Origin: Bacillus sp. 2B10
Lineage (GTDB): Bacteria > Pseudomonadota > Alphaproteobacteria > Sphingomonadales > Sphingomonadaceae
Direction of reading: 5' to 3'
DNA: 64,000 nt
Assembly (NCBI GenBank): GCA_003946805.1
Contig: RPSH01000010.1
Location: forward strand, 41,310-105,309
Positions 1-64,000 of the stretch are shown one piece after another; positions within the stretch are counted from its first letter, which is position 1; the number at the start of each line of letters is the position of its first letter. A program made the position numbers and the translations under genes. Under the pieces are notes generated by a model. That model made no database searches and was not told the origin of the DNA. It saw only the letters and a program-made list of their open reading frames with translations.

Positions 1-169
1 GACGATTGGCGTCGAAGGCGTCCGCAAACGGGGACGGTTTCAGCCGCACATGCCGCATCGGGACCGGCGCCGCGCGGAGGCCGACCGAAGGCCCCGTCGC
101 CGCGACGACCGGCCGGGCGAGGAGGAGGGCGGCGCTGCCCGCCAGCAGTTCGCGTCGGGTCGGTCGCAT
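1..169 (-). CDS. GH127-like beta-L-arabinofuranosidase, N-terminal part (runs off the window)
   Basis: Only the first 56 codons are present. The start ATG is at 169-167. The protein opens with a twin-arginine-like export signal (MRPTRREL, then LLAGSAALLLARP) and continues with KPSPFADAFDANR, which resembles the start of GH127 (DUF1680) proteins. Such enzymes remove beta-L-arabinofuranose in the periplasm. The gene begins 5 nt after a truncated sugar permease, so an arabinose/galactose utilisation cluster is likely. The catalytic part is outside the window, so the family call rests on a short stretch. Confidence 0.6.
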   Translation of the reverse strand, partial: MRPTRRELLAGSAALLLARPVVAATGPSVGLRAAPVPMRHVRLKPSPFADAFDANR

Positions 170-174
170 GGTCT

Positions 175-387
175 TCACCCCTTTGCCGCGACCGGCTTCG
201 CCGACGGGATCGACGTGAAGAAACAGGCGATGAACAGCACGCTCTCGATCGGCGTCGTCTGCGTGTAGTTGCGGTCGAACACGTTTCGCGGGTGCGGCAG
301 CAGCGTGTTGTCGATGGCGGTGATGCCGCTCCACACGAAGAACAGGCTGGCGAGCAGCGTCAGCGCCTTGCCGTAGCCTTCTGTCAT
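175..387 (-). pseudogene. FHS-family sugar:H+ symporter (MFS), N-terminal remnant
   Basis: The 70 residues begin MTEGYGKALTLLASLFFVW and include the first transmembrane helix and the NNTLLPH-like and NYTQTT-like segments typical of glucose/galactose/fucose symporters. Full-length members are about 400-430 residues; this one stops after the second helix with an unrelated tail (KPVAAKG). Several conserved positions carry odd substitutions (IDNTLLPHPRN, FIACFFTS), consistent with loss of selection. The deletion endpoint is 5 nt before the GH127 start. Transport function is certainly lost. Confidence 0.75.
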
Positions 388-490
388 GGCCGGCGTTCCA
401 GCTGGCGCCGTTGAACCGATCGAACCCGCCATTCCACTCTCCGCGCAATTCGTGGTCCGGCGATCGATGCCGCCGTTTGCCACCCGGTAA

Positions 491-504
491 TATGTCTGAC
501 TATA
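491..504. promoter_or_regulatory. Possible FadR-type GntR operator (GTC-T-GAC core)
   Basis: TATGTCTGACTATA contains the symmetric core GTC-N-GAC bordered by A/T, the arrangement recognised by FadR-subfamily GntR regulators. It sits in the intergenic gap between the divergent permease/GH127 genes and the epimerase pseudogene, where a sugar-acid or sugar-responsive repressor would act. No regulator gene is visible here. This is a pattern match only. Confidence 0.3.
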
Positions 505-558
505 TCGCGCCCATATTGCGGTCAATGCGCAAGCCACGGGGGTGGGCCGCCGGGAGGG

Positions 559-1018
559 TTGCGGTCGATCCGGTACATCCTCGGGGCCGCTGCTTGCGCT
601 GCCATCGTCGGCGCAGGCCGCTCCTGCCTGTACGGCGCTGATGGCGTCAGCGCGCGGATCATGACGCTCGGCGCGACGCTGCAATCGTTCAGGGACCCCG
701 ATCGGGACGGCGAATTCCCCGACATCCCGCTCGGCCATGATGAAGCCGCCAGTTGCGTAACCAGACCCAATTTTCGGGGGCAGACGGTTGGCGTTATGCC
801 AGCCGGATCGCGGGCGGCAGGGTCGAGATCTATGGCAAGAGCCATCCATTGCCGTTCAACGACAAGACGAATTCGCTGCACGCGGGGCTAAGGGCTTCGA
901 CAGATATGTCTGGCGCATCACCGAAGTGAAATCCGGGCCGCAGGCCGGCGGGCGATCAGGGACATCACGGAACGCTTGAGGTCACCGTCACCTACAGTCT
1001 CGACGACATGGGCGCCCT
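559..1018 (+). pseudogene. Aldose 1-epimerase (galactose mutarotase), frameshifted and truncated
   Basis: Homology to galactose mutarotases continues through several frames. Segments are GVSARIMTLGATLQSF and PNFRGQTVG (frame starting at 559), then RYASRIAGGRVEIYGKSHP and NDKTNSLHAG (frame shift near 790), then KGFDRYVWRITEVKSG and GTLEVTVTYSLDDMGAL (further shifts near 890 and 950). Together they give the N-terminal half of a roughly 380-residue enzyme. Homology stops about 1,018, where an IS5-type remnant starts, so insertion plus point decay inactivated it. The likely original start is TTG at 559 after GGGAGG, preceding a signal-peptide-like stretch. Confidence 0.75.
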
Positions 1019-1640
1019 GAGAACCCGACCCATACTTCGAGTTCGGCGATGCGGCGGGTCATGCGCCTGATGGAAGCGATGATGAGCCATGCCCCGGAAG
1101 AAGCGACGGATGCCTCCCAGTCCTTGGCGAGACACCGGCATCGGTTGAGCCATGCGATGGTGCGCTCGACGACCCAGCGCCGGGGCAGGACGACGAAGCG
1201 GCGGGCATCGGAACGCCGGACGATCTCGATGACGAGATGGTCGGTATGCGCGATGGCAGTGGCCAGTTTGGGCCCGGCATAGCTGCCATCGGCGAAGAAG
1301 CGGTCGAGCGCAGGGCAGGCTTCGCGACAGCGTCGATGCTGCCACTGGCAGTCGGGACCAAGGTTAGAAGGGCCCGTACGCCGCTTAGCAGGATTAGCCG
1401 GTTCTGGCTCGCAATAGATTGGCAAGACTTGGGCCGGGCCTGTCCTCGTTTATTGCTGGCAGGATTGGCGCTGCCATGATGCACTGATTCTGCGGCATGC
1501 CGGGTCTTGGCAGAGCCGCATGCGCGGTGGCGCCGGTATGCAGCAGCCGGCCCATGTCGACATCGACGTGGCCAGGCATCATCCGGATGTTGCCTTCCGG
1601 CTATGCCTTTAATCGACAGTGTAGAACCGCTGCCCGGCGC
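1019..1640 (-). mobile_element. IS5-family insertion sequence remnant (degraded transposase)
   Basis: Reading leftward, the C-terminal two thirds of an IS5-family DDE transposase can be pieced together from more than one frame. A region like GHVDVDMGRLLHTGATAH is followed by RFFADGSYAGPKLATAI and VVLPRRWVVERTIAWLNRC, then WLIIASIRRMTRRIAELEV. The last block is the conserved C-terminal signature with the catalytic Glu region (RRWVVERT). Frame shifts and the missing N-terminal third show it is dead. I could not find a matching inverted repeat at the right end, so that end is truncated near 1,640. Confidence 0.7.
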
Positions 1641-1670
1641 GGGCAAAGCGACCCCGTGCCGGAAAAGCTT

Positions 1671-3930
<2,260 letters not shown>

Positions 3931-3954
3931 CGTTCGCTGCCAACTCGAATCATG

Positions 3955-4009
3955 TTCGTATGCGAAGTATATAGTTCGCGAGCGAAATACAATTATGATC
4001 TTTCGCGAA
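3955..4009. promoter_or_regulatory. Three TTCG-N-CGAA palindromes, candidate MarR operators overlapping the promoter
   Basis: Two 12-bp dyads, TTCGTATGCGAA (3955-3966) and TTCGCGAGCGAA (3975-3986), start exactly 20 bp apart, about two helical turns. A third, TTCGCGAA, is at 4002-4009. Read leftward, an AT-rich stretch with TTGTAT and TATACT-like hexamers overlaps the first two, so occupancy would block the marR promoter. The nearest copy ends 25 bp before the marR ATG. The regulator assignment follows from position. Confidence 0.6.
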
Positions 4010-4132
4010 TGCGCCGGTGACACCGCGCGACAGCGCCGCGGGATCGGCTCCCGTTCATCGAATCGCTGCTATCGGGACCGAACCAGGGGGCGAAGAGAGC
4101 GTTTACGCCCCGGAGTTCTGGCAGGAGGTTTC

Positions 4133-4786
4133 ATGAAGGCGCTTTTCGTTCTGGTTCCCGCACTCGCGCTCGCCGGCATGGCGGCCCCGGCGACCGCCGC
4201 TCCGCAACAGCGCGGCACGCAGGCGCAGCGTGCCGACAATGCGCGCCAGTCCGCCGCCCTGCGTGCGCGGATCGGTCAGGTCGAGGCCCGGATCGCCCAG
4301 GCCGAGCAGACCCGCGCGATCGATCGCACGCAAGCCACCCTCCTGCGCCGCGACGTCGCACGGACTCGACAGGACCTGACCCGCCTGTCGCGCAGGCAGG
4401 GCTTCGTCAGTCCCGCCGAACTCGCCTCGTTCAACCGTACGCTCGGCGGCATCGATGTCGTACTCGACAATCGCGGTGTCGCGCGCAGCCTGGCCGGGGA
4501 CGTGCCGAACCACCACGGTCACGGCCATGCCGGTGGCCGCGATCCGCGGCAGGACTTCACCGACCGCGGTTTTCCGACGGCGGAGCGGCATTACGGCAAC
4601 GACGCGCTGCCAAGCGCCGAGGTGACGGCCTTCCAGCGCACCGACGCCCGCCTGCGCTATCGCAACGCCCGTATCGAGCGCGACGGCAACGGCTGCGCGG
4701 TCTACGAAGGCACCGCGCGCGACGGGAAGGTTCGCCGGGAACGCCTGCTGTCGCCGTCGGGTCAGCCGATCTGCACGCGGCGCTGA
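4133..4786 (+). CDS. Secreted hypothetical protein with coiled-coil-like N-terminal half
   Basis: 217 residues. The start follows an excellent ribosome site (GCAGGAGG). A Sec signal peptide (MKALFVLVPALALAGMAAPATA) is evident. The mature N-terminal half is Ala/Arg/Gln-rich with heptad-like spacing (LRARIGQVEARIAQAEQT), then comes a His/Gly-rich linker (HHGHGHAGG). The C-terminal 60 residues are compact with two cysteines (NGCAVYEGTARDGK and QPICTRR) that could form a disulfide. I recognise no family. Similar envelope proteins are common in sphingomonads. The His-rich linker could bind metal, but that is a guess. Confidence 0.75.
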   Translation: MKALFVLVPALALAGMAAPATAAPQQRGTQAQRADNARQSAALRARIGQVEARIAQAEQTRAIDRTQATLLRRDVARTRQDLTRLSRRQGFVSPAELASFNRTLGGIDVVLDNRGVARSLAGDVPNHHGHGHAGGRDPRQDFTDRGFPTAERHYGNDALPSAEVTAFQRTDARLRYRNARIERDGNGCAVYEGTARDGKVRRERLLSPSGQPICTRR

Positions 4787-4884
4787 CCCGACCCCGGGGA
4801 TGATGATGGGTGGTGCAGTATCCTCTTTCAACCGATGAAACTGGATGGATGGTTGATGGTTAACCGGTAGAAACGGAGAAGAAA

Positions 4885-5145
4885 ATGAAAGTGTTTTTCG
4901 CCGCGATCGCCCTGACGTTTGTAGCATCACCCGTTCTCGCCGACACGCCGGGCGCCAACTGGCTTCCATCCGGCAAGGTCGGTGCCGCCATCGCCAAACA
5001 GGGATACCAGATGACCAAGGTCGAAGCCGACGACGGTCACTGGGAAGGCGAGATGACGAAGAATGGACGGCTGTATGAATTTCACGCGGACCCTCGCACC
5101 GGCAAGCTAATGAGCGTGAAGCCCAAGCATCGGGGTCACGACTAA
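4885..5145 (+). CDS. Small periplasmic PepSY-domain protein
   Basis: 86 residues with a signal peptide (MKVFFAAIALTFVASPVLA) and a single PepSY-like domain: IAKQGYQMTKVEADDGHWEGEMTKNG followed in the next strand by YEFHADPRTGKLMSVK. PepSY domains are typically inhibitory or binding modules in the periplasm. AACGGAGAAGAAA precedes the start. It is the last rightward gene before a convergent hairpin terminator. Confidence 0.8.
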   Translation: MKVFFAAIALTFVASPVLADTPGANWLPSGKVGAAIAKQGYQMTKVEADDGHWEGEMTKNGRLYEFHADPRTGKLMSVKPKHRGHD

Positions 5146-5200
5146 TCCCGACAGGGCGATCCTGCGACGGTAACACGTGGGACCGTGACGTTACGATGAT

Positions 5201-5250
5201 CCGCTCTCCGGCGTGACGAAGGTCGTCGCGACGCCGGAGAGCGGTGATTT
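5201..5250 (+). terminator. Hairpin terminator between convergent genes
   Basis: CCGCTCTCCGGCGT (5201-5214) pairs perfectly with ACGCCGGAGAGCGG (5231-5244), a 14-bp stem with a 16-nt loop. It is followed by TGATTTTC on the + strand. It lies between the PepSY gene stop (5145) and the convergent DUF1330 gene stop (5251), so it can serve the rightward transcript and probably both. Confidence 0.75.
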
Positions 5251-5544
5251 TCAGCCGTCGAGTCCCTCGACGATCATCGAGCGATAGTCGGCGCCCAGAA
5301 AGCGATGCTTCAACGCCACCTGATGTTCGGGGCTGTCGTAGAAGGCGCGCGCCGCCTCCATGGTGTCGAACCACGCGATGACGACGCCTTCGGGCGCGGC
5401 GCCCTCCAGCGGATGGAGCGCACCATAGGCGGCCACCACGGTCGCCCCGGACGTCGCCAGCAGCGGCGTCACCAGATCGGCATAGAATTTCAGTTCCTCC
5501 GCATCGCGGGCGCGCTTACGGATGAAGATGGCATACGCACTCAT
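5251..5544 (-). CDS. DUF1330 family protein (dimeric alpha-beta barrel fold)
   Basis: 97 residues beginning MSAYAIFIRKRARDAEEL. The pattern of a beta strand, a helix, LHPLEGAAPEGVVIAWFDTMEAA, and FYDSPEHQ near residues 60-75 is typical of DUF1330. The start at 5,544 has GGAG 6 nt upstream; a longer in-frame start overlaps the preceding oxidoreductase gene. These small proteins often accompany oxidoreductases or act in stress responses, with function mostly unknown. It follows the MDR oxidoreductase on the same strand and probably shares its transcript. Confidence 0.8.
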   Translation of the reverse strand: MSAYAIFIRKRARDAEELKFYADLVTPLLATSGATVVAAYGALHPLEGAAPEGVVIAWFDTMEAARAFYDSPEHQVALKHRFLGADYRSMIVEGLDG

Positions 5545-5578
5545 CGTCTCCATCACAGGTGGGTCGGGTGTTGGTCGC

Positions 5579-6577
5579 TCAATGCTCAATGACGACCTTG
5601 CCGAACACCTGGCGGCGGCCGAGATGCTCGATCGCGGCGCGCGCGTCGTCGAAGCTAAAGCGGCGGTCGATCATCGGCTTCAGGCCGGTGCGCTCGACGA
5701 AGCGGACCAGGTCCTCCAGGTCGCGGCGGCTGCCGGTGGTGATGCCCTGAAACCGCGCATAGCTGAGGAACATCGACAGATAGTCGACGCCGCCCTCGAA
5801 CCCGCCGAGCACACCGACCATCGACACCTGACCGCCCGCCGCGACCGCCTTGAGCGACTGGGAAAAGGTCGCCGCGCCGACCGTGTCCACGACGCGGTCC
5901 ACGCCGTGTTCGGTCATCGCGCGCGCCATCGCGCCCCATTCCGGATCGGTGTCGTGACGGATGACCTCGTCGGCCCCCAGTGCGTGCAGCCGGTCCGCCT
6001 TGTCCGTGCTCGACGTGGTGGCAATGACGCGCGCGCCGAGCGCCTTGGCGATCTGTACCGCGAAGATCGAAACACCGCCGGTCCCCTGCGTCAGCACGAT
6101 GTCGCCGGCGCGCACACCGGCCAGCGCGGTCCAGGCGGTGACGCCCGAACAGACCAGCGCGGCGGCCTGTTCGAACGACAGTCCGTCGGGCGCGCGGACC
6201 ACGGTTTCAGCACCGACGACCTTGTATTCGGTCAGCCAGCCATCGACGTTGAGCGAGTATTGTGCGGCCGCACTGACACCGTTGAAACCGCCGCCGAACC
6301 ATTCGGGGAAGAAGCTGTTGATGACGCGGTCGCCGGGTGCGAAGCGGGTGACGCCGGGGCCGACAGCCTCGATCTCTCCCGCCGCGTCAGACAGCGGCAC
6401 GACGTCGGGCTTGACGGGGGCGGGGATCATGCCGGTCAGCAGCGCGAGGTCGCGGAAGTTGAGCGCGGTGGCGCGGACCCGGATCAGCACCTGTCCCGGA
6501 CCGGGGACGGGCACCGCTTCATCTACGATCTTCAGGTCGTCGAGCGAGCCGGCCTTGGTCATTCTGTAGGTACGCAT
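5579..6577 (-). CDS. NAD(P)-dependent MDR-superfamily alcohol dehydrogenase/quinone oxidoreductase-like
   Basis: 332 residues. It has the GroES-like N-terminal part (PGPGQVLIRVRATALNFRDL, PLSDAAGEIEAVGPGV) and a Rossmann domain with the nucleotide loop TQGTGGVSIFAVQIAKALGA near residue 165. The usual structural-zinc cysteines are absent, and the residue after the first strand is the N-F-R-D motif of zinc-poor MDR enzymes. CAGGAG precedes the ATG. It is divergent from an AraC regulator across a 102-bp gap containing a palindrome, so that regulator probably controls it. Substrate unknown. Confidence 0.85.
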   Translation of the reverse strand: MRTYRMTKAGSLDDLKIVDEAVPVPGPGQVLIRVRATALNFRDLALLTGMIPAPVKPDVVPLSDAAGEIEAVGPGVTRFAPGDRVINSFFPEWFGGGFNGVSAAAQYSLNVDGWLTEYKVVGAETVVRAPDGLSFEQAAALVCSGVTAWTALAGVRAGDIVLTQGTGGVSIFAVQIAKALGARVIATTSSTDKADRLHALGADEVIRHDTDPEWGAMARAMTEHGVDRVVDTVGAATFSQSLKAVAAGGQVSMVGVLGGFEGGVDYLSMFLSYARFQGITTGSRRDLEDLVRFVERTGLKPMIDRRFSFDDARAAIEHLGRRQVFGKVVIEH

Positions 6578-6636
6578 GGTTTGTCTCCTGTCTTGCTGAT
6601 CGACAGATAGGCGGACCGGGCGATACGGATAATAGC

Positions 6637-6649
6637 TCAAAGGCTTTGA
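6637..6649. promoter_or_regulatory. Palindrome TCAAAG-G-CTTTGA in a divergent promoter region
   Basis: A perfect 13-bp dyad lies between the MDR oxidoreductase start (6577, leftward) and the araC-like gene start (6680, rightward). It is a candidate operator for the AraC-type protein or another regulator. The assignment is positional only. Confidence 0.35.
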
Positions 6650-6679
6650 TTCCTGACCGATCGTCCAGCACGATGCGCC

Positions 6680-7651
6680 ATGGACCTCTTCGATGACGTC
6701 GTGAGCGCGATGAGCGTGGCCAGTTCGCTCTATGTCCGGGTCCGGCTAAGCGCGCCGTGGGGCGTCGCGTTCGACACCGGCTATCAGGCGCGGCTGATGA
6801 TGGTGGCGGACGGTGAGGGCTGGCTGCTGAAGGCCGGCGACGCGCCGCTCCGCGTGGCCGAGGGCGACTGCCTCATCATCAAGGAGGGCACGCGCTTCGC
6901 GATGGCGGATGCGCCCGACAGCCGCATCGTCGATTGCGCCGAACTGTTCGTACACCTGCCCGGCTTCTCGGCGGAAACGGGGTTCACCACCATCCCTGAC
7001 CGCACCGTCCGTCACGGCGGGGAGGGCGCGGTGATGGAGATCGTGTCGGCACGGCTGTCGTTCGATCCGGTCGCGGCCGAACCGCTGCTGGCGGTGCTGC
7101 CCGACCTGCTCCACGTCCGGCTGGGCGACGATCATCTGCCGCTGCTGGAGACGACGCTGCGGCTGATCGGGCTGGAGAGTCTGGGCGACGGGCTGGGCGC
7201 CGATCTGGCGGTCGAGCGGCTGACCGACGTGCTGTTCATCCAGGCGATCCGCGCATGGGCGGCGGCGGACGGGTCACAGGCCGGGGGCTGGCTCGCCGCG
7301 TTGCGCCACCGCTCGCTCGCCCGCGTGATCCGGCAGGTCCATGCCGACATCGCGCGCGACTGGACGGTCGAGGACATGGCCGAGGTGGCGGGCGTCTCGC
7401 GCTCGACCTTCGCGCAGCATTTCCGCGCGGTGCTGGGCGAAACGCCGCTGAACTACGTCACGCGGTGGCGGATGTACCGCGCCAAGATCCTGACGCGCAA
7501 AGGTGCTGCACTGGCGGAGGTCGCCGTCCGGGTCGGATACGACTCCGACACCGCGCTCAGCCGTGCGTTCCGCCGGATGGAGGGGCTGGCCCCCGGCGAA
7601 TGGCGGCGCACCATCGGCGGTCAGGTCGCGGGCGTACCGATCGCCGCCTAA
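6680..7651 (+). CDS. AraC-family transcriptional regulator with cupin sensor domain
   Basis: 323 residues. The N-terminal cupin-type sensor (residues about 1-180) contains GYQARLMMVADGEGW and EGDCLIIKEGTRFAMAD, as in AraC regulators with a cupin_6 domain. The C-terminal double helix-turn-helix has WTVEDMAEVAGVSRSTFAQ and RKGAALAEVAVRVGYDSDTA, ending FRRMEGLAPGEWRR. Such proteins often activate a divergent oxidoreductase gene, which matches the MDR gene at 5579-6577. Its stop codon overlaps that of the convergent esterase gene by 4 nt. Confidence 0.9.
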   Translation: MDLFDDVVSAMSVASSLYVRVRLSAPWGVAFDTGYQARLMMVADGEGWLLKAGDAPLRVAEGDCLIIKEGTRFAMADAPDSRIVDCAELFVHLPGFSAETGFTTIPDRTVRHGGEGAVMEIVSARLSFDPVAAEPLLAVLPDLLHVRLGDDHLPLLETTLRLIGLESLGDGLGADLAVERLTDVLFIQAIRAWAAADGSQAGGWLAALRHRSLARVIRQVHADIARDWTVEDMAEVAGVSRSTFAQHFRAVLGETPLNYVTRWRMYRAKILTRKGAALAEVAVRVGYDSDTALSRAFRRMEGLAPGEWRRTIGGQVAGVPIAA

Positions 7652-8655
7652 CCGGTCGATGCGAGAATGAAGGCCGCGGCCTCGTCCAGCGCGCGCTCCG
7701 CCTCGGGGATCGGCGCGGCCAGCCAGACGTGGAACATGCCGGGATATTCCGACAGGCGCAGATCGGTGCCGCTCGCCCGCGCACTCGTCGCGAGGCGTCG
7801 CGCGTCGGACACCAGGATATCGTCGGTCCCCGCCAGCACGAGCATCGCGGGCAGGCCCGCGAGCGACCCGAACAGCGGGCTGATGACGGGATCGTTGGTC
7901 CGGCGCGCGCCAGCCCATGAGAAGCCCGCGTCGCGCAACCGGTCGATCGACAGGATATGGTCGCGCTTCGCGATCTCGGTCTGTGCGGGATCGCTGACGG
8001 TGGCGTCCGCCCAGGGCGAGATGAGGACGAGCCGCGCGGGCAGCGGCGTGCCGCGGTCGCGCCACCGCTGGCACAGCGACAACGCGATCCCGCCGCCCGC
8101 CGAATCGCCCGCGATGACGACGTTCTGCGCGCCGACCGCGGCGACCATCTCGGCATAGAGTGCGTCGATCATCGCGAAGGCCGGTTGCCAGTCGTGCTCC
8201 GGCGCCAGCGGATAGAGCGGCACGGTCAGCTCGACACCGGTCCGCGCCGCCAGCCCGCCCAGGATCGGCCAATGTTCCTTCAGCAGGTCGAGCTGGAACG
8301 CGCCGCCGTGGAGGTAGATCAGGCGCAGGTTCGTCGTCGCCTCGCGCGCGGCGACGACATAGGCGCTGCCACCGGCGATGGCGCGCAGGTCGATGGCGAA
8401 CCGCGACGCGATCCGTTCGGGCGGGGCCGCCGGTCCCGCCGCGCAATTGAGCGCGATCAGCGCCGCGTTGCCCTCCGGCGTATCGGTCGCCCCCACGCGA
8501 TCGCGGCGCTTGATGAGGGCGACGATCGCTTCGGCCTTGGCGCTGCGATGGTTGCGCCGCGCGCGCATCGAAAGCAGCGCCGCCCCCAGCCCGACCGCCG
8601 CCCCGGCGGCGAGCAGCGCGACGGCGACGCCGCGTCCCCCCTTGTCGTCACCCAT
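7648..8655 (-). CDS. Alpha/beta hydrolase of the hormone-sensitive lipase family (family IV esterase)
   Basis: 335 residues. The hydrophobic N-terminus (GVAVALLAAGAAVGLGAALLS) predicts a membrane anchor or signal. The oxyanion-hole motif YLHGGAF, the nucleophile elbow GDSAGGG, the acid segment LAGTDDILVSDAR and the final histidine in YPGMFHVW form the HSL-type catalytic set. It starts 17 nt after the flavin dehydrogenase gene, so the two are very likely cotranscribed and may process a steroid- or terpenoid-like ester; the substrate is inferred. The start at 8,655 was chosen because upstream sequence lies inside the dehydrogenase gene. Confidence 0.88.
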   Translation of the reverse strand: MGDDKGGRGVAVALLAAGAAVGLGAALLSMRARRNHRSAKAEAIVALIKRRDRVGATDTPEGNAALIALNCAAGPAAPPERIASRFAIDLRAIAGGSAYVVAAREATTNLRLIYLHGGAFQLDLLKEHWPILGGLAARTGVELTVPLYPLAPEHDWQPAFAMIDALYAEMVAAVGAQNVVIAGDSAGGGIALSLCQRWRDRGTPLPARLVLISPWADATVSDPAQTEIAKRDHILSIDRLRDAGFSWAGARRTNDPVISPLFGSLAGLPAMLVLAGTDDILVSDARRLATSARASGTDLRLSEYPGMFHVWLAAPIPEAERALDEAAAFILASTG

Positions 8656-8672
8656 CACGAGATCCCCTCCCC

Positions 8673-10328
<1,656 letters not shown>

Positions 10329-10383
10329 CGTGATCTCCGTCACTTGCTGTACCGGCGACCGGGATACATCGAAATCAACGGGA

Positions 10384-10407
10384 AGATTGTCGGATATACG
10401 ACAATCT
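10384..10407. promoter_or_regulatory. Crp/Fnr-type operator: TTGTCG-N6-CGACAA within a 9+9 bp dyad
   Basis: AGATTGTCG (10384-10392) and CGACAATCT (10399-10407) are perfect inverted arms separated by GATATA. The T(N)GTCG-N6-CGACA layout has the geometry of Crp/Fnr family sites (TGTGA-N6-TCACA). It is between the crp-like stop (10423) and the flavin dehydrogenase start (10328). No T-run follows on the leftward strand, which argues against a terminator. It probably controls the dehydrogenase-esterase pair. Confidence 0.6.
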
Positions 10408-10422
10408 CGTTTTGGGGCAGCG

Positions 10423-11088
10423 TCAGTCGCCCTGCGCGATGCCGGTCAGGTCGCCCGTCACCCGGACGCTTCCATAGCCCAGTTCGATCAGGCCGCGACG
10501 ACGCAGGTCCTGCAACACCGCGTTCACCGTCTGGCGCGACAGGCCGACATTGGCGGCGAGTTCGTCCTGCGCGATCGACAGCGGCACACCCGGACGGCGG
10601 CCGTCGAGCGCCTGGAGCAGCAGCGCGACCCGGCCGGCAGCGGGCATCGACAGGAGGTTGCGGATAGACGCCAGCGCCGCGCGCTGGTGCAGGCTCGCCA
10701 TCCGCCCGATCGCCCGCCAGAGCCCGGGCGTTTCCGCACCGATCTTGGCAAGATCGCCGTGCGAGATATGAAGGACCACGCTGTTGCCGTGCGAGACGGC
10801 GTCCTGCTGGCGTGGTCCGTCGTCGAGGCTCGACGCCTCGCCGAACCACTCGCCCGGCCCGGCCAGCAACAGCAGGAATCCGATGCCCTGCGGCGAATAG
10901 CCCGTTAGCCGGACCTGCCCCTCGACCACCGCATACAGCCCGTCGGGCGGGTCGCCCTGCCGATAGACCGCGGCGCCATCGGTCAACGACCGGACTCCGG
11001 CCGCAGCGGAGACGGCGCTCCGGAGTGCGGCATCCGACGCCTTGAACCATTGGGATTGCGTGACTTCCCATGTGTCGAACACGGCCAT
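10423..11088 (-). CDS. Crp/Fnr-family transcriptional regulator
   Basis: 221 residues from ATG 11,088 (a GTG 9 nt upstream is possible). The cyclic-nucleotide-binding-like beta roll runs from GAAVYRQGDPPDGLYAVVEG to GEWFGEASSLDDGPR. The C-terminal winged HTH is LSIAQDELAANVGLSRQTVN with LQDLRRRGLIELGYGSVRV. There is no Fnr-type cysteine cluster; PGEWFGE resembles, but does not fully match, the cAMP phosphate-binding cassette of true Crp. It precedes the flavin dehydrogenase gene with a Crp-like dyad between them, so it is probably the local regulator. Confidence 0.88.
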   Translation of the reverse strand: MAVFDTWEVTQSQWFKASDAALRSAVSAAAGVRSLTDGAAVYRQGDPPDGLYAVVEGQVRLTGYSPQGIGFLLLLAGPGEWFGEASSLDDGPRQQDAVSHGNSVVLHISHGDLAKIGAETPGLWRAIGRMASLHQRAALASIRNLLSMPAAGRVALLLQALDGRRPGVPLSIAQDELAANVGLSRQTVNAVLQDLRRRGLIELGYGSVRVTGDLTGIAQGD

Positions 11089-11478
11089 CAATCGCACACC
11101 CTGTGCTGTGGGAGGAACTGGCGGCCGTCCGATGCCTTCGATCGGGTTTCCTGGCGAAGGACGAACGCGGCATTCCGTTTTTCAGTCTATCCGATGGCGT
11201 ACGGCGCCGGACAGCCTAGTTGCCGACGACCGCGGGGCATCGACCATCCCCCTCCACTGCGCACTCGATCACGGTCAGTATCCCGAAGTGAGGGGATGAG
11301 GACATGCGGCGACGCTCGACGAACTGGTGCGCGAACTCGATGCCGTCGCGATCTCTTCGTCCGGTAATCTCCCGCCCCGTTCGGGCGACCGTACCGGGCA
11401 GGCGGTGACCGAATGTCCCGGATATCCGGCCGAACCTGCCCAATGCTTTGCGAACCATCAAATGCCGGGATCAAACAC
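11089..11478. other. 390-nt gap without a convincing gene
   Basis: The + strand has an open stretch of about 55 codons (roughly 11,315-11,482, containing TLDELVRELDAVAISSSG) with good codon use but no start and no recognisable family. It follows an in-frame TGA and may be the tail of a decayed gene. The rest holds the upstream region of the crp-like gene. I see no RNA gene here. Confidence 0.4.
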
Positions 11479-14277
11479 CTAGGGCCGCTTCGCGTTTGCC
11501 GACAGCGTTACGATGGTCGGAGTGTCGGCGAGCCGCACGGTGAAGCCGCCGCGTTCCATCACGCCCCGGTCCGGTTTCATCGCCACAGTCCCGGGTGTCG
11601 TCCCCTCGACGAACAGCCGAGCGGCCGGGGTGACGTGGTCCGCCGGGTCGAGCGTCAGGGTGATCCGGTGCGCCACCGGCGAATAGACCGCCCGCGCGAT
11701 CCGGCCCGCCTCCAGCGTGATCCACTGTCCCGCGGGCGCAACAAACAGCCGCGATCGCGCACCGTCCTGCGGAACGATGGTCACCGCGTCGCCCGCCATC
11801 GTGACCGTGCCGCCAAATCCCAGCCAGCCGAAGGTCGGATCGTCCACCGCATAGGTCGCGGTGGCATAGGCATGGCCGAAGAAGCCGATCCCGAAATCGC
11901 CGCTGTACGGATCGTGTCGCATCATGTCGGGCCACGAATGGAACGCGGTCGACGAGGCACCGTCGCGATCGATTGCCGTCATCGGCCCCATCAGACCACC
12001 ATAGGCGACCCGCAGCAGATGGAGGTCGGCGGGATTCCGCCGGAACGCGTCGAGCAGCGGCACCGCATTGAGCGCGGAGGCATAATGGTGGATCTGCCGC
12101 TCCACCCGCTCATATTTGCCCGACGTGCCGAAATCCCAGTAACGGCGCGCATTGCCGTTATACCCCCAATTGGGAATGGCGGGGTCGTAGCCGAGGATCA
12201 CGTCACGCGTCGTCTCCGCCTGGGGGGTGAAGCCGAAATGGCGCATCCACGCATAGACTTCGGGTTGGCCGGTCGAATCCCAGGGCATCTCCGACCCGAA
12301 CGGATAGCGCAGCGAGCGCCAGTGATCGGCGCGTGCCCGCATCAATCGCTCGAGATGCGCCGCCTGCGCGGTCATTCCTTCCCGCTGCAACGCGACGAGG
12401 ATATCGACGTAGACATCGCCCAGCATCAGCCCGAATTCGGAATAGAGCGCCGCGTCGCGGGTCATCGCCACCGCCGTCCGGTAGCCATGATCCAGATACC
12501 AGCGCCAGTCGTGGCGCGTCACCAGCCCCGGATGATTGCGCGCCAGCCGATACAGCGCCCAGTGGACCGCCGCGACATGCGGATAGTTATACGATCGGTC
12601 GAGGCGATCCGCCTCCTTCCTGTCCCACGACCATTGCCACCAGCGGGGATCGGCCGGACCGGGATACTGGTCCGGGAACCGTGCCCGGTCATACCACACC
12701 AGACTCTTGCGCACGGCCCCGGCATGGCGGCCATCGGCGACCTGCAGCTTGCCGACGAGCGTTTCGTCCACGAAGCGTTCGATCCGCGCGATCTCACCTG
12801 CGTCGGGATTGACGAACTGCTTCATCACCGCCGCGACCCAGCTGCCCGATCCCGCCTCGTCACCGATGCCGGGAATCCACATGCGATGATCGCTGAGGAC
12901 GACCTTGCCGGCCTCGCGGTCGAAACTCAGGATCGCCGGTCCCCGCCGGAACGGGTCGCCGGGATCGTCATACCATTGCCGGCTCAGCGAGAACCGGCCG
13001 AGGTCGGCGGTAGCCGCGGCCAGCGGCTTCGTCAGGAAGTAGCTGACCGTCTGCTTCCGGCCATCGGCATAGGCGATCGTCAGCCGCGCGCGGCCCCAGC
13101 CGTTCGGGCGCACCGCGAACCGGGTCCAGCCGTTCCGCTTTCCCGCCGGCGTCAACGTCAGCGCCCCCGCCGGATGGCTGGCGATCCCGATGATCGCCGA
13201 CGGCGCCTTCACGAAGAACGTGCCGGTCTGGTCGGCGGGCAGGACATAGCCGGGGAAGCCCGCCACGACGGGTCGACGGTTCGCGGCCAGCGTTCGATCG
13301 ATCGAGCGGATATCGGGGGACCGCGCCAACCGGACACCGAACTCCGCCGCCTCGCCCGGCGCCAGCGTCCGCCCGGTCGGAACGTTCCACTGTTCGTCCG
13401 CGCCACGCCATTCCCGGTCGGCGTAACCGGTCGAATGGATCGTCCAGTCGAAGAACCCCTCGAACGTTACCGATCGCGGCGTGCGGTCGGTGAACGGGGA
13501 CGCGGTCGATTCGCCCGCCGGCGCCATCGGCACATAGGCTTCGAGCGGCGACCCCCGTTCGGGCAGGACGAGCAGCGCGGGACCGCGCCCGTTGAGGCGC
13601 GTCACCTGAAGATAGCCGGCGTCGCGACCGATATAGGGATCGACGAAGCTGGCATGGGCATGGGCATCGTCGAGGTTGCGCCCGGTCAGGATGTTGTCGA
13701 AGACCATCGGCATTCCGACAGCGCCCAGTTCCAGCGACCGGGCCGAGGTGTTCAGGATGCGAAAGCGCAGCGCGACCTGACCGCCCTCGTTCAGCCAGCG
13801 ACGCTCGATCCGGAACGGCGCGTCGGCCCCCATGGTCGCGGTGATGTCGGCAGCGGCGATGGTCGCGCCGGTTGCGCGCAACGCACGGATCGGGCGGCGG
13901 GTGCGCGAGGAGTCGAAATCCCGCCACGTCCCCCCGGCTTCCCGCACGCGCAGGTGCAGGTCGCCGAGATGATTGTAGCCGTCGCCCGCGCGCGCGGCCT
14001 GATGCGAAAGGGGAACGAAGCTGAACCCCGGTTCGGACAGCGGCGATAGACGAGCCAGTGTCTGTGTGTCGCGACGCAGGCCGATCAGGAAATCGCCGAC
14101 CCTCGCCTCGCGCAGCGCGACGGCGGGCGTCGTCGCGCGCGGGGACGATCGCGTTACGGTCGCGCCGCACGCAACGGCGAGAAGACAGGATGACAGGGCG
14201 ATTCGCAGGAAGGGTCGGATCACGTTTTTCCGCCGGCAGGTCTGGAGGGTGGGAACCTTGCGGTCGCGATCGATCAT
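11479..14277 (-). CDS. Large exported protein, putative glycoside hydrolase (DUF5695-like)
   Basis: 932 residues from ATG 14,277; a GTG at 14,223 would directly give the signal sequence IRPFLRIALSSCLLAVACG, possibly a lipoprotein signal. The first half is beta-rich. The second half has helical hairpins with aromatic clusters (WWQWSWDRKEADRLDRSYNY, RHDWRWYLDHGYRTA, YGGLMGPMTAIDRDG) reminiscent of six-hairpin glycosidases and of the uncharacterised DUF5695 group. It starts 32 nt after the Tat-exported glycosidase stop and is the distal gene of a set headed by TonB receptors and a FecIR pair. I infer polysaccharide degradation in the periplasm or outer membrane. Catalytic residues cannot be assigned. 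Confidence 0.6.
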   Translation of the reverse strand: MIDRDRKVPTLQTCRRKNVIRPFLRIALSSCLLAVACGATVTRSSPRATTPAVALREARVGDFLIGLRRDTQTLARLSPLSEPGFSFVPLSHQAARAGDGYNHLGDLHLRVREAGGTWRDFDSSRTRRPIRALRATGATIAAADITATMGADAPFRIERRWLNEGGQVALRFRILNTSARSLELGAVGMPMVFDNILTGRNLDDAHAHASFVDPYIGRDAGYLQVTRLNGRGPALLVLPERGSPLEAYVPMAPAGESTASPFTDRTPRSVTFEGFFDWTIHSTGYADREWRGADEQWNVPTGRTLAPGEAAEFGVRLARSPDIRSIDRTLAANRRPVVAGFPGYVLPADQTGTFFVKAPSAIIGIASHPAGALTLTPAGKRNGWTRFAVRPNGWGRARLTIAYADGRKQTVSYFLTKPLAAATADLGRFSLSRQWYDDPGDPFRRGPAILSFDREAGKVVLSDHRMWIPGIGDEAGSGSWVAAVMKQFVNPDAGEIARIERFVDETLVGKLQVADGRHAGAVRKSLVWYDRARFPDQYPGPADPRWWQWSWDRKEADRLDRSYNYPHVAAVHWALYRLARNHPGLVTRHDWRWYLDHGYRTAVAMTRDAALYSEFGLMLGDVYVDILVALQREGMTAQAAHLERLMRARADHWRSLRYPFGSEMPWDSTGQPEVYAWMRHFGFTPQAETTRDVILGYDPAIPNWGYNGNARRYWDFGTSGKYERVERQIHHYASALNAVPLLDAFRRNPADLHLLRVAYGGLMGPMTAIDRDGASSTAFHSWPDMMRHDPYSGDFGIGFFGHAYATATYAVDDPTFGWLGFGGTVTMAGDAVTIVPQDGARSRLFVAPAGQWITLEAGRIARAVYSPVAHRITLTLDPADHVTPAARLFVEGTTPGTVAMKPDRGVMERGGFTVRLADTPTIVTLSANAKRP

Positions 14278-14309
14278 GGAAACCGCCGTCGCGTGCGAGG
14301 ATGGCGCCG

Positions 14310-16073
14310 TCAGGTCCACTGCCCCCGCGCCGCGAAGCGCGCCCTGGCGGTGGCGATATCCTTCATCACCAAATCGCGTTCCTTGGTGAAGGTGTCGTCG
14401 ACGAAGGTGATCGTCGGGATTTGCGGCTGGTCGATCGTCACCGGGGTGTACCGGGTGAAGCCGATCTCGTGCACCCCGCTCGACCCGCGTCCCGGCGCCG
14501 CATGGCTGAGATGGTTGAACGAGGCGACGGTATCGAAGCTCGCCTGCGGATACAGGGGGTAGCGCGCGACGTGGTTCATCGGGATGAACCCCATCTGCGC
14601 GTCATAGGCCATCTCGGCGATCGGGATGACGCCGGGATGCGTCGCCGCCAGTTCCTTGACCAGCGTGCGCGTACCGACCAGCTGGTCGCCCTGCGGATTG
14701 TTTTCCCACAGGCCGCAGATGTCGAGGAAATAGGCGTCGACGGGATAGCGCGACAGCATGTCGGCGATCCGCCTCTTCAGGTGATCGCGCCAGCTCTTCA
14801 CCGCGACGTTCATGAACACCATGCTCGGCTCGCCCTTGCGGTCGCCGTCCCAGTCGACATAGTCGGAGGCGAAGGGCACGTCGTAGATCGTCCGCAACTG
14901 CGCATCGGCGATCGTGTCGAACCCCGGCCACAGCGGGTTGGCGATGTTGGTGCCGAACATCAGTCCGAAGCGGAAGCCGAGCTTGCGCCCCTCCGTCAGC
15001 AGGCGCCGGAACGCCGCCTCGCCGCCGGTCGCCTTGCCGATCGTGAAGTTGGGATAGTCCCAGTAATAGCGACCGTCCCAGCCGGGCAGGAACACCATGA
15101 CCGTCTTCGGATCGATCTGTTTCGCGGTCCAGCGCAGGATCTCCAGCTGCCGGTCGAAATCGTTGAAGACATAGCCGGTCCAGTGCTCGCCATGCAGCGA
15201 CAGGACCAGCGCGACATGCTTCGCCCAATCGGGCGCGTCGGTGCGCTCGCGCAGCTTCGGGATGCGCCACGCCGCCTCGACCGCCTGGAAATGCGGCCGC
15301 GCCACGCCGGCGAAGTCGGCCGCCACCGCGATCCGCCAGCGACAGGTCGTCACCGTGCCGCTGCGTTCCCACCCGGCCTGCTCGTACAGCAATTCGGTCT
15401 TGTAGCCGTCCGGCCCGGGGAGGAAGGCGAAGCGCGCCGGCCGCACCTCGGTCTGGAGCGCGGAGATGCCCCAGACGCGCTTGTCGCCGCCCTCGATCGC
15501 GACGAGCGGCGTTGCCATGCCGCCCATGAGCGCGGGATATTCAACGACCCGTTCGTTGTCGCCCGGATCGCTCCAGTCGTTGGCCGACACCGACAGCCGC
15601 CCGCGCGGCAGGCCGCGCACGATAGTCTTGATCGATTTGACCGGTATGTCGAGCGCAGCCGCTACCTGCCATTCCAGCGCACCGGACGGCGTCTTTTCCA
15701 GCGTCGCGGTCAGCGATCCGGCGCGCCGGCGCGTGCCGCCCGCCCAGGTGAACCCGGCCGCCTTCAGTTCCAGGCGGCCATCGCTCCTGCGGAGCGTGAC
15801 CGTCGCGGGATCGATGCCGTAGCTGTTCTCGAAGCTGATTACCTCGAACCCGAACAGCAATCCGCCGAACTCGACCGACGGTTCGGGGTTGGAGAAGCTG
15901 AACTTCATGACCGGCGCGCCCTTGGGCGGCGTGAACACCCCGTCGGTCGACGTCAGCAGACGCAGGCCGGCGGGATTGGCGACCGGTGCGGCAACGGCGC
16001 CGGGGGCGGCCATCGCGGTGGCGGCGGCCGCGCCGGCACTGCCGGCCAGCATCGTACGGCGGGATATCGTCAT
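14310..16073 (-). CDS. Tat-exported putative glycoside hydrolase with TIM-barrel-like domain
   Basis: 587 residues. A twin-arginine signal (MTISRRTMLAGSAGAAAAT) predicts folded export. A beta-rich N-terminal domain to about residue 260 is followed by barrel-like elements: VALVLSLHGEHWTGYVFNDF, TVMVFLPGWDGRYYWDYPNF, KLGFRFGLMFGTNIANPLWP and the candidate catalytic-aspartate strand VDAYFLDICGLWENNPQGD, then HPGVIPIAEMAYD with a possible acid/base Glu. The pattern resembles alpha-amylase-superfamily or DUF6259-type glycosidases; I cannot name a CAZy family. AAGGAA precedes the ATG. It follows the second TonB receptor on the same strand. Confidence 0.65.
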   Translation of the reverse strand: MTISRRTMLAGSAGAAAATAMAAPGAVAAPVANPAGLRLLTSTDGVFTPPKGAPVMKFSFSNPEPSVEFGGLLFGFEVISFENSYGIDPATVTLRRSDGRLELKAAGFTWAGGTRRRAGSLTATLEKTPSGALEWQVAAALDIPVKSIKTIVRGLPRGRLSVSANDWSDPGDNERVVEYPALMGGMATPLVAIEGGDKRVWGISALQTEVRPARFAFLPGPDGYKTELLYEQAGWERSGTVTTCRWRIAVAADFAGVARPHFQAVEAAWRIPKLRERTDAPDWAKHVALVLSLHGEHWTGYVFNDFDRQLEILRWTAKQIDPKTVMVFLPGWDGRYYWDYPNFTIGKATGGEAAFRRLLTEGRKLGFRFGLMFGTNIANPLWPGFDTIADAQLRTIYDVPFASDYVDWDGDRKGEPSMVFMNVAVKSWRDHLKRRIADMLSRYPVDAYFLDICGLWENNPQGDQLVGTRTLVKELAATHPGVIPIAEMAYDAQMGFIPMNHVARYPLYPQASFDTVASFNHLSHAAPGRGSSGVHEIGFTRYTPVTIDQPQIPTITFVDDTFTKERDLVMKDIATARARFAARGQWT

Positions 16074-16146
16074 TCTGGTTCCTTGTTCATCTCGCAGGCG
16101 GGCACGGGGGGCCGCCGGGATGCGCGCACGCTCCCGGCGGACCGCG

Positions 16147-18777
16147 TCAGAAATCGAACTTCAGGCCCAGCTGATACCGGCGATAGGTCCGGTAGCTGTT
16201 GTTGGGCGTTTCCCGGAACCCGTTATAATATCCCACCGCCGGCTGCAGCGCGTTCATGGCGTTGGCCGTCAGGCGGAAGTGTTCGTTGATCCGGTACTGG
16301 AAGGTGGCGTCGACGACCTCCTGCCTGCCGAAGAGTTCGGCCCCGCCCAGTTCGGGCACGCCGCCGAAATTGGGGTTGTTCACGAAACTGGTCGTCAGCG
16401 TATAGCCGAGCCGGACCAGCACCGCATCCTTGTCGTAATAGGCGGACGTATTGATCGTGTGCTTCGCCAGGCCCGGAATCTGCGTCTTGACCCCGGCGGC
16501 GTTGGTCAGCTGGCTGTCGAGATAGGTATAGTTGCCGTCGAACCCGAAGCCGGACCACAGTCCCGGCAGTTCGACGAACTTCTTGTTGACGTTGATCTCG
16601 ATGCCCTTGAACGTCGAATCCGACGAACCGTTGATCGGGCGCGAGATGCGATAGAGGAGGCCGTTGATCGTCTCTTCGGTGATGTTGTTCTGGACCAGCC
16701 CCTTCAACGTCTTGCCGAACACCGCCACCGTCACATAGCCCGATGGCGAGAAGAGCCAGTCGAGGCCGACATCGATGCCGTTCGCATAGAAGGACTTCAG
16801 GTCGGGATTGCCGCCCCCGCCGGTCAGGTCGGCGTTGAGCGTCAGCCCCGGCGACAATGCGGTGAAATTGGGCCGGGCGACGGTGCGTGCGGCGCTGGCC
16901 CGTGCCGTCAGGGTATCCGTCAGCTTCGCGCGGATCGTCGCGCTGGGCAGCCAGTCGGTGGTCGTCCCCTCGTTCCGGATCGGCGTCGCCCGCCCCGCCG
17001 ACAGGGCGAAGGCGTTGCCACGATTGTGATTGCGCACGCCGCGGATGCCGAGGTCGCCGTCGATCGGGATGCCGGCGACGCTGAACCCGTAGACCGCCCG
17101 CGCATAGACCGCGTCGGTCCGCTCGCGCAGCTGGAAGAAGTTGCGCGGGGAGAACGGGGGAAGCTGCGCGGGCAACCCGACCTTCGACAGGAAGCCCAGC
17201 TTGTCCGCGAACAGATTGGGATTGGCGACCACGAAGTCGCCATCGGGCGATGCGGTCGACAACCCCGGAATCGACGCCAGCGTGCCGGTGATGTCCTGGT
17301 TCAGGCTCGCCTGGTTCGCGGTGGACCGGCGGAAGGTCCGCCGGAAGCCGACCTGGAACGCGGTCAGAAAACCTTCCGGCCGATATTCGACGTCGACCCG
17401 CTGCGAATTTCCCGAACTGTCGTTGCGCTGGAGGATCTGGTTGTAGCTGAGCCGGGTGAAGCTGGCCGGCTGGGTGATGTCGAGACCCGTGACCGAGATC
17501 GATCCGCGTTCGGGCGACGTCGCGCCGTTATAGGTCAGGTTGGGGGCGGTGCCCGCCGCGGCAAAGATCAGGATGTCGTTGTTGTTCTGGCTCTTGGTGA
17601 AATCGCCCTGCGCACTGATCGTCAGGCTGTCGCGCACCCATTTGGCCGACAGGCTGCCCTGCCCGACCGACCGGAACGGGCGGACGTACAGGCTCTGGGC
17701 GGTCAGCGCGACATTGGCATAGGTGCCGGTCCGGACCAGCGGCAGGTCGACCGGCGAATCCTCGACCAGTTTGAAGCTGCGGGCATTGGCCGCCGAATTG
17801 GCGGTCGCCGGCACCGGCGCGACCAGCGAATATTGCTGCGACTCGTCCAGGTAGCGCCCCTTGAAATAGGCCCCCGACAGCGTCAGTTCGTCGGACGGCG
17901 CCCATTGCAGGTTACCGATCACCGAATCGCGCGAATGGCGCGCGTTGATCTGGATCGGCAGGGCGAAGGACGGAATGATGGCATTGTCCGCCGCATCGCC
18001 GAGCACGCCGTTGCCGTTGATGTCGAAGACGTTGGTGCGCTTCGCATAGCTGGTGATGAAAAAGTCGCTGCGCAGCAGCACGGCGGTATGCGCGACGCCC
18101 AACGACGCGCCGATGCGGCCGATACCGGTATCCCATGCCCCGCCGACCGCGATCGATCCCTGCGGCAGGGGCTTGCCCCGCTTGTCATCCATCGACATCG
18201 ACACCTGCCCGGTGGCGGCGGGTTGCGAATAGGACAGCGGCTCGCGCGTCTTGACCTCGACCAGGCCGCCGATCCCGCCTTCGATCAGGTTGGCGGACGG
18301 CGTCTTGAACACCTCGACCGAATTGACGACGTCGCCGGGAAGATCGCCGATCTGCAACGCGCGGGCGTTGGCCGTCACCGTCTCACGGCCGTCGATCGTC
18401 GTCTGGATGAAGCCGACGCCGCGGATGTTCGGCTGCTGCGCCTCGCCATTGTCATAGGTCACCTGCACGCCGGGCAGGCGCTTCAACACGTCCGAAAGGT
18501 TCTGCGAGGGCATCGAATCGATGTCCTTGGAACCGATGGCGTCGACGGTCTGCAGATTCTTGAGCCGCGCGTCGCGCGTACCCTGGCCGCGCGCGACGAC
18601 GACGATCTCGTCCGAATCGTCGGATGCGGTCGCCGCCGGATCGGTCCGGTCGCCCGGTGCCTGACCGGCCGCGTCCTGCGCGTGGACCGATGCGGTCGCC
18701 AGCATCGCATAGCCGACGCAGGTCGCCAGCAGGCCGGCGCGCAGCATCCGCGAGGTGTTCGAAAGCGTGGTATTCAT
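16147..18777 (-). CDS. TonB-dependent receptor (SusC-like, carbohydrate type)
   Basis: 876 residues from ATG 18,777, preceded by GGAGGGGACACG. It has a signal peptide ending SVHAQ, a TonB-box-like DEIVVVA, then the plug domain (SQNLSDVLKRLPGVQVTYDN, RGVGFIQTTIDGRETVTANA, VEVFKTPSANLIEGGIGG). A 22-strand-type barrel ends in the outer-membrane C-terminal signature YQLGLKFDF. It lies between the STN receptor and the two exported glycosidases, suggesting uptake of the oligosaccharide they release. The ligand is not deducible. Confidence 0.9.
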   Translation of the reverse strand: MNTTLSNTSRMLRAGLLATCVGYAMLATASVHAQDAAGQAPGDRTDPAATASDDSDEIVVVARGQGTRDARLKNLQTVDAIGSKDIDSMPSQNLSDVLKRLPGVQVTYDNGEAQQPNIRGVGFIQTTIDGRETVTANARALQIGDLPGDVVNSVEVFKTPSANLIEGGIGGLVEVKTREPLSYSQPAATGQVSMSMDDKRGKPLPQGSIAVGGAWDTGIGRIGASLGVAHTAVLLRSDFFITSYAKRTNVFDINGNGVLGDAADNAIIPSFALPIQINARHSRDSVIGNLQWAPSDELTLSGAYFKGRYLDESQQYSLVAPVPATANSAANARSFKLVEDSPVDLPLVRTGTYANVALTAQSLYVRPFRSVGQGSLSAKWVRDSLTISAQGDFTKSQNNNDILIFAAAGTAPNLTYNGATSPERGSISVTGLDITQPASFTRLSYNQILQRNDSSGNSQRVDVEYRPEGFLTAFQVGFRRTFRRSTANQASLNQDITGTLASIPGLSTASPDGDFVVANPNLFADKLGFLSKVGLPAQLPPFSPRNFFQLRERTDAVYARAVYGFSVAGIPIDGDLGIRGVRNHNRGNAFALSAGRATPIRNEGTTTDWLPSATIRAKLTDTLTARASAARTVARPNFTALSPGLTLNADLTGGGGNPDLKSFYANGIDVGLDWLFSPSGYVTVAVFGKTLKGLVQNNITEETINGLLYRISRPINGSSDSTFKGIEINVNKKFVELPGLWSGFGFDGNYTYLDSQLTNAAGVKTQIPGLAKHTINTSAYYDKDAVLVRLGYTLTTSFVNNPNFGGVPELGGAELFGRQEVVDATFQYRINEHFRLTANAMNALQPAVGYYNGFRETPNNSYRTYRRYQLGLKFDF

Positions 18778-18949
18778 CGTGTCCCCTCCCATTTCCGTCC
18801 CCGTCGGGGATCGGCTTTCCCGATTGATGGGACATGCCCGGCTGGTGGCAGTGTCCCCGTGTCTTCCCGCCCGTGTGCCGGACGCCATTCGACACCCCGC
18901 GAAATGCAGGTGATGCCGATCCGTAATATCGTTGGTCGCCCCGTGCCGG

Positions 18950-21757
18950 TTATGTGGGCTTGGAGCGGATCGTCAGGCCGATCATCATGCGACGACTTTC
19001 GATGAAGGACTGATTGAGCAACCGCGAGGTGCCGAAATACTCGGTCGACCGGCGTTGCAGCAGGTTGATCGCCCCCATCGTGACCGAAACCCGCGGCGAC
19101 AGCGGCACGGTCGCGCTGCCGTCCAGTTGCCCATAGGGGTCGCGGAACAGCGGGCGGCCGAACGAATCACCGCGAGAGACCTCTGCGATCCGGCTGCGCC
19201 ACGTCCATGTCAGGGTGGCCGAAATGCCGTCGCGGTCGTAGGTCGCGGCCAGCATGTAGTTGTGGCGCGACATCTGCTCCAGCGGAACACGCACGCCTGC
19301 GCCGTTATCCGCTTCGAAACTGTCGATGAACGTGTAGTTCGCCTGCAACCCCAGGCCGGCAAGCGCGCCCGGCAGGCCCGTGAAGCGCTGTTTGAAGCCG
19401 GCTTCCACGCCGCCGATCCAGCCGTCGTCCACGTTGAACGGCCGGTTGATGAGAAACCGTTGCCCGTTCACCGTTTCGGGTGCTCCGACCATCCGGATGA
19501 ACCCGCCGACCTGTTTGTAGAAGGCTGCCGCGTACAGGTTCGCGCCGGGTGCAGGATAATATTCCAGCGCCGCATCGAACTGGTCGGCGACCAGCGCATT
19601 CAGCGCCGGGTTTCCCGCGTCTCCCGTGCCGTTGACGAAGTCCAGCGACACCGTCGGGGCGAGCAGGTTGAAGGCCGGCCGCGAAATCTGGCGCGAATAG
19701 GAGAGCCGGGCATAGAGCCGGAGACCGACTTCGGCGCGCAGGTTGATGCTGGGTAGCCAATGGGCATAGCGGCGTTTCATGGTGAGCGACGCCGTCGGCC
19801 CCGCGATCGACAGGATCGTCGCCGCGTAGCGCAGACCCGCATTGCCATCGACGGGGATGTCACCGATCGTGCCGCTGAACGTCGCCTCGGCATAGCCGCT
19901 GCCCGCCGTTTCCTCCGCACGATAGCCCAGCGCCGGATCGAGATCCGGCATGGCCGGGTCGATGCCGAAAGCGGCCCGGACCGCGCCGACCCGCCCGGCC
20001 GACAATATCGCCGGGCGTGGCGCGATCCAGCGCGATTGCGGATAGGCCGCGCCGAACAGGTCTCCGTCGGTCAGGCCGACGAACCCGCTGCCCTCGACCG
20101 TTCCCGCATCGTCCGGTGCCGCCCCGGTACGAAAGCCGAGCCCGTGAACGACCGAGCGTCGGGCGATCCGGACCCCGGCCTTCACCGACTGGATCGGTCC
20201 GTTCAGCGCATAGGTGCCATCGAGGCGATAGGCATGTTCGCCGTTGGTGTCCCGTACCGCGAAATCGCCCAGCGTCGCGAACCGCCATGCGGCACTCCGC
20301 GCCGGATCGACACCGGCCAGCACGAACCGCGGCAGTCCGCCGGCTGCATCATACGCCACCTCCGGCGCGACGCTGCGCAGCGTCAGCGTCGGCGCGCCAT
20401 AGTCGAACCGCGTACCCGTCTGCGACACGTCCGCCAGCAAGGTCACCGGCCCGTGCCGATAGCGGGCCGACACGCCCCATTGCAGCGTGTGGAACGTGCC
20501 GGTGCCATGGCTGGTGCTCGACGTCACGGGCGCGTCCGTCCATCGCCCGGCCCGGATCGTATCGCCCCGCGCGTCGGGCGCGAACGGTCCGCTCGCCGTC
20601 GCATCGGCCAGTGCCACCTGCAACGAGGTGTTCGTGAAGTCGAGCACGCTGCGATTGTAAAGAAGGTCGCCAGCCAGCTCGAGCGACCCGGACGGACGCC
20701 ATTGGGCGGCGGCATAGCCGGCGGTCAGCGCCTTGGTCCCGCGCAGATAGCGTTTGGTGGCGTTGACCGGCGCGTCGATCGTGTCGCCGGTCGCGGTGAC
20801 CTGCGGGGCGATCGAGTCGATACGCACCAGATCCTGGGCGATGTCCTGTGCCTGGTGGCTGCCACCGACCAGCAGCCCCATCTCGCCGACCGGCGTGTCG
20901 ATCCGGCCGCCGGCATGTCCCGAGACATAGGGGCGCATCCGGCCGTCGAGGTCGCCCAGGACACCCTTTGCCGTCACCGCGATCTCGCCCCCGTCGACGT
21001 CGAACGGCCGCCGCGTATGGAAATCGATCACGCCGCCGATGCCGCCCTCGATCTGGCTGGCGGACGGCGTCTTGTAGACGTCGATGCCGGAGACGATGTC
21101 GGACGGCAGCGCCGCGATGTCGAAGCCGCGCACGACGGTATTCGACAGGTTGCGGCCGTTGATCCGGTCCTCGGTCTGGCTGAGCCCCCGGATCGTCACG
21201 ATGCCGCCGCCGGCACGCACCGACAATTGCAGGCCCGGTATGCGCCGGACGACGTCGGCAAGCGACGTATCGGGCAGCGCGGCGATATCGTCCTGGGTCA
21301 GCACGCTGACCGATTGCAGCGCACGCCGCTTGATATCGGCCGCCTCGCCACCGCCGAGCCGCGTGCCGATCACGACGATGTCGGCATCGACGGACGGTGG
21401 CGGGGCGGCATCGGCCCGGACGACCGGCCGCACGGGCGCGGGCGCCGCGACCAGCACATAGCCCTTGCCGATCGCCCGGAACGACAGGCCGGTCCCGGAC
21501 AGCAGCCGGGTGAGCGCGATATCGGGGTGCAGCCGGCCATCGACCGGTCCTGCCGTCTTCTTGCGAACGAGCTGCGGCGGAAAGCTGACGTCACGACCGG
21601 TCTGCTGCGAAAAGCGCCGCAGGGCACGCGACAGTTCTCCCCGGGGGATACTGACGATCGATGGCCGGACGACGCCCGGCCGGGGCGGCGTCTGCGGCCA
21701 TGCCGGTTCGGCAAGGCCGGCCGTCAGCAGGCTCGTCATGCCCAGCAGCTTGGCCAT
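18950..21757 (-). CDS. TonB-dependent receptor with N-terminal STN signalling domain (FecA-type transducer)
   Basis: About 935 residues from ATG 21,757 (an in-frame ATG at 21,817 and a GTG at 21,769 are alternatives). After the signal peptide an STN domain is visible (SIPRGELSRALRRFSQQTGRDVSFP, then GRLHPDIALTRLLSGTGLSF), as in receptors that signal to FecR/FecI. The plug domain follows with IVVIGTR, PDTSLADVVRRIPGLQLSV and VDVYKTPSASQIEGGIGG-like sequence, then the barrel ending MMIGLTIRSKPT. The fecR-like and ECF sigma genes are immediately upstream on the same strand. It most likely senses and transports the substrate of this locus. The C-terminal end lacks the usual terminal Phe. Confidence 0.88.
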   Translation of the reverse strand: MAKLLGMTSLLTAGLAEPAWPQTPPRPGVVRPSIVSIPRGELSRALRRFSQQTGRDVSFPPQLVRKKTAGPVDGRLHPDIALTRLLSGTGLSFRAIGKGYVLVAAPAPVRPVVRADAAPPPSVDADIVVIGTRLGGGEAADIKRRALQSVSVLTQDDIAALPDTSLADVVRRIPGLQLSVRAGGGIVTIRGLSQTEDRINGRNLSNTVVRGFDIAALPSDIVSGIDVYKTPSASQIEGGIGGVIDFHTRRPFDVDGGEIAVTAKGVLGDLDGRMRPYVSGHAGGRIDTPVGEMGLLVGGSHQAQDIAQDLVRIDSIAPQVTATGDTIDAPVNATKRYLRGTKALTAGYAAAQWRPSGSLELAGDLLYNRSVLDFTNTSLQVALADATASGPFAPDARGDTIRAGRWTDAPVTSSTSHGTGTFHTLQWGVSARYRHGPVTLLADVSQTGTRFDYGAPTLTLRSVAPEVAYDAAGGLPRFVLAGVDPARSAAWRFATLGDFAVRDTNGEHAYRLDGTYALNGPIQSVKAGVRIARRSVVHGLGFRTGAAPDDAGTVEGSGFVGLTDGDLFGAAYPQSRWIAPRPAILSAGRVGAVRAAFGIDPAMPDLDPALGYRAEETAGSGYAEATFSGTIGDIPVDGNAGLRYAATILSIAGPTASLTMKRRYAHWLPSINLRAEVGLRLYARLSYSRQISRPAFNLLAPTVSLDFVNGTGDAGNPALNALVADQFDAALEYYPAPGANLYAAAFYKQVGGFIRMVGAPETVNGQRFLINRPFNVDDGWIGGVEAGFKQRFTGLPGALAGLGLQANYTFIDSFEADNGAGVRVPLEQMSRHNYMLAATYDRDGISATLTWTWRSRIAEVSRGDSFGRPLFRDPYGQLDGSATVPLSPRVSVTMGAINLLQRRSTEYFGTSRLLNQSFIESRRMMIGLTIRSKPT

Positions 21758-21867
21758 CCGGCGCGTCACCTCCCCAGCTCCCACGTCCTGCCTCGATCGT
21801 TTGTCAGGCCGGTACATAGGGGTAGACGCGGCGCTTTCGAAAACCCGTATAGTCCGACAAAATTAGT

Positions 21868-22845
21868 TCAGCGACCGGTGGCGACGATCCTCGGCCGCCC
21901 CCCGGCGCGATCGATCCGGACCGGCAGCGTCGCGGCGACTAGGTCGAGGAACGTGTCGTCGGAACCGGTCCGGAACGATCCGCTGATCCGCAGGGGTGCG
22001 ACATCGCCCACGATGCCGATCCGGACGGGGCGATAGCGGTTCACCTCGCGCACCGCACGCGCCAGCGGCACGTCGTCGAACTGCAGCCAGCCGGTCTGCC
22101 AGCCGGCGATCGCACCGGGATCGGGCGCGCGGGCCACGCGGGCCTTGCCCCCATCGATCGACAGCAGGTCGCCGGGCGGCAGCGCGGCGGGCGGCGCCGA
22201 AACGCCGTCTGCGACCGTGACTTCGGTGCCCGCACCCTGCGCGAGCAGTTCGACGCGATCCGCCTCGACCCGGGCGTTGAGCGATCCCGACCGGATCCGC
22301 ACCCGCCGGTCGCCGACGTTCAGGACCACGGGCGAACGCCCCGCGGTAATCAGCGCCTGCCCCTGCACCGACAATGTCGATCCCCGCACCGTCAGGCGAC
22401 TGGCGGTATCGAGGAGAATTCGGGTGGTATCGCCGAGCGTGACGAGCCGCCGCTGGCCGATGGCGGTCGCGAAGGTCCGCGCCTGCTGCACCGGAACGCC
22501 GGGGGGGGACGGTGGACTGCCGACATGGTGCAGCGTCAGCGCCGCCACCGGCAGGGCGACGAGCAGGGCGATCAGCACCGCGGCACCCCGCCGCGGGGTG
22601 TTTCCCGACCGCGCGTCGGCACGTGCCAGCGCCTCGTCGGCCATCTGCCGAAGCGCGTCCTCGCCGCCCAGTTCGCAGGCGACCGCTTCGATGGCGGCGA
22701 CGGCGGCATAGGCCCGTGGGTTGCCCCCATGGGTGCGCTGCCACGCATCGAAGCCGACCTGCGCCGCATCGAGCGACGCCCCGTCCGGTGCATCCTCGAG
22801 GCGGGCATGCCATCGCGCGGCCTGTTCGAGCGCGTTCGTCGTCAT
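21868..22845 (-). CDS. FecR-family anti-sigma factor/signal transducer
   Basis: 325 residues. The N-terminal cytoplasmic part has ALEQAARWHARLEDAPDG and FDAWQRTHGGNPRAYAAV, the DUF4880-type sequence that binds the sigma factor. There is one transmembrane helix (AAVLIALLVALPVAALTL, residues about 90-107). The periplasmic FecR domain has RLVTLGDTTRILLDTASRL and LQFDDVPLARAVREVNRY, a C-terminal STN-like module. Its ATG overlaps the sigma gene stop by 4 nt (ATGA). In the known FecR mechanism the receptor STN domain signals through this protein to the sigma factor. Confidence 0.9.
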   Translation of the reverse strand: MTTNALEQAARWHARLEDAPDGASLDAAQVGFDAWQRTHGGNPRAYAAVAAIEAVACELGGEDALRQMADEALARADARSGNTPRRGAAVLIALLVALPVAALTLHHVGSPPSPPGVPVQQARTFATAIGQRRLVTLGDTTRILLDTASRLTVRGSTLSVQGQALITAGRSPVVLNVGDRRVRIRSGSLNARVEADRVELLAQGAGTEVTVADGVSAPPAALPPGDLLSIDGGKARVARAPDPGAIAGWQTGWLQFDDVPLARAVREVNRYRPVRIGIVGDVAPLRISGSFRTGSDDTFLDLVAATLPVRIDRAGGRPRIVATGR

Positions 22846-23369
22846 TCGCGAAAGTCCATCAGGCGCTGGACGAGGTGTGCCAGGGCACGTGCATGATGCT
22901 TTTCCGCCGTGCTCAGCGAAATCCGCATCGTCCGGGCAACCTCGGCCATCCTCATCTCCCGCAATGTCCTTAGCGCGAATACGTCCCGGGTACGTTCCGG
23001 CAGTTCGAGCAGCGCTGCCTGTATGCGTTCGGCCATCGCCCTGCTGTCTAGGACGCGGTCGGCGCCGAAATCCGTACTCGACACGTCGACTTCGTCCAGC
23101 GAAGCATGATCCCCCGCATGACGGGCTTGTCGACGTCGATGGTGATCCACCAGCACCGACCGGGCCACGCTGATGACGTAGCTGTCGGGATTGTCGATCT
23201 TTTCCGGAAGGTTGGTCCGGATGAGCTTCAGCAGCGCGTCCTGCACGAGGTCGGGGACATCGGCCTTGTCCTGCGCATGGCGATTGAAGAACCGCACGAT
23301 CAGCAGGCGGTGCGTGCGCACCAGTCCGGCGACTATCCCGTCCGAGCGTTGACTAGCCTTGTGGTGCAA
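22842..23369 (-). CDS. ECF RNA polymerase sigma factor (FecI-like)
   Basis: 175 residues. Region 2 has LIVRFFNRHAQDKADVPDLVQDALLKL and region 4 has LPERTRDVFALRTLREMRMAEVARTMRISLSTAEKH, the usual helix-turn-helix of iron-starvation/TonB-linked ECF factors. The KH...AL end of region 4 fits the FecI group. It is the first gene of the fecI/fecR/receptor set and overlaps fecR by 4 nt. It probably directs transcription of the TonB receptor-glycosidase genes downstream. Confidence 0.9.
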   Translation of the reverse strand: MHHKASQRSDGIVAGLVRTHRLLIVRFFNRHAQDKADVPDLVQDALLKLIRTNLPEKIDNPDSYVISVARSVLVDHHRRRQARHAGDHASLDEVDVSSTDFGADRVLDSRAMAERIQAALLELPERTRDVFALRTLREMRMAEVARTMRISLSTAEKHHARALAHLVQRLMDFRE

Positions 23370-23501
23370 GCTCAGGCTCGTTCTCTATGGATGGATCGTA
23401 CAGACGGACACCATCCCCTTATACACCCGCGCGCCGGTGCAACCAGTGTCGACAGCATGGACGACGGACGATCGCGCAGCCAGGCGCCCCCCGGATCGCG
23501 T

Positions 23502-25712
23502 TCACTGCCCCCGTGCACGTGCGGCCGGTGCCGCGGCCGTTCGTCCGCCGCGACGGTCGGGCAGGGCGAAGGCGATATAGGCCGCCCCCTGTGGCCCCTT
23601 CTTGTCCCGCGCGCCGCTGGTCGCGATGACGACATACTGGCGCCCGGCGACCGAATAGGTGACCGGCGTCGCGTTGCCCGCGAACGGCAGGTCGCCCGTC
23701 CATAGCAGCCGGCCGGTGCGGCTGTCGAACGCGCGCAGCTTGCGGTCGTGGATCGTCGCCCCGATGAAGACGATGCCCCCGGCGGTCGCGATCGGGCCGC
23801 CATAGTTTTCGGATCCGGTGTTGCGCATCCCCCGCGCGGCCAGTTCCGGATATTCGCCCAGCGGCACCTTCCACAGGTAGCGCCCGGTATTGAGGTCGAT
23901 CGCGTTCAGCGTGCCCCATGGCGGCCGCACGGCGGGATATCCGTCGATGTCCTGGAACTTGTTGTAGCCCGAGATGGCATAGGGCTCGCGGACCGCCGTT
24001 CCGCCCGTCGACGTCACTTCCCGACGATCGCCGACGGGCGCCTTCCCGCCCGATGCCAGCCAGGCGACCAGCGCTGCGCGATCGGCGGCGGCGATCTGCG
24101 GAAAGCCCGGCATGCGCCCCCTGCCCTGCACGATCGTCGCGGCGATCGCTGCGGCGGTCAGGCGCGAACCAACCATGGTGAGGTCGGGAACATCCGGCGG
24201 CGAACCGCCCCGGTCGGCGCCGTGGCAGGACGAGCAGTTCGCCCGATAGGCCCGCTCGCCCGGCCCGGCATCGCGCGCCACGGTATTGGGCACGAGCCGC
24301 GTGTACCACGGAACGTCGTTGGAATTGACGTAGAGTACCCCGGTGCGCGGGTCGGCCGCCGATCCGCCCCATTCGGCGCCGCCGTCGAAGCCGGGAAAGA
24401 CGATCGTGTCGCGATCGGTCGACAACGGAACGAACTGTCCCGCGCTGCGCATCGTCCGGAAACGGGCCAGCGCGTCCGCATGCGCGGCAGGCGTGCGGCG
24501 GGTGAGCATCGCCTCGGTCAGTTGCTGACGCGCGAAAGGTGCCGGGGCGATCGGAAACGGCTGCGTGGGCGACGTCGTCTCGCCCGGCACGTCGCCGGCC
24601 GGGACAGGCCGCTCCTCGATCGGAAAGAGCGGCTTGCCCGTGACGCGATCGAACACGAAGACGAAGCCCTGCTTGGTCGTCTGCGCTACGGCGTCGATCC
24701 GCCGCCCGCCCCGCGTGACCGTCAGCAGCGTCGGTGGCGAGGGAAAGTCCCGGTCCCAGAGGTCGTGGTGCACGGCCTGGAAATGCCACAGCCGCTTGCC
24801 CGTGGCGGCATCGAGCGCGACGAGGCTGTCGGAATATAGGTTGTCGCCCTTGCGGTTGCTGCCGAAGAAATCGAACACGGGCGAACCGGTGGGCACATAC
24901 ACGATGCCGCGCCGGGTATCGACCGCGAGACCGGCCCAGGCATTGGCGCCGCCCGCCGTCCTTGCGGCACCCGCGGGCCAGGTTTCGTGTCCGACCTCGC
25001 GATCGTGCGGTATGGTGTGGAACGACCATTTGAGTCGGCCGGTGCGCACGTCATACGCCCGGATGTCGCCGGGCGCGGCCGGTGCATTCTCCGCCGTGCG
25101 GAACCCGACGATCAGCGTATCGCGAAAGAGGGTGCCGGGGCTCGTCGGAAAGACGGCATTCTGTTCCGGATCGCGGCCCAGCCCTTCGCGCAGATCGATC
25201 CGGCCACCATCGCCGAACCCGGCGACCGGTTCTCCGCTGCCCGGATCGAGCGCATAGATGAAACTGGCGTTGGAGACGAACAGCCGCTCGTCCCGCGCAC
25301 TGGCCCAATAGGTCATTCCCCGCGCCGCCTGTCCGCTGGTCTGTCCGGGTGCGAAACGCCACAATTCCCGGCCGGTGGCCGCGTCCAGCGCGAACGCGGT
25401 CTGATCGCTGGTATAGCCGTACAGCGTGGTGCCGACGACGAGCGGATGGGTCTGCACCCCGCCCTCGTCGCCGGCGGCGAACCGCCATACCTCCGTCAGT
25501 TGCGCGACGTTGTCGCGATTGATCTGCGTGAGCGTCGAATAGCGCTGCCCCGCCGGATCGCCGCCATAGGTCCGCCAGTCGCGATCCGTGGGTTGCGGAT
25601 AGGGCGTGCAGGAAGACGCCGCCGCGAGCGCCAGTCCCGCGATCGACAGTCCCGTGATCGACAGCGGCAATACCCGTGCCAGGCCGTTGCTGCCGTTCGT
25701 CCGTGCCGTCAT
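23502..25712 (-). CDS. PQQ-dependent dehydrogenase with inserted cytochrome c domain
   Basis: 736 residues from ATG 25,712 (AAGGAACGACG upstream). The N-terminal signal ends LALAAASSC, a possible lipoprotein cysteine at residue 35. A PQQ beta-propeller follows: DWRTYGGDPAGQRYSTLTQI, VGTTLYGYTSDQTAFALDAA, GRELWRFAPGQ. Near residue 490 a c-type heme motif (CSSCHGADRGG) with the distal region RGRMPGFPQI interrupts the propeller, which then resumes (PPWGTLNAIDLNTGRYLWK, FDSRTGRLLWTGDLPF). This layout is that of quinoprotein glucose/alcohol dehydrogenases that pass electrons to a built-in heme. The likely role is periplasmic sugar oxidation; substrate not determined. Confidence 0.88.
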   Translation of the reverse strand: MTARTNGSNGLARVLPLSITGLSIAGLALAAASSCTPYPQPTDRDWRTYGGDPAGQRYSTLTQINRDNVAQLTEVWRFAAGDEGGVQTHPLVVGTTLYGYTSDQTAFALDAATGRELWRFAPGQTSGQAARGMTYWASARDERLFVSNASFIYALDPGSGEPVAGFGDGGRIDLREGLGRDPEQNAVFPTSPGTLFRDTLIVGFRTAENAPAAPGDIRAYDVRTGRLKWSFHTIPHDREVGHETWPAGAARTAGGANAWAGLAVDTRRGIVYVPTGSPVFDFFGSNRKGDNLYSDSLVALDAATGKRLWHFQAVHHDLWDRDFPSPPTLLTVTRGGRRIDAVAQTTKQGFVFVFDRVTGKPLFPIEERPVPAGDVPGETTSPTQPFPIAPAPFARQQLTEAMLTRRTPAAHADALARFRTMRSAGQFVPLSTDRDTIVFPGFDGGAEWGGSAADPRTGVLYVNSNDVPWYTRLVPNTVARDAGPGERAYRANCSSCHGADRGGSPPDVPDLTMVGSRLTAAAIAATIVQGRGRMPGFPQIAAADRAALVAWLASGGKAPVGDRREVTSTGGTAVREPYAISGYNKFQDIDGYPAVRPPWGTLNAIDLNTGRYLWKVPLGEYPELAARGMRNTGSENYGGPIATAGGIVFIGATIHDRKLRAFDSRTGRLLWTGDLPFAGNATPVTYSVAGRQYVVIATSGARDKKGPQGAAYIAFALPDRRGGRTAAAPAARARGQ

Positions 25713-25787
25713 CGTCGTTCCTTGCCTGTTGCGATGGTGCCTCCCGTCATCGGGGGAGCGCACGCGACGCTGCGCCGGGGCAGGGTA

Positions 25788-26790
25788 TCAGGAACCGGTC
25801 GCTGCATCATGCCGGATGCCGGGGCCGCCGACGATATCGGCGACGAACGTGCCGTCCGCGGTTTCCAGCTGCGCGACCCATGCCCTCGACGGATCGACCG
25901 GACGTCCCGTCCAGACCGGCTGCCCCGCGCGCGGCCGGGATGCCGCCGCGAACGCGATATCGTGTCCCGGCATGCGAAGATCGCCCCGACCGGCCGGGGT
26001 TCCGGCCAGGCCGATCCGCACGTCGTCCCCGGCCGGCGTGGCCCGAAGGGACACGGCCGGTCCGGGCTGCGGTGTCCCGTGCAGCGCCGCGACCAGCGCA
26101 AGCATCCTTGCCGCCGGGACGACCCACATCTCGCGCGACGTCATGTAGCAGGTGTGCGGCCAGAACGGTACGTCGTGCCGCGCATCCATGCCGACAGGGA
26201 CCGCGTCGACGAGCGCGGGCGCCCGGGCCAACTGGATCGTTCCGGCCCCGTGGAAGACCGCGTCCTGCGCGATCGGGAACGTCCGCAGCCATTCGGCTTC
26301 GGCCAGTCGTACCGCCCCTTTCAGCTCGGCCGCCAGATTGGTCCGGATGCCGGCCTCCGTCGGCGGCGGAGCGATGTCGGGGGCGCCGAACGCCTGTGCG
26401 AACCCGATCTGCTGCACCGCCCGCGCGACATAGGGTTCGATGTCCGCCTGCTTCCAGACCGCGGTCGGCACGTGATGGAAGGGTGCCGTCTCGGCGGCGC
26501 CGCGTTGCAGGAAGCAGTCGCTTTCCAACGCCACCGCCGCCCGCCACATCACGCGATCGGCATGGCCGGGAAAGGCGGCACACAGTTTGGTGAACGCGGT
26601 CGCCGGCGCGTCCGCGAAACTGGTGTGGAACTCGTTCGCGCGGCGCGCGCCGGCACGGTCGCGGTTGTAATAGCCGGTGACGCCGCGGTCGTTGGTCAGG
26701 CGCTGTTCCTGCAACGCGATCAGGTCGCGCGCAAGGCGGACCGCATCGGCGGCATAGGATGGCTGGCCGGTGGACTGGTGCAGATCGATC
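25788..26790 (-). pseudogene. 5'-truncated six-hairpin glycosidase-like gene (GH9-like C-terminal part)
   Basis: Coherent protein sequence runs from about 26,790 leftward to the stop: AAIDLHQSTGQPSYAADAVR, LIALQEQRLTNDRGVTGYY, NEFHTSFADAPATAFTKL, FPGHADRVMWRAAVALESD and, near the end, WPHTCYMTSREMWVVPAARM. The helix-pair pattern resembles GH9 and other (alpha/alpha)6 enzymes, but the assignment is tentative. The frame stays open to 27,032, yet there it is merely antisense to the neighbouring fumarylacetoacetase fragment. No start or signal peptide remains at the boundary. I therefore read it as the tail of a gene cut by a rearrangement. Confidence 0.5.
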
Positions 26791-27272
26791 GCGGCGATCA
26801 CTGGTCGCTGCGCAAGATCGCGCCGGTCGAGATGAAGACCGGCTTCGGCTGGATCCAGGCGAAGCCGGCGTGCAGCATGGCACCGTTCGCGGTCACGCCG
26901 GAGGCGCTGGGCGCAGCTTGGTCCGACAGCCGGCTCGACGCCACGCTCGCGATCGAGTGGAACGGCGAACGGTTCGGCCGGGTGAACGGCCGTGCAGAGA
27001 TGGCATTCGGCTTCCACGAACTCGTCACGCACGCCGCGCGCACCCGCGATCTCGTCGCCGGAACGATCGTCGGATCGGGCACGCTGTCAACCGTCACCTG
27101 GGCGACGGCGGGGTCGTCATGCATCTCGGACGCCCGCGCGATCGACGTGATCCGGGGCGATGCGCCGCGATCGTTCATGCGGTTCGGCGACCGGGTGCGG
27201 ATGACAGCCACGGCCCTGGACAGACCCGTCTTCGGCGTGATCGATCAAAGGGTTACGGAACGAAAGCGGTAA
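26781..27272 (+). pseudogene. 5'-truncated fumarylacetoacetate hydrolase (FAH) family gene
   Basis: About 163 codons match the C-terminal half of FAH-family hydrolases: SLRKIAPVEMKTGFGWIQAK, PFAVTPEALGAAWSDSRL, FGFHELVTHAARTRDLVAG, TIVGSGTLSTVTW, SFMRFGDRVRMTATAL and FGVIDQRVT at the end. The N-terminal half with the metal-binding E-x-E residues is missing. There is no start codon or ribosome site at the junction near 26,785, where the oppositely oriented glycosidase-like fragment begins. It should be inactive. Confidence 0.7.
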
Positions 27273-27321
27273 CCCGGCACGACCTTTCCGGTCGATACCG
27301 ATCCGGCATGGGCACCCAGGG

Positions 27322-28809
27322 TCAGACAGGCGTGATCCGGGAAAAACGAAGCGTGAAACATGCCCCGCCGCCGGGCGCGTTCGTCGCCGACACGGTCGCA
27401 CCGTGCAGATCGGCCACCGATTTCACGATCGTCAACCCCAGACCATATCCACGGTAATTCTTGGAAAAGCGCACGAACGGTTCGAACAGATTACGGGCCT
27501 GCCCATCGGGAATGCCCTTTCCATGGTCGCGTACCGTCACGCCGCCTTCGGCATCGATCGCGATCATGACAGCCGTTCCGGACGGAGCGAAAGCGATGGC
27601 ATTGTCCACCAGATTGGTGATCGCAACCTCCACCAGCCCGGCGTCGCCCGCGATCCGCACCGCCGGGTCCATGACGGCGAGGTCAAGCCGCACGCCTCGA
27701 GCCGTCGCGACCGGATCGAGCGCGGCGATGACCCGTCCGCAGCAGGCGGCAAGGTCGACCGCATCCGACACGGCGGTACGCACGCGGACGCTCATCAGCG
27801 TAAGCAATTCGTTGACCAGCCGGGTGAGCCGGCGGACGTCGGATACCAGCTTGTCCTTTGCCTCCCCGTCGTCGAGCAGCTCCAGACGGGTCCGCAGGAC
27901 CGTCAGCGGCGTGCGCATCTCGTGTGCCGCCGCTGACAGGAAGAAGCGCTGCCGTTCCTCCACAGCCGTCACCTCCGCGATCATGCCGTTCACCGCACGG
28001 ACCAGCGGCAGCACCTCCGCCGGCAGGCCGGTTTCGGGCAGGGGGTGGATGCGGCCGTCCGCCTCGTCGCGCGGCCCGATCAGCCCCGCCATCCGCCGGA
28101 TCATGCCGATGTTGATCGCGAGGATGGTGGCGCAGAGCAGGAACACCCCCAGCGAAGGCAGCAGGAACTGCCGACTGTTCCTCCATATCAGGTCGCCATA
28201 GATTCGCAGCGGTCCCGGCCGTCCGATCGGCACCGGGTGGACGATGCCGGACAGTTCGAAATAGCGTGGCATGCCGCAGTTCAGGTAACGCACGAAACCG
28301 CGCCCGCGCGAGCGCACCACACGCTCCATTCGTACGCAGACACCGCTGGCGGCCCTGGCCCGCGCCGCCGTCATCCCCTGCAGCCCGAATTCGCGATACC
28401 GCACCGGCTCGCCGGTCCCGATCCATGTCCCCCCTACCAATGCGGCGTATCGAAAACCGGGGTTGCGGCGCGTCAGATCGACCACGAACGGGTCGCGCAC
28501 GATCGTCCGTTCGATCTCCTTTGGCGGGCGGGGCGCCGCGAGCAGGGCGTCGAAGCGGTACGTCGCCTGCGTCAGCGTCGCCTCGCGTGGATCGATATCC
28601 GGATCGGTATGATCCAGCACCGGCCGGACGGCGAGCAGATAGACGCCGCTGCACAGAAAGATCAGCGACAACAGGATGGTCTGCGCCAGCATCGACCGTG
28701 CGAGCCGCACGCTCATCGAAAATGCCGGCGCGACGGCTGAAAGGGGTGCATCCGTTGGTCCCTGGTGCGACGGAACCGCCGGTATCGTCCGTGCCGGGTG
28801 GGGATGCAA
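27322..28809 (-). CDS. Sensor histidine kinase (no response regulator adjacent)
   Basis: 495 residues; an internal ATG at 28,716 (MSVRLARSMLAQ) immediately before the first membrane helix is an equally good start. The architecture is a first helix (LAQTILLSLIFLCSGVYLL), a periplasmic sensor of about 150 residues, a second helix (FLLPSLGVFLLCATILAINI), an H-box AAAHEMRTPLTVLRTRLE (His near residue 295), an N-box NLVDNAIAFAP, G1 VRDHGKGIP and G2 GYGLGLTIVKSV. No regulator gene lies next to it. The nearest is the OmpR-type gene at 45,825-46,496, which lacks a kinase, so they may be partners. It is divergent from an M16 peptidase. Confidence 0.88.
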   Translation of the reverse strand: MHPHPARTIPAVPSHQGPTDAPLSAVAPAFSMSVRLARSMLAQTILLSLIFLCSGVYLLAVRPVLDHTDPDIDPREATLTQATYRFDALLAAPRPPKEIERTIVRDPFVVDLTRRNPGFRYAALVGGTWIGTGEPVRYREFGLQGMTAARARAASGVCVRMERVVRSRGRGFVRYLNCGMPRYFELSGIVHPVPIGRPGPLRIYGDLIWRNSRQFLLPSLGVFLLCATILAINIGMIRRMAGLIGPRDEADGRIHPLPETGLPAEVLPLVRAVNGMIAEVTAVEERQRFFLSAAAHEMRTPLTVLRTRLELLDDGEAKDKLVSDVRRLTRLVNELLTLMSVRVRTAVSDAVDLAACCGRVIAALDPVATARGVRLDLAVMDPAVRIAGDAGLVEVAITNLVDNAIAFAPSGTAVMIAIDAEGGVTVRDHGKGIPDGQARNLFEPFVRFSKNYRGYGLGLTIVKSVADLHGATVSATNAPGGGACFTLRFSRITPV

Positions 28810-28869
28810 GGCTGATGCAAGCTAGGGATGGTTGGTGTCCCGTCCGAACGATCCGAAGGAAATGCCGAC

Positions 28870-31656
28870 GTGACCCTCTCCATCACTTCGACCGTGACGG
28901 CATTGTTTGCCGGTGCCGCGCTCGTCCTGCCGGTCCCTGGTGCGGCCCGGACGATGACGCCCCCCGCCCCGTCACCGTCGACGCGTGTCGCACCGGCCCC
29001 GCCTGCGTCGATCAGGCTCGACTACCAGCGTTTCACGCTGCCCAACGGGCTGACGGTGCTGGTCCATACCGACCATTCGGTGCCGAACGTGTATCTCGGC
29101 ATCTGGTACAAGACCGGATCGAAGGACGAACCCGTCGGCCGCAGCGGCTTCGCGCACCTCTTCGAGCATCTGATGTTCCAGCAGACCGCCAACCGCAAGG
29201 GCGAGTTCCTGACGATCATGGACCAGGCCGGCGCTTCGGACATGAACGGCAGTACGACGACGGACTACACCAGCTACTACGAGATCGTGCCGACCAACGC
29301 GCTCGACATGGCGCTGTGGATGGAATCCGACCGGATGGGCTATCTGGGCGGCGGCATCACGCAGGAGGTGCTCGACGAGCAGCGGCGCGTGGTCAAGAAC
29401 GAGAAGCGGATGCGCGAATCCGCAGCCGCCGAGGAAGTGCAGCGCAGGTTCATGGCCGCCTATTATCCGCCGAACCATCCCTATGCCCACACGACCATCG
29501 GTTCGATGGAGGATCTCGACGCTGCCTCGCTCGACGATGTGCGACAATGGTTCGACGAACATTACGGCGCGGGCAACGCGGTACTCGTCCTGTCCGGCGA
29601 CATCGACCTCGCGACCGCGAAAGAGAAGGTGTCGAAATACTTCGGCGCGCTGCGGAGCGGCAAGGCCTTCAGCCGGCCGGACCAGTGGGTACCGGCACTG
29701 GGTGCGACGCGACGCGATCTGGTGTATCTCGACGGGGCGGCCCCGCAACTTACCCGCACCTGGCCGGTGTCGAACGACGACCCGCACGGCAACACGCTGT
29801 TGCTGCTGGGCGCGCGGACGATGACGTCGGTGCGCAATGCCCCCTTCACCGACTATCTGGTAAACCAGGCGAAGGTGGCGACTGCGGTCGAAGCGGATTT
29901 CAGCAGCGACCAGCTCGAAAGCAGGTTCAGCGTCGCGATGCAGTTGCGCCCAGGCGTGACGCCGCAGGCGGCCAGCGCCGCCCTCGACGTCGCGCTCCGC
30001 CGCTTCTTCAAGACGGGCCCCACCCCGGCAGGGCTGACCTCGATCATCACCGGCACTGACACCGCGATACTGCGCGCCATGGACAGCAGTGCGTCGCTGG
30101 GTCAGTTCCTGATCGAAGGCGAGGTGATGCACGAGGATCCGGGCTTCTTCCTCAAGCAGCGCGACTGGGCGCTAGCCGCGACCCCCGCCGAGGTCGCGGC
30201 GGTCGCCGGCCGGTCGCTCGGTGCCGGCCGCCCCTATTACGAGCAGGTGATCCTGCCACAGCCCGAGGCCGCGACGCGCGTGGCGGACGTCGATCGCAGC
30301 CGCATCCCGCCACCCGGACCGTTGAAGACGACGGTGACGATGCCGCAGATCACGCAGATGACGCTGTCGAACGGGATGAAGCTGGTCGTTGCCGAGCGAC
30401 ACAACCTGCCGATCGTGGACATGTCGATGCAATTCGACACCGGAACGCTCGCCGAGCGCAGCTACGCGCCCGGTGCGGCGGCCGCTGCATTTCAGCTCTT
30501 GCCGGCGGGTACGGCCACCCAGGATGCGGAACGGCTCGCGGAACGTTCATCGCTACTCGACGTGCCGCTTTCGCCCTCGGTCGATGCGCAGGGGGGCGCG
30601 TTCCGCTGGAGCGCAGGCACCGCGCGGATCGAGGAATCCTTCGCATTGGCCGCCGACGTCCTGCGCCATCCCGCCTATCCGGCAGCGGCGGTGGCTGCCG
30701 CCGCCGCCAGCACCGCCCAACGCCTGCAGGAGGAACCGGACCCGGAGGCACGCGCCGAACGGCTGTTCGCCAACGCAGTCTGGGGAAATGACGATCCTCG
30801 AGGGAAGCTCGAGCGCCCGGAAGCGTATCGCGGGTTGACGCGCGCGGCGGTGGTCCGTTTCCACGATGGCGAAATCGGCCCGTCCAATGCCACGCTGCTG
30901 ATGGTCGGCGACGTCACCCCGGCCCGGGCGAAGGTGTTGGCCGAGCGCTATTTCGGCAGCTGGCGCCCGAATATGCCGGCGGCGGCCGCCACGCTGCCGC
31001 CTGCCCGCGCCCAGCGGTCGCGCATCATCCTGGTCGATGCCCCCGGCGCCGCCCAGAGCAGCATCACCGTAGGCAACGTCGCCCCGGCGTTCGGCACCGC
31101 CAGCGACCCGGCCGAACAGGTCGCCAGTGCAGTGCTGGCGAACGGATCAAGCGGCCGGCTGAACATGAACCTGCGAGAGACGAAGGGATGGACCTACGGT
31201 TTTGGCGGCGGGATCGACGATGCTGCGACCGGCGACCGGCTGTTCACCGTCGGCGGTGCGATCGAGACGGCGCACACGGCGGAGGCGATGGCCGAAATCC
31301 GGCGCGAAATGACCGCCCTGCTGACCGATCGCCCCATCATCGCGCCGGAACTGGAAGGGGTGCAAAGCACGGTGATCCGTTCAATCGCGCAACGGGTCGC
31401 CGGGGCCGGCCGCATGCTGGACACCTTGAACGCGGCGCGCAGATACCGGATGGCATACGACTCGGTCACCTCTGCTGCGGATCGGGCGTCCGCCGTATCG
31501 CTGGATGCCGCCCGCGCCGCCGCCGGCCGGATCGTGAAGCCGGACCAACTGACATGGGTGGTGGTCGGCGACCTGAAGACGATCGAGCCGGAGATCCGCG
31601 CGCTGGACATGGCCCCGGTCGAAGTGTGGGACGCCAGTGGCAAAAAGCTGCGCTGA
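28870..31656 (+). CDS. M16-family zinc metallopeptidase, tandem two-domain form
   Basis: About 928 residues from GTG 28,870, chosen for the ribosome site GAAGGAA; an ATG at 28,828 is also in frame. A signal peptide (LFAGAALVLPVPGAA) predicts a periplasmic or outer-membrane location. The first half carries the inverted zinc motif HLFEH near residue 96 with the downstream glutamate region VKNEKRMRES. The second half (from about residue 490) has the related fold without the motif (LSNGMKLVVAERHNLPIVDM). This active/inactive pairing is typical of processing-peptidase-like M16B enzymes that degrade or process peptides. It faces the TPR operon across a hairpin. Confidence 0.9.
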   Translation: MTLSITSTVTALFAGAALVLPVPGAARTMTPPAPSPSTRVAPAPPASIRLDYQRFTLPNGLTVLVHTDHSVPNVYLGIWYKTGSKDEPVGRSGFAHLFEHLMFQQTANRKGEFLTIMDQAGASDMNGSTTTDYTSYYEIVPTNALDMALWMESDRMGYLGGGITQEVLDEQRRVVKNEKRMRESAAAEEVQRRFMAAYYPPNHPYAHTTIGSMEDLDAASLDDVRQWFDEHYGAGNAVLVLSGDIDLATAKEKVSKYFGALRSGKAFSRPDQWVPALGATRRDLVYLDGAAPQLTRTWPVSNDDPHGNTLLLLGARTMTSVRNAPFTDYLVNQAKVATAVEADFSSDQLESRFSVAMQLRPGVTPQAASAALDVALRRFFKTGPTPAGLTSIITGTDTAILRAMDSSASLGQFLIEGEVMHEDPGFFLKQRDWALAATPAEVAAVAGRSLGAGRPYYEQVILPQPEAATRVADVDRSRIPPPGPLKTTVTMPQITQMTLSNGMKLVVAERHNLPIVDMSMQFDTGTLAERSYAPGAAAAAFQLLPAGTATQDAERLAERSSLLDVPLSPSVDAQGGAFRWSAGTARIEESFALAADVLRHPAYPAAAVAAAAASTAQRLQEEPDPEARAERLFANAVWGNDDPRGKLERPEAYRGLTRAAVVRFHDGEIGPSNATLLMVGDVTPARAKVLAERYFGSWRPNMPAAAATLPPARAQRSRIILVDAPGAAQSSITVGNVAPAFGTASDPAEQVASAVLANGSSGRLNMNLRETKGWTYGFGGGIDDAATGDRLFTVGGAIETAHTAEAMAEIRREMTALLTDRPIIAPELEGVQSTVIRSIAQRVAGAGRMLDTLNAARRYRMAYDSVTSAADRASAVSLDAARAAAGRIVKPDQLTWVVVGDLKTIEPEIRALDMAPVEVWDASGKKLR

Positions 31657-31665
31657 GCAGTCGAA

Positions 31666-31698
31666 TCGCGCGGTCCCGGCTCCCGCGGGACCGCGCGA
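31666..31698. terminator. GC-rich hairpin between convergent transcripts
   Basis: TCGCGCGGTCCC (31666-31677) pairs perfectly with GGGACCGCGCGA (31687-31698), a 12-bp stem with a 9-nt loop. It is in the 54-nt gap between the M16 peptidase stop and the TPR gene stop. There is no strong T-run, so it is a probable bidirectional terminator or RNA-stabilising hairpin. Confidence 0.6.
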
Positions 31699-31710
31699 GA
31701 ACGCTATCCG

Positions 31711-34700
31711 TCAACCGGAGGGAGCGGCGACCGTCGCGTCGAAGTGGGGCAGGGTGACGTCGGGGGCGATCGTCGCGGCCAGGCGGCGATCGGCGAACAG
31801 CTTCGCCAGCGCATCATAGGTAGTCCGCGCCGCCGCCCGGTCGGACCAGACCGTCAGCGCTCCGGCGATCGCCTTCGCATCCGCCTGGTCGGGCTGGCCA
31901 ACGCTGTAGAGCAACTGCAGCGTGGCCGCGCGGAGCATCGCACCTGCGGACACAACGTCGCCGCTCCGCCCCAGTACGCGCGCCGCAGCGATCCTGTCCC
32001 TCACGGATAGCATGGTCGCGGTATCGAGCTGTGCCATCAGCGCCTGCCGCTGCGCAGGATCGAGCACAAGGTCGGTCCGGTCCGCGAGGCGCACGGCGAG
32101 GCGCAGGTCGGAAACCGGGATCGGACCGGCGACGAGCCCGGGCAGCAACCTGGCCAGTCGCGCCGCTGCGCCGCCGCGTCCGACGATACCGTCGACCAGC
32201 CACGTATACAGGCGCGCCGCGATTGCCGTCTGCGACGGATCGAGTACGGCCAGATAGGCTTCCAGTTCTGCCGAGACGTCGGCCCGTGCCATGATGACGC
32301 GTAGTCGCGCGGCTTCGGGTCCGGTGAACAAGGCGTCGTCCAGCGCGGCAACGACCGCTTCGCGTGTCAGCGCGCTCCAACCGGACGATTCGGCACCCGG
32401 AACCGCACTGCGCCGCCACAGGCTGCGCAATGCGCCGGCGGCGGTTTCGGGGCGTTCCAGAGCCTCCTGTACGAACTGGCTTACCGCCTGTTCCTCCATC
32501 GACCCGGTGGCCCGACGCGCGGCCGCGCCGGAACGCTTCTGGAGCGCGACCACCACGGGCGCATCTGGGTTCGACTGTTCGAACGCCGCGTAGACGCTGC
32601 CGAACATCGCGGACGGGTCGGGCGCGGTGCCGCTGCGCTGCGCCGCACGATTGAGCAGCCGCGTCACCCAACTGGGATCGTCGAGAGAGAAGCCATTCGC
32701 GGTGGCCACCGCCTGCGCCTGCGCCGCTCGGCCCCGTTCGAGTTCGGTGAAGGCCAGGACCGTTGCCACACCGCGATTGTCCGGATGATCGCGCAGATAT
32801 CGTGTGAGCAGCGCGACATAGGCGTCCTTGTCGCTCGGCCACAATTTCCACAGAAGGTTGACGATGTAAGTCTGATTGTTCGGATCGATCGCCAGCAGCT
32901 TGCGATAATAGACGATGACGCGGTCGTTCGGTTCATTGCTCGTCGCAACGAACTCCGTATAGAATCGCTGGGCCTCCTCGACCGTTGGGTTCGACGCATT
33001 CATGAACGCGTCGATGCGCGCCTGCCGCTGTTCCGCGAAATAGCGTTTGGTCAAGTCTGCCGAGAAATCTTCGAACTGCGCCGCGTTTGATTGTTGGGCC
33101 AGGGTCAGGAGGAGGCGGTAGGCGGTTGGTCGGTCGTTGGCATACCATGCCGAGAGCAGGGCGGGCATGGCCGCGGCGTCGCGGTAGCGCGCGGCGATCG
33201 TTTTGGCCGCTTCCAGCAGCGCCGCGCGGTTGCCGGGATCGGCGTCGAGCACCAGAAATTTCGACAGGATGAAGCGCGAACTGTCCACTTCGCGGTCGCG
33301 CACGATCGCGATGTCGCGGCGCATCACCGCCAGCAGCCTTTGCCGCAGCGCGGGATCCAGCGGCGATACCAGCAGGTCGCGGCGCGCCTCCAGCGCGAGC
33401 AGCGACGGCGGGGGGCCGCCATTTTCCGCGCGGGCGACCAGCCCCTCGTACAGCGCGAGCTGGCGTTCGGGCGGCAGCGCGGCGATCCACGCGAACGGAC
33501 GCGCGTCCGCCTGCCGCAGCCCGCGCAGGGTGAAGCCGGTGCCACCGTCCGACCGTTCCACCGCGACCCGCACCAGTTCGTCGTCGGTCAGCAGCGGGCG
33601 ACCCGCGATCTTCTGCAACAGGGCATAGCGATCGGGCAGGACGTTGAGCAACGCGAACAGGATATCCTCGCGGAACCGCGATGCCTGCAACGGTTCGAGC
33701 AACAGGTCGCGGACCTGATCGGGCGGCAGCCGTTCGACCAGATCGGCCAGCAGCAGGATGAACGATCCCGCGCCGTCCGAAGGACCGAACGGCGTCGGCT
33801 TCGCACGCCCCGCCTCTTCACGCCGCATCGTGTCCGCGATCATCCGTCGCAGGTGGCCGGCATCGCCGGTGGCGAGCATGGTCGCCACCTCCAGCGAGAC
33901 GTCGTCGGTGTCGCGCGCCTGCCGCAGCAGGTCGGCCAGCGGATCCCCCGGTGCGCCGTCCGTCGCCGCCGGCGCGGCGCCGGGCAGGCGCGCGACGACC
34001 GCGTCGATCGCGCCGGCGAGCGCCGTGTCGCCCCGTGCCGCCGCGATCTGTCGCCCGATCTGGACGATCAGGCGCAACCGGCCATAGTCGGCGAGCGGCA
34101 GGGGCGTGCGGCCGGCGATCCGCGCGGCGGCATCGTCGAGCATCGCACGCAGTTCGCGCGGCACCGCCGTCTGCGTCGCGGGATCGGACGGCATGGTCAG
34201 CAACAGGCCCTCGACCAGATTGGGGACCACCCGTTCGATGTCGACCTGGTTGTCGGGCGCGGCGTCGCGCGACAGGACCGGCTGGCGCGCGATGACCGCG
34301 CGGAGCGACCGCCAGTACCATGGGGCGGCAAGCGCCCCCTGCCCCTTCTGTTCGCGCAGGATCGATGCCTTGACGACCAGATCGAGGTTGTTGCGGTCGC
34401 GCAGCATCGCCCGCACGAGGGTCCGCAGCGCCGCGTCGGTATAGCCGCGCCGGGCATAAGCCTCGCCGCTGATCGCATCGACGTTGAAGACGTTGCCGAT
34501 GCCGTTCATCATCGCGAACGCGCCTTGCGCACCCGCACGGTCGCCGACCGACAGCATCGCTTCGCCCAGTTCGCCGTAGAAGGCGGGCGGAAACAGCCGC
34601 TGGAGCGCCAGCAGACGACGGCCATAGACGATGCGGCGCCGCACGTCGCCGAACACGGTCGCCTCGCCGTCGACCGAACTGCCCGCCGTCAGCGTGACGA

Positions 34701-37134
34701 GCTGTCGCAGCACCGACGCGCGCTGTTCGCCCGCCGCCGGCAGCGACGCATCGAGCGCGCGGAGTTGCAGGTCGGCGTCCGAGCGGGCATCGGCCAGATC
34801 GGCGATACGCCCGATCAGGCCGGGATCGGCACCGGCCAGCGCGAGGCGTTCGATCGCGTGGCGGCGCGCCCAGTCGAGCGCGACGTCGGCAACCACCGGA
34901 TCGGCACCGACCAGCCCGTCGAGCAACCCGTCGAGCACGCCGACGAACCGGCGGGTGGAGGTCGCGACCTCCCCCTCGAACTGGAGCATGGCGATGGCTT
35001 CGCGCACCTTCCCCGCCTTTTGCATCGCGGCGATCAATTGCGCCAGCGCATCGGCATCCCCCGGCGCGGCGGCATAGGCGGCCCGCGCCTGTGCCAGCGC
35101 GCGATCGTCGAGATCGGCCATGCCGTAGATCCCCGCGCGGAACGCATGGGTCGCGACGCCCGCGCCCTCGGCCTTGCCCAGTTCGGCCAGCAGGCGGTCG
35201 ATCTCGGCGATCCGCCGTTCCGCCGGAAGGTTGCCGCCCTCGCCCACCGCGGTCAGGATGCGGTTGCGCAGATAGGTGGCCCGGTTGGCGGGATCGATCA
35301 CCGACAGGCGTTCGAGCGCGGCGGCAAGTTCCGCCTGCTTGTTCATCCGGGCATAGACGGGAATCAGCTGGCGCAGCCGCGCCGCTTCCCCGCCGCCGGT
35401 GCGCGCGACGAAGCGCCGCATCGCCGCCACCGCCTGGTCATAGCGTTGCTGGCTGAGGCGCAGCGCCATCAGCAGGCTGATCTGATCGTCGGACAGGGTG
35501 CCGGTGTCGAGGCGACGTTCCAGTTCGGTGGCGATCGCGTCGGTATTGCCGCTGGCGTTCGCGACCTCCACGATGCGGGTTTCGATCAGGCTGCGCCGTG
35601 CCGGCAGTTCGGTGACCGGCAACAATCCGCGCAGCCGTACCAGCGCCTCGTCCTGCCGGTCGGCCTGCACCAGCAGGTCGGCCAGCCGCACCTGCTGATC
35701 GTAGCCGAGCGGTCGGCCCGGCCGCTCCATCGACAGGAACGTCGCGATGGCATCGTCGCGCCGCCCGATCGCGGCATAGCCCTCGGCGATCTGCGCCAGC
35801 GCCGGGCTGCCGGCCGGAACGCCCGCGCGCATCGCCTGCAACTGTTCGCCCGCGCGGGCAACGTCGCCCTGCGCGACATAGGTGTCGAACAGGAACCGGC
35901 GGGCGTCCATCCCGCCGGGACCGTTCGCCACGCCCGCGATCATCGCGATCGCCGCATCGGACAGCCCCATCGCGATCATCTGTCGCGCGCCGTCGATCAG
36001 GACCGGGACGTTCGTGCGATTGGCCGCGCGCAGCCGGTCGAAGACGCCCCTAGCCTCCGCCTCGCGCCCGTCCTGCATGTAGATCGCGGCGAGCGCGACG
36101 TACCAGCGCGGGTCGTGCGGCTGCGCCGCGATCAGGCGGCCATATTCTGCGATGCTTTCGGCACGGTTGCCGGCAAGGTCGAGGATCGCGGGCAGACGTT
36201 CGCGCAGCGCACCCGCGCCGGGCGCGGACGCCATCGCCACCGCTTCGTCGTTGCGGCCGAGTTCCAGCAACAGGTTCAGCCGCATCTGGCGGATATCGGC
36301 GTCCTGCGGCTGTGCGGTCAGGAACGCATGGGCCCCGGCAAGGTCGCCGCCGTCGCGATACGCCTCGGTCAGCAGCGCCAGCGCGTATCGCCGGTCGTCG
36401 ATCGTCGTCAGGGCGCGGTACGCCTGCCACGCGCGTTCGCGCGCCACCGTGCGGTCGCCGGCGACCAGCGCCCATTCGGCGACACGCAACAGGTCGGGTC
36501 CCGCGCCGGGGCCGCCCGTGGCGGGGCGGAACAGCGTCAACGCGGCCGCCGGATCGCCCAGCACGCCGAGTGCGACCGCGACCGGCCGTGCCCGGTCGGC
36601 GGGCAGGGTGCGGCCATAGGCGGCCAGCGCCGACGGATCCGACAGTCCGCGCAGGACCGCGACTCGCAGCGCCAGCGCATCGCCCCCCGCCCCGGCCGCC
36701 TGCGCCGCGCGATACGGACCCAGCAGGTCGACATCGCCCGCCGCATCGGCGAGCCGCGCCCCGAGCAGCAGGACGTCGCCGTTCGGGTCGAGCGCCGCCG
36801 CCGCCGCCGCAGCGGCGCGTGCCCCCGGCAGGTCGCCGCCGCGCCACAGCAGCGCCGCCCGGACCGCCTGCGCCCGCGCGCGCGACCGGGCGTCCCCGGT
36901 CCGCGTCGCCGATTCCACCCGCGCCATCAGCGGACCGACCGCATCGGCGAGCAGCGCCCGATCGTACAGTTGCCCGATCGTGGCCAGATCGAGCGTCCGC
37001 GCGGCCAGCACCGCCGCCGGATCGACTGTCGCCGCCGGCGCGGTCGCCAGCGCGCTGCCCAGCGCGGGGACGGAACAGGTGCAGGCGAGGACCGTGAGCA
37101 GCGCCGCCGTCAGGGGAAACCGGGTCATCAACAT
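31711..37134 (-). CDS. Giant TPR-repeat protein, candidate lipoprotein (1,807 residues)
   Basis: The ATG at 37,134 overlaps the upstream stop by 1 nt (TGATG), fixing the start by coupling. The N-terminus MLMTRFPLTAALLTVLAC ends in a lipobox-like cysteine at position 18. The rest is almost entirely Ala/Leu/Asp/Arg helical hairpins with TPR spacing, for example RWYVALAAIYMQDGREAEAR, LAQIAEGYAAIGRRDDAIAT and VKASILREQKGQGALAAPWY. No enzymatic motif is apparent. Its size far exceeds ordinary TPR adaptors such as BatB/BatE-type proteins. As the last gene of the MoxR/VWA operon it may form an envelope scaffold for the VWA proteins; that is inference. Confidence 0.85.
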   Translation of the reverse strand: MLMTRFPLTAALLTVLACTCSVPALGSALATAPAATVDPAAVLAARTLDLATIGQLYDRALLADAVGPLMARVESATRTGDARSRARAQAVRAALLWRGGDLPGARAAAAAAAALDPNGDVLLLGARLADAAGDVDLLGPYRAAQAAGAGGDALALRVAVLRGLSDPSALAAYGRTLPADRARPVAVALGVLGDPAAALTLFRPATGGPGAGPDLLRVAEWALVAGDRTVARERAWQAYRALTTIDDRRYALALLTEAYRDGGDLAGAHAFLTAQPQDADIRQMRLNLLLELGRNDEAVAMASAPGAGALRERLPAILDLAGNRAESIAEYGRLIAAQPHDPRWYVALAAIYMQDGREAEARGVFDRLRAANRTNVPVLIDGARQMIAMGLSDAAIAMIAGVANGPGGMDARRFLFDTYVAQGDVARAGEQLQAMRAGVPAGSPALAQIAEGYAAIGRRDDAIATFLSMERPGRPLGYDQQVRLADLLVQADRQDEALVRLRGLLPVTELPARRSLIETRIVEVANASGNTDAIATELERRLDTGTLSDDQISLLMALRLSQQRYDQAVAAMRRFVARTGGGEAARLRQLIPVYARMNKQAELAAALERLSVIDPANRATYLRNRILTAVGEGGNLPAERRIAEIDRLLAELGKAEGAGVATHAFRAGIYGMADLDDRALAQARAAYAAAPGDADALAQLIAAMQKAGKVREAIAMLQFEGEVATSTRRFVGVLDGLLDGLVGADPVVADVALDWARRHAIERLALAGADPGLIGRIADLADARSDADLQLRALDASLPAAGEQRASVLRQLVTLTAGSSVDGEATVFGDVRRRIVYGRRLLALQRLFPPAFYGELGEAMLSVGDRAGAQGAFAMMNGIGNVFNVDAISGEAYARRGYTDAALRTLVRAMLRDRNNLDLVVKASILREQKGQGALAAPWYWRSLRAVIARQPVLSRDAAPDNQVDIERVVPNLVEGLLLTMPSDPATQTAVPRELRAMLDDAAARIAGRTPLPLADYGRLRLIVQIGRQIAAARGDTALAGAIDAVVARLPGAAPAATDGAPGDPLADLLRQARDTDDVSLEVATMLATGDAGHLRRMIADTMRREEAGRAKPTPFGPSDGAGSFILLLADLVERLPPDQVRDLLLEPLQASRFREDILFALLNVLPDRYALLQKIAGRPLLTDDELVRVAVERSDGGTGFTLRGLRQADARPFAWIAALPPERQLALYEGLVARAENGGPPPSLLALEARRDLLVSPLDPALRQRLLAVMRRDIAIVRDREVDSSRFILSKFLVLDADPGNRAALLEAAKTIAARYRDAAAMPALLSAWYANDRPTAYRLLLTLAQQSNAAQFEDFSADLTKRYFAEQRQARIDAFMNASNPTVEEAQRFYTEFVATSNEPNDRVIVYYRKLLAIDPNNQTYIVNLLWKLWPSDKDAYVALLTRYLRDHPDNRGVATVLAFTELERGRAAQAQAVATANGFSLDDPSWVTRLLNRAAQRSGTAPDPSAMFGSVYAAFEQSNPDAPVVVALQKRSGAAARRATGSMEEQAVSQFVQEALERPETAAGALRSLWRRSAVPGAESSGWSALTREAVVAALDDALFTGPEAARLRVIMARADVSAELEAYLAVLDPSQTAIAARLYTWLVDGIVGRGGAAARLARLLPGLVAGPIPVSDLRLAVRLADRTDLVLDPAQRQALMAQLDTATMLSVRDRIAAARVLGRSGDVVSAGAMLRAATLQLLYSVGQPDQADAKAIAGALTVWSDRAAARTTYDALAKLFADRRLAATIAPDVTLPHFDATVAAPSG

Positions 37135-39611
37135 CAGCGCACCGCAGGGTTCGGGGCGGCACCGGCACGGCGCGACGGCCACCGGCGACAGCCCAGTTCG
37201 AGGATATACAGCAGCATCGCACCGAGCGCGAACCACGGCCACAGATCGGCCGCCGCGGGGATTCCGGCATCGATCGCCGGCGGCGCATCGGCCCCGTCGC
37301 CCACGCCGCCGGTCGCCGCCGACAGGGCAGCCAGCGGGATCGGTCGCCCGCGCGATCCCGACGACGGTTGCGTCGCATCCGAATAGGGGGCCGCCGCCGC
37401 ACGGGTCACGGCGGTGCCGTCGACGGCCTCGACCATCGCGGCCCGATCCGCCGGCCAGCGCAGCCGCGCCTCGAACAGGCCCGGCGCACGCTGTTCGACG
37501 GCACGCACCGGCCGGACAGCGCCGTCCGCACCGATCAGGCGCAGATCGGGAACGCCGGGCCGCGCGGTGTCGGTGCGTTGCGCGACGATGGCGATCGTGT
37601 CGCCGTTCCGGGTGACCGTCAGGTCCATGACCGGCCGCTGCCGCGCGGTCATCGCCACGACGCGCGCCAGCCATGCGCCATAGCCCGGCCAGCCGCGCCA
37701 GCGCGCCGTGCCCGCACCCAGCGGTTCGGTCATCAGGGCCGTCACCCGGCCCGCGCCATAGAACCAGGTGGCGAGGACAGGATCCCCGGTCGCGGTGGCG
37801 ACCAGCGTGTCGGCGACCTGCGGGCGGGTACGGACCCGTGCATAGCCGTCGAGCGGGGGCGGCGTCGCGGCGGTCGTCCCCGCCGGCCACCAGTTCGCGG
37901 CACCGGTCGTTCGCAGCGGGAACGCCCCCTCCCGATACCCCGCCTGCGGCATGGTGCCGGGCTGGCGGAAATCGAGCGCGACGAGGCTGTGTTCGTCGGG
38001 CACCGCATAATAGCGGCCGCCGCCCCAGCGCGCCCATTGCGCCATCGTGTCGTCGGGCTTGCCGATGCCGACGACCGACACGGTGATGCGATCGCGCGCC
38101 GCCTGTTCCAGCAGTTGCTGGTAGCGATCCGACCCGACGCCGCCATCGGTCAGCACGACCATGTGGCGGAACCGGGTGTCGGCCTCCTTCAGCGCGAAAT
38201 ACGCCTCCTGCAGCGCGGGGAACAGCACGCTCGCGCCGTCGGCGCTCATGCGGCCGATCGCGCGCTCGACCTCGTCGCGGTCGGTGGCGGGCTGCATCGG
38301 AACGGCCCATTGCTGCGCGCCGTAGAATTCGACCACGCCGACCCGGTCCCGCGGCGTGAGCTTGCGGACCGTCTGGCGCGCGACCTGCTTGGCCAGTTCG
38401 ATCGGCGTACCGCCCATCGAGCCCGAGGTGTCGATGATGAACGCGACGGCGATTGTCGGCTGCTCGACCTTTTCCTCCTGCCGCGCCTCGACCGGCAGCG
38501 CCTGCGCCAGCGGCACGCCGCGGACATAGCCGCCCGCCCCGAACGCCGCGCGCCCGCCGGACACCAGCAGCCCCGTGCCCCGGTCGCGTACCGCCGTCAT
38601 CAGCCGCCGCTGCGCCCCGGCCGGCACCTGCGCCGCCGGCACATCGTCCAGCATGACGAGCGGATAGTCCGCCGGATCGGCGCCGAGCGCGGACGGTCCG
38701 GCGGCGTCGACCGCGACACCGGGACCGAGCAGGCGGCGCAGCGACGCGGCTGCACCCGCCTGTCGCGATCCGGCATAGAGCAGGCGCAGCGGGTCCTGCA
38801 CTGCCGCCACGGCGGTCGCCTGCGCCACGGGCGCGCCGCCGGGGGCACCCAGCGCCACGCGCAACGGCACGAAGCCGGCACGTGCGGCCGGAAATTCCAG
38901 TTCGACCTGCGCGTCGCCCGCCGCGTCGAACGGTGCCGAGGTGGCGAGGCGGCGGCCGTCGCCGTCCAGTGTCACGACCCGCCGCCTTCCGTCGCCCTGC
39001 ACCGCCACCCGGACGCGAACCTGCTCGCCGATTCGGGCCGGCGCGACGCGCACGTCGGTGATCGCCGGACGGCCCGGCGGCGCGGTCAGCGGCGTCGTGT
39101 CGACCGGGATGCCCCGTTCCGCCAGCGCCGCCGCCGCGTGCTGCCAGCCGCGATCGGCGGACATGCCGTCGCTCAGCAGCCGCACCCGCCCCGCCGTACC
39201 GGCGGGCAGCGCGTCGACCGCGCGGTCGAGCCCGGCGGACAGCGTGGGTTGTACGGCCAGGCGCTTCGCGATGCCCTCGGCCGCGACGGGCCTGCCGCCG
39301 ACCTGCACCAGCGTGACCTGCGTCGCCGGCGCGCGGGTGGCCAGCAGCCGCGCCAGTTCGCGCCGCGCCTCGGCCGCCGCCGCCGCGCCCATCGCGGGAC
39401 GCTGGTCGAGCACCACGACGATGCGCTGCTGCCCCGAACGATAGACGAGGCCCGGCTGCATCAGCGCGACGACCAGGACGGCGAACACCGCGGTCCGCAA
39501 CGCCACGATCCACCGACGCCGGACCGGCCGCGCCATCCACCAAACGAGCGGGAGCAGCACGAACAGCCATGCCGCCAGCGGCTGCAGGAAGGTGACGTCG
39601 ACGACAGGCAT
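37134..39611 (-). CDS. Membrane-anchored VWA-domain protein with amidotransferase-like region
   Basis: 825 residues. The ATG at 39,611 overlaps the preceding stop by 1 nt (TGATG). Two N-terminal helices (PLAAWLFVLLPLVWWMA, IVALRTAVFAVLVVALMQ) and one C-terminal helix (LWPWFALGAMLLYILEL) leave a large periplasmic body. A region near residues 270-380 (DYPLVMLDDVPAAQ, GTGLLVSGGRAAFG) resembles the class I glutamine-amidotransferase-like fold found in such proteins. The VWA domain follows with a complete MIDAS start DTSGSMGG near residue 394 and VVLTDGGVGSDR. VWA domains bind metal-dependent partners and are typical clients of MoxR ATPases, encoded in the same operon. Confidence 0.85.
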   Translation of the reverse strand: MPVVDVTFLQPLAAWLFVLLPLVWWMARPVRRRWIVALRTAVFAVLVVALMQPGLVYRSGQQRIVVVLDQRPAMGAAAAAEARRELARLLATRAPATQVTLVQVGGRPVAAEGIAKRLAVQPTLSAGLDRAVDALPAGTAGRVRLLSDGMSADRGWQHAAAALAERGIPVDTTPLTAPPGRPAITDVRVAPARIGEQVRVRVAVQGDGRRRVVTLDGDGRRLATSAPFDAAGDAQVELEFPAARAGFVPLRVALGAPGGAPVAQATAVAAVQDPLRLLYAGSRQAGAAASLRRLLGPGVAVDAAGPSALGADPADYPLVMLDDVPAAQVPAGAQRRLMTAVRDRGTGLLVSGGRAAFGAGGYVRGVPLAQALPVEARQEEKVEQPTIAVAFIIDTSGSMGGTPIELAKQVARQTVRKLTPRDRVGVVEFYGAQQWAVPMQPATDRDEVERAIGRMSADGASVLFPALQEAYFALKEADTRFRHMVVLTDGGVGSDRYQQLLEQAARDRITVSVVGIGKPDDTMAQWARWGGGRYYAVPDEHSLVALDFRQPGTMPQAGYREGAFPLRTTGAANWWPAGTTAATPPPLDGYARVRTRPQVADTLVATATGDPVLATWFYGAGRVTALMTEPLGAGTARWRGWPGYGAWLARVVAMTARQRPVMDLTVTRNGDTIAIVAQRTDTARPGVPDLRLIGADGAVRPVRAVEQRAPGLFEARLRWPADRAAMVEAVDGTAVTRAAAAPYSDATQPSSGSRGRPIPLAALSAATGGVGDGADAPPAIDAGIPAAADLWPWFALGAMLLYILELGCRRWPSRRAGAAPNPAVR

Positions 39612-41323
39612 CACGGCATCCATCCGCGTTGGAACAGCACCCATTCGAGCGCGAGCAGCAGCAGCGCGGCGAGCACCAGCAGCGTGAAGACCGGGTCGGG
39701 CAGGGTGCCGCCCAGCGGCGTCACCGCCAGCGCCCCGGCGGGCTGCGCCGCGCCCAGCGTGGTCGCGCGATCGGTCAGCGACACCGCCATCGGACGGTCG
39801 CCGGCCCCGGCCGTGCCCGCATCGCCCAGCGGCCGGTCCCCGAACAGCTGCCGCGCGGCGGCATCGCGCCGGTCGCCCAGCCCGTACAGCGCCGACTGGT
39901 CGGGCACCGGCGCACCGGCGCGGGCATAGGGCACCCACGGGTCCGGCGCCGCCAACCAGCGCAGGCTGCGCGAGACGAACAGCGGCAGCGTCGCCGAACG
40001 TGCGAAGGGGGAGGCGGGGTCGAGAAGTTCGGCCCAGACGGAGACGGTCGGCAGACGACCGGTCTCCATCCGTACCGAGACCGGACGCCGCAGGCGGTCG
40101 GCGATCGCGCGCGCGTCGATACCGGCAAGGCCGAAATCGTCGAGCTGCGCGGAGAGTGCGGGGCCGGCCAGCGGATCAGGCGTGCGGAACAGGAACGCGT
40201 CCGCCTGCGCCGCCGCCGGCACCGCCACCAGCGCGGGCAGCCCGCGCGGATCGGCGTCCGCGGACGTTCGCACCAGCACCTGCGCATCGGCAGCGGGGAC
40301 GACCGTCAGCGCCGTGTCGGACGCCACCGCCGCGCGTACCGTCGCGGGCACCCCCGGCGTCAGCGCGACCCGGATGGGCCGCCGGTCGGGCAGGCGCAGC
40401 ATCGCATCGTCATCGGCCGAAAAGGCGTCGCCATCCAGCAGCGATACGGTCAGCACCCGCCCGTCGGCGGGTACGTCGCGCACCACGAACGCACCGGCGC
40501 CGAGCGTCTCGACCCGGGCGGGGCGATAATCGCGGTCGCCGAGCAGGAACGACAGCGCGTCGATCGCCGGCGGAGCGACCCCCGCCCCCGCCGTCCCGAC
40601 GATCACGTCGGCCCGGTCCCAACGCCCGTCCGCCGCCGGGCTGGCGCCCAGCGCGACGATCCCGCGATTGCCCGCGACCGGAGCGGTCAGATAGCCGTAG
40701 TCGAGCCGGACGTTTGACGGCAGCCCCGCCGCCGCCGCCCGCGCCGCCGCCGGACTGCCGTAATAGCGCACGACGAGCGGCGCATTCGCAGGCAGGTCGC
40801 GCACGCGTGCGGCGAGCCATGCCGCGAACGCCGATGGCCGCGCACCCGCCGTCACCCGGTCGAGGCGGCTCGACAGCAGCGACGCGCTCTCGCCGGAATC
40901 GAGCAGTCTGGTGCCCTGCGCATCGCCCAGATATACCGCGCGATCGGCGGCATCGAGCGCGCGGACGTCGGCGAGCAGCGCACGCCTGGCGCGCGCCTCC
41001 TCGCCATCGGCGACCATCGCCGCCGACGCGTCGAAATAGAACAGTGTCCGACCGCCCCCGCCCGCCGGCGTCGCCATCGGATGCGCGACCGCGAGCCACA
41101 GCAGCAGTCCGATCGCCAGCGCGAGCAGGAAGGCGAGCCAGTAGCGGAACCGCGCGCCGAGCACCGGCATCCGCGACGCCTCGGTCGCCTGCCGCCACAG
41201 TGCGGCGGTCGGCAGCGCGAGCGGCCGCCGGTGCTGGCGCAAGCGTTGCAGGACGTACAGCAGGGCGGCGATGGCCAGCGCGCCGGCCAGCACCACCGGC
41301 CATGAAAAACTGGCGAAGGTCAT
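39611..41323 (-). CDS. BatA-like membrane protein
   Basis: 570 residues from ATG 41,323, which overlaps the DUF58 gene stop (ATGA). The N-terminus has the BatA-type pattern: a helix (VVLAGALAIAALLYVLQRLR), a short segment HRRPLALPTAALWRQATEA, then a second helix (YWLAFLLALAIGLLLWLAV). The central part is VWA-like in layout (TLFYFDASAAMVADGEEARA) but the MIDAS serines are replaced (D-A-S-A-A), so metal binding is doubtful. A C-terminal helix (DPVFTLLVLAALLLLALEWV) anchors it again. It is in the order DUF58-BatA-VWA-TPR, as in Bacteroides aerotolerance-type operons, although the function here is unknown. Confidence 0.82.
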   Translation of the reverse strand: MTFASFSWPVVLAGALAIAALLYVLQRLRQHRRPLALPTAALWRQATEASRMPVLGARFRYWLAFLLALAIGLLLWLAVAHPMATPAGGGGRTLFYFDASAAMVADGEEARARRALLADVRALDAADRAVYLGDAQGTRLLDSGESASLLSSRLDRVTAGARPSAFAAWLAARVRDLPANAPLVVRYYGSPAAARAAAAGLPSNVRLDYGYLTAPVAGNRGIVALGASPAADGRWDRADVIVGTAGAGVAPPAIDALSFLLGDRDYRPARVETLGAGAFVVRDVPADGRVLTVSLLDGDAFSADDDAMLRLPDRRPIRVALTPGVPATVRAAVASDTALTVVPAADAQVLVRTSADADPRGLPALVAVPAAAQADAFLFRTPDPLAGPALSAQLDDFGLAGIDARAIADRLRRPVSVRMETGRLPTVSVWAELLDPASPFARSATLPLFVSRSLRWLAAPDPWVPYARAGAPVPDQSALYGLGDRRDAAARQLFGDRPLGDAGTAGAGDRPMAVSLTDRATTLGAAQPAGALAVTPLGGTLPDPVFTLLVLAALLLLALEWVLFQRGWMP

Positions 41324-42225
41324 AGCGGCAGCGTTCCCGGCGCGAGGACCACGCTCAACTGGTCGAGCACATCGCGGTCGGCGTCGAGCCGGACCAGCGC
41401 CGCGCCGCGCCCGCCGGCGAACCCGTCCAGCCGGGCGCGGAACGCGGCATAGGCGTCGCGATACGCGGCCAGCAGCGCGGGCGTCACCGTCAGCGGAACC
41501 CCGCCGCCCTCGCCATCCTCGATCAGCACATCGCCCGTCAGGCCGGGGTGGAGCGAAGGATCGGCATCGTGCCGCCGCACCAGCTGCACCAGCAGCAACC
41601 GGTGGCGCAGCCGTCCCATCGCCTGCGTCACCGCATCGATCCCGGCGTCGTCCATGAAATCGGACACGACGACCACCAGCCCGCGGCGCAGCTTCATCGT
41701 CGCCAGCATATCGCACGCCGTGGCCAGATCGGTCCCGCCGCCGGGACGGGTCTGGGCCAGCATCTGCGCCGCGCGCACGATCCCCTGCCGTCCCGACAGG
41801 TTGCGGGCGCGGACCTCGATTCGCTCGGCCACGTCGATCAGCGTCACGGCATCGACCTGGTTCAACGCCACTGCCGCGATCGCGAGCGACGCGCGTAGCG
41901 CCGCCGCGATCCGGGGCTGCGGCTCGACGAACATGCTGCGCGACACGTCGGTCATCACATAGACCGGCAGATCCTGCCGTTCCTCGAACACCCGCACGAA
42001 CGTCTTGCCGAGACGGCGGTAGATGTTCCAGTCGATCGTACGCAGGTCATCGCCCGCGACATAGGGTTTGAAGTCGGCGAAATCGGAACCCTGCCCGCGC
42101 GCGAACGTCCGCTGATCGGCGAGCCGCCCGCCCTTCTGCGCCTGCGACACGCGCAGCGAAAAGGCATCGAGCCGCGCGAGAAAGCTCGGGTCGAACAGGT
42201 CGAGGAACGTGGGAACGACGGTCAT
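41320..42225 (-). CDS. DUF58 domain-containing protein
   Basis: 301 residues. It carries the DUF58 core FADFKPYVAGDDLRTIDWNIYRR near residues 48-70, followed by a VWA-like fold (YVMTDVSRSMFVEPQPRIA with a D-x-S-x-S MIDAS, then GGTDLATACDML and VVVVSDFMDDAG). DUF58 proteins are almost always encoded next to MoxR ATPases and are thought to be their substrates. The start overlaps the upstream gene stop by 1 nt and the end overlaps the BatA-like gene by 4 nt. No membrane helices are evident, so it should be cytoplasmic or peripheral. Confidence 0.9.
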   Translation of the reverse strand: MTVVPTFLDLFDPSFLARLDAFSLRVSQAQKGGRLADQRTFARGQGSDFADFKPYVAGDDLRTIDWNIYRRLGKTFVRVFEERQDLPVYVMTDVSRSMFVEPQPRIAAALRASLAIAAVALNQVDAVTLIDVAERIEVRARNLSGRQGIVRAAQMLAQTRPGGGTDLATACDMLATMKLRRGLVVVVSDFMDDAGIDAVTQAMGRLRHRLLLVQLVRRHDADPSLHPGLTGDVLIEDGEGGGVPLTVTPALLAAYRDAYAAFRARLDGFAGGRGAALVRLDADRDVLDQLSVVLAPGTLPL

Positions 42226-43700
42226 CAGCGTGCCTGTCCGTTGCGACGCAGGAAATAGTCGCGGACGATCCGGTCGTCATGCACGCCGGTTTCGCGGTGG
42301 ACCACGTCACCCGCCGTTCCGTTCTGCGTACCGCGATCCCCCGCCGTCACGACCGGCGCGGGCGCGCCGCGCGGGCGCGCCGGACGCAACATGCTGGTCG
42401 ACCGGCCCGGACCGGCCGCGCCGGAGACGCGATCATCCATCGGCACCGCCAGCATCAGCGCCGCCGCGCCGCGCGACCGCTTCAGCGCGTCGGCCCCGGT
42501 CGTGCCGCCACCCGAACCGGTCGAGCGCTGCCCGCCGTTTCGCGACTGGCCGGGTCGGCCGCCCTGGCCCCGCTTCGCCTGGTTCGCGTTGCCCGAGGGG
42601 GTGCGGCTCGCGCTGTTCGCCGCGGAAGGGCCAGCGCGGGTAGGCATGGCGGCCGCGGCCGCCGGGGACTGTTGCGACCCACCGGGCCGGGGCGCGGCCC
42701 GAGGCGGCGGCGATGGCGGCGCGCGGCCGGCAGGATTGGCGGTCCGGTCGCCCGCATCCGTCCGGTCGCCACCCGCATCGCGGTCGATGACGCCGCCGGG
42801 CTCGCCGGACTGCGGGCTGCCGGCGCCGCCCTTCGGCGCAGCACGCCCGCCCGGCGCGCCGGGACGGTCGCCCGCGCGCGACGCGGTATCGGCGGCGGTC
42901 GCCGGCCCCTGTCGCGGGGACACGCCTGCTTCCTTGCCGGCCGCGCCGGTACCCGCCCCGGACCGGCCACCGGGCGATCCGGCGGCGGACACGGAGTCGT
43001 CGGAGCGCCCGCCCGCCGACGGTGACCCGCCGGTTTCCACCCCGAAGACGCGCGCCGCCATGTCGCGGATCCGTTCCACGGCCGCGACGGCCGGGGGGGT
43101 CCGGGAATCGACGGCATCGGCGGAGCGGGCGTCGTGCAGACGCAGGTCGCCAACGTCCGTCTCACCCGCGTTGCCGACCAGCATCGCGGCCAGCACCAGC
43201 ACCGCCGCCCCGCCGGCCATGAGCACGACGTCGCGGCGGATCGGCGATCGTGCGGACGCCGGCAGTTCGACCCGCGCCGCCAGCGCATCGTCCAGCCACG
43301 GCATCGCTTCGTCGATCGCGGCCTGGCGATAGCCGTCGCGGCGGGGCAGCCCGGCGAACTCGTCGACCGTGCCGATGCGGTCGTTGGTCGCAAGCCGGCG
43401 GTCGAGCGTGGCGAGCGCATCCGCGCGGGCGACCCGCACCCGACGCTGCAGGATCGCGACGGCGATCGTGCCGACGGCGATCGCGAGCGCCGGCACTGCC
43501 AGCACCGACCACCCGGTCGCACGATAGCCCGACAGCGCACCAAGCAGCAGTACCGCCGACGCCAGCAGCGCCGTCGCGGCGGCGAGTCGCAAACCGGTGC
43601 GGATCGCGGCGCGCCGGGCGCGGCGCATCACGAAACGCCGCCCCTTGACCTCCAGCCTGTCCAGCGGAGATGCGACCGCCGCCTCGATATGCACGTTCAT
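42225..43700 (-). CDS. Membrane protein with Gly/Ala/Arg/Pro-rich low-complexity C-terminal half
   Basis: 491 residues. The first 160 residues contain two close helices (LAAATALLASAVLLLGAL and SVLAVPALAIAVGTIAVAIL), a soluble helical stretch (LATLDRRLATNDRIGTVDEF), and a third helix (VVLMAGGAAVLVLAAMLVG). From about residue 200 to 490 it is low complexity (Gly, Ala, Ser, Pro, Arg, Asp), for example GGTTGADALKRSRGAAALM near residue 410. The position between the aspartyl protease and DUF58 genes is often taken by a DUF4175/DUF4129-like membrane gene, but I do not recognise the family with certainty. The disordered tail presumably lies in the periplasm. Confidence 0.75.
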   Translation of the reverse strand: MNVHIEAAVASPLDRLEVKGRRFVMRRARRAAIRTGLRLAAATALLASAVLLLGALSGYRATGWSVLAVPALAIAVGTIAVAILQRRVRVARADALATLDRRLATNDRIGTVDEFAGLPRRDGYRQAAIDEAMPWLDDALAARVELPASARSPIRRDVVLMAGGAAVLVLAAMLVGNAGETDVGDLRLHDARSADAVDSRTPPAVAAVERIRDMAARVFGVETGGSPSAGGRSDDSVSAAGSPGGRSGAGTGAAGKEAGVSPRQGPATAADTASRAGDRPGAPGGRAAPKGGAGSPQSGEPGGVIDRDAGGDRTDAGDRTANPAGRAPPSPPPRAAPRPGGSQQSPAAAAAMPTRAGPSAANSASRTPSGNANQAKRGQGGRPGQSRNGGQRSTGSGGGTTGADALKRSRGAAALMLAVPMDDRVSGAAGPGRSTSMLRPARPRGAPAPVVTAGDRGTQNGTAGDVVHRETGVHDDRIVRDYFLRRNGQAR

Positions 43701-43785
43701 CCATCCCCTCGGGCGGGATCGTGAGCACCGCCGATCGTCAATCCTGACAGGTCAGCCTTGCACGAAGCTGTCGCTGGTCGACGGA

Positions 43786-44682
43786 TCAACGGGCAGGTGC
43801 CACCGGCGATGGCGGCTTGCGCAGGTGCAGTTCGCCACGCGGGAAATCAAGGGCATAGACCTGCAACGCCGCCAGCAGGTCCAGCCCGACGATCATCGTC
43901 GGCGGATCGCCCGCCTCGCCACCGCCCAGCCCGTCGGCGAAGACGACGCGGACGTTCCGGCCGATCGCCGGGCCGATCTTCACGCTGTCCATCGTCGCGA
44001 CCTGCGCCGCGCTGCCGCCGCCCGCCGCGCCGCGGATCTGGCCATAGGGCGCGAGCCGGGAATCGTCGGCTTCCCAGCCGATCGCGCGCAGGACGTCGCT
44101 GCCCGCGACGCTGCCCTGCGCGCCGGTGTCGATCAGTCCGCGGATCAGCACGCCGTTGAGCGTGACCGGCACGACCAGCCCTTCGCCGGGGACATATTCG
44201 CCGCGTACCGCGACGAATCCCGCCGGGGTCGGTCCCGACGGTTCGACCCGCACCTCGTCGCGCACGCCGTCGAACACGAGCCGCCGCCCTTCGAACAGGT
44301 CGACACCGGCGATCACCTGCGCATCGGTCGCGCCGATCGACGATACGCCGGGGATTTCCGCGTCGCGCAGGTCGAACAGGCGGTTGCCGAACCGCCCGAC
44401 GCGGTAGAGGCGAACCTCCTCCGCCCCCGCCACGCCGCGCACGCCGATCGTCCCGTCGGCGGGGACGAGGCCGAGCGCACGCGCGGCGTCGTCCCGCATG
44501 ATCGTGCTGCCGGCGGCGGTATCGATCACGACATCGACCGGCCTGCCGTCGATCGTCGCGACGACGACCGGGCGCCCCTTGCCGTCGCGGCGCATCGGTT
44601 CGGCGGCGGTCGACGCCACGGGCGGCGCGGCCGGCGGCGCGGCCTGTGCCATCACGGCGAGGGACATGACTATCGCGAGCAT
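43786..44682 (-). CDS. Exported two-lobed aspartyl protease (retropepsin/pepsin-like)
   Basis: 298 residues with a short signal peptide (MLAIVMSLAVMAQA). Both catalytic aspartate loops are visible: DVVIDTAAGSTIM near residue 53 and IRGLIDTGAQGSVAG near residue 183. This gives a single-chain enzyme with two retropepsin-like lobes. The first loop has DTA where the canonical motif is DTG, which retroviral-type family members tolerate. An exported protease inside a MoxR/VWA operon, with an M16 peptidase gene facing the operon, suggests envelope proteolysis. It starts 42 nt after the moxR stop. Confidence 0.82.
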   Translation of the reverse strand: MLAIVMSLAVMAQAAPPAAPPVASTAAEPMRRDGKGRPVVVATIDGRPVDVVIDTAAGSTIMRDDAARALGLVPADGTIGVRGVAGAEEVRLYRVGRFGNRLFDLRDAEIPGVSSIGATDAQVIAGVDLFEGRRLVFDGVRDEVRVEPSGPTPAGFVAVRGEYVPGEGLVVPVTLNGVLIRGLIDTGAQGSVAGSDVLRAIGWEADDSRLAPYGQIRGAAGGGSAAQVATMDSVKIGPAIGRNVRVVFADGLGGGEAGDPPTMIVGLDLLAALQVYALDFPRGELHLRKPPSPVAPAR

Positions 44683-44724
44683 CGGCCCACTCCTTCGTAC
44701 AGAAAACGGCCGCCGGGCGGCGGA

Positions 44725-45747
<1,023 letters not shown>

Positions 45748-45824
45748 CTTGTCCCTGTCGGTCGAGAATCGCGGGCGGCCATCCTGCCACCGCAAACTTG
45801 CACCAGGCTGGCAGGATGGCCGCG

Positions 45825-46496
45825 TCAGGCGATGGCGAGGCGATAGCCGACGCCGCGCACCGCCACGATGCGGACGGTGCCGGTGCGGTGGATGAGGTTG
45901 TGGCGCAGGCGCGAAATCTGCGATTCGAGCGAGTTGGCGTTGACCAGATTGTCATAGCCGTAGACGCGCGCCTCCAGCGTCTGGCGCTGGACCAGCGCGC
46001 CCGGGCGGGCCATCAGCTCGGCCAGCACCAGCGCCTCTGTCCGGCGCAGCACCAGCGGTTCGTCGTCGACGTAGAACGCGCCGGTATCGGCGTCGTGGGT
46101 GAGGCGGCCGAACCGGCGCACCTCATGCTCGGTCGGCATGATCCGCCGCAGCGCGTTGCGGATGCGCGCAAGCAGCTCGCGCGGTTCGAACGGCTTGCCG
46201 ATATAGTCGACCGCGCCCAGTTCGAGCCCGGCGATCCGGTCGTCCACCCCCGCCAGCGCGGTCAGCAGCAGGAAACGCTGCGTGGCGCCCCGCCGTCGCG
46301 ATTCGGCGATCAGGTCGGCACCCTCGCCGTCGGGCAGCATCCGGTCGAGGATCACGAGGTCGAAGGCGTTGGTCGCCAGCGCCTCGCGCGCCATGTCGAG
46401 GCTGTCGGCGAGGTCGACGACATAGCCGTTGCGACGGAGATAGGCTCCGGTCGTCTCGGCTACGTCCAAATCGTCCTCGACGATCAGCAATCGCAT
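45825..46496 (-). CDS. OmpR-family response regulator heading the MoxR operon
   Basis: 223 residues. The receiver domain has the acidic pair E-D-D at positions 7-9, phosphoacceptor Asp51 in VILDRMLPDG, Thr79 and Lys101 in YIGKPFEPRE. The winged-helix output domain ends with LESQISRLRHNLIHRTG and IVAVRGVGYRLAIA. There is no adjacent kinase. It is the first gene of the leftward MoxR/protease/VWA/TPR set and begins 60 nt after a TonB receptor gene. The unpaired histidine kinase at 27,322-28,809 is the closest candidate partner; this is inferred from proximity only. Confidence 0.9.
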   Translation of the reverse strand: MRLLIVEDDLDVAETTGAYLRRNGYVVDLADSLDMAREALATNAFDLVILDRMLPDGEGADLIAESRRRGATQRFLLLTALAGVDDRIAGLELGAVDYIGKPFEPRELLARIRNALRRIMPTEHEVRRFGRLTHDADTGAFYVDDEPLVLRRTEALVLAELMARPGALVQRQTLEARVYGYDNLVNANSLESQISRLRHNLIHRTGTVRIVAVRGVGYRLAIA

Positions 46497-46556
46497 TATC
46501 CGCCGTCTCCCTGCCGCGCCCCGGCGAGCGACGGCAATGGATCGGCGGAGAATGGT

Positions 46557-49500
46557 TTAAAAGACATATTCGACCTGGAACATCACGGTTCGCCCCTCGA
46601 TATTGTAGCGAACGGTATCGTAGGGCCGTCCCTGCACCACCGTAAAGGGCGGCTTCGCATCGAGGATGTTGCGGCTCGCCAGGTTGAAGGTGAAGCGCTC
46701 GTGCGTCTTGAGCGAGGCCGTCAGGTCGAAGACGGTGTAGGGCGACACGCGAAAGGCCCGCGGGAAGCCGTTCTCGGTGTTGTTGAGCAGGCCGGCGGCA
46801 TAGTCAACGAGATAGTCGTTGGTATAGGCCGGGGTGTGATAGCCCCACAGCGTCGCCGACAGCTTGCCGCGGGCATAGGTGAGCGATCCGACGAGGCGAT
46901 AATCGTCCGGCCCCTGCAACTTGCCCAGCGTATCCACCGGGACCGACCCCGGCAGCGCGCGGCTTTCGGACTTCAGATTGTCGACCACCGTCAGGCGCGG
47001 TTCGAAATTGCCGATGCCGGTCATCAGGAAATAGCTGATCTCGTAGGTCATCGACCGGTATTCGGAACCGATCAGGTTGATGGTGCGGCTGCGGAACTGG
47101 GTGATCCGGCCATCGGGACCACGCGGGAAGAACTGCTCGAGCAGATAATATTCCGCCGGCCGCACGATCTTCGCCACGTCGTCCGCGCGGGCGAACTGGT
47201 TGCGGATGACGGTGCGGTTGTAGGTCGCGCTGGCGTTCAGCCCCTGCAGCGCACCGCCGGGCGGCTGCCATGCCAGCGTGAAGCTTTCCTGCCGCGACGT
47301 CTGCGGCAGCAGGTCGGGGTTCGGCGAGACGAAGGCGGGCACGCGGTAGGTGATGCCCGGATTGCGCGGATCGCCGGTGATGACGACGTCGCGCAGCCGC
47401 TGCGACGCGTCCGGGCGGAACAGCTGGGTGAAGGGCGGCGGCTGGAACCCGCGGCCCCATTTCGCGAGGATCGTCACCCCCTCGACCGGCTGATAGTTGA
47501 GGCCGAACGACGGCGTGAAGCGCGTGAATTCGTTGCGCCCGAAGCGCAGCGGCACGCCCGGCCTGAAGGGAACGTCGCCGACCGTGCCGATCGGGCCGTC
47601 GATGCGACTGGTGTCGCGACGCCCGGCGAGGTTGAAGGTCAGCGCATGGGCCAGCGGCAGGTCGTAGCCATTGCCGAGGATCGGCAGGCTGACCTCGGCA
47701 AAGAATGCGTAGCGGCTGCGCGACCCTGCGGCGCCGGTCACCGCGTTGATCTCCCGGCTGTTCGCGCCGTCGTCGTTATATTCGCCACCGATGGCATAGC
47801 TGAGCGGACCGGCGGGCAGGTTCATCAGGCGGCCGGTCAGGCGCGCCTCGACCTGTTCGGCGCGCGACGAGCGGTCCTCGCTGTCATACTGGTAGAAGAA
47901 GTCGCGGATGCTGCCGCCGGGGCCGTCCCCCGACGTCTTGAAGGGATTGAAGGCCACGGCAGGATCGGTGCTGGTCAGCGCCCGGCACTGCCGGTCGAAG
48001 ATCGCGCGCCGCCGCGTGAGCGCATCGCCGGTCAGCAGCCCGCTGTCGATCTCGAAGTCGGTGCAGGTGAAGGTGCCGGGATTGGTCGTGCTCTCGGCGA
48101 TGCCTATGATCGATCCGAGCTGCGAACCACTAGCCTTCGTCTTCGATTGCGACGTCGTATAGATCGCCGTGAGCCGCGTATTCTTGTTGAAGTCGTACGT
48201 CAGTCCGGCGTTGACGTTCCACTGTTCCGCCGTGTTCCGGATCGTGCTCGGCGTGACGATGCCCCTTCTCGCCTCGTCCTGCGGAAAATAGTTGACCTGT
48301 ACGCCGGGGCTGAACCCGTCCGGATCGAGCTCATAGGCGGCGAACGGATTATAATATTGTCCGGGGGCCAGCGTCACGGTCAGACCCCGCCCGCCATCCT
48401 CTTCCTGAACGTTCGTGCCGCGACTGTACAAGGCGTTGGCGAAGAACTTCAGCCGTCCGGTGATGTTCTGATCGAGGTTCAGCGTGAAGCCCAGCGTGTC
48501 GCTCAGTGGCCCGGCCAGCCGTGGAATGTAATCGCGCAGCCGGTCCGGCCCGACCACGACGAACTGGTCGGCCGTCGGCCGGGTGCCGGCGCCCGGGCCC
48601 GGCGTAAGATAGCGGTAGGCATATACGAACTCACCGGTGTCCGGATCGAACGCGCCGCTGCTGTTGTCGATGATACCGGGTTGCAGGCCGTTGGCCACCG
48701 ATCGCTGGTTGAAATACGGATCGCCGCCGAACAGGGCGGAGTAGTCCTCGGTTACATAGCCGGTCTTGCTGTTCACGACCGGCTTCTGCCGCTGGAAGTC
48801 CGCCGTGCCGGAAATGCTGCCGCTGCCCCACGCGAAGCCGGCATAGGCGTTGAACCGTGCCGAATCCCGGCCGTTGTTCGAGAACTGCGCCTGGCTGCCC
48901 AGGGTAACGCCGCGATAGTCCTTGCGCAGGATGAAGTTGATGACACCGGTCATGGCATCGGCGCCGTAGACCGCGGCGGCGCCGCTCGGGATGATCTCCA
49001 CCCGCTCGATCGCGCTCAGCGGGATGCCGTTGAGGTTGACGAAACCGTCCTCGATGCCGGCGGCGCCCGCCATGCGACGGCCGTTGACCAGCACCAGCGT
49101 ATTGCTCGCGCCCGCCCCGAACAGGTTCGCCGCCGACACGCCGAGCGACCCCAGCTTGGAGACGGAGGACTGGCCGGAACGGTTCGACAGCGGGCCACTG
49201 TTGCGCTCGTTCGTCACCGCGCCGATCGTCGCCACGTTCTGCGGCAGGGTGCGGATGAGATCCTCGACCGAGGTGACGCCGCGCCGCTTGATCTCCTCGC
49301 GGTCGATCACGACCTTCTTCGACGTCACGTCGCCATCGTACAGGCGGCTTCCGGTGACCTCGATCGTATTTTCGGGAGAATCCCCCGCCACCGGCGGCGC
49401 GTCGGCATTGGCGTCTGCCGGCTCGATCACCGTGTCCTGCGTCGAAACCTGCTCCTCCGCAGCGGCTCTCGCCTTCTGCCGGTCATCCTGCCCTTCCGCA

Positions 49501-49604
49501 CCGGCCTGCACCGACGACGGCGACTGCTGCGCACCGGCGACGCCGGACAATCCGATGGCCGACACCGCGGCCAGCAGCGCGAATTTTGATCGGAATGCTC
49601 TCAC
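46557..49604 (-). CDS. TonB-dependent receptor (oar/catecholate-like plug, ligand unknown)
   Basis: 1,015 residues from GTG 49,604, just before the signal sequence FRSKFALLAAVSAIGLSGVAGAQ; an ATG 90 nt upstream is in frame but adds an unlikely tail. A Gln/Ala/Asp-rich linker leads to the TonB-box-like TIEVTGSRL. The plug has SVEDLIRTLPQNVATIG, NTLVLVNGRRMAG and IERVEIIPSGAAAVYGADAM. The barrel ends in VMFQVEYVF, a proper outer-membrane terminal Phe. This receptor class is common in sphingomonads and Xanthomonadaceae. It lies directly upstream of the regulator-MoxR operon on the same strand, suggesting a functional link to peptide or siderophore uptake. Confidence 0.88.
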   Translation of the reverse strand: MRAFRSKFALLAAVSAIGLSGVAGAQQSPSSVQAGAEGQDDRQKARAAAEEQVSTQDTVIEPADANADAPPVAGDSPENTIEVTGSRLYDGDVTSKKVVIDREEIKRRGVTSVEDLIRTLPQNVATIGAVTNERNSGPLSNRSGQSSVSKLGSLGVSAANLFGAGASNTLVLVNGRRMAGAAGIEDGFVNLNGIPLSAIERVEIIPSGAAAVYGADAMTGVINFILRKDYRGVTLGSQAQFSNNGRDSARFNAYAGFAWGSGSISGTADFQRQKPVVNSKTGYVTEDYSALFGGDPYFNQRSVANGLQPGIIDNSSGAFDPDTGEFVYAYRYLTPGPGAGTRPTADQFVVVGPDRLRDYIPRLAGPLSDTLGFTLNLDQNITGRLKFFANALYSRGTNVQEEDGGRGLTVTLAPGQYYNPFAAYELDPDGFSPGVQVNYFPQDEARRGIVTPSTIRNTAEQWNVNAGLTYDFNKNTRLTAIYTTSQSKTKASGSQLGSIIGIAESTTNPGTFTCTDFEIDSGLLTGDALTRRRAIFDRQCRALTSTDPAVAFNPFKTSGDGPGGSIRDFFYQYDSEDRSSRAEQVEARLTGRLMNLPAGPLSYAIGGEYNDDGANSREINAVTGAAGSRSRYAFFAEVSLPILGNGYDLPLAHALTFNLAGRRDTSRIDGPIGTVGDVPFRPGVPLRFGRNEFTRFTPSFGLNYQPVEGVTILAKWGRGFQPPPFTQLFRPDASQRLRDVVITGDPRNPGITYRVPAFVSPNPDLLPQTSRQESFTLAWQPPGGALQGLNASATYNRTVIRNQFARADDVAKIVRPAEYYLLEQFFPRGPDGRITQFRSRTINLIGSEYRSMTYEISYFLMTGIGNFEPRLTVVDNLKSESRALPGSVPVDTLGKLQGPDDYRLVGSLTYARGKLSATLWGYHTPAYTNDYLVDYAAGLLNNTENGFPRAFRVSPYTVFDLTASLKTHERFTFNLASRNILDAKPPFTVVQGRPYDTVRYNIEGRTVMFQVEYVF

Positions 49605-49855
49605 CGGTGCGTTTCCCCCATGACCGGTCGTCTCGTATCGGCGATCGCTCGCTGCCCGCTCCTTTTTGGAGTCGATGACAGCACCGGCGAGCAAGACCGA
49701 ACGTCGATCGGACCAGTCGTTGTTCCCGTGAAAGAATTATGACGGCAAGCTTGCACGAACCTTGCCAATATTCGGGCGACCTGCTGCCCGCTTTCTGGAT
49801 CGCCTTGAGCTGGAAAGATCAAGTCATGAAGGAGGACCGGCAAGTGGAGCGAGCG

Positions 49856-50384
49856 ATGAAAAGGTCGAAGTTTTCGAAAGACTTCGTCCATGACCAACTT
49901 GCGACAGTACCAGAGCTGCATATCCCGACGGCGGTAGATATCTTCAGCCGGTTCTCGCCGGCGGTGCTGCCAAGGTTCCGCTTCCGGGCGCGGGACGACG
50001 TGGAGGTGCTCAAGCGGGTGAGCGGCGAGAGGGGCCATCCGGCATTGATCCGCGTTGACCAGGACAGCGAGTTCCTCTTGCGCGACCCGAATCTGTGAGC
50101 CTGCGCCCGCGGGGTCACGCTCGACTTCAGCCGGCCCGGCAAACCGACGGACAACGCGTTCATCGCGTCCTTCACTAGCCTGCGACGGCCGGGGGCACGT
50201 TCCGGGGGAGTGTCTGAACCAGCATCGGTTCATGAGCCTCGACGACGCGGTCCGAAAATGCGAGGCTTGGCGCGGAGACTACAACGAGGTGCGACCGCAT
50301 AGCGCCATCGGCCACAAGACGCCGATATCGCTGGTGAACCGGTCAGCGGCACATGGCCCGCTGCTGCCGGCAGATGCTGGATGA
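49856..50384 (+). mobile_element. IS3-family insertion sequence remnant (internal deletion plus frameshifts)
   Basis: MKRSKFS at 49,856 matches the usual OrfA start of IS3-group elements but runs straight into OrfB sequence (KDFVHDQLATVPEL, RFRFRARDDVEVLKRVSGE, ALIRVDQDSEFLLRD). The frame stops at 50,098. OrfB continues as GVTLDFSRPGKPTDNAF, then shifts to ECLNQHRFMSLDDAVRKCEA and RGDYNEVRPHSAIGHKTP. The first two DDE aspartates are visible (MDFVHD-equivalent KDFVHD, and RVDQ), while the catalytic Glu of the FIESF motif is replaced (FIASFT). Terminal inverted repeats were not found. It is a dead relic. Confidence 0.8.
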
Positions 50385-50540
50385 CGACCAGCCAATTGGT
50401 CCAAGAATGGGGAGCAGCTTATCGGGGCCGGTCTGGACCCGTTCCGGCAGTTCACCGTCGGGTTCGCGCAACAGCGCACGCGGCACGAAACGAACGTCCA
50501 GCCTGCATTGTGCTCGCCCCACGCAGATCGACATTCAGGC

Positions 50541-50621
50541 CGTACCCCCGCGCAGGCGGGGGTCCAGAGTAACGGCAGGGCGACATTCGTGGCTCTGGAC
50601 CCCCGCCTGCGCGGGGGTACG
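50541..50621. repeat. Perfect 29-bp inverted repeat, REP-like (GTACCCCCGCGCAGGCGGGGG type)
   Basis: Positions 50541-50569 are the exact reverse complement of 50593-50621, with a 23-nt loop. Each arm is itself a hairpin (CCCCCGC/GCGGGGG). The motif matches the elements at 60421-60511 except for the hairpin G/C content. This is the organisation of paired REP units (BIME-like) seen widely in sphingomonads. It lies between the IS3 remnant and the aminoglycoside phosphotransferase-like gene. Confidence 0.85.
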
Positions 50622-50683
50622 TGAACCAGAAAGGCTCCTGATCCTGCTGGATGGCGCTCCAATTCGCTGAATGTCGATCGGCC

Positions 50684-51487
50684 CTAGAACAACTCGTCCA
50701 GCAGCAGATGGAACGCCATTCGCGCCCCATCGGGCTCCGCCACCCCATAGGTCACGAACATCCGCGCCACCAACGCGTCGTCGAACGCGCCCAGACAGTT
50801 CGCGAGGATCGCGAGATCCTGATAGCGGTCGGCGATCCCGACCCGCCCCAGATCGATGCAGCCGGTCACCTCACCGTCCTGCAGCAGCAGATTGTCGAGC
50901 GAGAAGTCGCCATGGGTCACCACCGGGTCGGCCGGCAGAGGCAGATGCCCTTGCAGCGCGTCCCACACCTGCTGCGCGCTCCATCCGGCCCGCGCATCGT
51001 CGAAATCCGCTTCATCGACCAGCTCGGCATCGATCCGCACCTGCGCCAGATGCAGCCGGTGCCCCGCATCGAACGGACAATGCGCCACGGGAATCGCATG
51101 CAGTCGCCGCAGGAACCCTGCCAGCGCGTCGACCACCGCCCCGCGTTGTTCGGGCGCCCGGTCGAGCAACTGCCACGCGGTTTCCCCGGCCAGCGCCGTC
51201 GTCAGCAGCCATGCCGCATCCGGCAGCGCTACGAACGCGACCAGGTCTGGCACCGGCACATATGCCGCCAGCCAGCGCAGCCGCACCATCTCCGCGACGA
51301 TCTCGTCGGCGACTACGCCCGTCCCGTGCTTCAGGAACAGGTCGGGCGCATCCGCACGACCGGAAAGGCGATAGACCGCCCCGCCCGATTCGCCGACATG
51401 GTCGCGCGCCCAATGATAGCCGCGCACCGCCTCGGCGATCCCGGCCGGCATCGTGACCGGCGCGCACGCCACTTCCCGTTCCGCCAC
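50684..51487 (-). CDS. APH(3')-like aminoglycoside O-phosphotransferase
   Basis: 267 residues, matching the 260-270 of APH(3') enzymes. The kinase signatures are the nucleotide-lobe lysine in LFLKHG near residue 52, Brenner motif VVTHGDFSLDNLLL near 190 (catalytic Asp in HGD), the metal-binding loop GCIDLGRVGIADRYQD near 208, and the C-terminal FHLLLDELF typical of APH(3')-I/II/III. The position of PFDAGHRL also agrees. It would phosphorylate the 3'-hydroxyl of kanamycin/neomycin-class drugs; the actual spectrum is not readable. It is flanked by a REP-like palindrome and an IS3 relic on one side and ompA on the other, but shows no obvious shift in base composition. Confidence 0.8.
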   Translation of the reverse strand: MAEREVACAPVTMPAGIAEAVRGYHWARDHVGESGGAVYRLSGRADAPDLFLKHGTGVVADEIVAEMVRLRWLAAYVPVPDLVAFVALPDAAWLLTTALAGETAWQLLDRAPEQRGAVVDALAGFLRRLHAIPVAHCPFDAGHRLHLAQVRIDAELVDEADFDDARAGWSAQQVWDALQGHLPLPADPVVTHGDFSLDNLLLQDGEVTGCIDLGRVGIADRYQDLAILANCLGAFDDALVARMFVTYGVAEPDGARMAFHLLLDELF

Positions 51488-51523
51488 TGCCTGCTCCGAC
51501 TGTCGATCGTCCCCCCGCCAAAC

Positions 51524-51558
51524 AAACGAAAAGGGAGGCCGGTTGCCCGACCTCCCTT
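51524..51558 (-). terminator. Rho-independent terminator after the OmpA-like gene
   Basis: On the leftward strand AAGGGAGGTCGG (51558-51547) pairs with CCGGCCTCCCTT (51542-51531) around a 4-nt loop, with one G-U pair, followed by the T-rich run TTTTCGTTTG (51532-51523). It is 29 nt past the stop of the OmpA-like gene. Confidence 0.85.
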
Positions 51559-51586
51559 CCGAAATTCTGCTTCGTGAGAAGCTGAA

Positions 51587-52705
51587 TTACATGCCCGAAC
51601 CCGGACCGTAAGTGATTTCCACGCGACGGTTCTGCAGTTCGCGAACACCGTCGGCGGTTTCGACGCGCGGACGGCCTTCACCGAACGCTTCGGTCGAGAT
51701 GTTCGACCCGCCGATGCCACGGCCTTCCATGTACGCACGGACTGCATCAGCGCGACGCTGCGACAGACCGACGTTGTACGAAGCCGAACCCGAACGGTCG
51801 GCGTGACCGGCCAGCATGACCTGCGCGTTGCCGCACGACTGGTAGTTCGAAATGGCGTTGTCGAGAATGCCAGCCGCTTCTGGCGTGACGTCCGACTTAT
51901 CCCATTCGAAGAACACGATGTACGGTCCCGGCGTGCAGACGACCGGCGGCGGCGGCGGCGTTTCGACCGGCGGCGGCGGCGGCGGCGGCGTTTCGACCGG
52001 CGGCGGCGGCGGCGGCGGCGGGGTCGGCGCGCCGAAGTTGAAGGTCAGGCCACCCAGCAGGCTGTGCGACCGGAAACGACCGTCATAGCCAACGCCACGA
52101 ACGTTCACGAGGCGAACGTCATCGGCGTTGAAGAAACGATACTTCAGCGAAACGTCGACGTTTTCGCTCAGCGGCGCGCGGATACCCGCCAGAGCCTGCC
52201 ATGCGAACACGGTGTCCGAATCGTCGAGCGCCGCGAAGTTGTTGACGACGCGATAGTCGTGCGCCTTGACGCGCGCGACACCCGCACCGCCGCCGACGAA
52301 GCCGCTGATGGCATCGTCATCGCCGAAGTCGAGCAGGGCGTTCGCCATGAACGACAGCGCCGAGGTACGGCCACCGCCGCTGTAGGTGCCGGCACCCACT
52401 GCGGTCGTCGGGCCGGTTGCGATCGAACCGGTGGTCCGGAGTTCGTCGACGGTCGCGCTCTTGTAAGCGACTTCGGTTTCGATGCGCAGGGCACCGAAAT
52501 CGTAACCCACGGTGCCACCGACGTCGTAGCCATAGTTGCTATCGACGGTAGTGACGCCACCGGCCGGCGTGGTCAGATCGTAATCGATATCCTCGACGAT
52601 CATCGCGCCGCCTTCCACACCCACATACCACGCGTTGTCGCGGGCGAGGGCGGGAGTTGCGAGCGCAGTGGTCGCGAGCGCCAATGTGACGGCAAGCTTC
52701 CGCAT
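51587..52705 (-). CDS. OmpA-family outer-membrane protein with proline-rich linker
   Basis: 372 residues with a signal peptide (MRKLAVTLALATTALATPALA). The 8-strand barrel region (about residues 22-230) contains NAWYVGVEGGAMI and YKSATVDELRTTGS, then alternating strands. A linker of PVET and long proline runs (residues about 232-258) follows. The C-terminal peptidoglycan-binding OmpA domain has VFFEWDKSDVTPEAA, MLAGHADRSGS and LSQRRADAVRAYM, with RRVEITYG near the end. It has its own terminator and probably a strong promoter upstream. Role: outer-membrane/peptidoglycan tethering and pore. Confidence 0.93.
   Translation of the reverse strand: MRKLAVTLALATTALATPALARDNAWYVGVEGGAMIVEDIDYDLTTPAGGVTTVDSNYGYDVGGTVGYDFGALRIETEVAYKSATVDELRTTGSIATGPTTAVGAGTYSGGGRTSALSFMANALLDFGDDDAISGFVGGGAGVARVKAHDYRVVNNFAALDDSDTVFAWQALAGIRAPLSENVDVSLKYRFFNADDVRLVNVRGVGYDGRFRSHSLLGGLTFNFGAPTPPPPPPPPVETPPPPPPPVETPPPPPVVCTPGPYIVFFEWDKSDVTPEAAGILDNAISNYQSCGNAQVMLAGHADRSGSASYNVGLSQRRADAVRAYMEGRGIGGSNISTEAFGEGRPRVETADGVRELQNRRVEITYGPGSGM
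51961..52020. repeat. Two exact tandem 30-bp repeats in the OmpA linker
   Basis: Positions 51961-51990 and 51991-52020 are identical (TTTCGACCGG followed by GGC runs), and 51941-51960 is a partial third copy. They encode the PVETPPPPPP linker units on the minus strand. Such a repeat can expand or contract by slippage. Confidence 0.85.
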
Positions 52706-52812
52706 TCTAGTCCCCTTTCACAGTTGTCCTACGGACAGCGCAAACCAAGTACCGAAGCGTTAGTTTCCACGCAAGCGCACAAATTCTGCGGTGTTGCAGG
52801 AAAGACACGGAT

Positions 52813-53313
52813 TTAGCGTGCGATCAGCCCGTGGTCGCGCAGCGCGCCGAGGATCGCGGCGAGCGCCGTTCGGGCCTCTTCGTCGCGCACCGTTCCGCCG
52901 TCCGGAACAGCGATCGCCGCGCGCTGCGGCCCCACCACGGCGACGCCGTCGACCATGATCCGCGCCGCGCGCACCTCGCCCTGCCGCCACGCACCCCCGC
53001 GGAACACCAGTGTCGTTTCGCCGCCGATCCACCAGAGGGTCATCCCTTCGCGCGGCATCATGAAACGCCAGCCGCCACCGGTCATGCCCGCGATCTGACC
53101 GGCCCGGCCGGCCCACGCTCCGCCCGGCGCGGGGCCGACGATCCAGCAGCGACCGGGCTCGGCGGTGGCGGGCGGCGTGTCCTGCGCAACGCCCTCGACG
53201 CAACCATGCAACAGCAGGTCGATCAGGGTAAGCGCCTCGTTGTGCGTCATTTCCTTTTGCGCCTGCGCAATGTGCAACAGGGGCAGCGACAGGCGGCTGG
53301 TCTGGTCGGTCAT
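52813..53313 (-). CDS. DUF2793 family protein at the end of the GTA cluster
   Basis: 166 residues. It contains LPLLHIAQAQKEMTHNEALT near the N-terminus and GGWRFMMPREGMTLWWIGG in the middle, typical of DUF2793 proteins that follow the GTA/phage tail-tip gene in alphaproteobacteria. The C-terminal part is a short beta segment plus a helical end. The ATG overlaps the tail protein stop by 4 nt. Presumably a tail-fibre or tip accessory; no enzymatic motif. Confidence 0.85.
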   Translation of the reverse strand: MTDQTSRLSLPLLHIAQAQKEMTHNEALTLIDLLLHGCVEGVAQDTPPATAEPGRCWIVGPAPGGAWAGRAGQIAGMTGGGWRFMMPREGMTLWWIGGETTLVFRGGAWRQGEVRAARIMVDGVAVVGPQRAAIAVPDGGTVRDEEARTALAAILGALRDHGLIAR

Positions 53314-55436
53314 CGCGTCGTCTCCGGTCGGTAATGGAACAGCGCTGGTGGCGACGCACCCTGCGTGCCGATCTGGCGCAGCTCGACGGTCAGCGGCGCG
53401 ACCGGATCGATCGTCCAGGTCGGCTCCGCCACCTCGATCGTCCGCACCGCCCCGGTCGCATCGGTCAGGGTCAGGCGATACGCCTCGCGCTCCTCGCCCA
53501 GCGGCGTGTCGATCGCATCGCGCCACGGTGCCACCAGCCGGGTCCGGCGGACCCAGCGCAGCACCGGGCGGTCGCCCTCCCGTCCGACCGACAGATGCAC
53601 CGGCGCGGGCGGCACCAGCGCCCGGCCGCCCGGGCGCAGGGTGGCGGTCGGCGTGTCGCCTTCGACGATCCCGGCCGCCATCACCGCCAGTTCCAGGCCC
53701 ACCGCCCCCGGCAGCTCGATCCGCCGCACCGTCGCCGGGTCGAGCAACGCGAAGCCCTCGCCCATCCGGTGGCCGGCGATCGCCGCCTCGCTGCCCCGCC
53801 GCCCGCGCCACAGCCGCGACAGCCGCCAGCGCGCCGGCCCGATCCGCTGTGCCGTGCCGAACTGCAATATCTCCCCGCCGACCAGCGCCGCATTGCCGCC
53901 GCGGTCGAGCGCGGCGTCGTCGATCGTCTCCAGCGTCATCGCGTCGTGCAGCAGCTCGACCTCGATCGTTCCCGCCCGGTCCTCGATCATCGCGCTGGCG
54001 GGCGCGGGGGGCAGCGTCACGCGCCCGATCACCCCCGCCGCCGCCGTCTCGCCGATTTCGGTCCATCCGCCCGCATCGCTGCCGACCAGCAGCGTCGCCC
54101 GCCGCCAGCCCGGCGCCGTCCCGGCCGCGATCGCGCCGATCCACGGCGCGCCCTCGACGGTGTCCGACGGCAGTTCGACCAGCATCAGCCGCGTCGCGCC
54201 CGTCGCGACATCCGCCGCCAGCTGCGGCACCCCGATGGCGGGCGGCGCGGCCAGCGTGGCCGCGGCGATCCGCACCAGTTCCAGCGTGATCCGCATCGCC
54301 TCGATCCGGGTCCGGCGCACGCGCCACAGGCCCTCGCCATCGGACAGCGTCACCCGGTCGCCGGGCGCCACGTCGATCGCACGCCAGTCGAGCGCGACCG
54401 TCCGCACCTCGCCGGCCAGTGCGGCACGCGCGGCGATGTCGCCCGCGATCCCCGCTGCGACCCCGGCGGTCATCGCGGCCGGCAGCTCGATCCGCAGCAT
54501 CCGCCGCGTTGCGCTCCCGCGCAGCACCTGCTGCACCCCCGCCTGATAATCGCGCGCGACGTCGTGATAGGCGAGCGCGAAGTCGGCGGGCGTGGCCGGC
54601 GGGCGCTGCCAGTCGGGCGCATCGCCCGGCAACACCGCGTCCGACAGCCGCCGCGCCGGCCCGCTCCCGCTGCGCAAGGTGACGTGATCCCCATCCACGG
54701 CATACCAGCCACCCAGCGGCTCGACCAACGCCTCGATCGCGTCGCGGCACCGCGCCCCGCTCGCCGCATAGCCGCCCAGCAGCGGCCCGCCCGCCTCCGC
54801 CACGATCGCGCCATTCCCGAGAGCCGCGACGATCGCCCCGGCGGCGACCGGGGCGGCATCGGCCTCCACCTCGAAGGTCAGCGACGGGATGCGGTTCCCG
54901 AAATCGGCCAGCGCCAAATCCTCGAACACCGCATAGGCGACACCGCGATACGCCGGCGCATCGGCCGCCCCGACGATGCTGCAGATCAGCGGATCGGCCG
55001 TCTGCGCCTCGTCGCCGGGATACCAGCGGAACCCGGTCCGCGTCTTCCAGTCGCCCGCCGCACCGCGCAACAGCTTGCCCTCGGCCCAGATCCGGCGGAT
55101 GCCGCGGATCGGCCGCCCCGACAGCGCGACCGCGAACGACGCCGAATAGCTGTAGCGCGTCGTCCGCCCAGTTCCCTTGCCGCCGGTCGTGCTCGCCGCC
55201 TCGCGCAGGTCGGTGGCCCAGATCACCGTGCCCGCCACCCGCATCGTCCCGAACAGCTTCGGGATCTGCGCGCCATAGCTCGACAACTGCACCTGCAACT
55301 CGTTGAGCCTTGGCCCCTGCCGCGCGGGCGTCCCGAACACCGCGCCGTCGATCGCCCGTCCGGCCAGCCCGCCCAGCGCCGCGCCCACCGGCCCCGCCAC
55401 CGCGCCGCCCAGCGTGGTCAACACCATCGTCGCCAT
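53310..55436 (-). CDS. GTA host-specificity/tail hub protein (gp15-like), without the TIM-barrel insert
   Basis: 708 residues from ATG 55,436 (GGGAGG upstream). The glycine/alanine-rich start (TTLGGAVAGPVGAALGGLAG) and RLNELQVQLSSYGAQIPKLF followed by VIWATDLREA match the RcGTA gp15 N-terminus. SASFAVALSGRPIRGIRRIW, YRGVAYAVFEDLALADFGN and the phage-tail_3 region (GGWYAVDGDHVTLRSGSG) follow. RcGTA gp15 is near 1,300 residues because a glycosidase-like TIM barrel sits between these parts. Here the sequence passes directly from FGNRIPSLTFEVE to the tail_3 region, so the insert is absent. Confidence 0.85.
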   Translation of the reverse strand: MATMVLTTLGGAVAGPVGAALGGLAGRAIDGAVFGTPARQGPRLNELQVQLSSYGAQIPKLFGTMRVAGTVIWATDLREAASTTGGKGTGRTTRYSYSASFAVALSGRPIRGIRRIWAEGKLLRGAAGDWKTRTGFRWYPGDEAQTADPLICSIVGAADAPAYRGVAYAVFEDLALADFGNRIPSLTFEVEADAAPVAAGAIVAALGNGAIVAEAGGPLLGGYAASGARCRDAIEALVEPLGGWYAVDGDHVTLRSGSGPARRLSDAVLPGDAPDWQRPPATPADFALAYHDVARDYQAGVQQVLRGSATRRMLRIELPAAMTAGVAAGIAGDIAARAALAGEVRTVALDWRAIDVAPGDRVTLSDGEGLWRVRRTRIEAMRITLELVRIAAATLAAPPAIGVPQLAADVATGATRLMLVELPSDTVEGAPWIGAIAAGTAPGWRRATLLVGSDAGGWTEIGETAAAGVIGRVTLPPAPASAMIEDRAGTIEVELLHDAMTLETIDDAALDRGGNAALVGGEILQFGTAQRIGPARWRLSRLWRGRRGSEAAIAGHRMGEGFALLDPATVRRIELPGAVGLELAVMAAGIVEGDTPTATLRPGGRALVPPAPVHLSVGREGDRPVLRWVRRTRLVAPWRDAIDTPLGEEREAYRLTLTDATGAVRTIEVAEPTWTIDPVAPLTVELRQIGTQGASPPALFHYRPETTR

Positions 55437-55438
55437 GT

Positions 55439-55813
55439 CTATCCTCCCGATCGTCGCCACACCGCCAGCACCGGCCATCGCGGCGGCCCCGGCCGCTCGA
55501 CCACCGCCCGCGCGACCGCATCGGCGTGGATCATGCCCCCGCCGGTCGACAGCGCGAGGTGCAGCTGCCCCGGCCCGCTCGCCAGCAGCAGCACGTCGCC
55601 CGCCGCCGCTGTTACCGCGTCCTCGAACCCATAACCCTTCAGCACCACCGCGATCCGCGCCGGATCGCCGCCCCGCGCCGGATAATCGCCCGGCACCGTG
55701 AGCCCATGCGCCCACGCCACCAGCCCGACACAGTCGAACCCGGTGTCGGGACAGCGCCCCTGCCGCCGGAACCGGCACCCGACCACGCTCCGCGCCCGCG
55801 CGACCGCGCTCAT
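55439..55813 (-). CDS. GTA NlpC/P60-type cell-wall peptidase (gp14-like)
   Basis: 124 residues. The NlpC/P60 catalytic cysteine is in DTGFDCVGLVAWAHG near residue 28. The histidine follows in GQLHLALSTGGGMIHAD (two candidates). These tail peptidases cut peptidoglycan during DNA injection. The ATG overlaps the gp13-like stop by 4 nt, and the stop is 3 nt before the gp15-like start. The length is slightly below the usual 140-150 residues. Confidence 0.85.
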   Translation of the reverse strand: MSAVARARSVVGCRFRRQGRCPDTGFDCVGLVAWAHGLTVPGDYPARGGDPARIAVVLKGYGFEDAVTAAAGDVLLLASGPGQLHLALSTGGGMIHADAVARAVVERPGPPRWPVLAVWRRSGG

Positions 55814-56592
55814 TCGCCGGGATAGCGCGTCAGCAGGTCGATGCCCGGCAGATGCGGCTCGCCCCGAAAGTTCGCGACATTCCCGAACCGGTCGCGGCAC
55901 GTCGCCAGCGTCGCGTCGCACCCCTCGCTGATCTCGACCAGCGCGCCCGTGCCATCGAAGCGCGGCGGCTGTTCCAGCGTCACGCTTGTCCCGTCCGCCG
56001 CCACGATCATCGCCGCCAGCCCGCTGTTCGCGCCGCCGATCCAGCGGAGCCGCCCGCGCGCGAACCCCGCGCCCGCCGCCAGCAGCACCCGCGCGCCATC
56101 CTGCCCCGTCACCCTCGCCACCCGCCGCCGCGCCGCCATCGGCACGCGGCACCGCCGGTCGCCCAGCAGCGCGCGGCATCCGGGCGAGGTCGCCTCGACC
56201 ACCGGCGCCTCCAGCCGCTCCTCCGCCCCCAGCAGCTCGGCGGCGAACCGCCCGCGCCGCAGCTCCACCGCCCCGATCCGCCCGCTGGCAATCGGCACCG
56301 GCGCACGCCCCACGTCCCAGTCCACCGCGAACACCACCACCCGCGCCCCGTCATAGCGCCCCGCCAGCAGGTCGCCCGCCGACACCGCTTCATGCGACAG
56401 CGCCCCCTCGACCGCCATCACCGGGGCGTCGAGCGTATCGTCGCGCACGATCGCCGAGGGCACCATTCCCGGCGCCGCGCGATACGGCAGCCCACCCACC
56501 ACCACGTCGCGGTCGTGCGCGGTCAGCCCGATCGTCACCCCGTCACGCCGCTCGATCCGCCAGCACCACGTCAGCGTCGTCACCACGCTCAT
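55810..56592 (-). CDS. GTA DUF2163 protein (gp13-like), baseplate/tail component
   Basis: 260 residues with the DUF2163 pattern: TWCWRIERRDGVTIGLTAHD at the start, a central VFAVDWDVGR, the cysteine-rich stretch SPGCRALLGDRRCRV and, near the end, SEGCDATLATCRDRFGN with FRGEPHLPG. The four conserved cysteines match the iron-sulfur cluster described for RcGTA gp13 (established for that family, not shown here). It overlaps both neighbours by 4 nt. Confidence 0.9.
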   Translation of the reverse strand: MSVVTTLTWCWRIERRDGVTIGLTAHDRDVVVGGLPYRAAPGMVPSAIVRDDTLDAPVMAVEGALSHEAVSAGDLLAGRYDGARVVVFAVDWDVGRAPVPIASGRIGAVELRRGRFAAELLGAEERLEAPVVEATSPGCRALLGDRRCRVPMAARRRVARVTGQDGARVLLAAGAGFARGRLRWIGGANSGLAAMIVAADGTSVTLEQPPRFDGTGALVEISEGCDATLATCRDRFGNVANFRGEPHLPGIDLLTRYPGE

Positions 56593-58877
56593 GCCTCGCG
56601 CACCTCGATCAGCGGCACGCTGGCGGCGATCCCCGCGCCATGCGTCGCGCGCGCCACCTGCAACCGGTCCTCGGCGAAGCGCACCGGCACATCGAACGCG
56701 AACCCCGCCGTCACCGCCACGCCAGCCGCCGGCGCGACGTCGAGCAGCACCACGCCGCCCGCACCGACCGCAAAGCCCTGCGTCTCCACGCCGCCGACGC
56801 CTACCCGAACGCTCCCCGCCACCGGGCGGGTGATCCGCCGCGCCATCGCGCCGTAGCGTTTCACCAGCGGGAACCGCGTCGTCACCCCGTCGCCGGTCCC
56901 GATCGCGACGTCGCCGAACCCCGGCGGGTCACCGGTCGCGTGGTCGAACGGGTCCCGCAACCGGAACGCCCGCGCCGGCCCCAGCCTTGCCCGAAAGAAA
57001 TCGAGCAGGACGCCCACGTCGCGCTCCGACCGCACGCCCGGCCCGACATCATAGCGGGTGCGTGGTTCGGCCCAGTCGACATTGCGCATCTCCGCGCCGC
57101 CCGCCGCCACCGCGATCGCGGTCGACGTCTCGGGACAAACCTCGGCCTCCGCGCCCAGCGCCAGCGGAAAGCGCACATCGTCGAACGCATCCATGTCGCG
57201 CTCCTCCTCCCAATAGGTGAACCCGTCGCGCAGCACCTGCGGCAGCGCCCACACGAACGTCTCCGCCACGCCGCGCCCGCGCGCGACCTCCGCCGCGGCC
57301 GCGATCGCCGCCCATTGCCCGCGATCCTCGGGCCTGAGCACGAAGCCCGAGAAATAATGCTGTTCCGCTTGCCGGTAGCCGAGCCGCGCTCCCGCCGCCG
57401 CGACGCCCCGCGCGGTCGCCCCGGCATTGCCGGTCGCCGCCCAGTCATAATCCTCCAGCTGCAACACATCGAACGCCGGCCGGGCCCAGCCGAGCGGCAG
57501 GTTCGCGCGCTTCACCTCGGGACTTTCCGCATTCAGGATCGTCGGCAGATAGGCGAGCAGCAGCGCCTCCCCCGCCCCCGCCTCCCGTGCCGCCGCCACC
57601 AGCGCGGCGGTCGACGCGGCCAGCATCGCCCCCGCCCGGTCGAGCAATGCCCGCCTCGGCCCGTCCAGCACCCCGCGCACATCGTCGATCACCGGCAGGT
57701 CGCCGCCCAGGACGACACGCGCCGCATCGTCGTACAGGCAGATGCGATGATCGGTCGTCACCCACCACCATGGCTCGCCGACCTGGAACCGCCCTCGCCC
57801 GCCCGCCGCCCGCCCGATCCCCACGAACGCCCGCGCCACCGCCTGCAAATACGCCATCGCCCCCGCATGCGCCGGCGACAACAGCGTCGACGGCGGCACC
57901 CATCCGGTCAACGCGGGCGACCCGTCCGCCGCGCGCTGCTTCCAGTCGCCCCAGCAATGCGCGTCGAACAGTTCGTAGCTGAGCGACCAGACCGGATCAT
58001 ACCCCAACGCCCCGGCCCGCACCGCGAAGTCGCGATGCCACGCGGCGCATGGCCCGTTCAGCACGCTCCCGGCCAGCGACACGAACAGCCCGTCGCCCGA
58101 CCGTTCGAGCCGGAAATAATGGCTCATGCCGACATAGTGGACGAGGGCACCACGATACCCCAGCCGCAGCGCATTGTGCAGCAGCCGTGCGGGCGTCAGG
58201 TGATAGCTGTCGTCATAGCCGCTCGCGATCCGCAGCCCATGTTCGGGCACCACCACGTCGCCGATCCCCAGCACCGATCCCGGCCCGTCGCACCGGATCG
58301 CCGACAGTTCGGCCCACCCCTCGACCGGCGCGTCCAGAAACCCGTCGCCCGCATCATAGTCGGGCGGCACCAGCGACACGAACATCCGGTCGACATCGCC
58401 CGCCCAGACCGGCACCGCCTCCCCGGGCAGCCGGTATCCGCCGACCACGGTCGCGAAATCGATCGCGATCTCGGCATCCTCGGGACTGCCGGTGGCATAG
58501 TTCCACAGCCGCACATACCATGCCCGCGCCACCCCCGCCGCATCGCGCCCCTCGATCGTCAGCACCGGCCCGTGGGTGGCATCCAGCGGCCGGATGCCCT
58601 GCGACCGCCACCGGAACCGCAAGCGGCAATCGCGATAGTCGCGCACCGTGTCGTAGCGCAGCAGCACATGATCGTGCCGGTCCTCCGATGCCCAGATCAG
58701 CCCGGCCAGATCGTCGCGCCGATAGAAGACGCAGGTTACCCGCAGCGCGTCCGGCGCGGTCGTCACCACCGACGCCATCATCGGTCGCGGGAAATCGACC
58801 GTCCAGTACACCGGATCGAAGCGCGACAGCACGCCCGCCTCCTGCACCGTTCGCCCCTCCGCCAGCCAATGTCCCAT
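56589..58877 (-). CDS. GTA DUF2460 (gp12-like) protein fused to a ~560-residue N-terminal region
   Basis: 762 residues, about 3.5 times the usual gp12. The C-terminal 200 residues (from Met562, MDAFDDVRFPLALGAEAE) are the DUF2460 domain: RNVDWAEPRTRYDVGPG, FFRARLGPARAFRLRDPFDH, VTTRFPLVKRYGA. The N-terminal 560 residues contain beta-rich sequence (RFRWRSQGIRPLDATHGP, EIAIDFATVVGGYRLPG) and then barrel-like segments (LRLGYRGALVHYVGMSHYF, YDPVWSLSYELFDAHCWGDW, FQVGEPWWWVTTD). This resembles the TIM-barrel proteins called non-contractile tail sheath proteins in some phages. A strong internal ribosome site precedes Met562. Confidence 0.82.
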   Translation of the reverse strand: MGHWLAEGRTVQEAGVLSRFDPVYWTVDFPRPMMASVVTTAPDALRVTCVFYRRDDLAGLIWASEDRHDHVLLRYDTVRDYRDCRLRFRWRSQGIRPLDATHGPVLTIEGRDAAGVARAWYVRLWNYATGSPEDAEIAIDFATVVGGYRLPGEAVPVWAGDVDRMFVSLVPPDYDAGDGFLDAPVEGWAELSAIRCDGPGSVLGIGDVVVPEHGLRIASGYDDSYHLTPARLLHNALRLGYRGALVHYVGMSHYFRLERSGDGLFVSLAGSVLNGPCAAWHRDFAVRAGALGYDPVWSLSYELFDAHCWGDWKQRAADGSPALTGWVPPSTLLSPAHAGAMAYLQAVARAFVGIGRAAGGRGRFQVGEPWWWVTTDHRICLYDDAARVVLGGDLPVIDDVRGVLDGPRRALLDRAGAMLAASTAALVAAAREAGAGEALLLAYLPTILNAESPEVKRANLPLGWARPAFDVLQLEDYDWAATGNAGATARGVAAAGARLGYRQAEQHYFSGFVLRPEDRGQWAAIAAAAEVARGRGVAETFVWALPQVLRDGFTYWEEERDMDAFDDVRFPLALGAEAEVCPETSTAIAVAAGGAEMRNVDWAEPRTRYDVGPGVRSERDVGVLLDFFRARLGPARAFRLRDPFDHATGDPPGFGDVAIGTGDGVTTRFPLVKRYGAMARRITRPVAGSVRVGVGGVETQGFAVGAGGVVLLDVAPAAGVAVTAGFAFDVPVRFAEDRLQVARATHGAGIAASVPLIEVREA
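57192..57210 (-). promoter_or_regulatory. Strong internal ribosome-binding site inside the gp12 fusion gene
   Basis: On the coding strand GGAGGAGGAG (57210-57201) lies 6 nt before an in-frame ATG (57194-57192), exactly where the stand-alone DUF2460 domain should begin. It could yield a free 201-residue gp12 as well as the 762-residue fusion. The same bases encode WEEERD, so a coincidence cannot be excluded. Confidence 0.45.
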
Positions 58878-58880
58878 GGC

Positions 58881-59429
58881 CTAAGCCTCCATCAGCGCGG
58901 CCCGAACCGCGCGCGCGACCTGCCGGCCCGACTGTTGCAGTGCGCGTGGGCCATCGCCGCCGGATGCGTTAATCGTGATCGCCACCCGCACCTCACGCGC
59001 GCTTGCCGCCTGCGCCGCCACCACCTGTCCGCTGCTGGTCGGCACGAACAGCTCCGGCCCCCGCTCGCCGACCCAATAGGGCCGCGCCGGGCTGACCGGC
59101 CCGCCGGTCGCCCGTCCCGGCGCGCCGCCGACGATCTGCCCCAGCAACCCCGCCAGCCCGGTCGCGCCCCCGCCGGGCCGCACTGCGCCCAGCACCGCCG
59201 CCGCCGCGATCTCGCCCAGCACCTTGAGCGCGGTGTCGCGCAGATCGTCGAAGCTCAGCTTGCCAGTGCGGATCGCCCGCGCCAGCGTCGTTTCCACCGC
59301 CCGCCCGGCACGCTCGATCCCGCCGGCGAACGGCCCGTCGAGGCTCGCCTGCATCGTCGCCACATCCTGCGCGAACCCGGCGGTGTCGGCGCGCACGCGC
59401 ACGACCAGCCGTTCGATTTCCTCATCCAT
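58881..59429 (-). CDS. GTA tape-measure-like protein (gp11-like)
   Basis: 182 residues. The N-terminal helical part is EIERLVVRVRADTAGFAQDVATM, followed by a Gly/Ala-rich segment (AAAVLGAVRPGGGATGLAGLL) and the conserved end PARPYWVGERGPELFVPTSSG. All are typical of short GTA gp11 tail-length proteins (about 180-220 residues). The start overlaps the gp10.1-like gene by 8 nt, and the stop is 3 nt before the fusion gene. Confidence 0.85.
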   Translation of the reverse strand: MDEEIERLVVRVRADTAGFAQDVATMQASLDGPFAGGIERAGRAVETTLARAIRTGKLSFDDLRDTALKVLGEIAAAAVLGAVRPGGGATGLAGLLGQIVGGAPGRATGGPVSPARPYWVGERGPELFVPTSSGQVVAAQAASAREVRVAITINASGGDGPRALQQSGRQVARAVRAALMEA

Positions 59430-59613
59430 CGGGAAAACGCTCCTTCAATCGGTCGATGGTGATCCGGTCGCAGGGGTCGGGCACATCGCCCCGCATCGCC
59501 TGCACCAGAGCGCCCAGCTCGGCGGGCGTGGCGCGCCAGAACGCCTCCGGCGCCCAGCCGAACGCCACCCCCGCCAGGCCACCCATCCGGGCGGCCGCCC
59601 CGGCAAAACTCAT
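59422..59613 (-). CDS. GTA phage tail assembly chaperone-like protein (gp10.1-like)
   Basis: 63 residues, beginning MSFAGAAARMGGLAGVAFGW and containing PEAFWRATPAELGALVQAM, the signature of the small protein encoded between gp10 and gp11 in alphaproteobacterial GTAs (rcc01693 type). The start overlaps the gp10-like stop by 4 nt. Confidence 0.85.
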   Translation of the reverse strand: MSFAGAAARMGGLAGVAFGWAPEAFWRATPAELGALVQAMRGDVPDPCDRITIDRLKERFPDG

Positions 59614-59921
59614 CGCCCCGCCAATATCTGCGCGATCAAAATTTTCAGCGCCGGGGTGGCCGCGGCGATCCCGCCCGCCGTCACCGCATCGGCGAAATCG
59701 TCCCGCGACATCGGCGCCGGATCGCGCAGGCAATGCCACAGCAACGCGACCAGCTCGCCCAACAGCAACCGCCCCGCCGCCGCCCGCTCGACCAGCGCGA
59801 ACAGCGATCCCACCTCCCCCTCCGCCGCGACCAGCGCCGCAAAGCTCGGCCGCAGCACCAGCGCCTCGCCATGCACCCGGATCGTCGCTTCCCCGCGCAC
59901 GGGGTTGGCGCTCGCGCTCAT
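59610..59921 (-). CDS. GTA gp10-like tail protein
   Basis: 103 residues. ANPVRGEATIRVHGEALVLR, PSFAALVAAEGEVGSLFALV and GELVALLWHCLRDP match the GTA_gp10 family, proposed tail-assembly chaperones of the tail-tube/tape-measure step. It overlaps both neighbours by 4 nt (ATGA). Confidence 0.88.
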   Translation of the reverse strand: MSASANPVRGEATIRVHGEALVLRPSFAALVAAEGEVGSLFALVERAAAGRLLLGELVALLWHCLRDPAPMSRDDFADAVTAGGIAAATPALKILIAQILAGR

Positions 59922-60325
59922 GCCGACACCACCGGGCCGGACGATTCCAGCGCCAGCGTGTAGTTGCGCTCGCCATTGTAGTCGCCGGCATAGTCCAGCC
60001 GCGTGACCAGGAACCGCCCGGTCATCGTCTCGCCGCTCTCGAAGCTCAGCCGATAATCGTCGATGACGCCGCCCAGCGCATTGTTCCGCAGCCGCACCTC
60101 CGCCGCCGATCCGGTGAACACGCCGGCCCCGCTGACGCTGACCGACCGCACGCCTGCCCCCGACAGCAATTCGCGCCACCCGCCCGAATCCTTGCTGGTG
60201 ATCGCCACCGCCTCGCCATTGACGCTCAACTGCGTCGTCCGCAGCCCCGCGACCGTCGCATAGGCCACCGGCACCGCCCCGTTCCCGACCTTCAACAGGA
60301 ACGCACTACCCTTCTCCGCCGCCAT
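59918..60325 (-). CDS. GTA major tail protein, TP901-1 family (gp9-like)
   Basis: 135 residues, the usual size. The start MAAEKGSAFLLKVGNGA and the body VAGLRTTQLSVNGEAVAITS, GWRELLSGAGVRSVSVSGAG and YNGERNYTLALESSG are typical of tail-tube subunits. AGGAG lies 7 nt before the ATG at 60,325. The 325-nt gap to the gp8-like gene holds REP-like palindromes, unlike the overlapping junctions on either side. Confidence 0.92.
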   Translation of the reverse strand: MAAEKGSAFLLKVGNGAVPVAYATVAGLRTTQLSVNGEAVAITSKDSGGWRELLSGAGVRSVSVSGAGVFTGSAAEVRLRNNALGGVIDDYRLSFESGETMTGRFLVTRLDYAGDYNGERNYTLALESSGPVVSA

Positions 60326-60355
60326 CGATGTTCTCCTGATTCCTGTGCGAAAATC

Positions 60356-60638
60356 GTCACCCCAGCGAAGGCTGGGGTCTCCCGCCGCATCCCACGACGC
60401 CCGCCAAACCCACCGAACCGCACCCCGGCGGAGGCCGGGGCCCAGTCGGAAGCCGCTGATGAAAGATCGAAACCACTCCCAACTGGACCCCGGCCTGCGC
60501 CGGGGTACGACTTGAAAAGCAGGCATCAGCTGCCCCCCCCCCGTCATTCCCGCGAAGGCGGGAATCCATTGACGCCGACGTGCGGGAAAGCACCGCAACC
60601 GCCGCGCCTGTGGATCCCCGCCTCCGCGGAATGACGGG
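60356..60638. repeat. Cluster of five REP-like palindromes between GTA gp9 and gp8 genes
   Basis: Units are at about 60360-60378 (CCCCAGC GAA GGCTGGGG), 60421-60446 and 60485-60511 (CCCCGGC stems, in inverted orientation to one another), and 60542-60568 and 60611-60638 (CGTCATTCCCGCGAAGGCGG type, also inverted). Each forms a short hairpin with a GGA/GAAG-like loop. The family is the same as at 50541-50621. No coding potential is convincing in this stretch. Confidence 0.85.
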
Positions 60639-60650
60639 GGCGACCACCGA

Positions 60651-61031
60651 TCACCCCGCCAGCATCCGCACCCGGAACTCGACCGCCCCGACCCAGCCGT
60701 CGCCCTCCCGCAACACCCGGCTGCGCACGAAGGTCAGGCTTACCACCCGCCACCCCGGCAGCACGCCGGGCGCAGACAGCACCGCCACTTCCGCCGCCGC
60801 CGCCAGCCCCCGCAGCCGTTCCGGCACCTCCCCGCCGTCAAACAGCTGCACGACCACCCGCCCCTCGCGCCCGGCGGCATCCTTCGTGCCCCAGTCGGTC
60901 AGCACCGGCGTATCGACCACCACATAGGGGCGACTGCTGCGCACCGGCGGCGCATCGAACACGCTTGCCGTCGTCAGTACCGCCCGCAGCCGCGCGACCA
61001 GCATCGCCTGCAACACCGTCCCCGCGATCAT
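60651..61031 (-). CDS. GTA DUF3168 protein (gp8-like), tail terminator
   Basis: 126 residues from ATG 61,031. MIAGTVLQAMLVARLRAVLT, SRPYVVVDTPVLTDWGTKDA and the C-terminal EGDGWVGAVEFRVRML fit DUF3168, the tail-completion protein that joins tail to head in RcGTA. It overlaps the gp7-like stop by 4 nt. Confidence 0.88.
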   Translation of the reverse strand: MIAGTVLQAMLVARLRAVLTTASVFDAPPVRSSRPYVVVDTPVLTDWGTKDAAGREGRVVVQLFDGGEVPERLRGLAAAAEVAVLSAPGVLPGWRVVSLTFVRSRVLREGDGWVGAVEFRVRMLAG

Positions 61032-61231
61032 CGCCCCCACCCCGCGATATCGTGCAGTCGCGGATCGGTGATCGTCCGCCGCGTGAGCCCGCGCCCCGAC
61101 AGCATCACGCCGTCGCCGACGACCTCCGCTGCCACCCCTGGCACCTCGCGCGCCGCCGCAGCGACCCTGTCCCGCACGACGCCCGCGCGCCGTTCGCCGA
61201 TCGCCTCCGCCCGCTCCACCGCCGCCCTCAT
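61028..61231 (-). CDS. GTA head-tail joining protein-like, short (gp7-like)
   Basis: 67 residues. The start at 61,231 overlaps the gp6-like stop (ATGA) and the stop overlaps the gp8-like start (ATGA), so it is clearly translated within the cluster. ERAEAIGERRAGVVRDRVAA and SGRGLTRRTITDPRLHDIAG fit the short form of the HK97-gp10/stopper-type protein seen in sphingomonad GTAs. RcGTA gp7 is about 110 residues, so this is compact. Confidence 0.75.
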   Translation of the reverse strand: MRAAVERAEAIGERRAGVVRDRVAAAAREVPGVAAEVVGDGVMLSGRGLTRRTITDPRLHDIAGWGR

Positions 61232-61722
61232 CGCCGTGCCCCCGCCAGCCGCATCCGTCGCCACGGCCGCCACAGCGCTCCCACCGCCGCCGGCGGCGCG
61301 GCGCTCGCCGTCCGCGCGTCGAACAGGTGCGCGACCAGCAGCACGATCCCCTGCGCGACCGGCGCCGGCACCGCCTCCCACTCCGCCGCCAGCCCGGCGA
61401 CGAACTGCACCGGCGCGGCCGACGCCATCCGCACCCATCCGATGCCGTCACCGTCGATATCGATCGCCTCGACCGGCGCTGTCGCGGTGATCGCGGTGAC
61501 CGGCACCACCGGCAGCGCCCGCCACGCGTTAGCCCCCGCCATCATCGCCGTGTGCGGCCGCGCGATCAGCGCGGTGCCGGTATAAGCCTCGGCCAGCGCA
61601 AGCGCGCTTTCCGCCAGCCGCTCGATCACCGCATCCTCGGCATGGCCCGTGATCCGCAGGTGATCGCGCGCCGCCGCACACACCCCCGCGATCGCCGCCG
61701 CCGGAAAGGGCGCTGCGTTCAT
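61228..61722 (-). CDS. GTA head-tail connector protein (gp6-like)
   Basis: 164 residues from ATG 61,722 (AGGAGAG upstream). The helical N-terminus (AAARDHLRITGHAEDAVIER, LAEAYTGTALIARPH) and the central VPVTAITATAPVEAIDIDGD followed by VPAPVAQGIVLLVAHLFD match the gp6-type adaptor that forms the ring below the portal. The gap to the capsid gene holds a 33-bp inverted repeat. Confidence 0.88.
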   Translation of the reverse strand: MNAAPFPAAAIAGVCAAARDHLRITGHAEDAVIERLAESALALAEAYTGTALIARPHTAMMAGANAWRALPVVPVTAITATAPVEAIDIDGDGIGWVRMASAAPVQFVAGLAAEWEAVPAPVAQGIVLLVAHLFDARTASAAPPAAVGALWRPWRRMRLAGARR

Positions 61723-61758
61723 AAATCTCTCCTGTTTGATCCGCTCACGCGGATGGGG

Positions 61759-61838
61759 CGGCTCCGGCCCGCTCCCCCTCCCGACCACCCACAGCGTATC
61801 CTGATTGGGTGGTCGGGAGGGGGAGCGGGCTGGAGCCG
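61759..61838. repeat. 33-bp inverted repeat (one mismatch) between capsid and connector genes
   Basis: Positions 61759-61791 (CGGCTCCGGCCCGCTCCCCC...) are complementary to 61806-61838 with a single mismatch and a 14-nt loop. It lies 30 nt after the capsid stop. The stem could act as an RNA 3'-stabiliser or partial terminator that makes capsid mRNA more abundant than downstream messages. Confidence 0.85.
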
Positions 61839-61868
61839 TCACGGGCGGGGCTTCCCCCGCCCGTCAAA

Positions 61869-62864
61869 TCAAGCCGCCGCGATCTTCAGCAGCTTGATCG
61901 CCTCCGAATTCATCACCGCCCCGCCGACACGCTTGGTGGCGTAAAAATGGACGAACGGCTTGTTCGAATACGGATCGCGCAGGATCTGCGTCTCCGCCCG
62001 CTCGGCGATCAGGTAGCCGGCCCGGAAGTTGCCGAACGCGATCGGCAACGTGCCGGCGGCGATGTCGGGCATGTCGTCCGCCTCGACCACCGGATAGCCC
62101 AGCAGCGTGTCGGGCTGCCCGCCGGTCAGCCCCGGCATCCACAGGAACGCGCCGTCCGCCGTCTTGAACTTGCGGATGCGGCCCGCGGTCTGCGCGTTCA
62201 TCACCCAGCACGCACCCTGCCGGTAGCTCCCGCGCAACGCATGGACCAGGTCGATCAGCCGGTTCTCGGGATCGCTCCCGAAGTCCCCCGCCGCCCCGCT
62301 CGGCAGATATTGCAACGTCCCGAAGGCCCGCGTCGCGTCGCCGGTCACAGCATTGGGATAGCTCAGGAACCCGCGCGGCCGCCCCGCGCCGTTGCCGCTC
62401 ACGAACGCCTGCCCCTCGGCCCGGGCAAACTCGCTCGCGATCTCGTCAGCCAGCCACGCCTCGACATCGAACGCGGCATCGTCGAGCATCGCTTGGCTCG
62501 CCGCCGGATTGGCGTACAGCTCGCCCATCGGCGGCGCGATCTCGTTGAAGGTCGGCGTCGCCGTCTCCGGCCGCGCGCCCGCCTCGCTCGCCCAGCCCGA
62601 CGGCGTCGCCCCGCTCGTCACCAGCTTGCGATACCCCGCCGATCCCACGCTCACCACCTGCGCGATGCCGCGGATCGGGCTGGCGTTCTTCAGCGTCGCG
62701 CCGATCATCGCATCGATCTCGCGCGGCACGGCATAGCCACCGCCCGCATCGCTGGTTCCCGCGACCGCCTTGGTCTCCACGGTCGCCCCGCTGCGCACGA
62801 ACGCGCCGAAACCGCTCGCCAGCCCCGCCGCACTCAGCATCGGCCGGCCCCCGCCTGCCGCCAC
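61869..62864 (-). CDS. GTA major capsid protein, HK97 fold (gp5-like), apparently lacking the N-terminal scaffold domain
   Basis: 331 residues if started at GTG 62,864 (GGGAG 8 nt upstream); the first in-frame ATG is at 62,840. The HK97 core is intact: TSDAGGGYAVPREIDAMIGA, GYRKLVTSGATPSGWASEAG, MGELYANPAASQAMLDDAAF, RPRGFLSYPNAV, FVHFYATKRVGGAVMNSEA. The usual 80-110 residue delta domain before the FGAFVRSG segment is not there. Only 116 nt separate the candidate start from the protease stop, and the open frame upstream is antisense-like low-quality sequence. Confidence 0.88.
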   Translation of the reverse strand: MAAGGGRPMLSAAGLASGFGAFVRSGATVETKAVAGTSDAGGGYAVPREIDAMIGATLKNASPIRGIAQVVSVGSAGYRKLVTSGATPSGWASEAGARPETATPTFNEIAPPMGELYANPAASQAMLDDAAFDVEAWLADEIASEFARAEGQAFVSGNGAGRPRGFLSYPNAVTGDATRAFGTLQYLPSGAAGDFGSDPENRLIDLVHALRGSYRQGACWVMNAQTAGRIRKFKTADGAFLWMPGLTGGQPDTLLGYPVVEADDMPDIAAGTLPIAFGNFRAGYLIAERAETQILRDPYSNKPFVHFYATKRVGGAVMNSEAIKLLKIAAA

Positions 62865-62980
62865 ACCCGAAAAACTCCCGCCAGCGTCTCGATCGTCATC
62901 CTCGTCGTCCCCATGAAAAAGGGGGCGCCGCACGCTCGCGACACCCCCGTTGTGGAAAGTTTGTCCGGTCGCGCGACGGC

Positions 62981-63358
62981 CTAACCGTCCTCGACCGCAT
63001 GGATCCTGGCCAGCGGCTGCATCGGCTGCGCGACCACGCTCACCTCGATCAGCTCGGCGGCGGCGATCGTCCGCCACGCCCCCTGCCGCACGCTGGTCGC
63101 ACGATAGCCGAACGACAGCCCGCCCAGCGCCCCGCTGCGCACCAGCCGTGCCACGTGCGGCGCCTCGATCCGCCCGATCACGCCCAGCCCGCGCGCATCC
63201 TCGCCCAGCCACTCGACCGTCCCGATCGGGTCGCCGCGATGCTGCCACAACAGCGGCACCGCGCGCCCCGCCACCAGCGCACCCGGCAGCACGACATCGC
63301 CGCCCCGGTCCGCCCGCCCGAAGATCGCGGCGTAGCCGGCGAACCTCACCGCGCCCAT
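62981..63358 (-). CDS. GTA prohead protease (gp4-like), HK97 protease fold
   Basis: 125 residues from ATG 63,358 (MGAVRFAGYAAIFGRADRGG). The catalytic histidine is in PLLWQHRGDPIGTV near residue 47 and the serine in GALGGLSFGYRA near residue 89, the usual pair of prohead proteases that remove the capsid delta domain. It is somewhat short (RcGTA about 184). The start overlaps the upstream small gene by 13 nt. Confidence 0.85.
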   Translation of the reverse strand: MGAVRFAGYAAIFGRADRGGDVVLPGALVAGRAVPLLWQHRGDPIGTVEWLGEDARGLGVIGRIEAPHVARLVRSGALGGLSFGYRATSVRQGAWRTIAAAELIEVSVVAQPMQPLARIHAVEDG

Positions 63359-63654
63359 TCGGGCCACCCGGTCCTGACCGCGATCCCCACCAGCAGCAGC
63401 GCGAACGCCATCCGCATCACCCACGCCAGCGCCGCGCGCATCGCCGACCGCTTGGCATCGCGCCACGCCTTCAGCAGCTCGCGCAGTTCCTGCACGTCTC
63501 CCGCCGCCGCCGCATCCGACAGCCCGATCCGCGCCATCGCCCGCGCCGCGCCCAGTTCGCCCGCCTCCTCCGCGATCGCCCGCAGCGTCTGCAGGTCGGC
63601 GCCATCGTCCGCCGCCTGCCCCATCAGCTGCGCCAGCAGCCCCGTGTCGCCCAT
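63346..63654 (-). CDS. Small GTA-cluster protein between portal and protease genes (gp3.5-like, possibly DUF6127)
   Basis: 102 residues. The first 70 are helical (GADLQTLRAIAEEAGELGAA, DVQELRELLKAWRDAKRSAM) and the end is one transmembrane helix (LAWVMRMAFALLLVGIAV). Similar small proteins occupy this position in sphingomonad GTA clusters. Function unknown; the helix suggests a membrane role. Confidence 0.75.
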   Translation of the reverse strand: MGDTGLLAQLMGQAADDGADLQTLRAIAEEAGELGAARAMARIGLSDAAAAGDVQELRELLKAWRDAKRSAMRAALAWVMRMAFALLLVGIAVRTGWPEWAR

Positions 63655-63693
63655 GCCTTGTCTCCTGCTTGTCGCCGCGCTAGCCCGGCCCCC

Positions 63694-63867
63694 GTGAGAC
63701 CGCGCCTCCGCATCATCGCCGCCGCCTTCGGCGCAGCCCTGCTCGCCTTCACCTTCGCGCTGCCGTTCCTGAAGGGGAAACGCTGCCTCGACGCCGGCGG
63801 CCGGTTCGACCGCATGACGCTGGCGTGCGAAGCGCCGCCCGTCCCCGAAGCCGTTCGTCCTGAGTAG
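63694..63867 (+). CDS. Possible small membrane protein (57 residues), GTG start
   Basis: From GTG 63,694 it encodes RPRLRIIAAAFGAALLAFTF, then ALPFLKGKRCLDAGGRFDRM and two cysteines before the stop. The hydrophobic-then-Cys pattern is protein-like. It is opposite in strand to the GTA cluster. Its last residues and stop codon (EAVRPE*) come from a dispersed repeat. No clear ribosome site precedes it, so confidence is modest. Confidence 0.45.
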   Translation: MRPRLRIIAAAFGAALLAFTFALPFLKGKRCLDAGGRFDRMTLACEAPPVPEAVRPE

Positions 63868-63960
63868 CCCCTGAGCCTGTCGAAGCGGCGTATCGAAGGA
63901 CCGCCACGGATGCTTCGATACGGGCTTTCGACAAGCTCAATCCCTACTCAGCACGAACGG
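63851..63960. repeat. Imperfect ~49-bp inverted repeat, dispersed-repeat type (CCGTTCGTCCTGAG...)
   Basis: Arms at 63851-63899 and 63912-63960 share CCGTTCGT-CTGAGTAG, CTGTCGAA and CGTATCGAAG blocks with mismatches between. Such CCTGAGCTTGTCGAAGG sequences are recurrent intergenic repeats in sphingomonads. The 40 nt to the window end show nothing else. Confidence 0.8.
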
Positions 63961-64000
63961 GAGTATCTGGACCGATCCCCACCAACCCCCGCTTCTCCTC

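Follow-up and report, generated by a model that had tools for sequence, protein, structure and literature searches.

Eleven genes in the window, by which the whole 64,000-nucleotide stretch of DNA analysed here is meant, can be read as one likely regulon for the production of a trans-envelope machine, which would combine the import of proteins or peptides with their cutting in the periplasm and with MoxR-driven handling. A probability of roughly 50% is given to this reading. The set, referred to here as the cassette, is listed in Table 1 together with its predicted regulator sites. An earlier note on this DNA had described eight of these genes as a single operon encoding an envelope machine, switched on by its regulator, in which proteolysis is joined to MoxR, VWA and TPR proteins. 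The core of that proposal gains from the gene content shared by all ten cassette genomes and from a nearly exclusive operator-like motif, whereas the receptor, the histidine kinase and the M16 peptidase had been missed.

Table 1. Genes of the cassette and predicted regulator sites, in window coordinates
Feature	Position	Strand	Remarks
TonB-dependent receptor	46557..49604	-	plug and beta-barrel domains (Pfam); likely start GTG 49604
OmpR/PhoB-type response regulator	45825..46496	-	Response_reg and Trans_reg_C (Pfam)
MoxR AAA+ ATPase	44725..45747	-	AAA_3 206 bits, plus lid; Walker A conserved; likely start ATG 45747
Two-lobed aspartyl protease, predicted exported	43786..44682	-	both lobes in Pfam; D54 and D185 invariant
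Membrane protein with low-complexity tail (memb)	42225..43700	-	no family above cut-off; kept in 10/10 genomes
DUF58 protein, MIDAS-like DxSxS	41320..42225	-	DUF58 106 bits; motif in ten genomes
BatA-like membrane protein	39611..41323	-	BatA N-terminal domain just under cut-off; hydrophobic segments at both ends
VWA protein, membrane-anchored	37134..39614	-	VWA 65.5 bits, between halves of a cysteine-free GATase1-like domain
1,807-residue TPR protein, signal-like N-terminus	31711..37134	-	TPR_19 (Pfam)
M16 peptidase, active and inactive halves in one chain	28828..31656	+	matches 3amj chains C and B; HLFEH
Histidine kinase	27322..28716	-	HisKA and HATPase_c; two hydrophobic segments; likely start ATG 28716
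Predicted regulator site before receptor	49750..49764	-	exact pattern match; CATAAT 10 bases downstream, 49736-49741
Predicted regulator site before MoxR	45797..45811	-	exact pattern match
Predicted regulator site before memb	43757..43771	-	one mismatch; 18.5 bits, null maximum 16.1
Predicted regulator site between M16 and kinase	28807..28821	+	exact pattern match; points to M16

The eight genes from the regulator to the TPR protein all lie on the minus strand, as the earlier note had it, and the overlaps it described are present: 1 nt between memb and DUF58 at 42225, 4 nt at 41320-41323 and 1 nt at 37134, while the BatA-like and VWA genes overlap by 1 nt if the latter starts at ATG 39611 and by 4 nt if it starts at GTG 39614. 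Its gene types were upheld by Pfam for the OmpR-type regulator, the MoxR protein (AAA_3 and lid), both lobes of the aspartyl protease, DUF58, the TPR protein and the VWA protein, the last with a weak GATase-like match; the BatA-like protein scores 23.7 bits against a curated cut-off of 25.9. The lipobox proposed for the TPR protein was not borne out, as nine relatives have no cysteine at a conserved place in their signal-like N-termini, some of whose start codons are uncertain. The receptor gene ends 60 nt upstream of the regulator gene, and the M16 gene, on the opposite strand, and the kinase gene lie downstream of the eight. Within the eight-gene stretch there are two predicted regulator sites and a terminator-like hairpin 3' of MoxR at 44710-44723 (from a scan that returned 9 such sites against 5.6 expected), all of which speaks against one operon; the last five genes, which overlap, are probably co-transcribed. 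The open reading frame of MoxR extends to TTG 45795, with a predicted regulator site just upstream of this codon, and corrected starts are proposed for MoxR, the receptor and the kinase (Table 1). The other MoxR protein of the window's genome above the AAA_3 cut-off is encoded in a 20-kb stretch that has no match to other cassette proteins.

A profile made from an alignment of the VWA protein was searched against 295 genomes of the genus, among them that of the window, and full-length homologues were found in ten of them, a count in which absences may be over-stated because the search scored 2-3 candidates per genome. Each of these ten genomes has the full set of eleven genes, inside about 22-24 kb, so that conservation reaches nine genomes beyond the window's, and the receptor, M16 and kinase genes are conserved along with the eight that had been proposed as the unit. 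Receptor, regulator and MoxR are consecutive in all ten, as are memb, DUF58, BatA, VWA and TPR, with the TPR gene 3' of VWA; the kinase gene directly follows TPR in nine, and M16 is divergent from memb in nine. The order of the cassette otherwise varies. In the nine relatives, MoxR comes after memb or is separated from it by other genes, and the aspartyl protease gene, which occupies four different places among the ten genomes, lies between MoxR and memb in the window only; in the rest it is found at one of three other places, all beyond the stretch from MoxR to TPR. The protease that the earlier note saw as embedded in the operon accompanies the set in 10/10 genomes, although its embedding is peculiar to the window's genome. 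On average, the cassette proteins of the nine relatives share no more than about 30-79% identity with those of the window, depending on gene and clade, and the recurrence of the gene set in spite of this divergence points to more than chance.

With the aspartyl protease as sole query, the 295 genomes yield the same ten (38-100% identity, E <= 3e-45), followed by two remote matches, one of 31% (E 4e-20) and one of 27% (E 8e-18). Relatives of the M16 peptidase are present in 267 of the 295, whereas the cassette type (>= 47% identity, E <= 3.2e-227) is found in the ten only, the next match being at 39%. A full-length VWA homologue was found with the profile in one of 347 genomes of the family sample, namely the window's own, and in five of 385 in the class sample, where the four besides the window's are remote and differently arranged. 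A single-sequence search of 147 genomes of the order returned one other full-length match, of 37% identity, in a genome (G075) that carries the six core genes, defined below, on a 10-kb contig.

The regulation of the cassette is suggested by a motif that was found de novo, a direct repeat of GCAAG with an 11-base period, i.e. GCAAG-n6-GCAAG. An EM search of ten receptor upstream regions, five of which come from one clade, gave CAAGGTTnGTGCAAGCnT with 23.4 bits, against 12.2-13.3 in six shuffled sets, and the motif also precedes the memb, MoxR and M16 genes. Genome-wide, CMAGNYTNNTGCAAG is matched exactly 36 times in the ten genomes, 33 of these matches being inside cassettes; the 3 elsewhere are fewer than the 8 matches of a reversed control pattern in the same genomes. 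In a genus sample of 201, matches are found in its 7 cassette genomes and in 59 of 194 others, these 194 holding 85 copies, or 0.44 per genome, which indicates that what cassette genomes carry outside their cassettes is background only. In the window's genome, all three exact matches fall within the cassette, and memb is preceded by a fourth copy that has one mismatch; at this tolerance 0.25 matches are expected in the window. Gene-directed sites precede the receptor, memb and MoxR in ten of ten genomes each and M16 in eight, and two further M16-oriented sites lie in the same divergent region, past the called start. When scored with a matrix trained on the receptor sites, against a null given by the maximum of 3,000 segments, sites exceed the null before memb in 10/10 genomes, M16 in 6/10, MoxR in 5/10 and the receptor in 8/10 (its own training set), some of the lower scores being explained by start codons called too early. 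The aspartyl protease exceeds it in one genome and the kinase and the regulator in none; in the window, the aspartyl protease gene lies downstream of MoxR, and a clear motif of its own is found in a single genome.

A TA step follows the second GCAAG by 10 nt, most clearly before memb (TAG in nine of ten) and before the window's receptor (CATAAT), and a scan for the sigma-70 consensus found none at the predicted regulator sites. The regulator has a receiver and a winged-helix output domain according to Pfam, and its residues NSLES.ISRLR are invariant in the ten genomes. A direct repeat with an 11-base period is as expected for a regulator of the OmpR/PhoB type, given that the PHO box is described as two 11-nt direct repeats to which PhoB binds head to tail (PMC4415409). 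Binding of the GCAAG motif by the cassette regulator is a prediction, and the motif can be regarded as a predicted operator that is nearly exclusive to the cassette, which is likely one predicted regulon with several promoters. These predicted promoters divide the genes and argue against the single operon, while the conservation of the neighbourhood favours the earlier note. Eight further stretches, made up of six neighbourhoods of the motif (from five non-cassette genomes and one more genome) and two loci of remote aspartyl-protease matches, contained no other cassette gene except for a weak regulator match of 29%.

From the perspective of function, the receptor, kinase and M16 peptidase shift the likely role of the set toward import. 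Receptor and single-chain M16 occur in one cassette in 10/10 genomes; a TonB-dependent receptor paired in this way with an M16 enzyme of one chain is described for protease-associated import systems (PMC6793856), whose FusC and PqqL are single-chain M16B enzymes too (PMC12731061). In the window's M16, which carries HxxEH (HLFEH), residues 69-465 and 509-920 match the active and inactive halves of 3amj, of which chains C and B, respectively, are the counterparts. The second protease has two catalytic-type aspartates, D54 and D185, both invariant in the cassette genomes, and its structural model (pLDDT 87.9) suggests a single-chain two-lobed enzyme: it aligns with pepsin-like enzymes and, over nearly its whole length, with the putative endopeptidase 9iy9 of Bacteroides fragilis (TM 0.66 by query), with renins and with tethered HIV-1 protease dimers. 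This protein meets the Pfam Asp_protease_2 threshold and scores 50.5 bits with TIGR02281 (clan AA aspartic protease), under the cut-off of 57.95. The import reading follows from the pairing of the receptor with a single-chain M16 and from the presence alongside of two proteases predicted to be exported. It is weakened by the receptor, whose sequence search of solved structures returned colicin I, B12 and siderophore receptors, chiefly in the plug region, with FusA not among the matches, and by the eleven genes themselves, among which there is no TonB or ABC partner or inner-membrane transporter.

Six of the genes (MoxR, memb, DUF58, BatA-like, VWA and TPR) form a core that, judged by its gene neighbourhoods, is more widely distributed than the cassette. 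Of at least 80 loci listed, 17 outside the genus (L022-L038) were looked at, from Stenotrophomonas, Phenylobacterium, a gammaproteobacterium, planctomycetes and other bacteria, several on short contigs; DUF58 and VWA were found in all 17, BatA in 16, MoxR and TPR in 15 each and memb in 11. No receptor, M16 or aspartyl protease gene was found at any of these loci, and only one has the kinase together with the regulator. The memb protein, of 491 aa, reaches no Pfam cut-off; it contains three hydrophobic stretches, and its tail is rich in A, G, P, R and S. The BatA-like and VWA proteins each have an N-terminal hydrophobic pair and a C-terminal segment, which in the window's VWA protein is under the hydrophobicity threshold, yet helical in the model. 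Flanking charges, read by the positive-inside rule, predict that the large domains of both face the periplasm. In the VWA protein (model pLDDT 80.8), a VWA domain with a conserved DxSxS motif is flanked on both sides by GATase1-like segments, according to profile matches to GATase-like structures; a fold search with the whole protein gave convincing matches for the VWA domain only. An active GATase is expected to have a cysteine, which is absent from the GATase-like domain; the window's protein has a single cysteine, at position 812 in the 829-aa reading, close to the C-terminus. The family of the XrtA/PEP-CTERM TPR protein PrsT (TIGR02917) scored 48.6 bits against a curated cut-off of 312.2.

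A possible sequence of events can be outlined. The kinase would sense an envelope or substrate cue and phosphorylate the OmpR/PhoB-type regulator. The latter is predicted from the conserved sequence to bind GCAAG-n6-GCAAG in the -35 region of separate promoters, located before the receptor-regulator pair, MoxR, the memb-to-TPR genes and M16, and the cassette would thereby switch itself on. Going by their families, the TonB-dependent receptor would then carry a substrate across the outer membrane to the periplasm, where it would be cut by both proteases, M16 and aspartyl. Cytosolic MoxR and DUF58 may act on an inner-membrane complex of the BatA-like, VWA/GATase-like and memb proteins. This complex is predicted to turn its VWA face to the periplasm, where the giant TPR protein would scaffold substrate or proteases. 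More tentative, and clearly less probable than the general reading, is the specific proposal of a self-contained, self-regulated and horizontally mobile import machine in which the MoxR/VWA complex and the periplasmic TPR scaffold power or gate the handling of receptor-imported proteins, which would be fed to the two periplasmic proteases.

The occurrence of the core elsewhere without receptor and proteases suggests that its general job may be broader than import, and also fits the strongest rival to the import reading, namely a Bat-type envelope stress module in which the receptor and the proteases are clients or quality-control enzymes and there is no import route. This alternative, possible though not favoured, agrees with published descriptions of related operons, in which RL3499 is tied to envelope integrity and cell morphology, and a Riemerella two-component system controls the moxR of a Bat operon, this moxR affecting survival of heat and oxidative stress. 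It accounts less well for the cassette-specific receptor, M16 and aspartyl protease, which accompany the core in 10/10 genomes under the same motif, and the occurrence of the set in only 10 of 295 genus genomes, even with absences possibly over-counted, would be odd for a housekeeping function.

Three clades, A with five genomes and B and C with two each, are present in all eleven gene trees and were named after the data had been seen; for the MoxR of one genome (G521), the listed reading frame was taken in place of the gene call, with no bases altered. The window groups with clade C in the trees of the receptor, regulator, MoxR, aspartyl protease and kinase (support 96-100), and with clade A in those of TPR (100), VWA (93), BatA (79) and M16 (75), its placement being ambiguous for memb (63) and DUF58 (39). 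AU tests of five genes rejected the alternative for TPR, receptor, kinase and MoxR, supporting the tree conflict between the first and the other three, while VWA with clade C was not rejected (p 0.082). We read this as an apparent exchange between a sensing/import module, including MoxR, and an assembly module. Flanking predicted genes, from simple gene calls on short flanks, are common to one genome pair only, and such differing flanks point to separate insertion sites. The cassette thus appears, from these comparisons, to have moved between genomes as a unit, with partial reshuffling of sensing/import and assembly genes. A plasmid-borne element was considered and discarded, as a search of 72,556 plasmid records at E 1e-30 returned nothing for the VWA protein.

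Mobile, patchy and self-regulated cassettes might suit conflict functions, and the colicin I, B12 and siderophore receptors matched by the TonB-dependent receptor would agree with the uptake of a small ligand (a siderophore or metal complex) or with protection against a peptide toxin, the proteases then processing cassette proteins or the toxin and no nutrient. This is considered improbable, since two proteases and an AAA+/VWA/TPR machine would be much for a small ligand, and none of ten cassette proteins (kinase left out) had a convincing defence-family match. A plain eight-gene operon with one promoter before the regulator gene and incidental neighbours is very unlikely: its last five genes do overlap, but the neighbours are kept with the set in 10/10 genomes though the order differs, predicted sites precede MoxR and memb, and in the nine relatives MoxR follows the memb genes or others intervene. 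A known anti-phage defence system, a separate candidate, was rejected after a PADLOC search of the same ten proteins, with weak matches for the regulator, MoxR and the aspartyl protease, none for the seven others and nothing convincing.

Compared with known systems, the import machine proposed here is built, wherever a family is recognised, from known families, whereas the combination, the near-private operator and the mobility look new; no description of this gene combination was found in the open-licence literature. The Bat operons of Bacteroides, Leptospira, Borrelia and Riemerella likewise hold MoxR, DUF58, BatA-like and VWA membrane proteins and TPR together, and two-component control is described for the Riemerella operon. 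The cassette differs from them in the absence of a BatD-type Pfam match among the searched proteins, in a VWA domain placed inside a GATase-like fold, in its giant TPR protein, in the added import and protease genes and in a MoxR gene that stands with the receptor and regulator genes. The RL3499-RL3502 operon of Rhizobium leguminosarum is similarly described as a MoxR-type envelope operon; it reportedly lacks a receptor, proteases, regulators of its own and a giant TPR protein, and is set apart from the cassette by this description. With the FusA/FusC and YddB/PqqL import systems the cassette shares a TonB-dependent receptor beside a single-chain M16 enzyme with HxxEH, although FusA was not among the solved structures matched by its receptor and no TonB or ABC partner lies inside it, and it goes beyond them in having the MoxR/VWA/TPR core, a second protease and its own two-component system. 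The M16B peptidase SPH2681/SPH2682 of Sphingomonas sp. A1 (3amj) consists of two chains, whereas the window's M16 is one. The role of Bat-type MoxR/VWA/TPR machines is a long-standing question, and in the cassette such a machine is linked genetically to two proteases, a receptor and a two-component system of its own, under a near-exclusive predicted operator, which opens inducer, substrate and partner proteins to direct tests. On the import reading, a widespread but unexplained family of MoxR ATPase machines would gain a first role that can be tested. The cassette also suggests that a Bat-type core may be picked up and transferred as one module, and, if the more tentative proposal made above is true, it would represent a new mode of feeding on protein and would give a Bat-like MoxR machine a defined task for the first time.

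The C-terminal end of the membrane protein with the low-complexity tail, encoded at 42225-43700 of the window, carries a conserved (R/Q)(L/V/I)(L/V)(x)xYF motif in the ten genomes of the genus that have the cassette, the remainder of the protein being poorly conserved. This terminal motif may represent a docking tail. Upstream of the gene for the same protein, the planctomycete and gammaproteobacterial cores L024, L025, L030, L032 and L038 contain a gene of about 550-880 residues, whose product gives TPR matches in Pfam that are weak at best, and which is possibly an additional part of the core outside the genus.

Regarding its surroundings in the window, the cassette is adjoined by a carbohydrate-uptake-like locus, in which two long reading frames resemble, as judged by eye, TonB-dependent receptors. 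An APH-family phosphotransferase gene has the cassette on one side and, on the other, a cluster resembling a gene-transfer agent or a prophage.

Features neighbouring the cassette (window coordinates)
Feature	Coordinates	Members or matches
Carbohydrate-uptake-like locus	11479-22845	DUF5695 protein, FecR-like protein
APH-family phosphotransferase	50684-51487	116 bits
Phage-like cluster	53310-63248	Rcc01698-like tail protein, baseplate hub, non-contractile tail sheath protein, HK97-type capsid

Elsewhere in the same genome, a second MoxR (L131, contig C43) is found within a different, conserved-looking membrane-protein cluster, where a search for the remaining cassette proteins gave no match. 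Among class-level relatives, remote alphaproteobacterial loci (L138-L142), in which the cassette receptor and proteases were looked for and had no match, encode a cassette-type VWA protein, together with MoxR in four of the five and DUF58 in four of the five, in gene orders that differ from that of the cassette.
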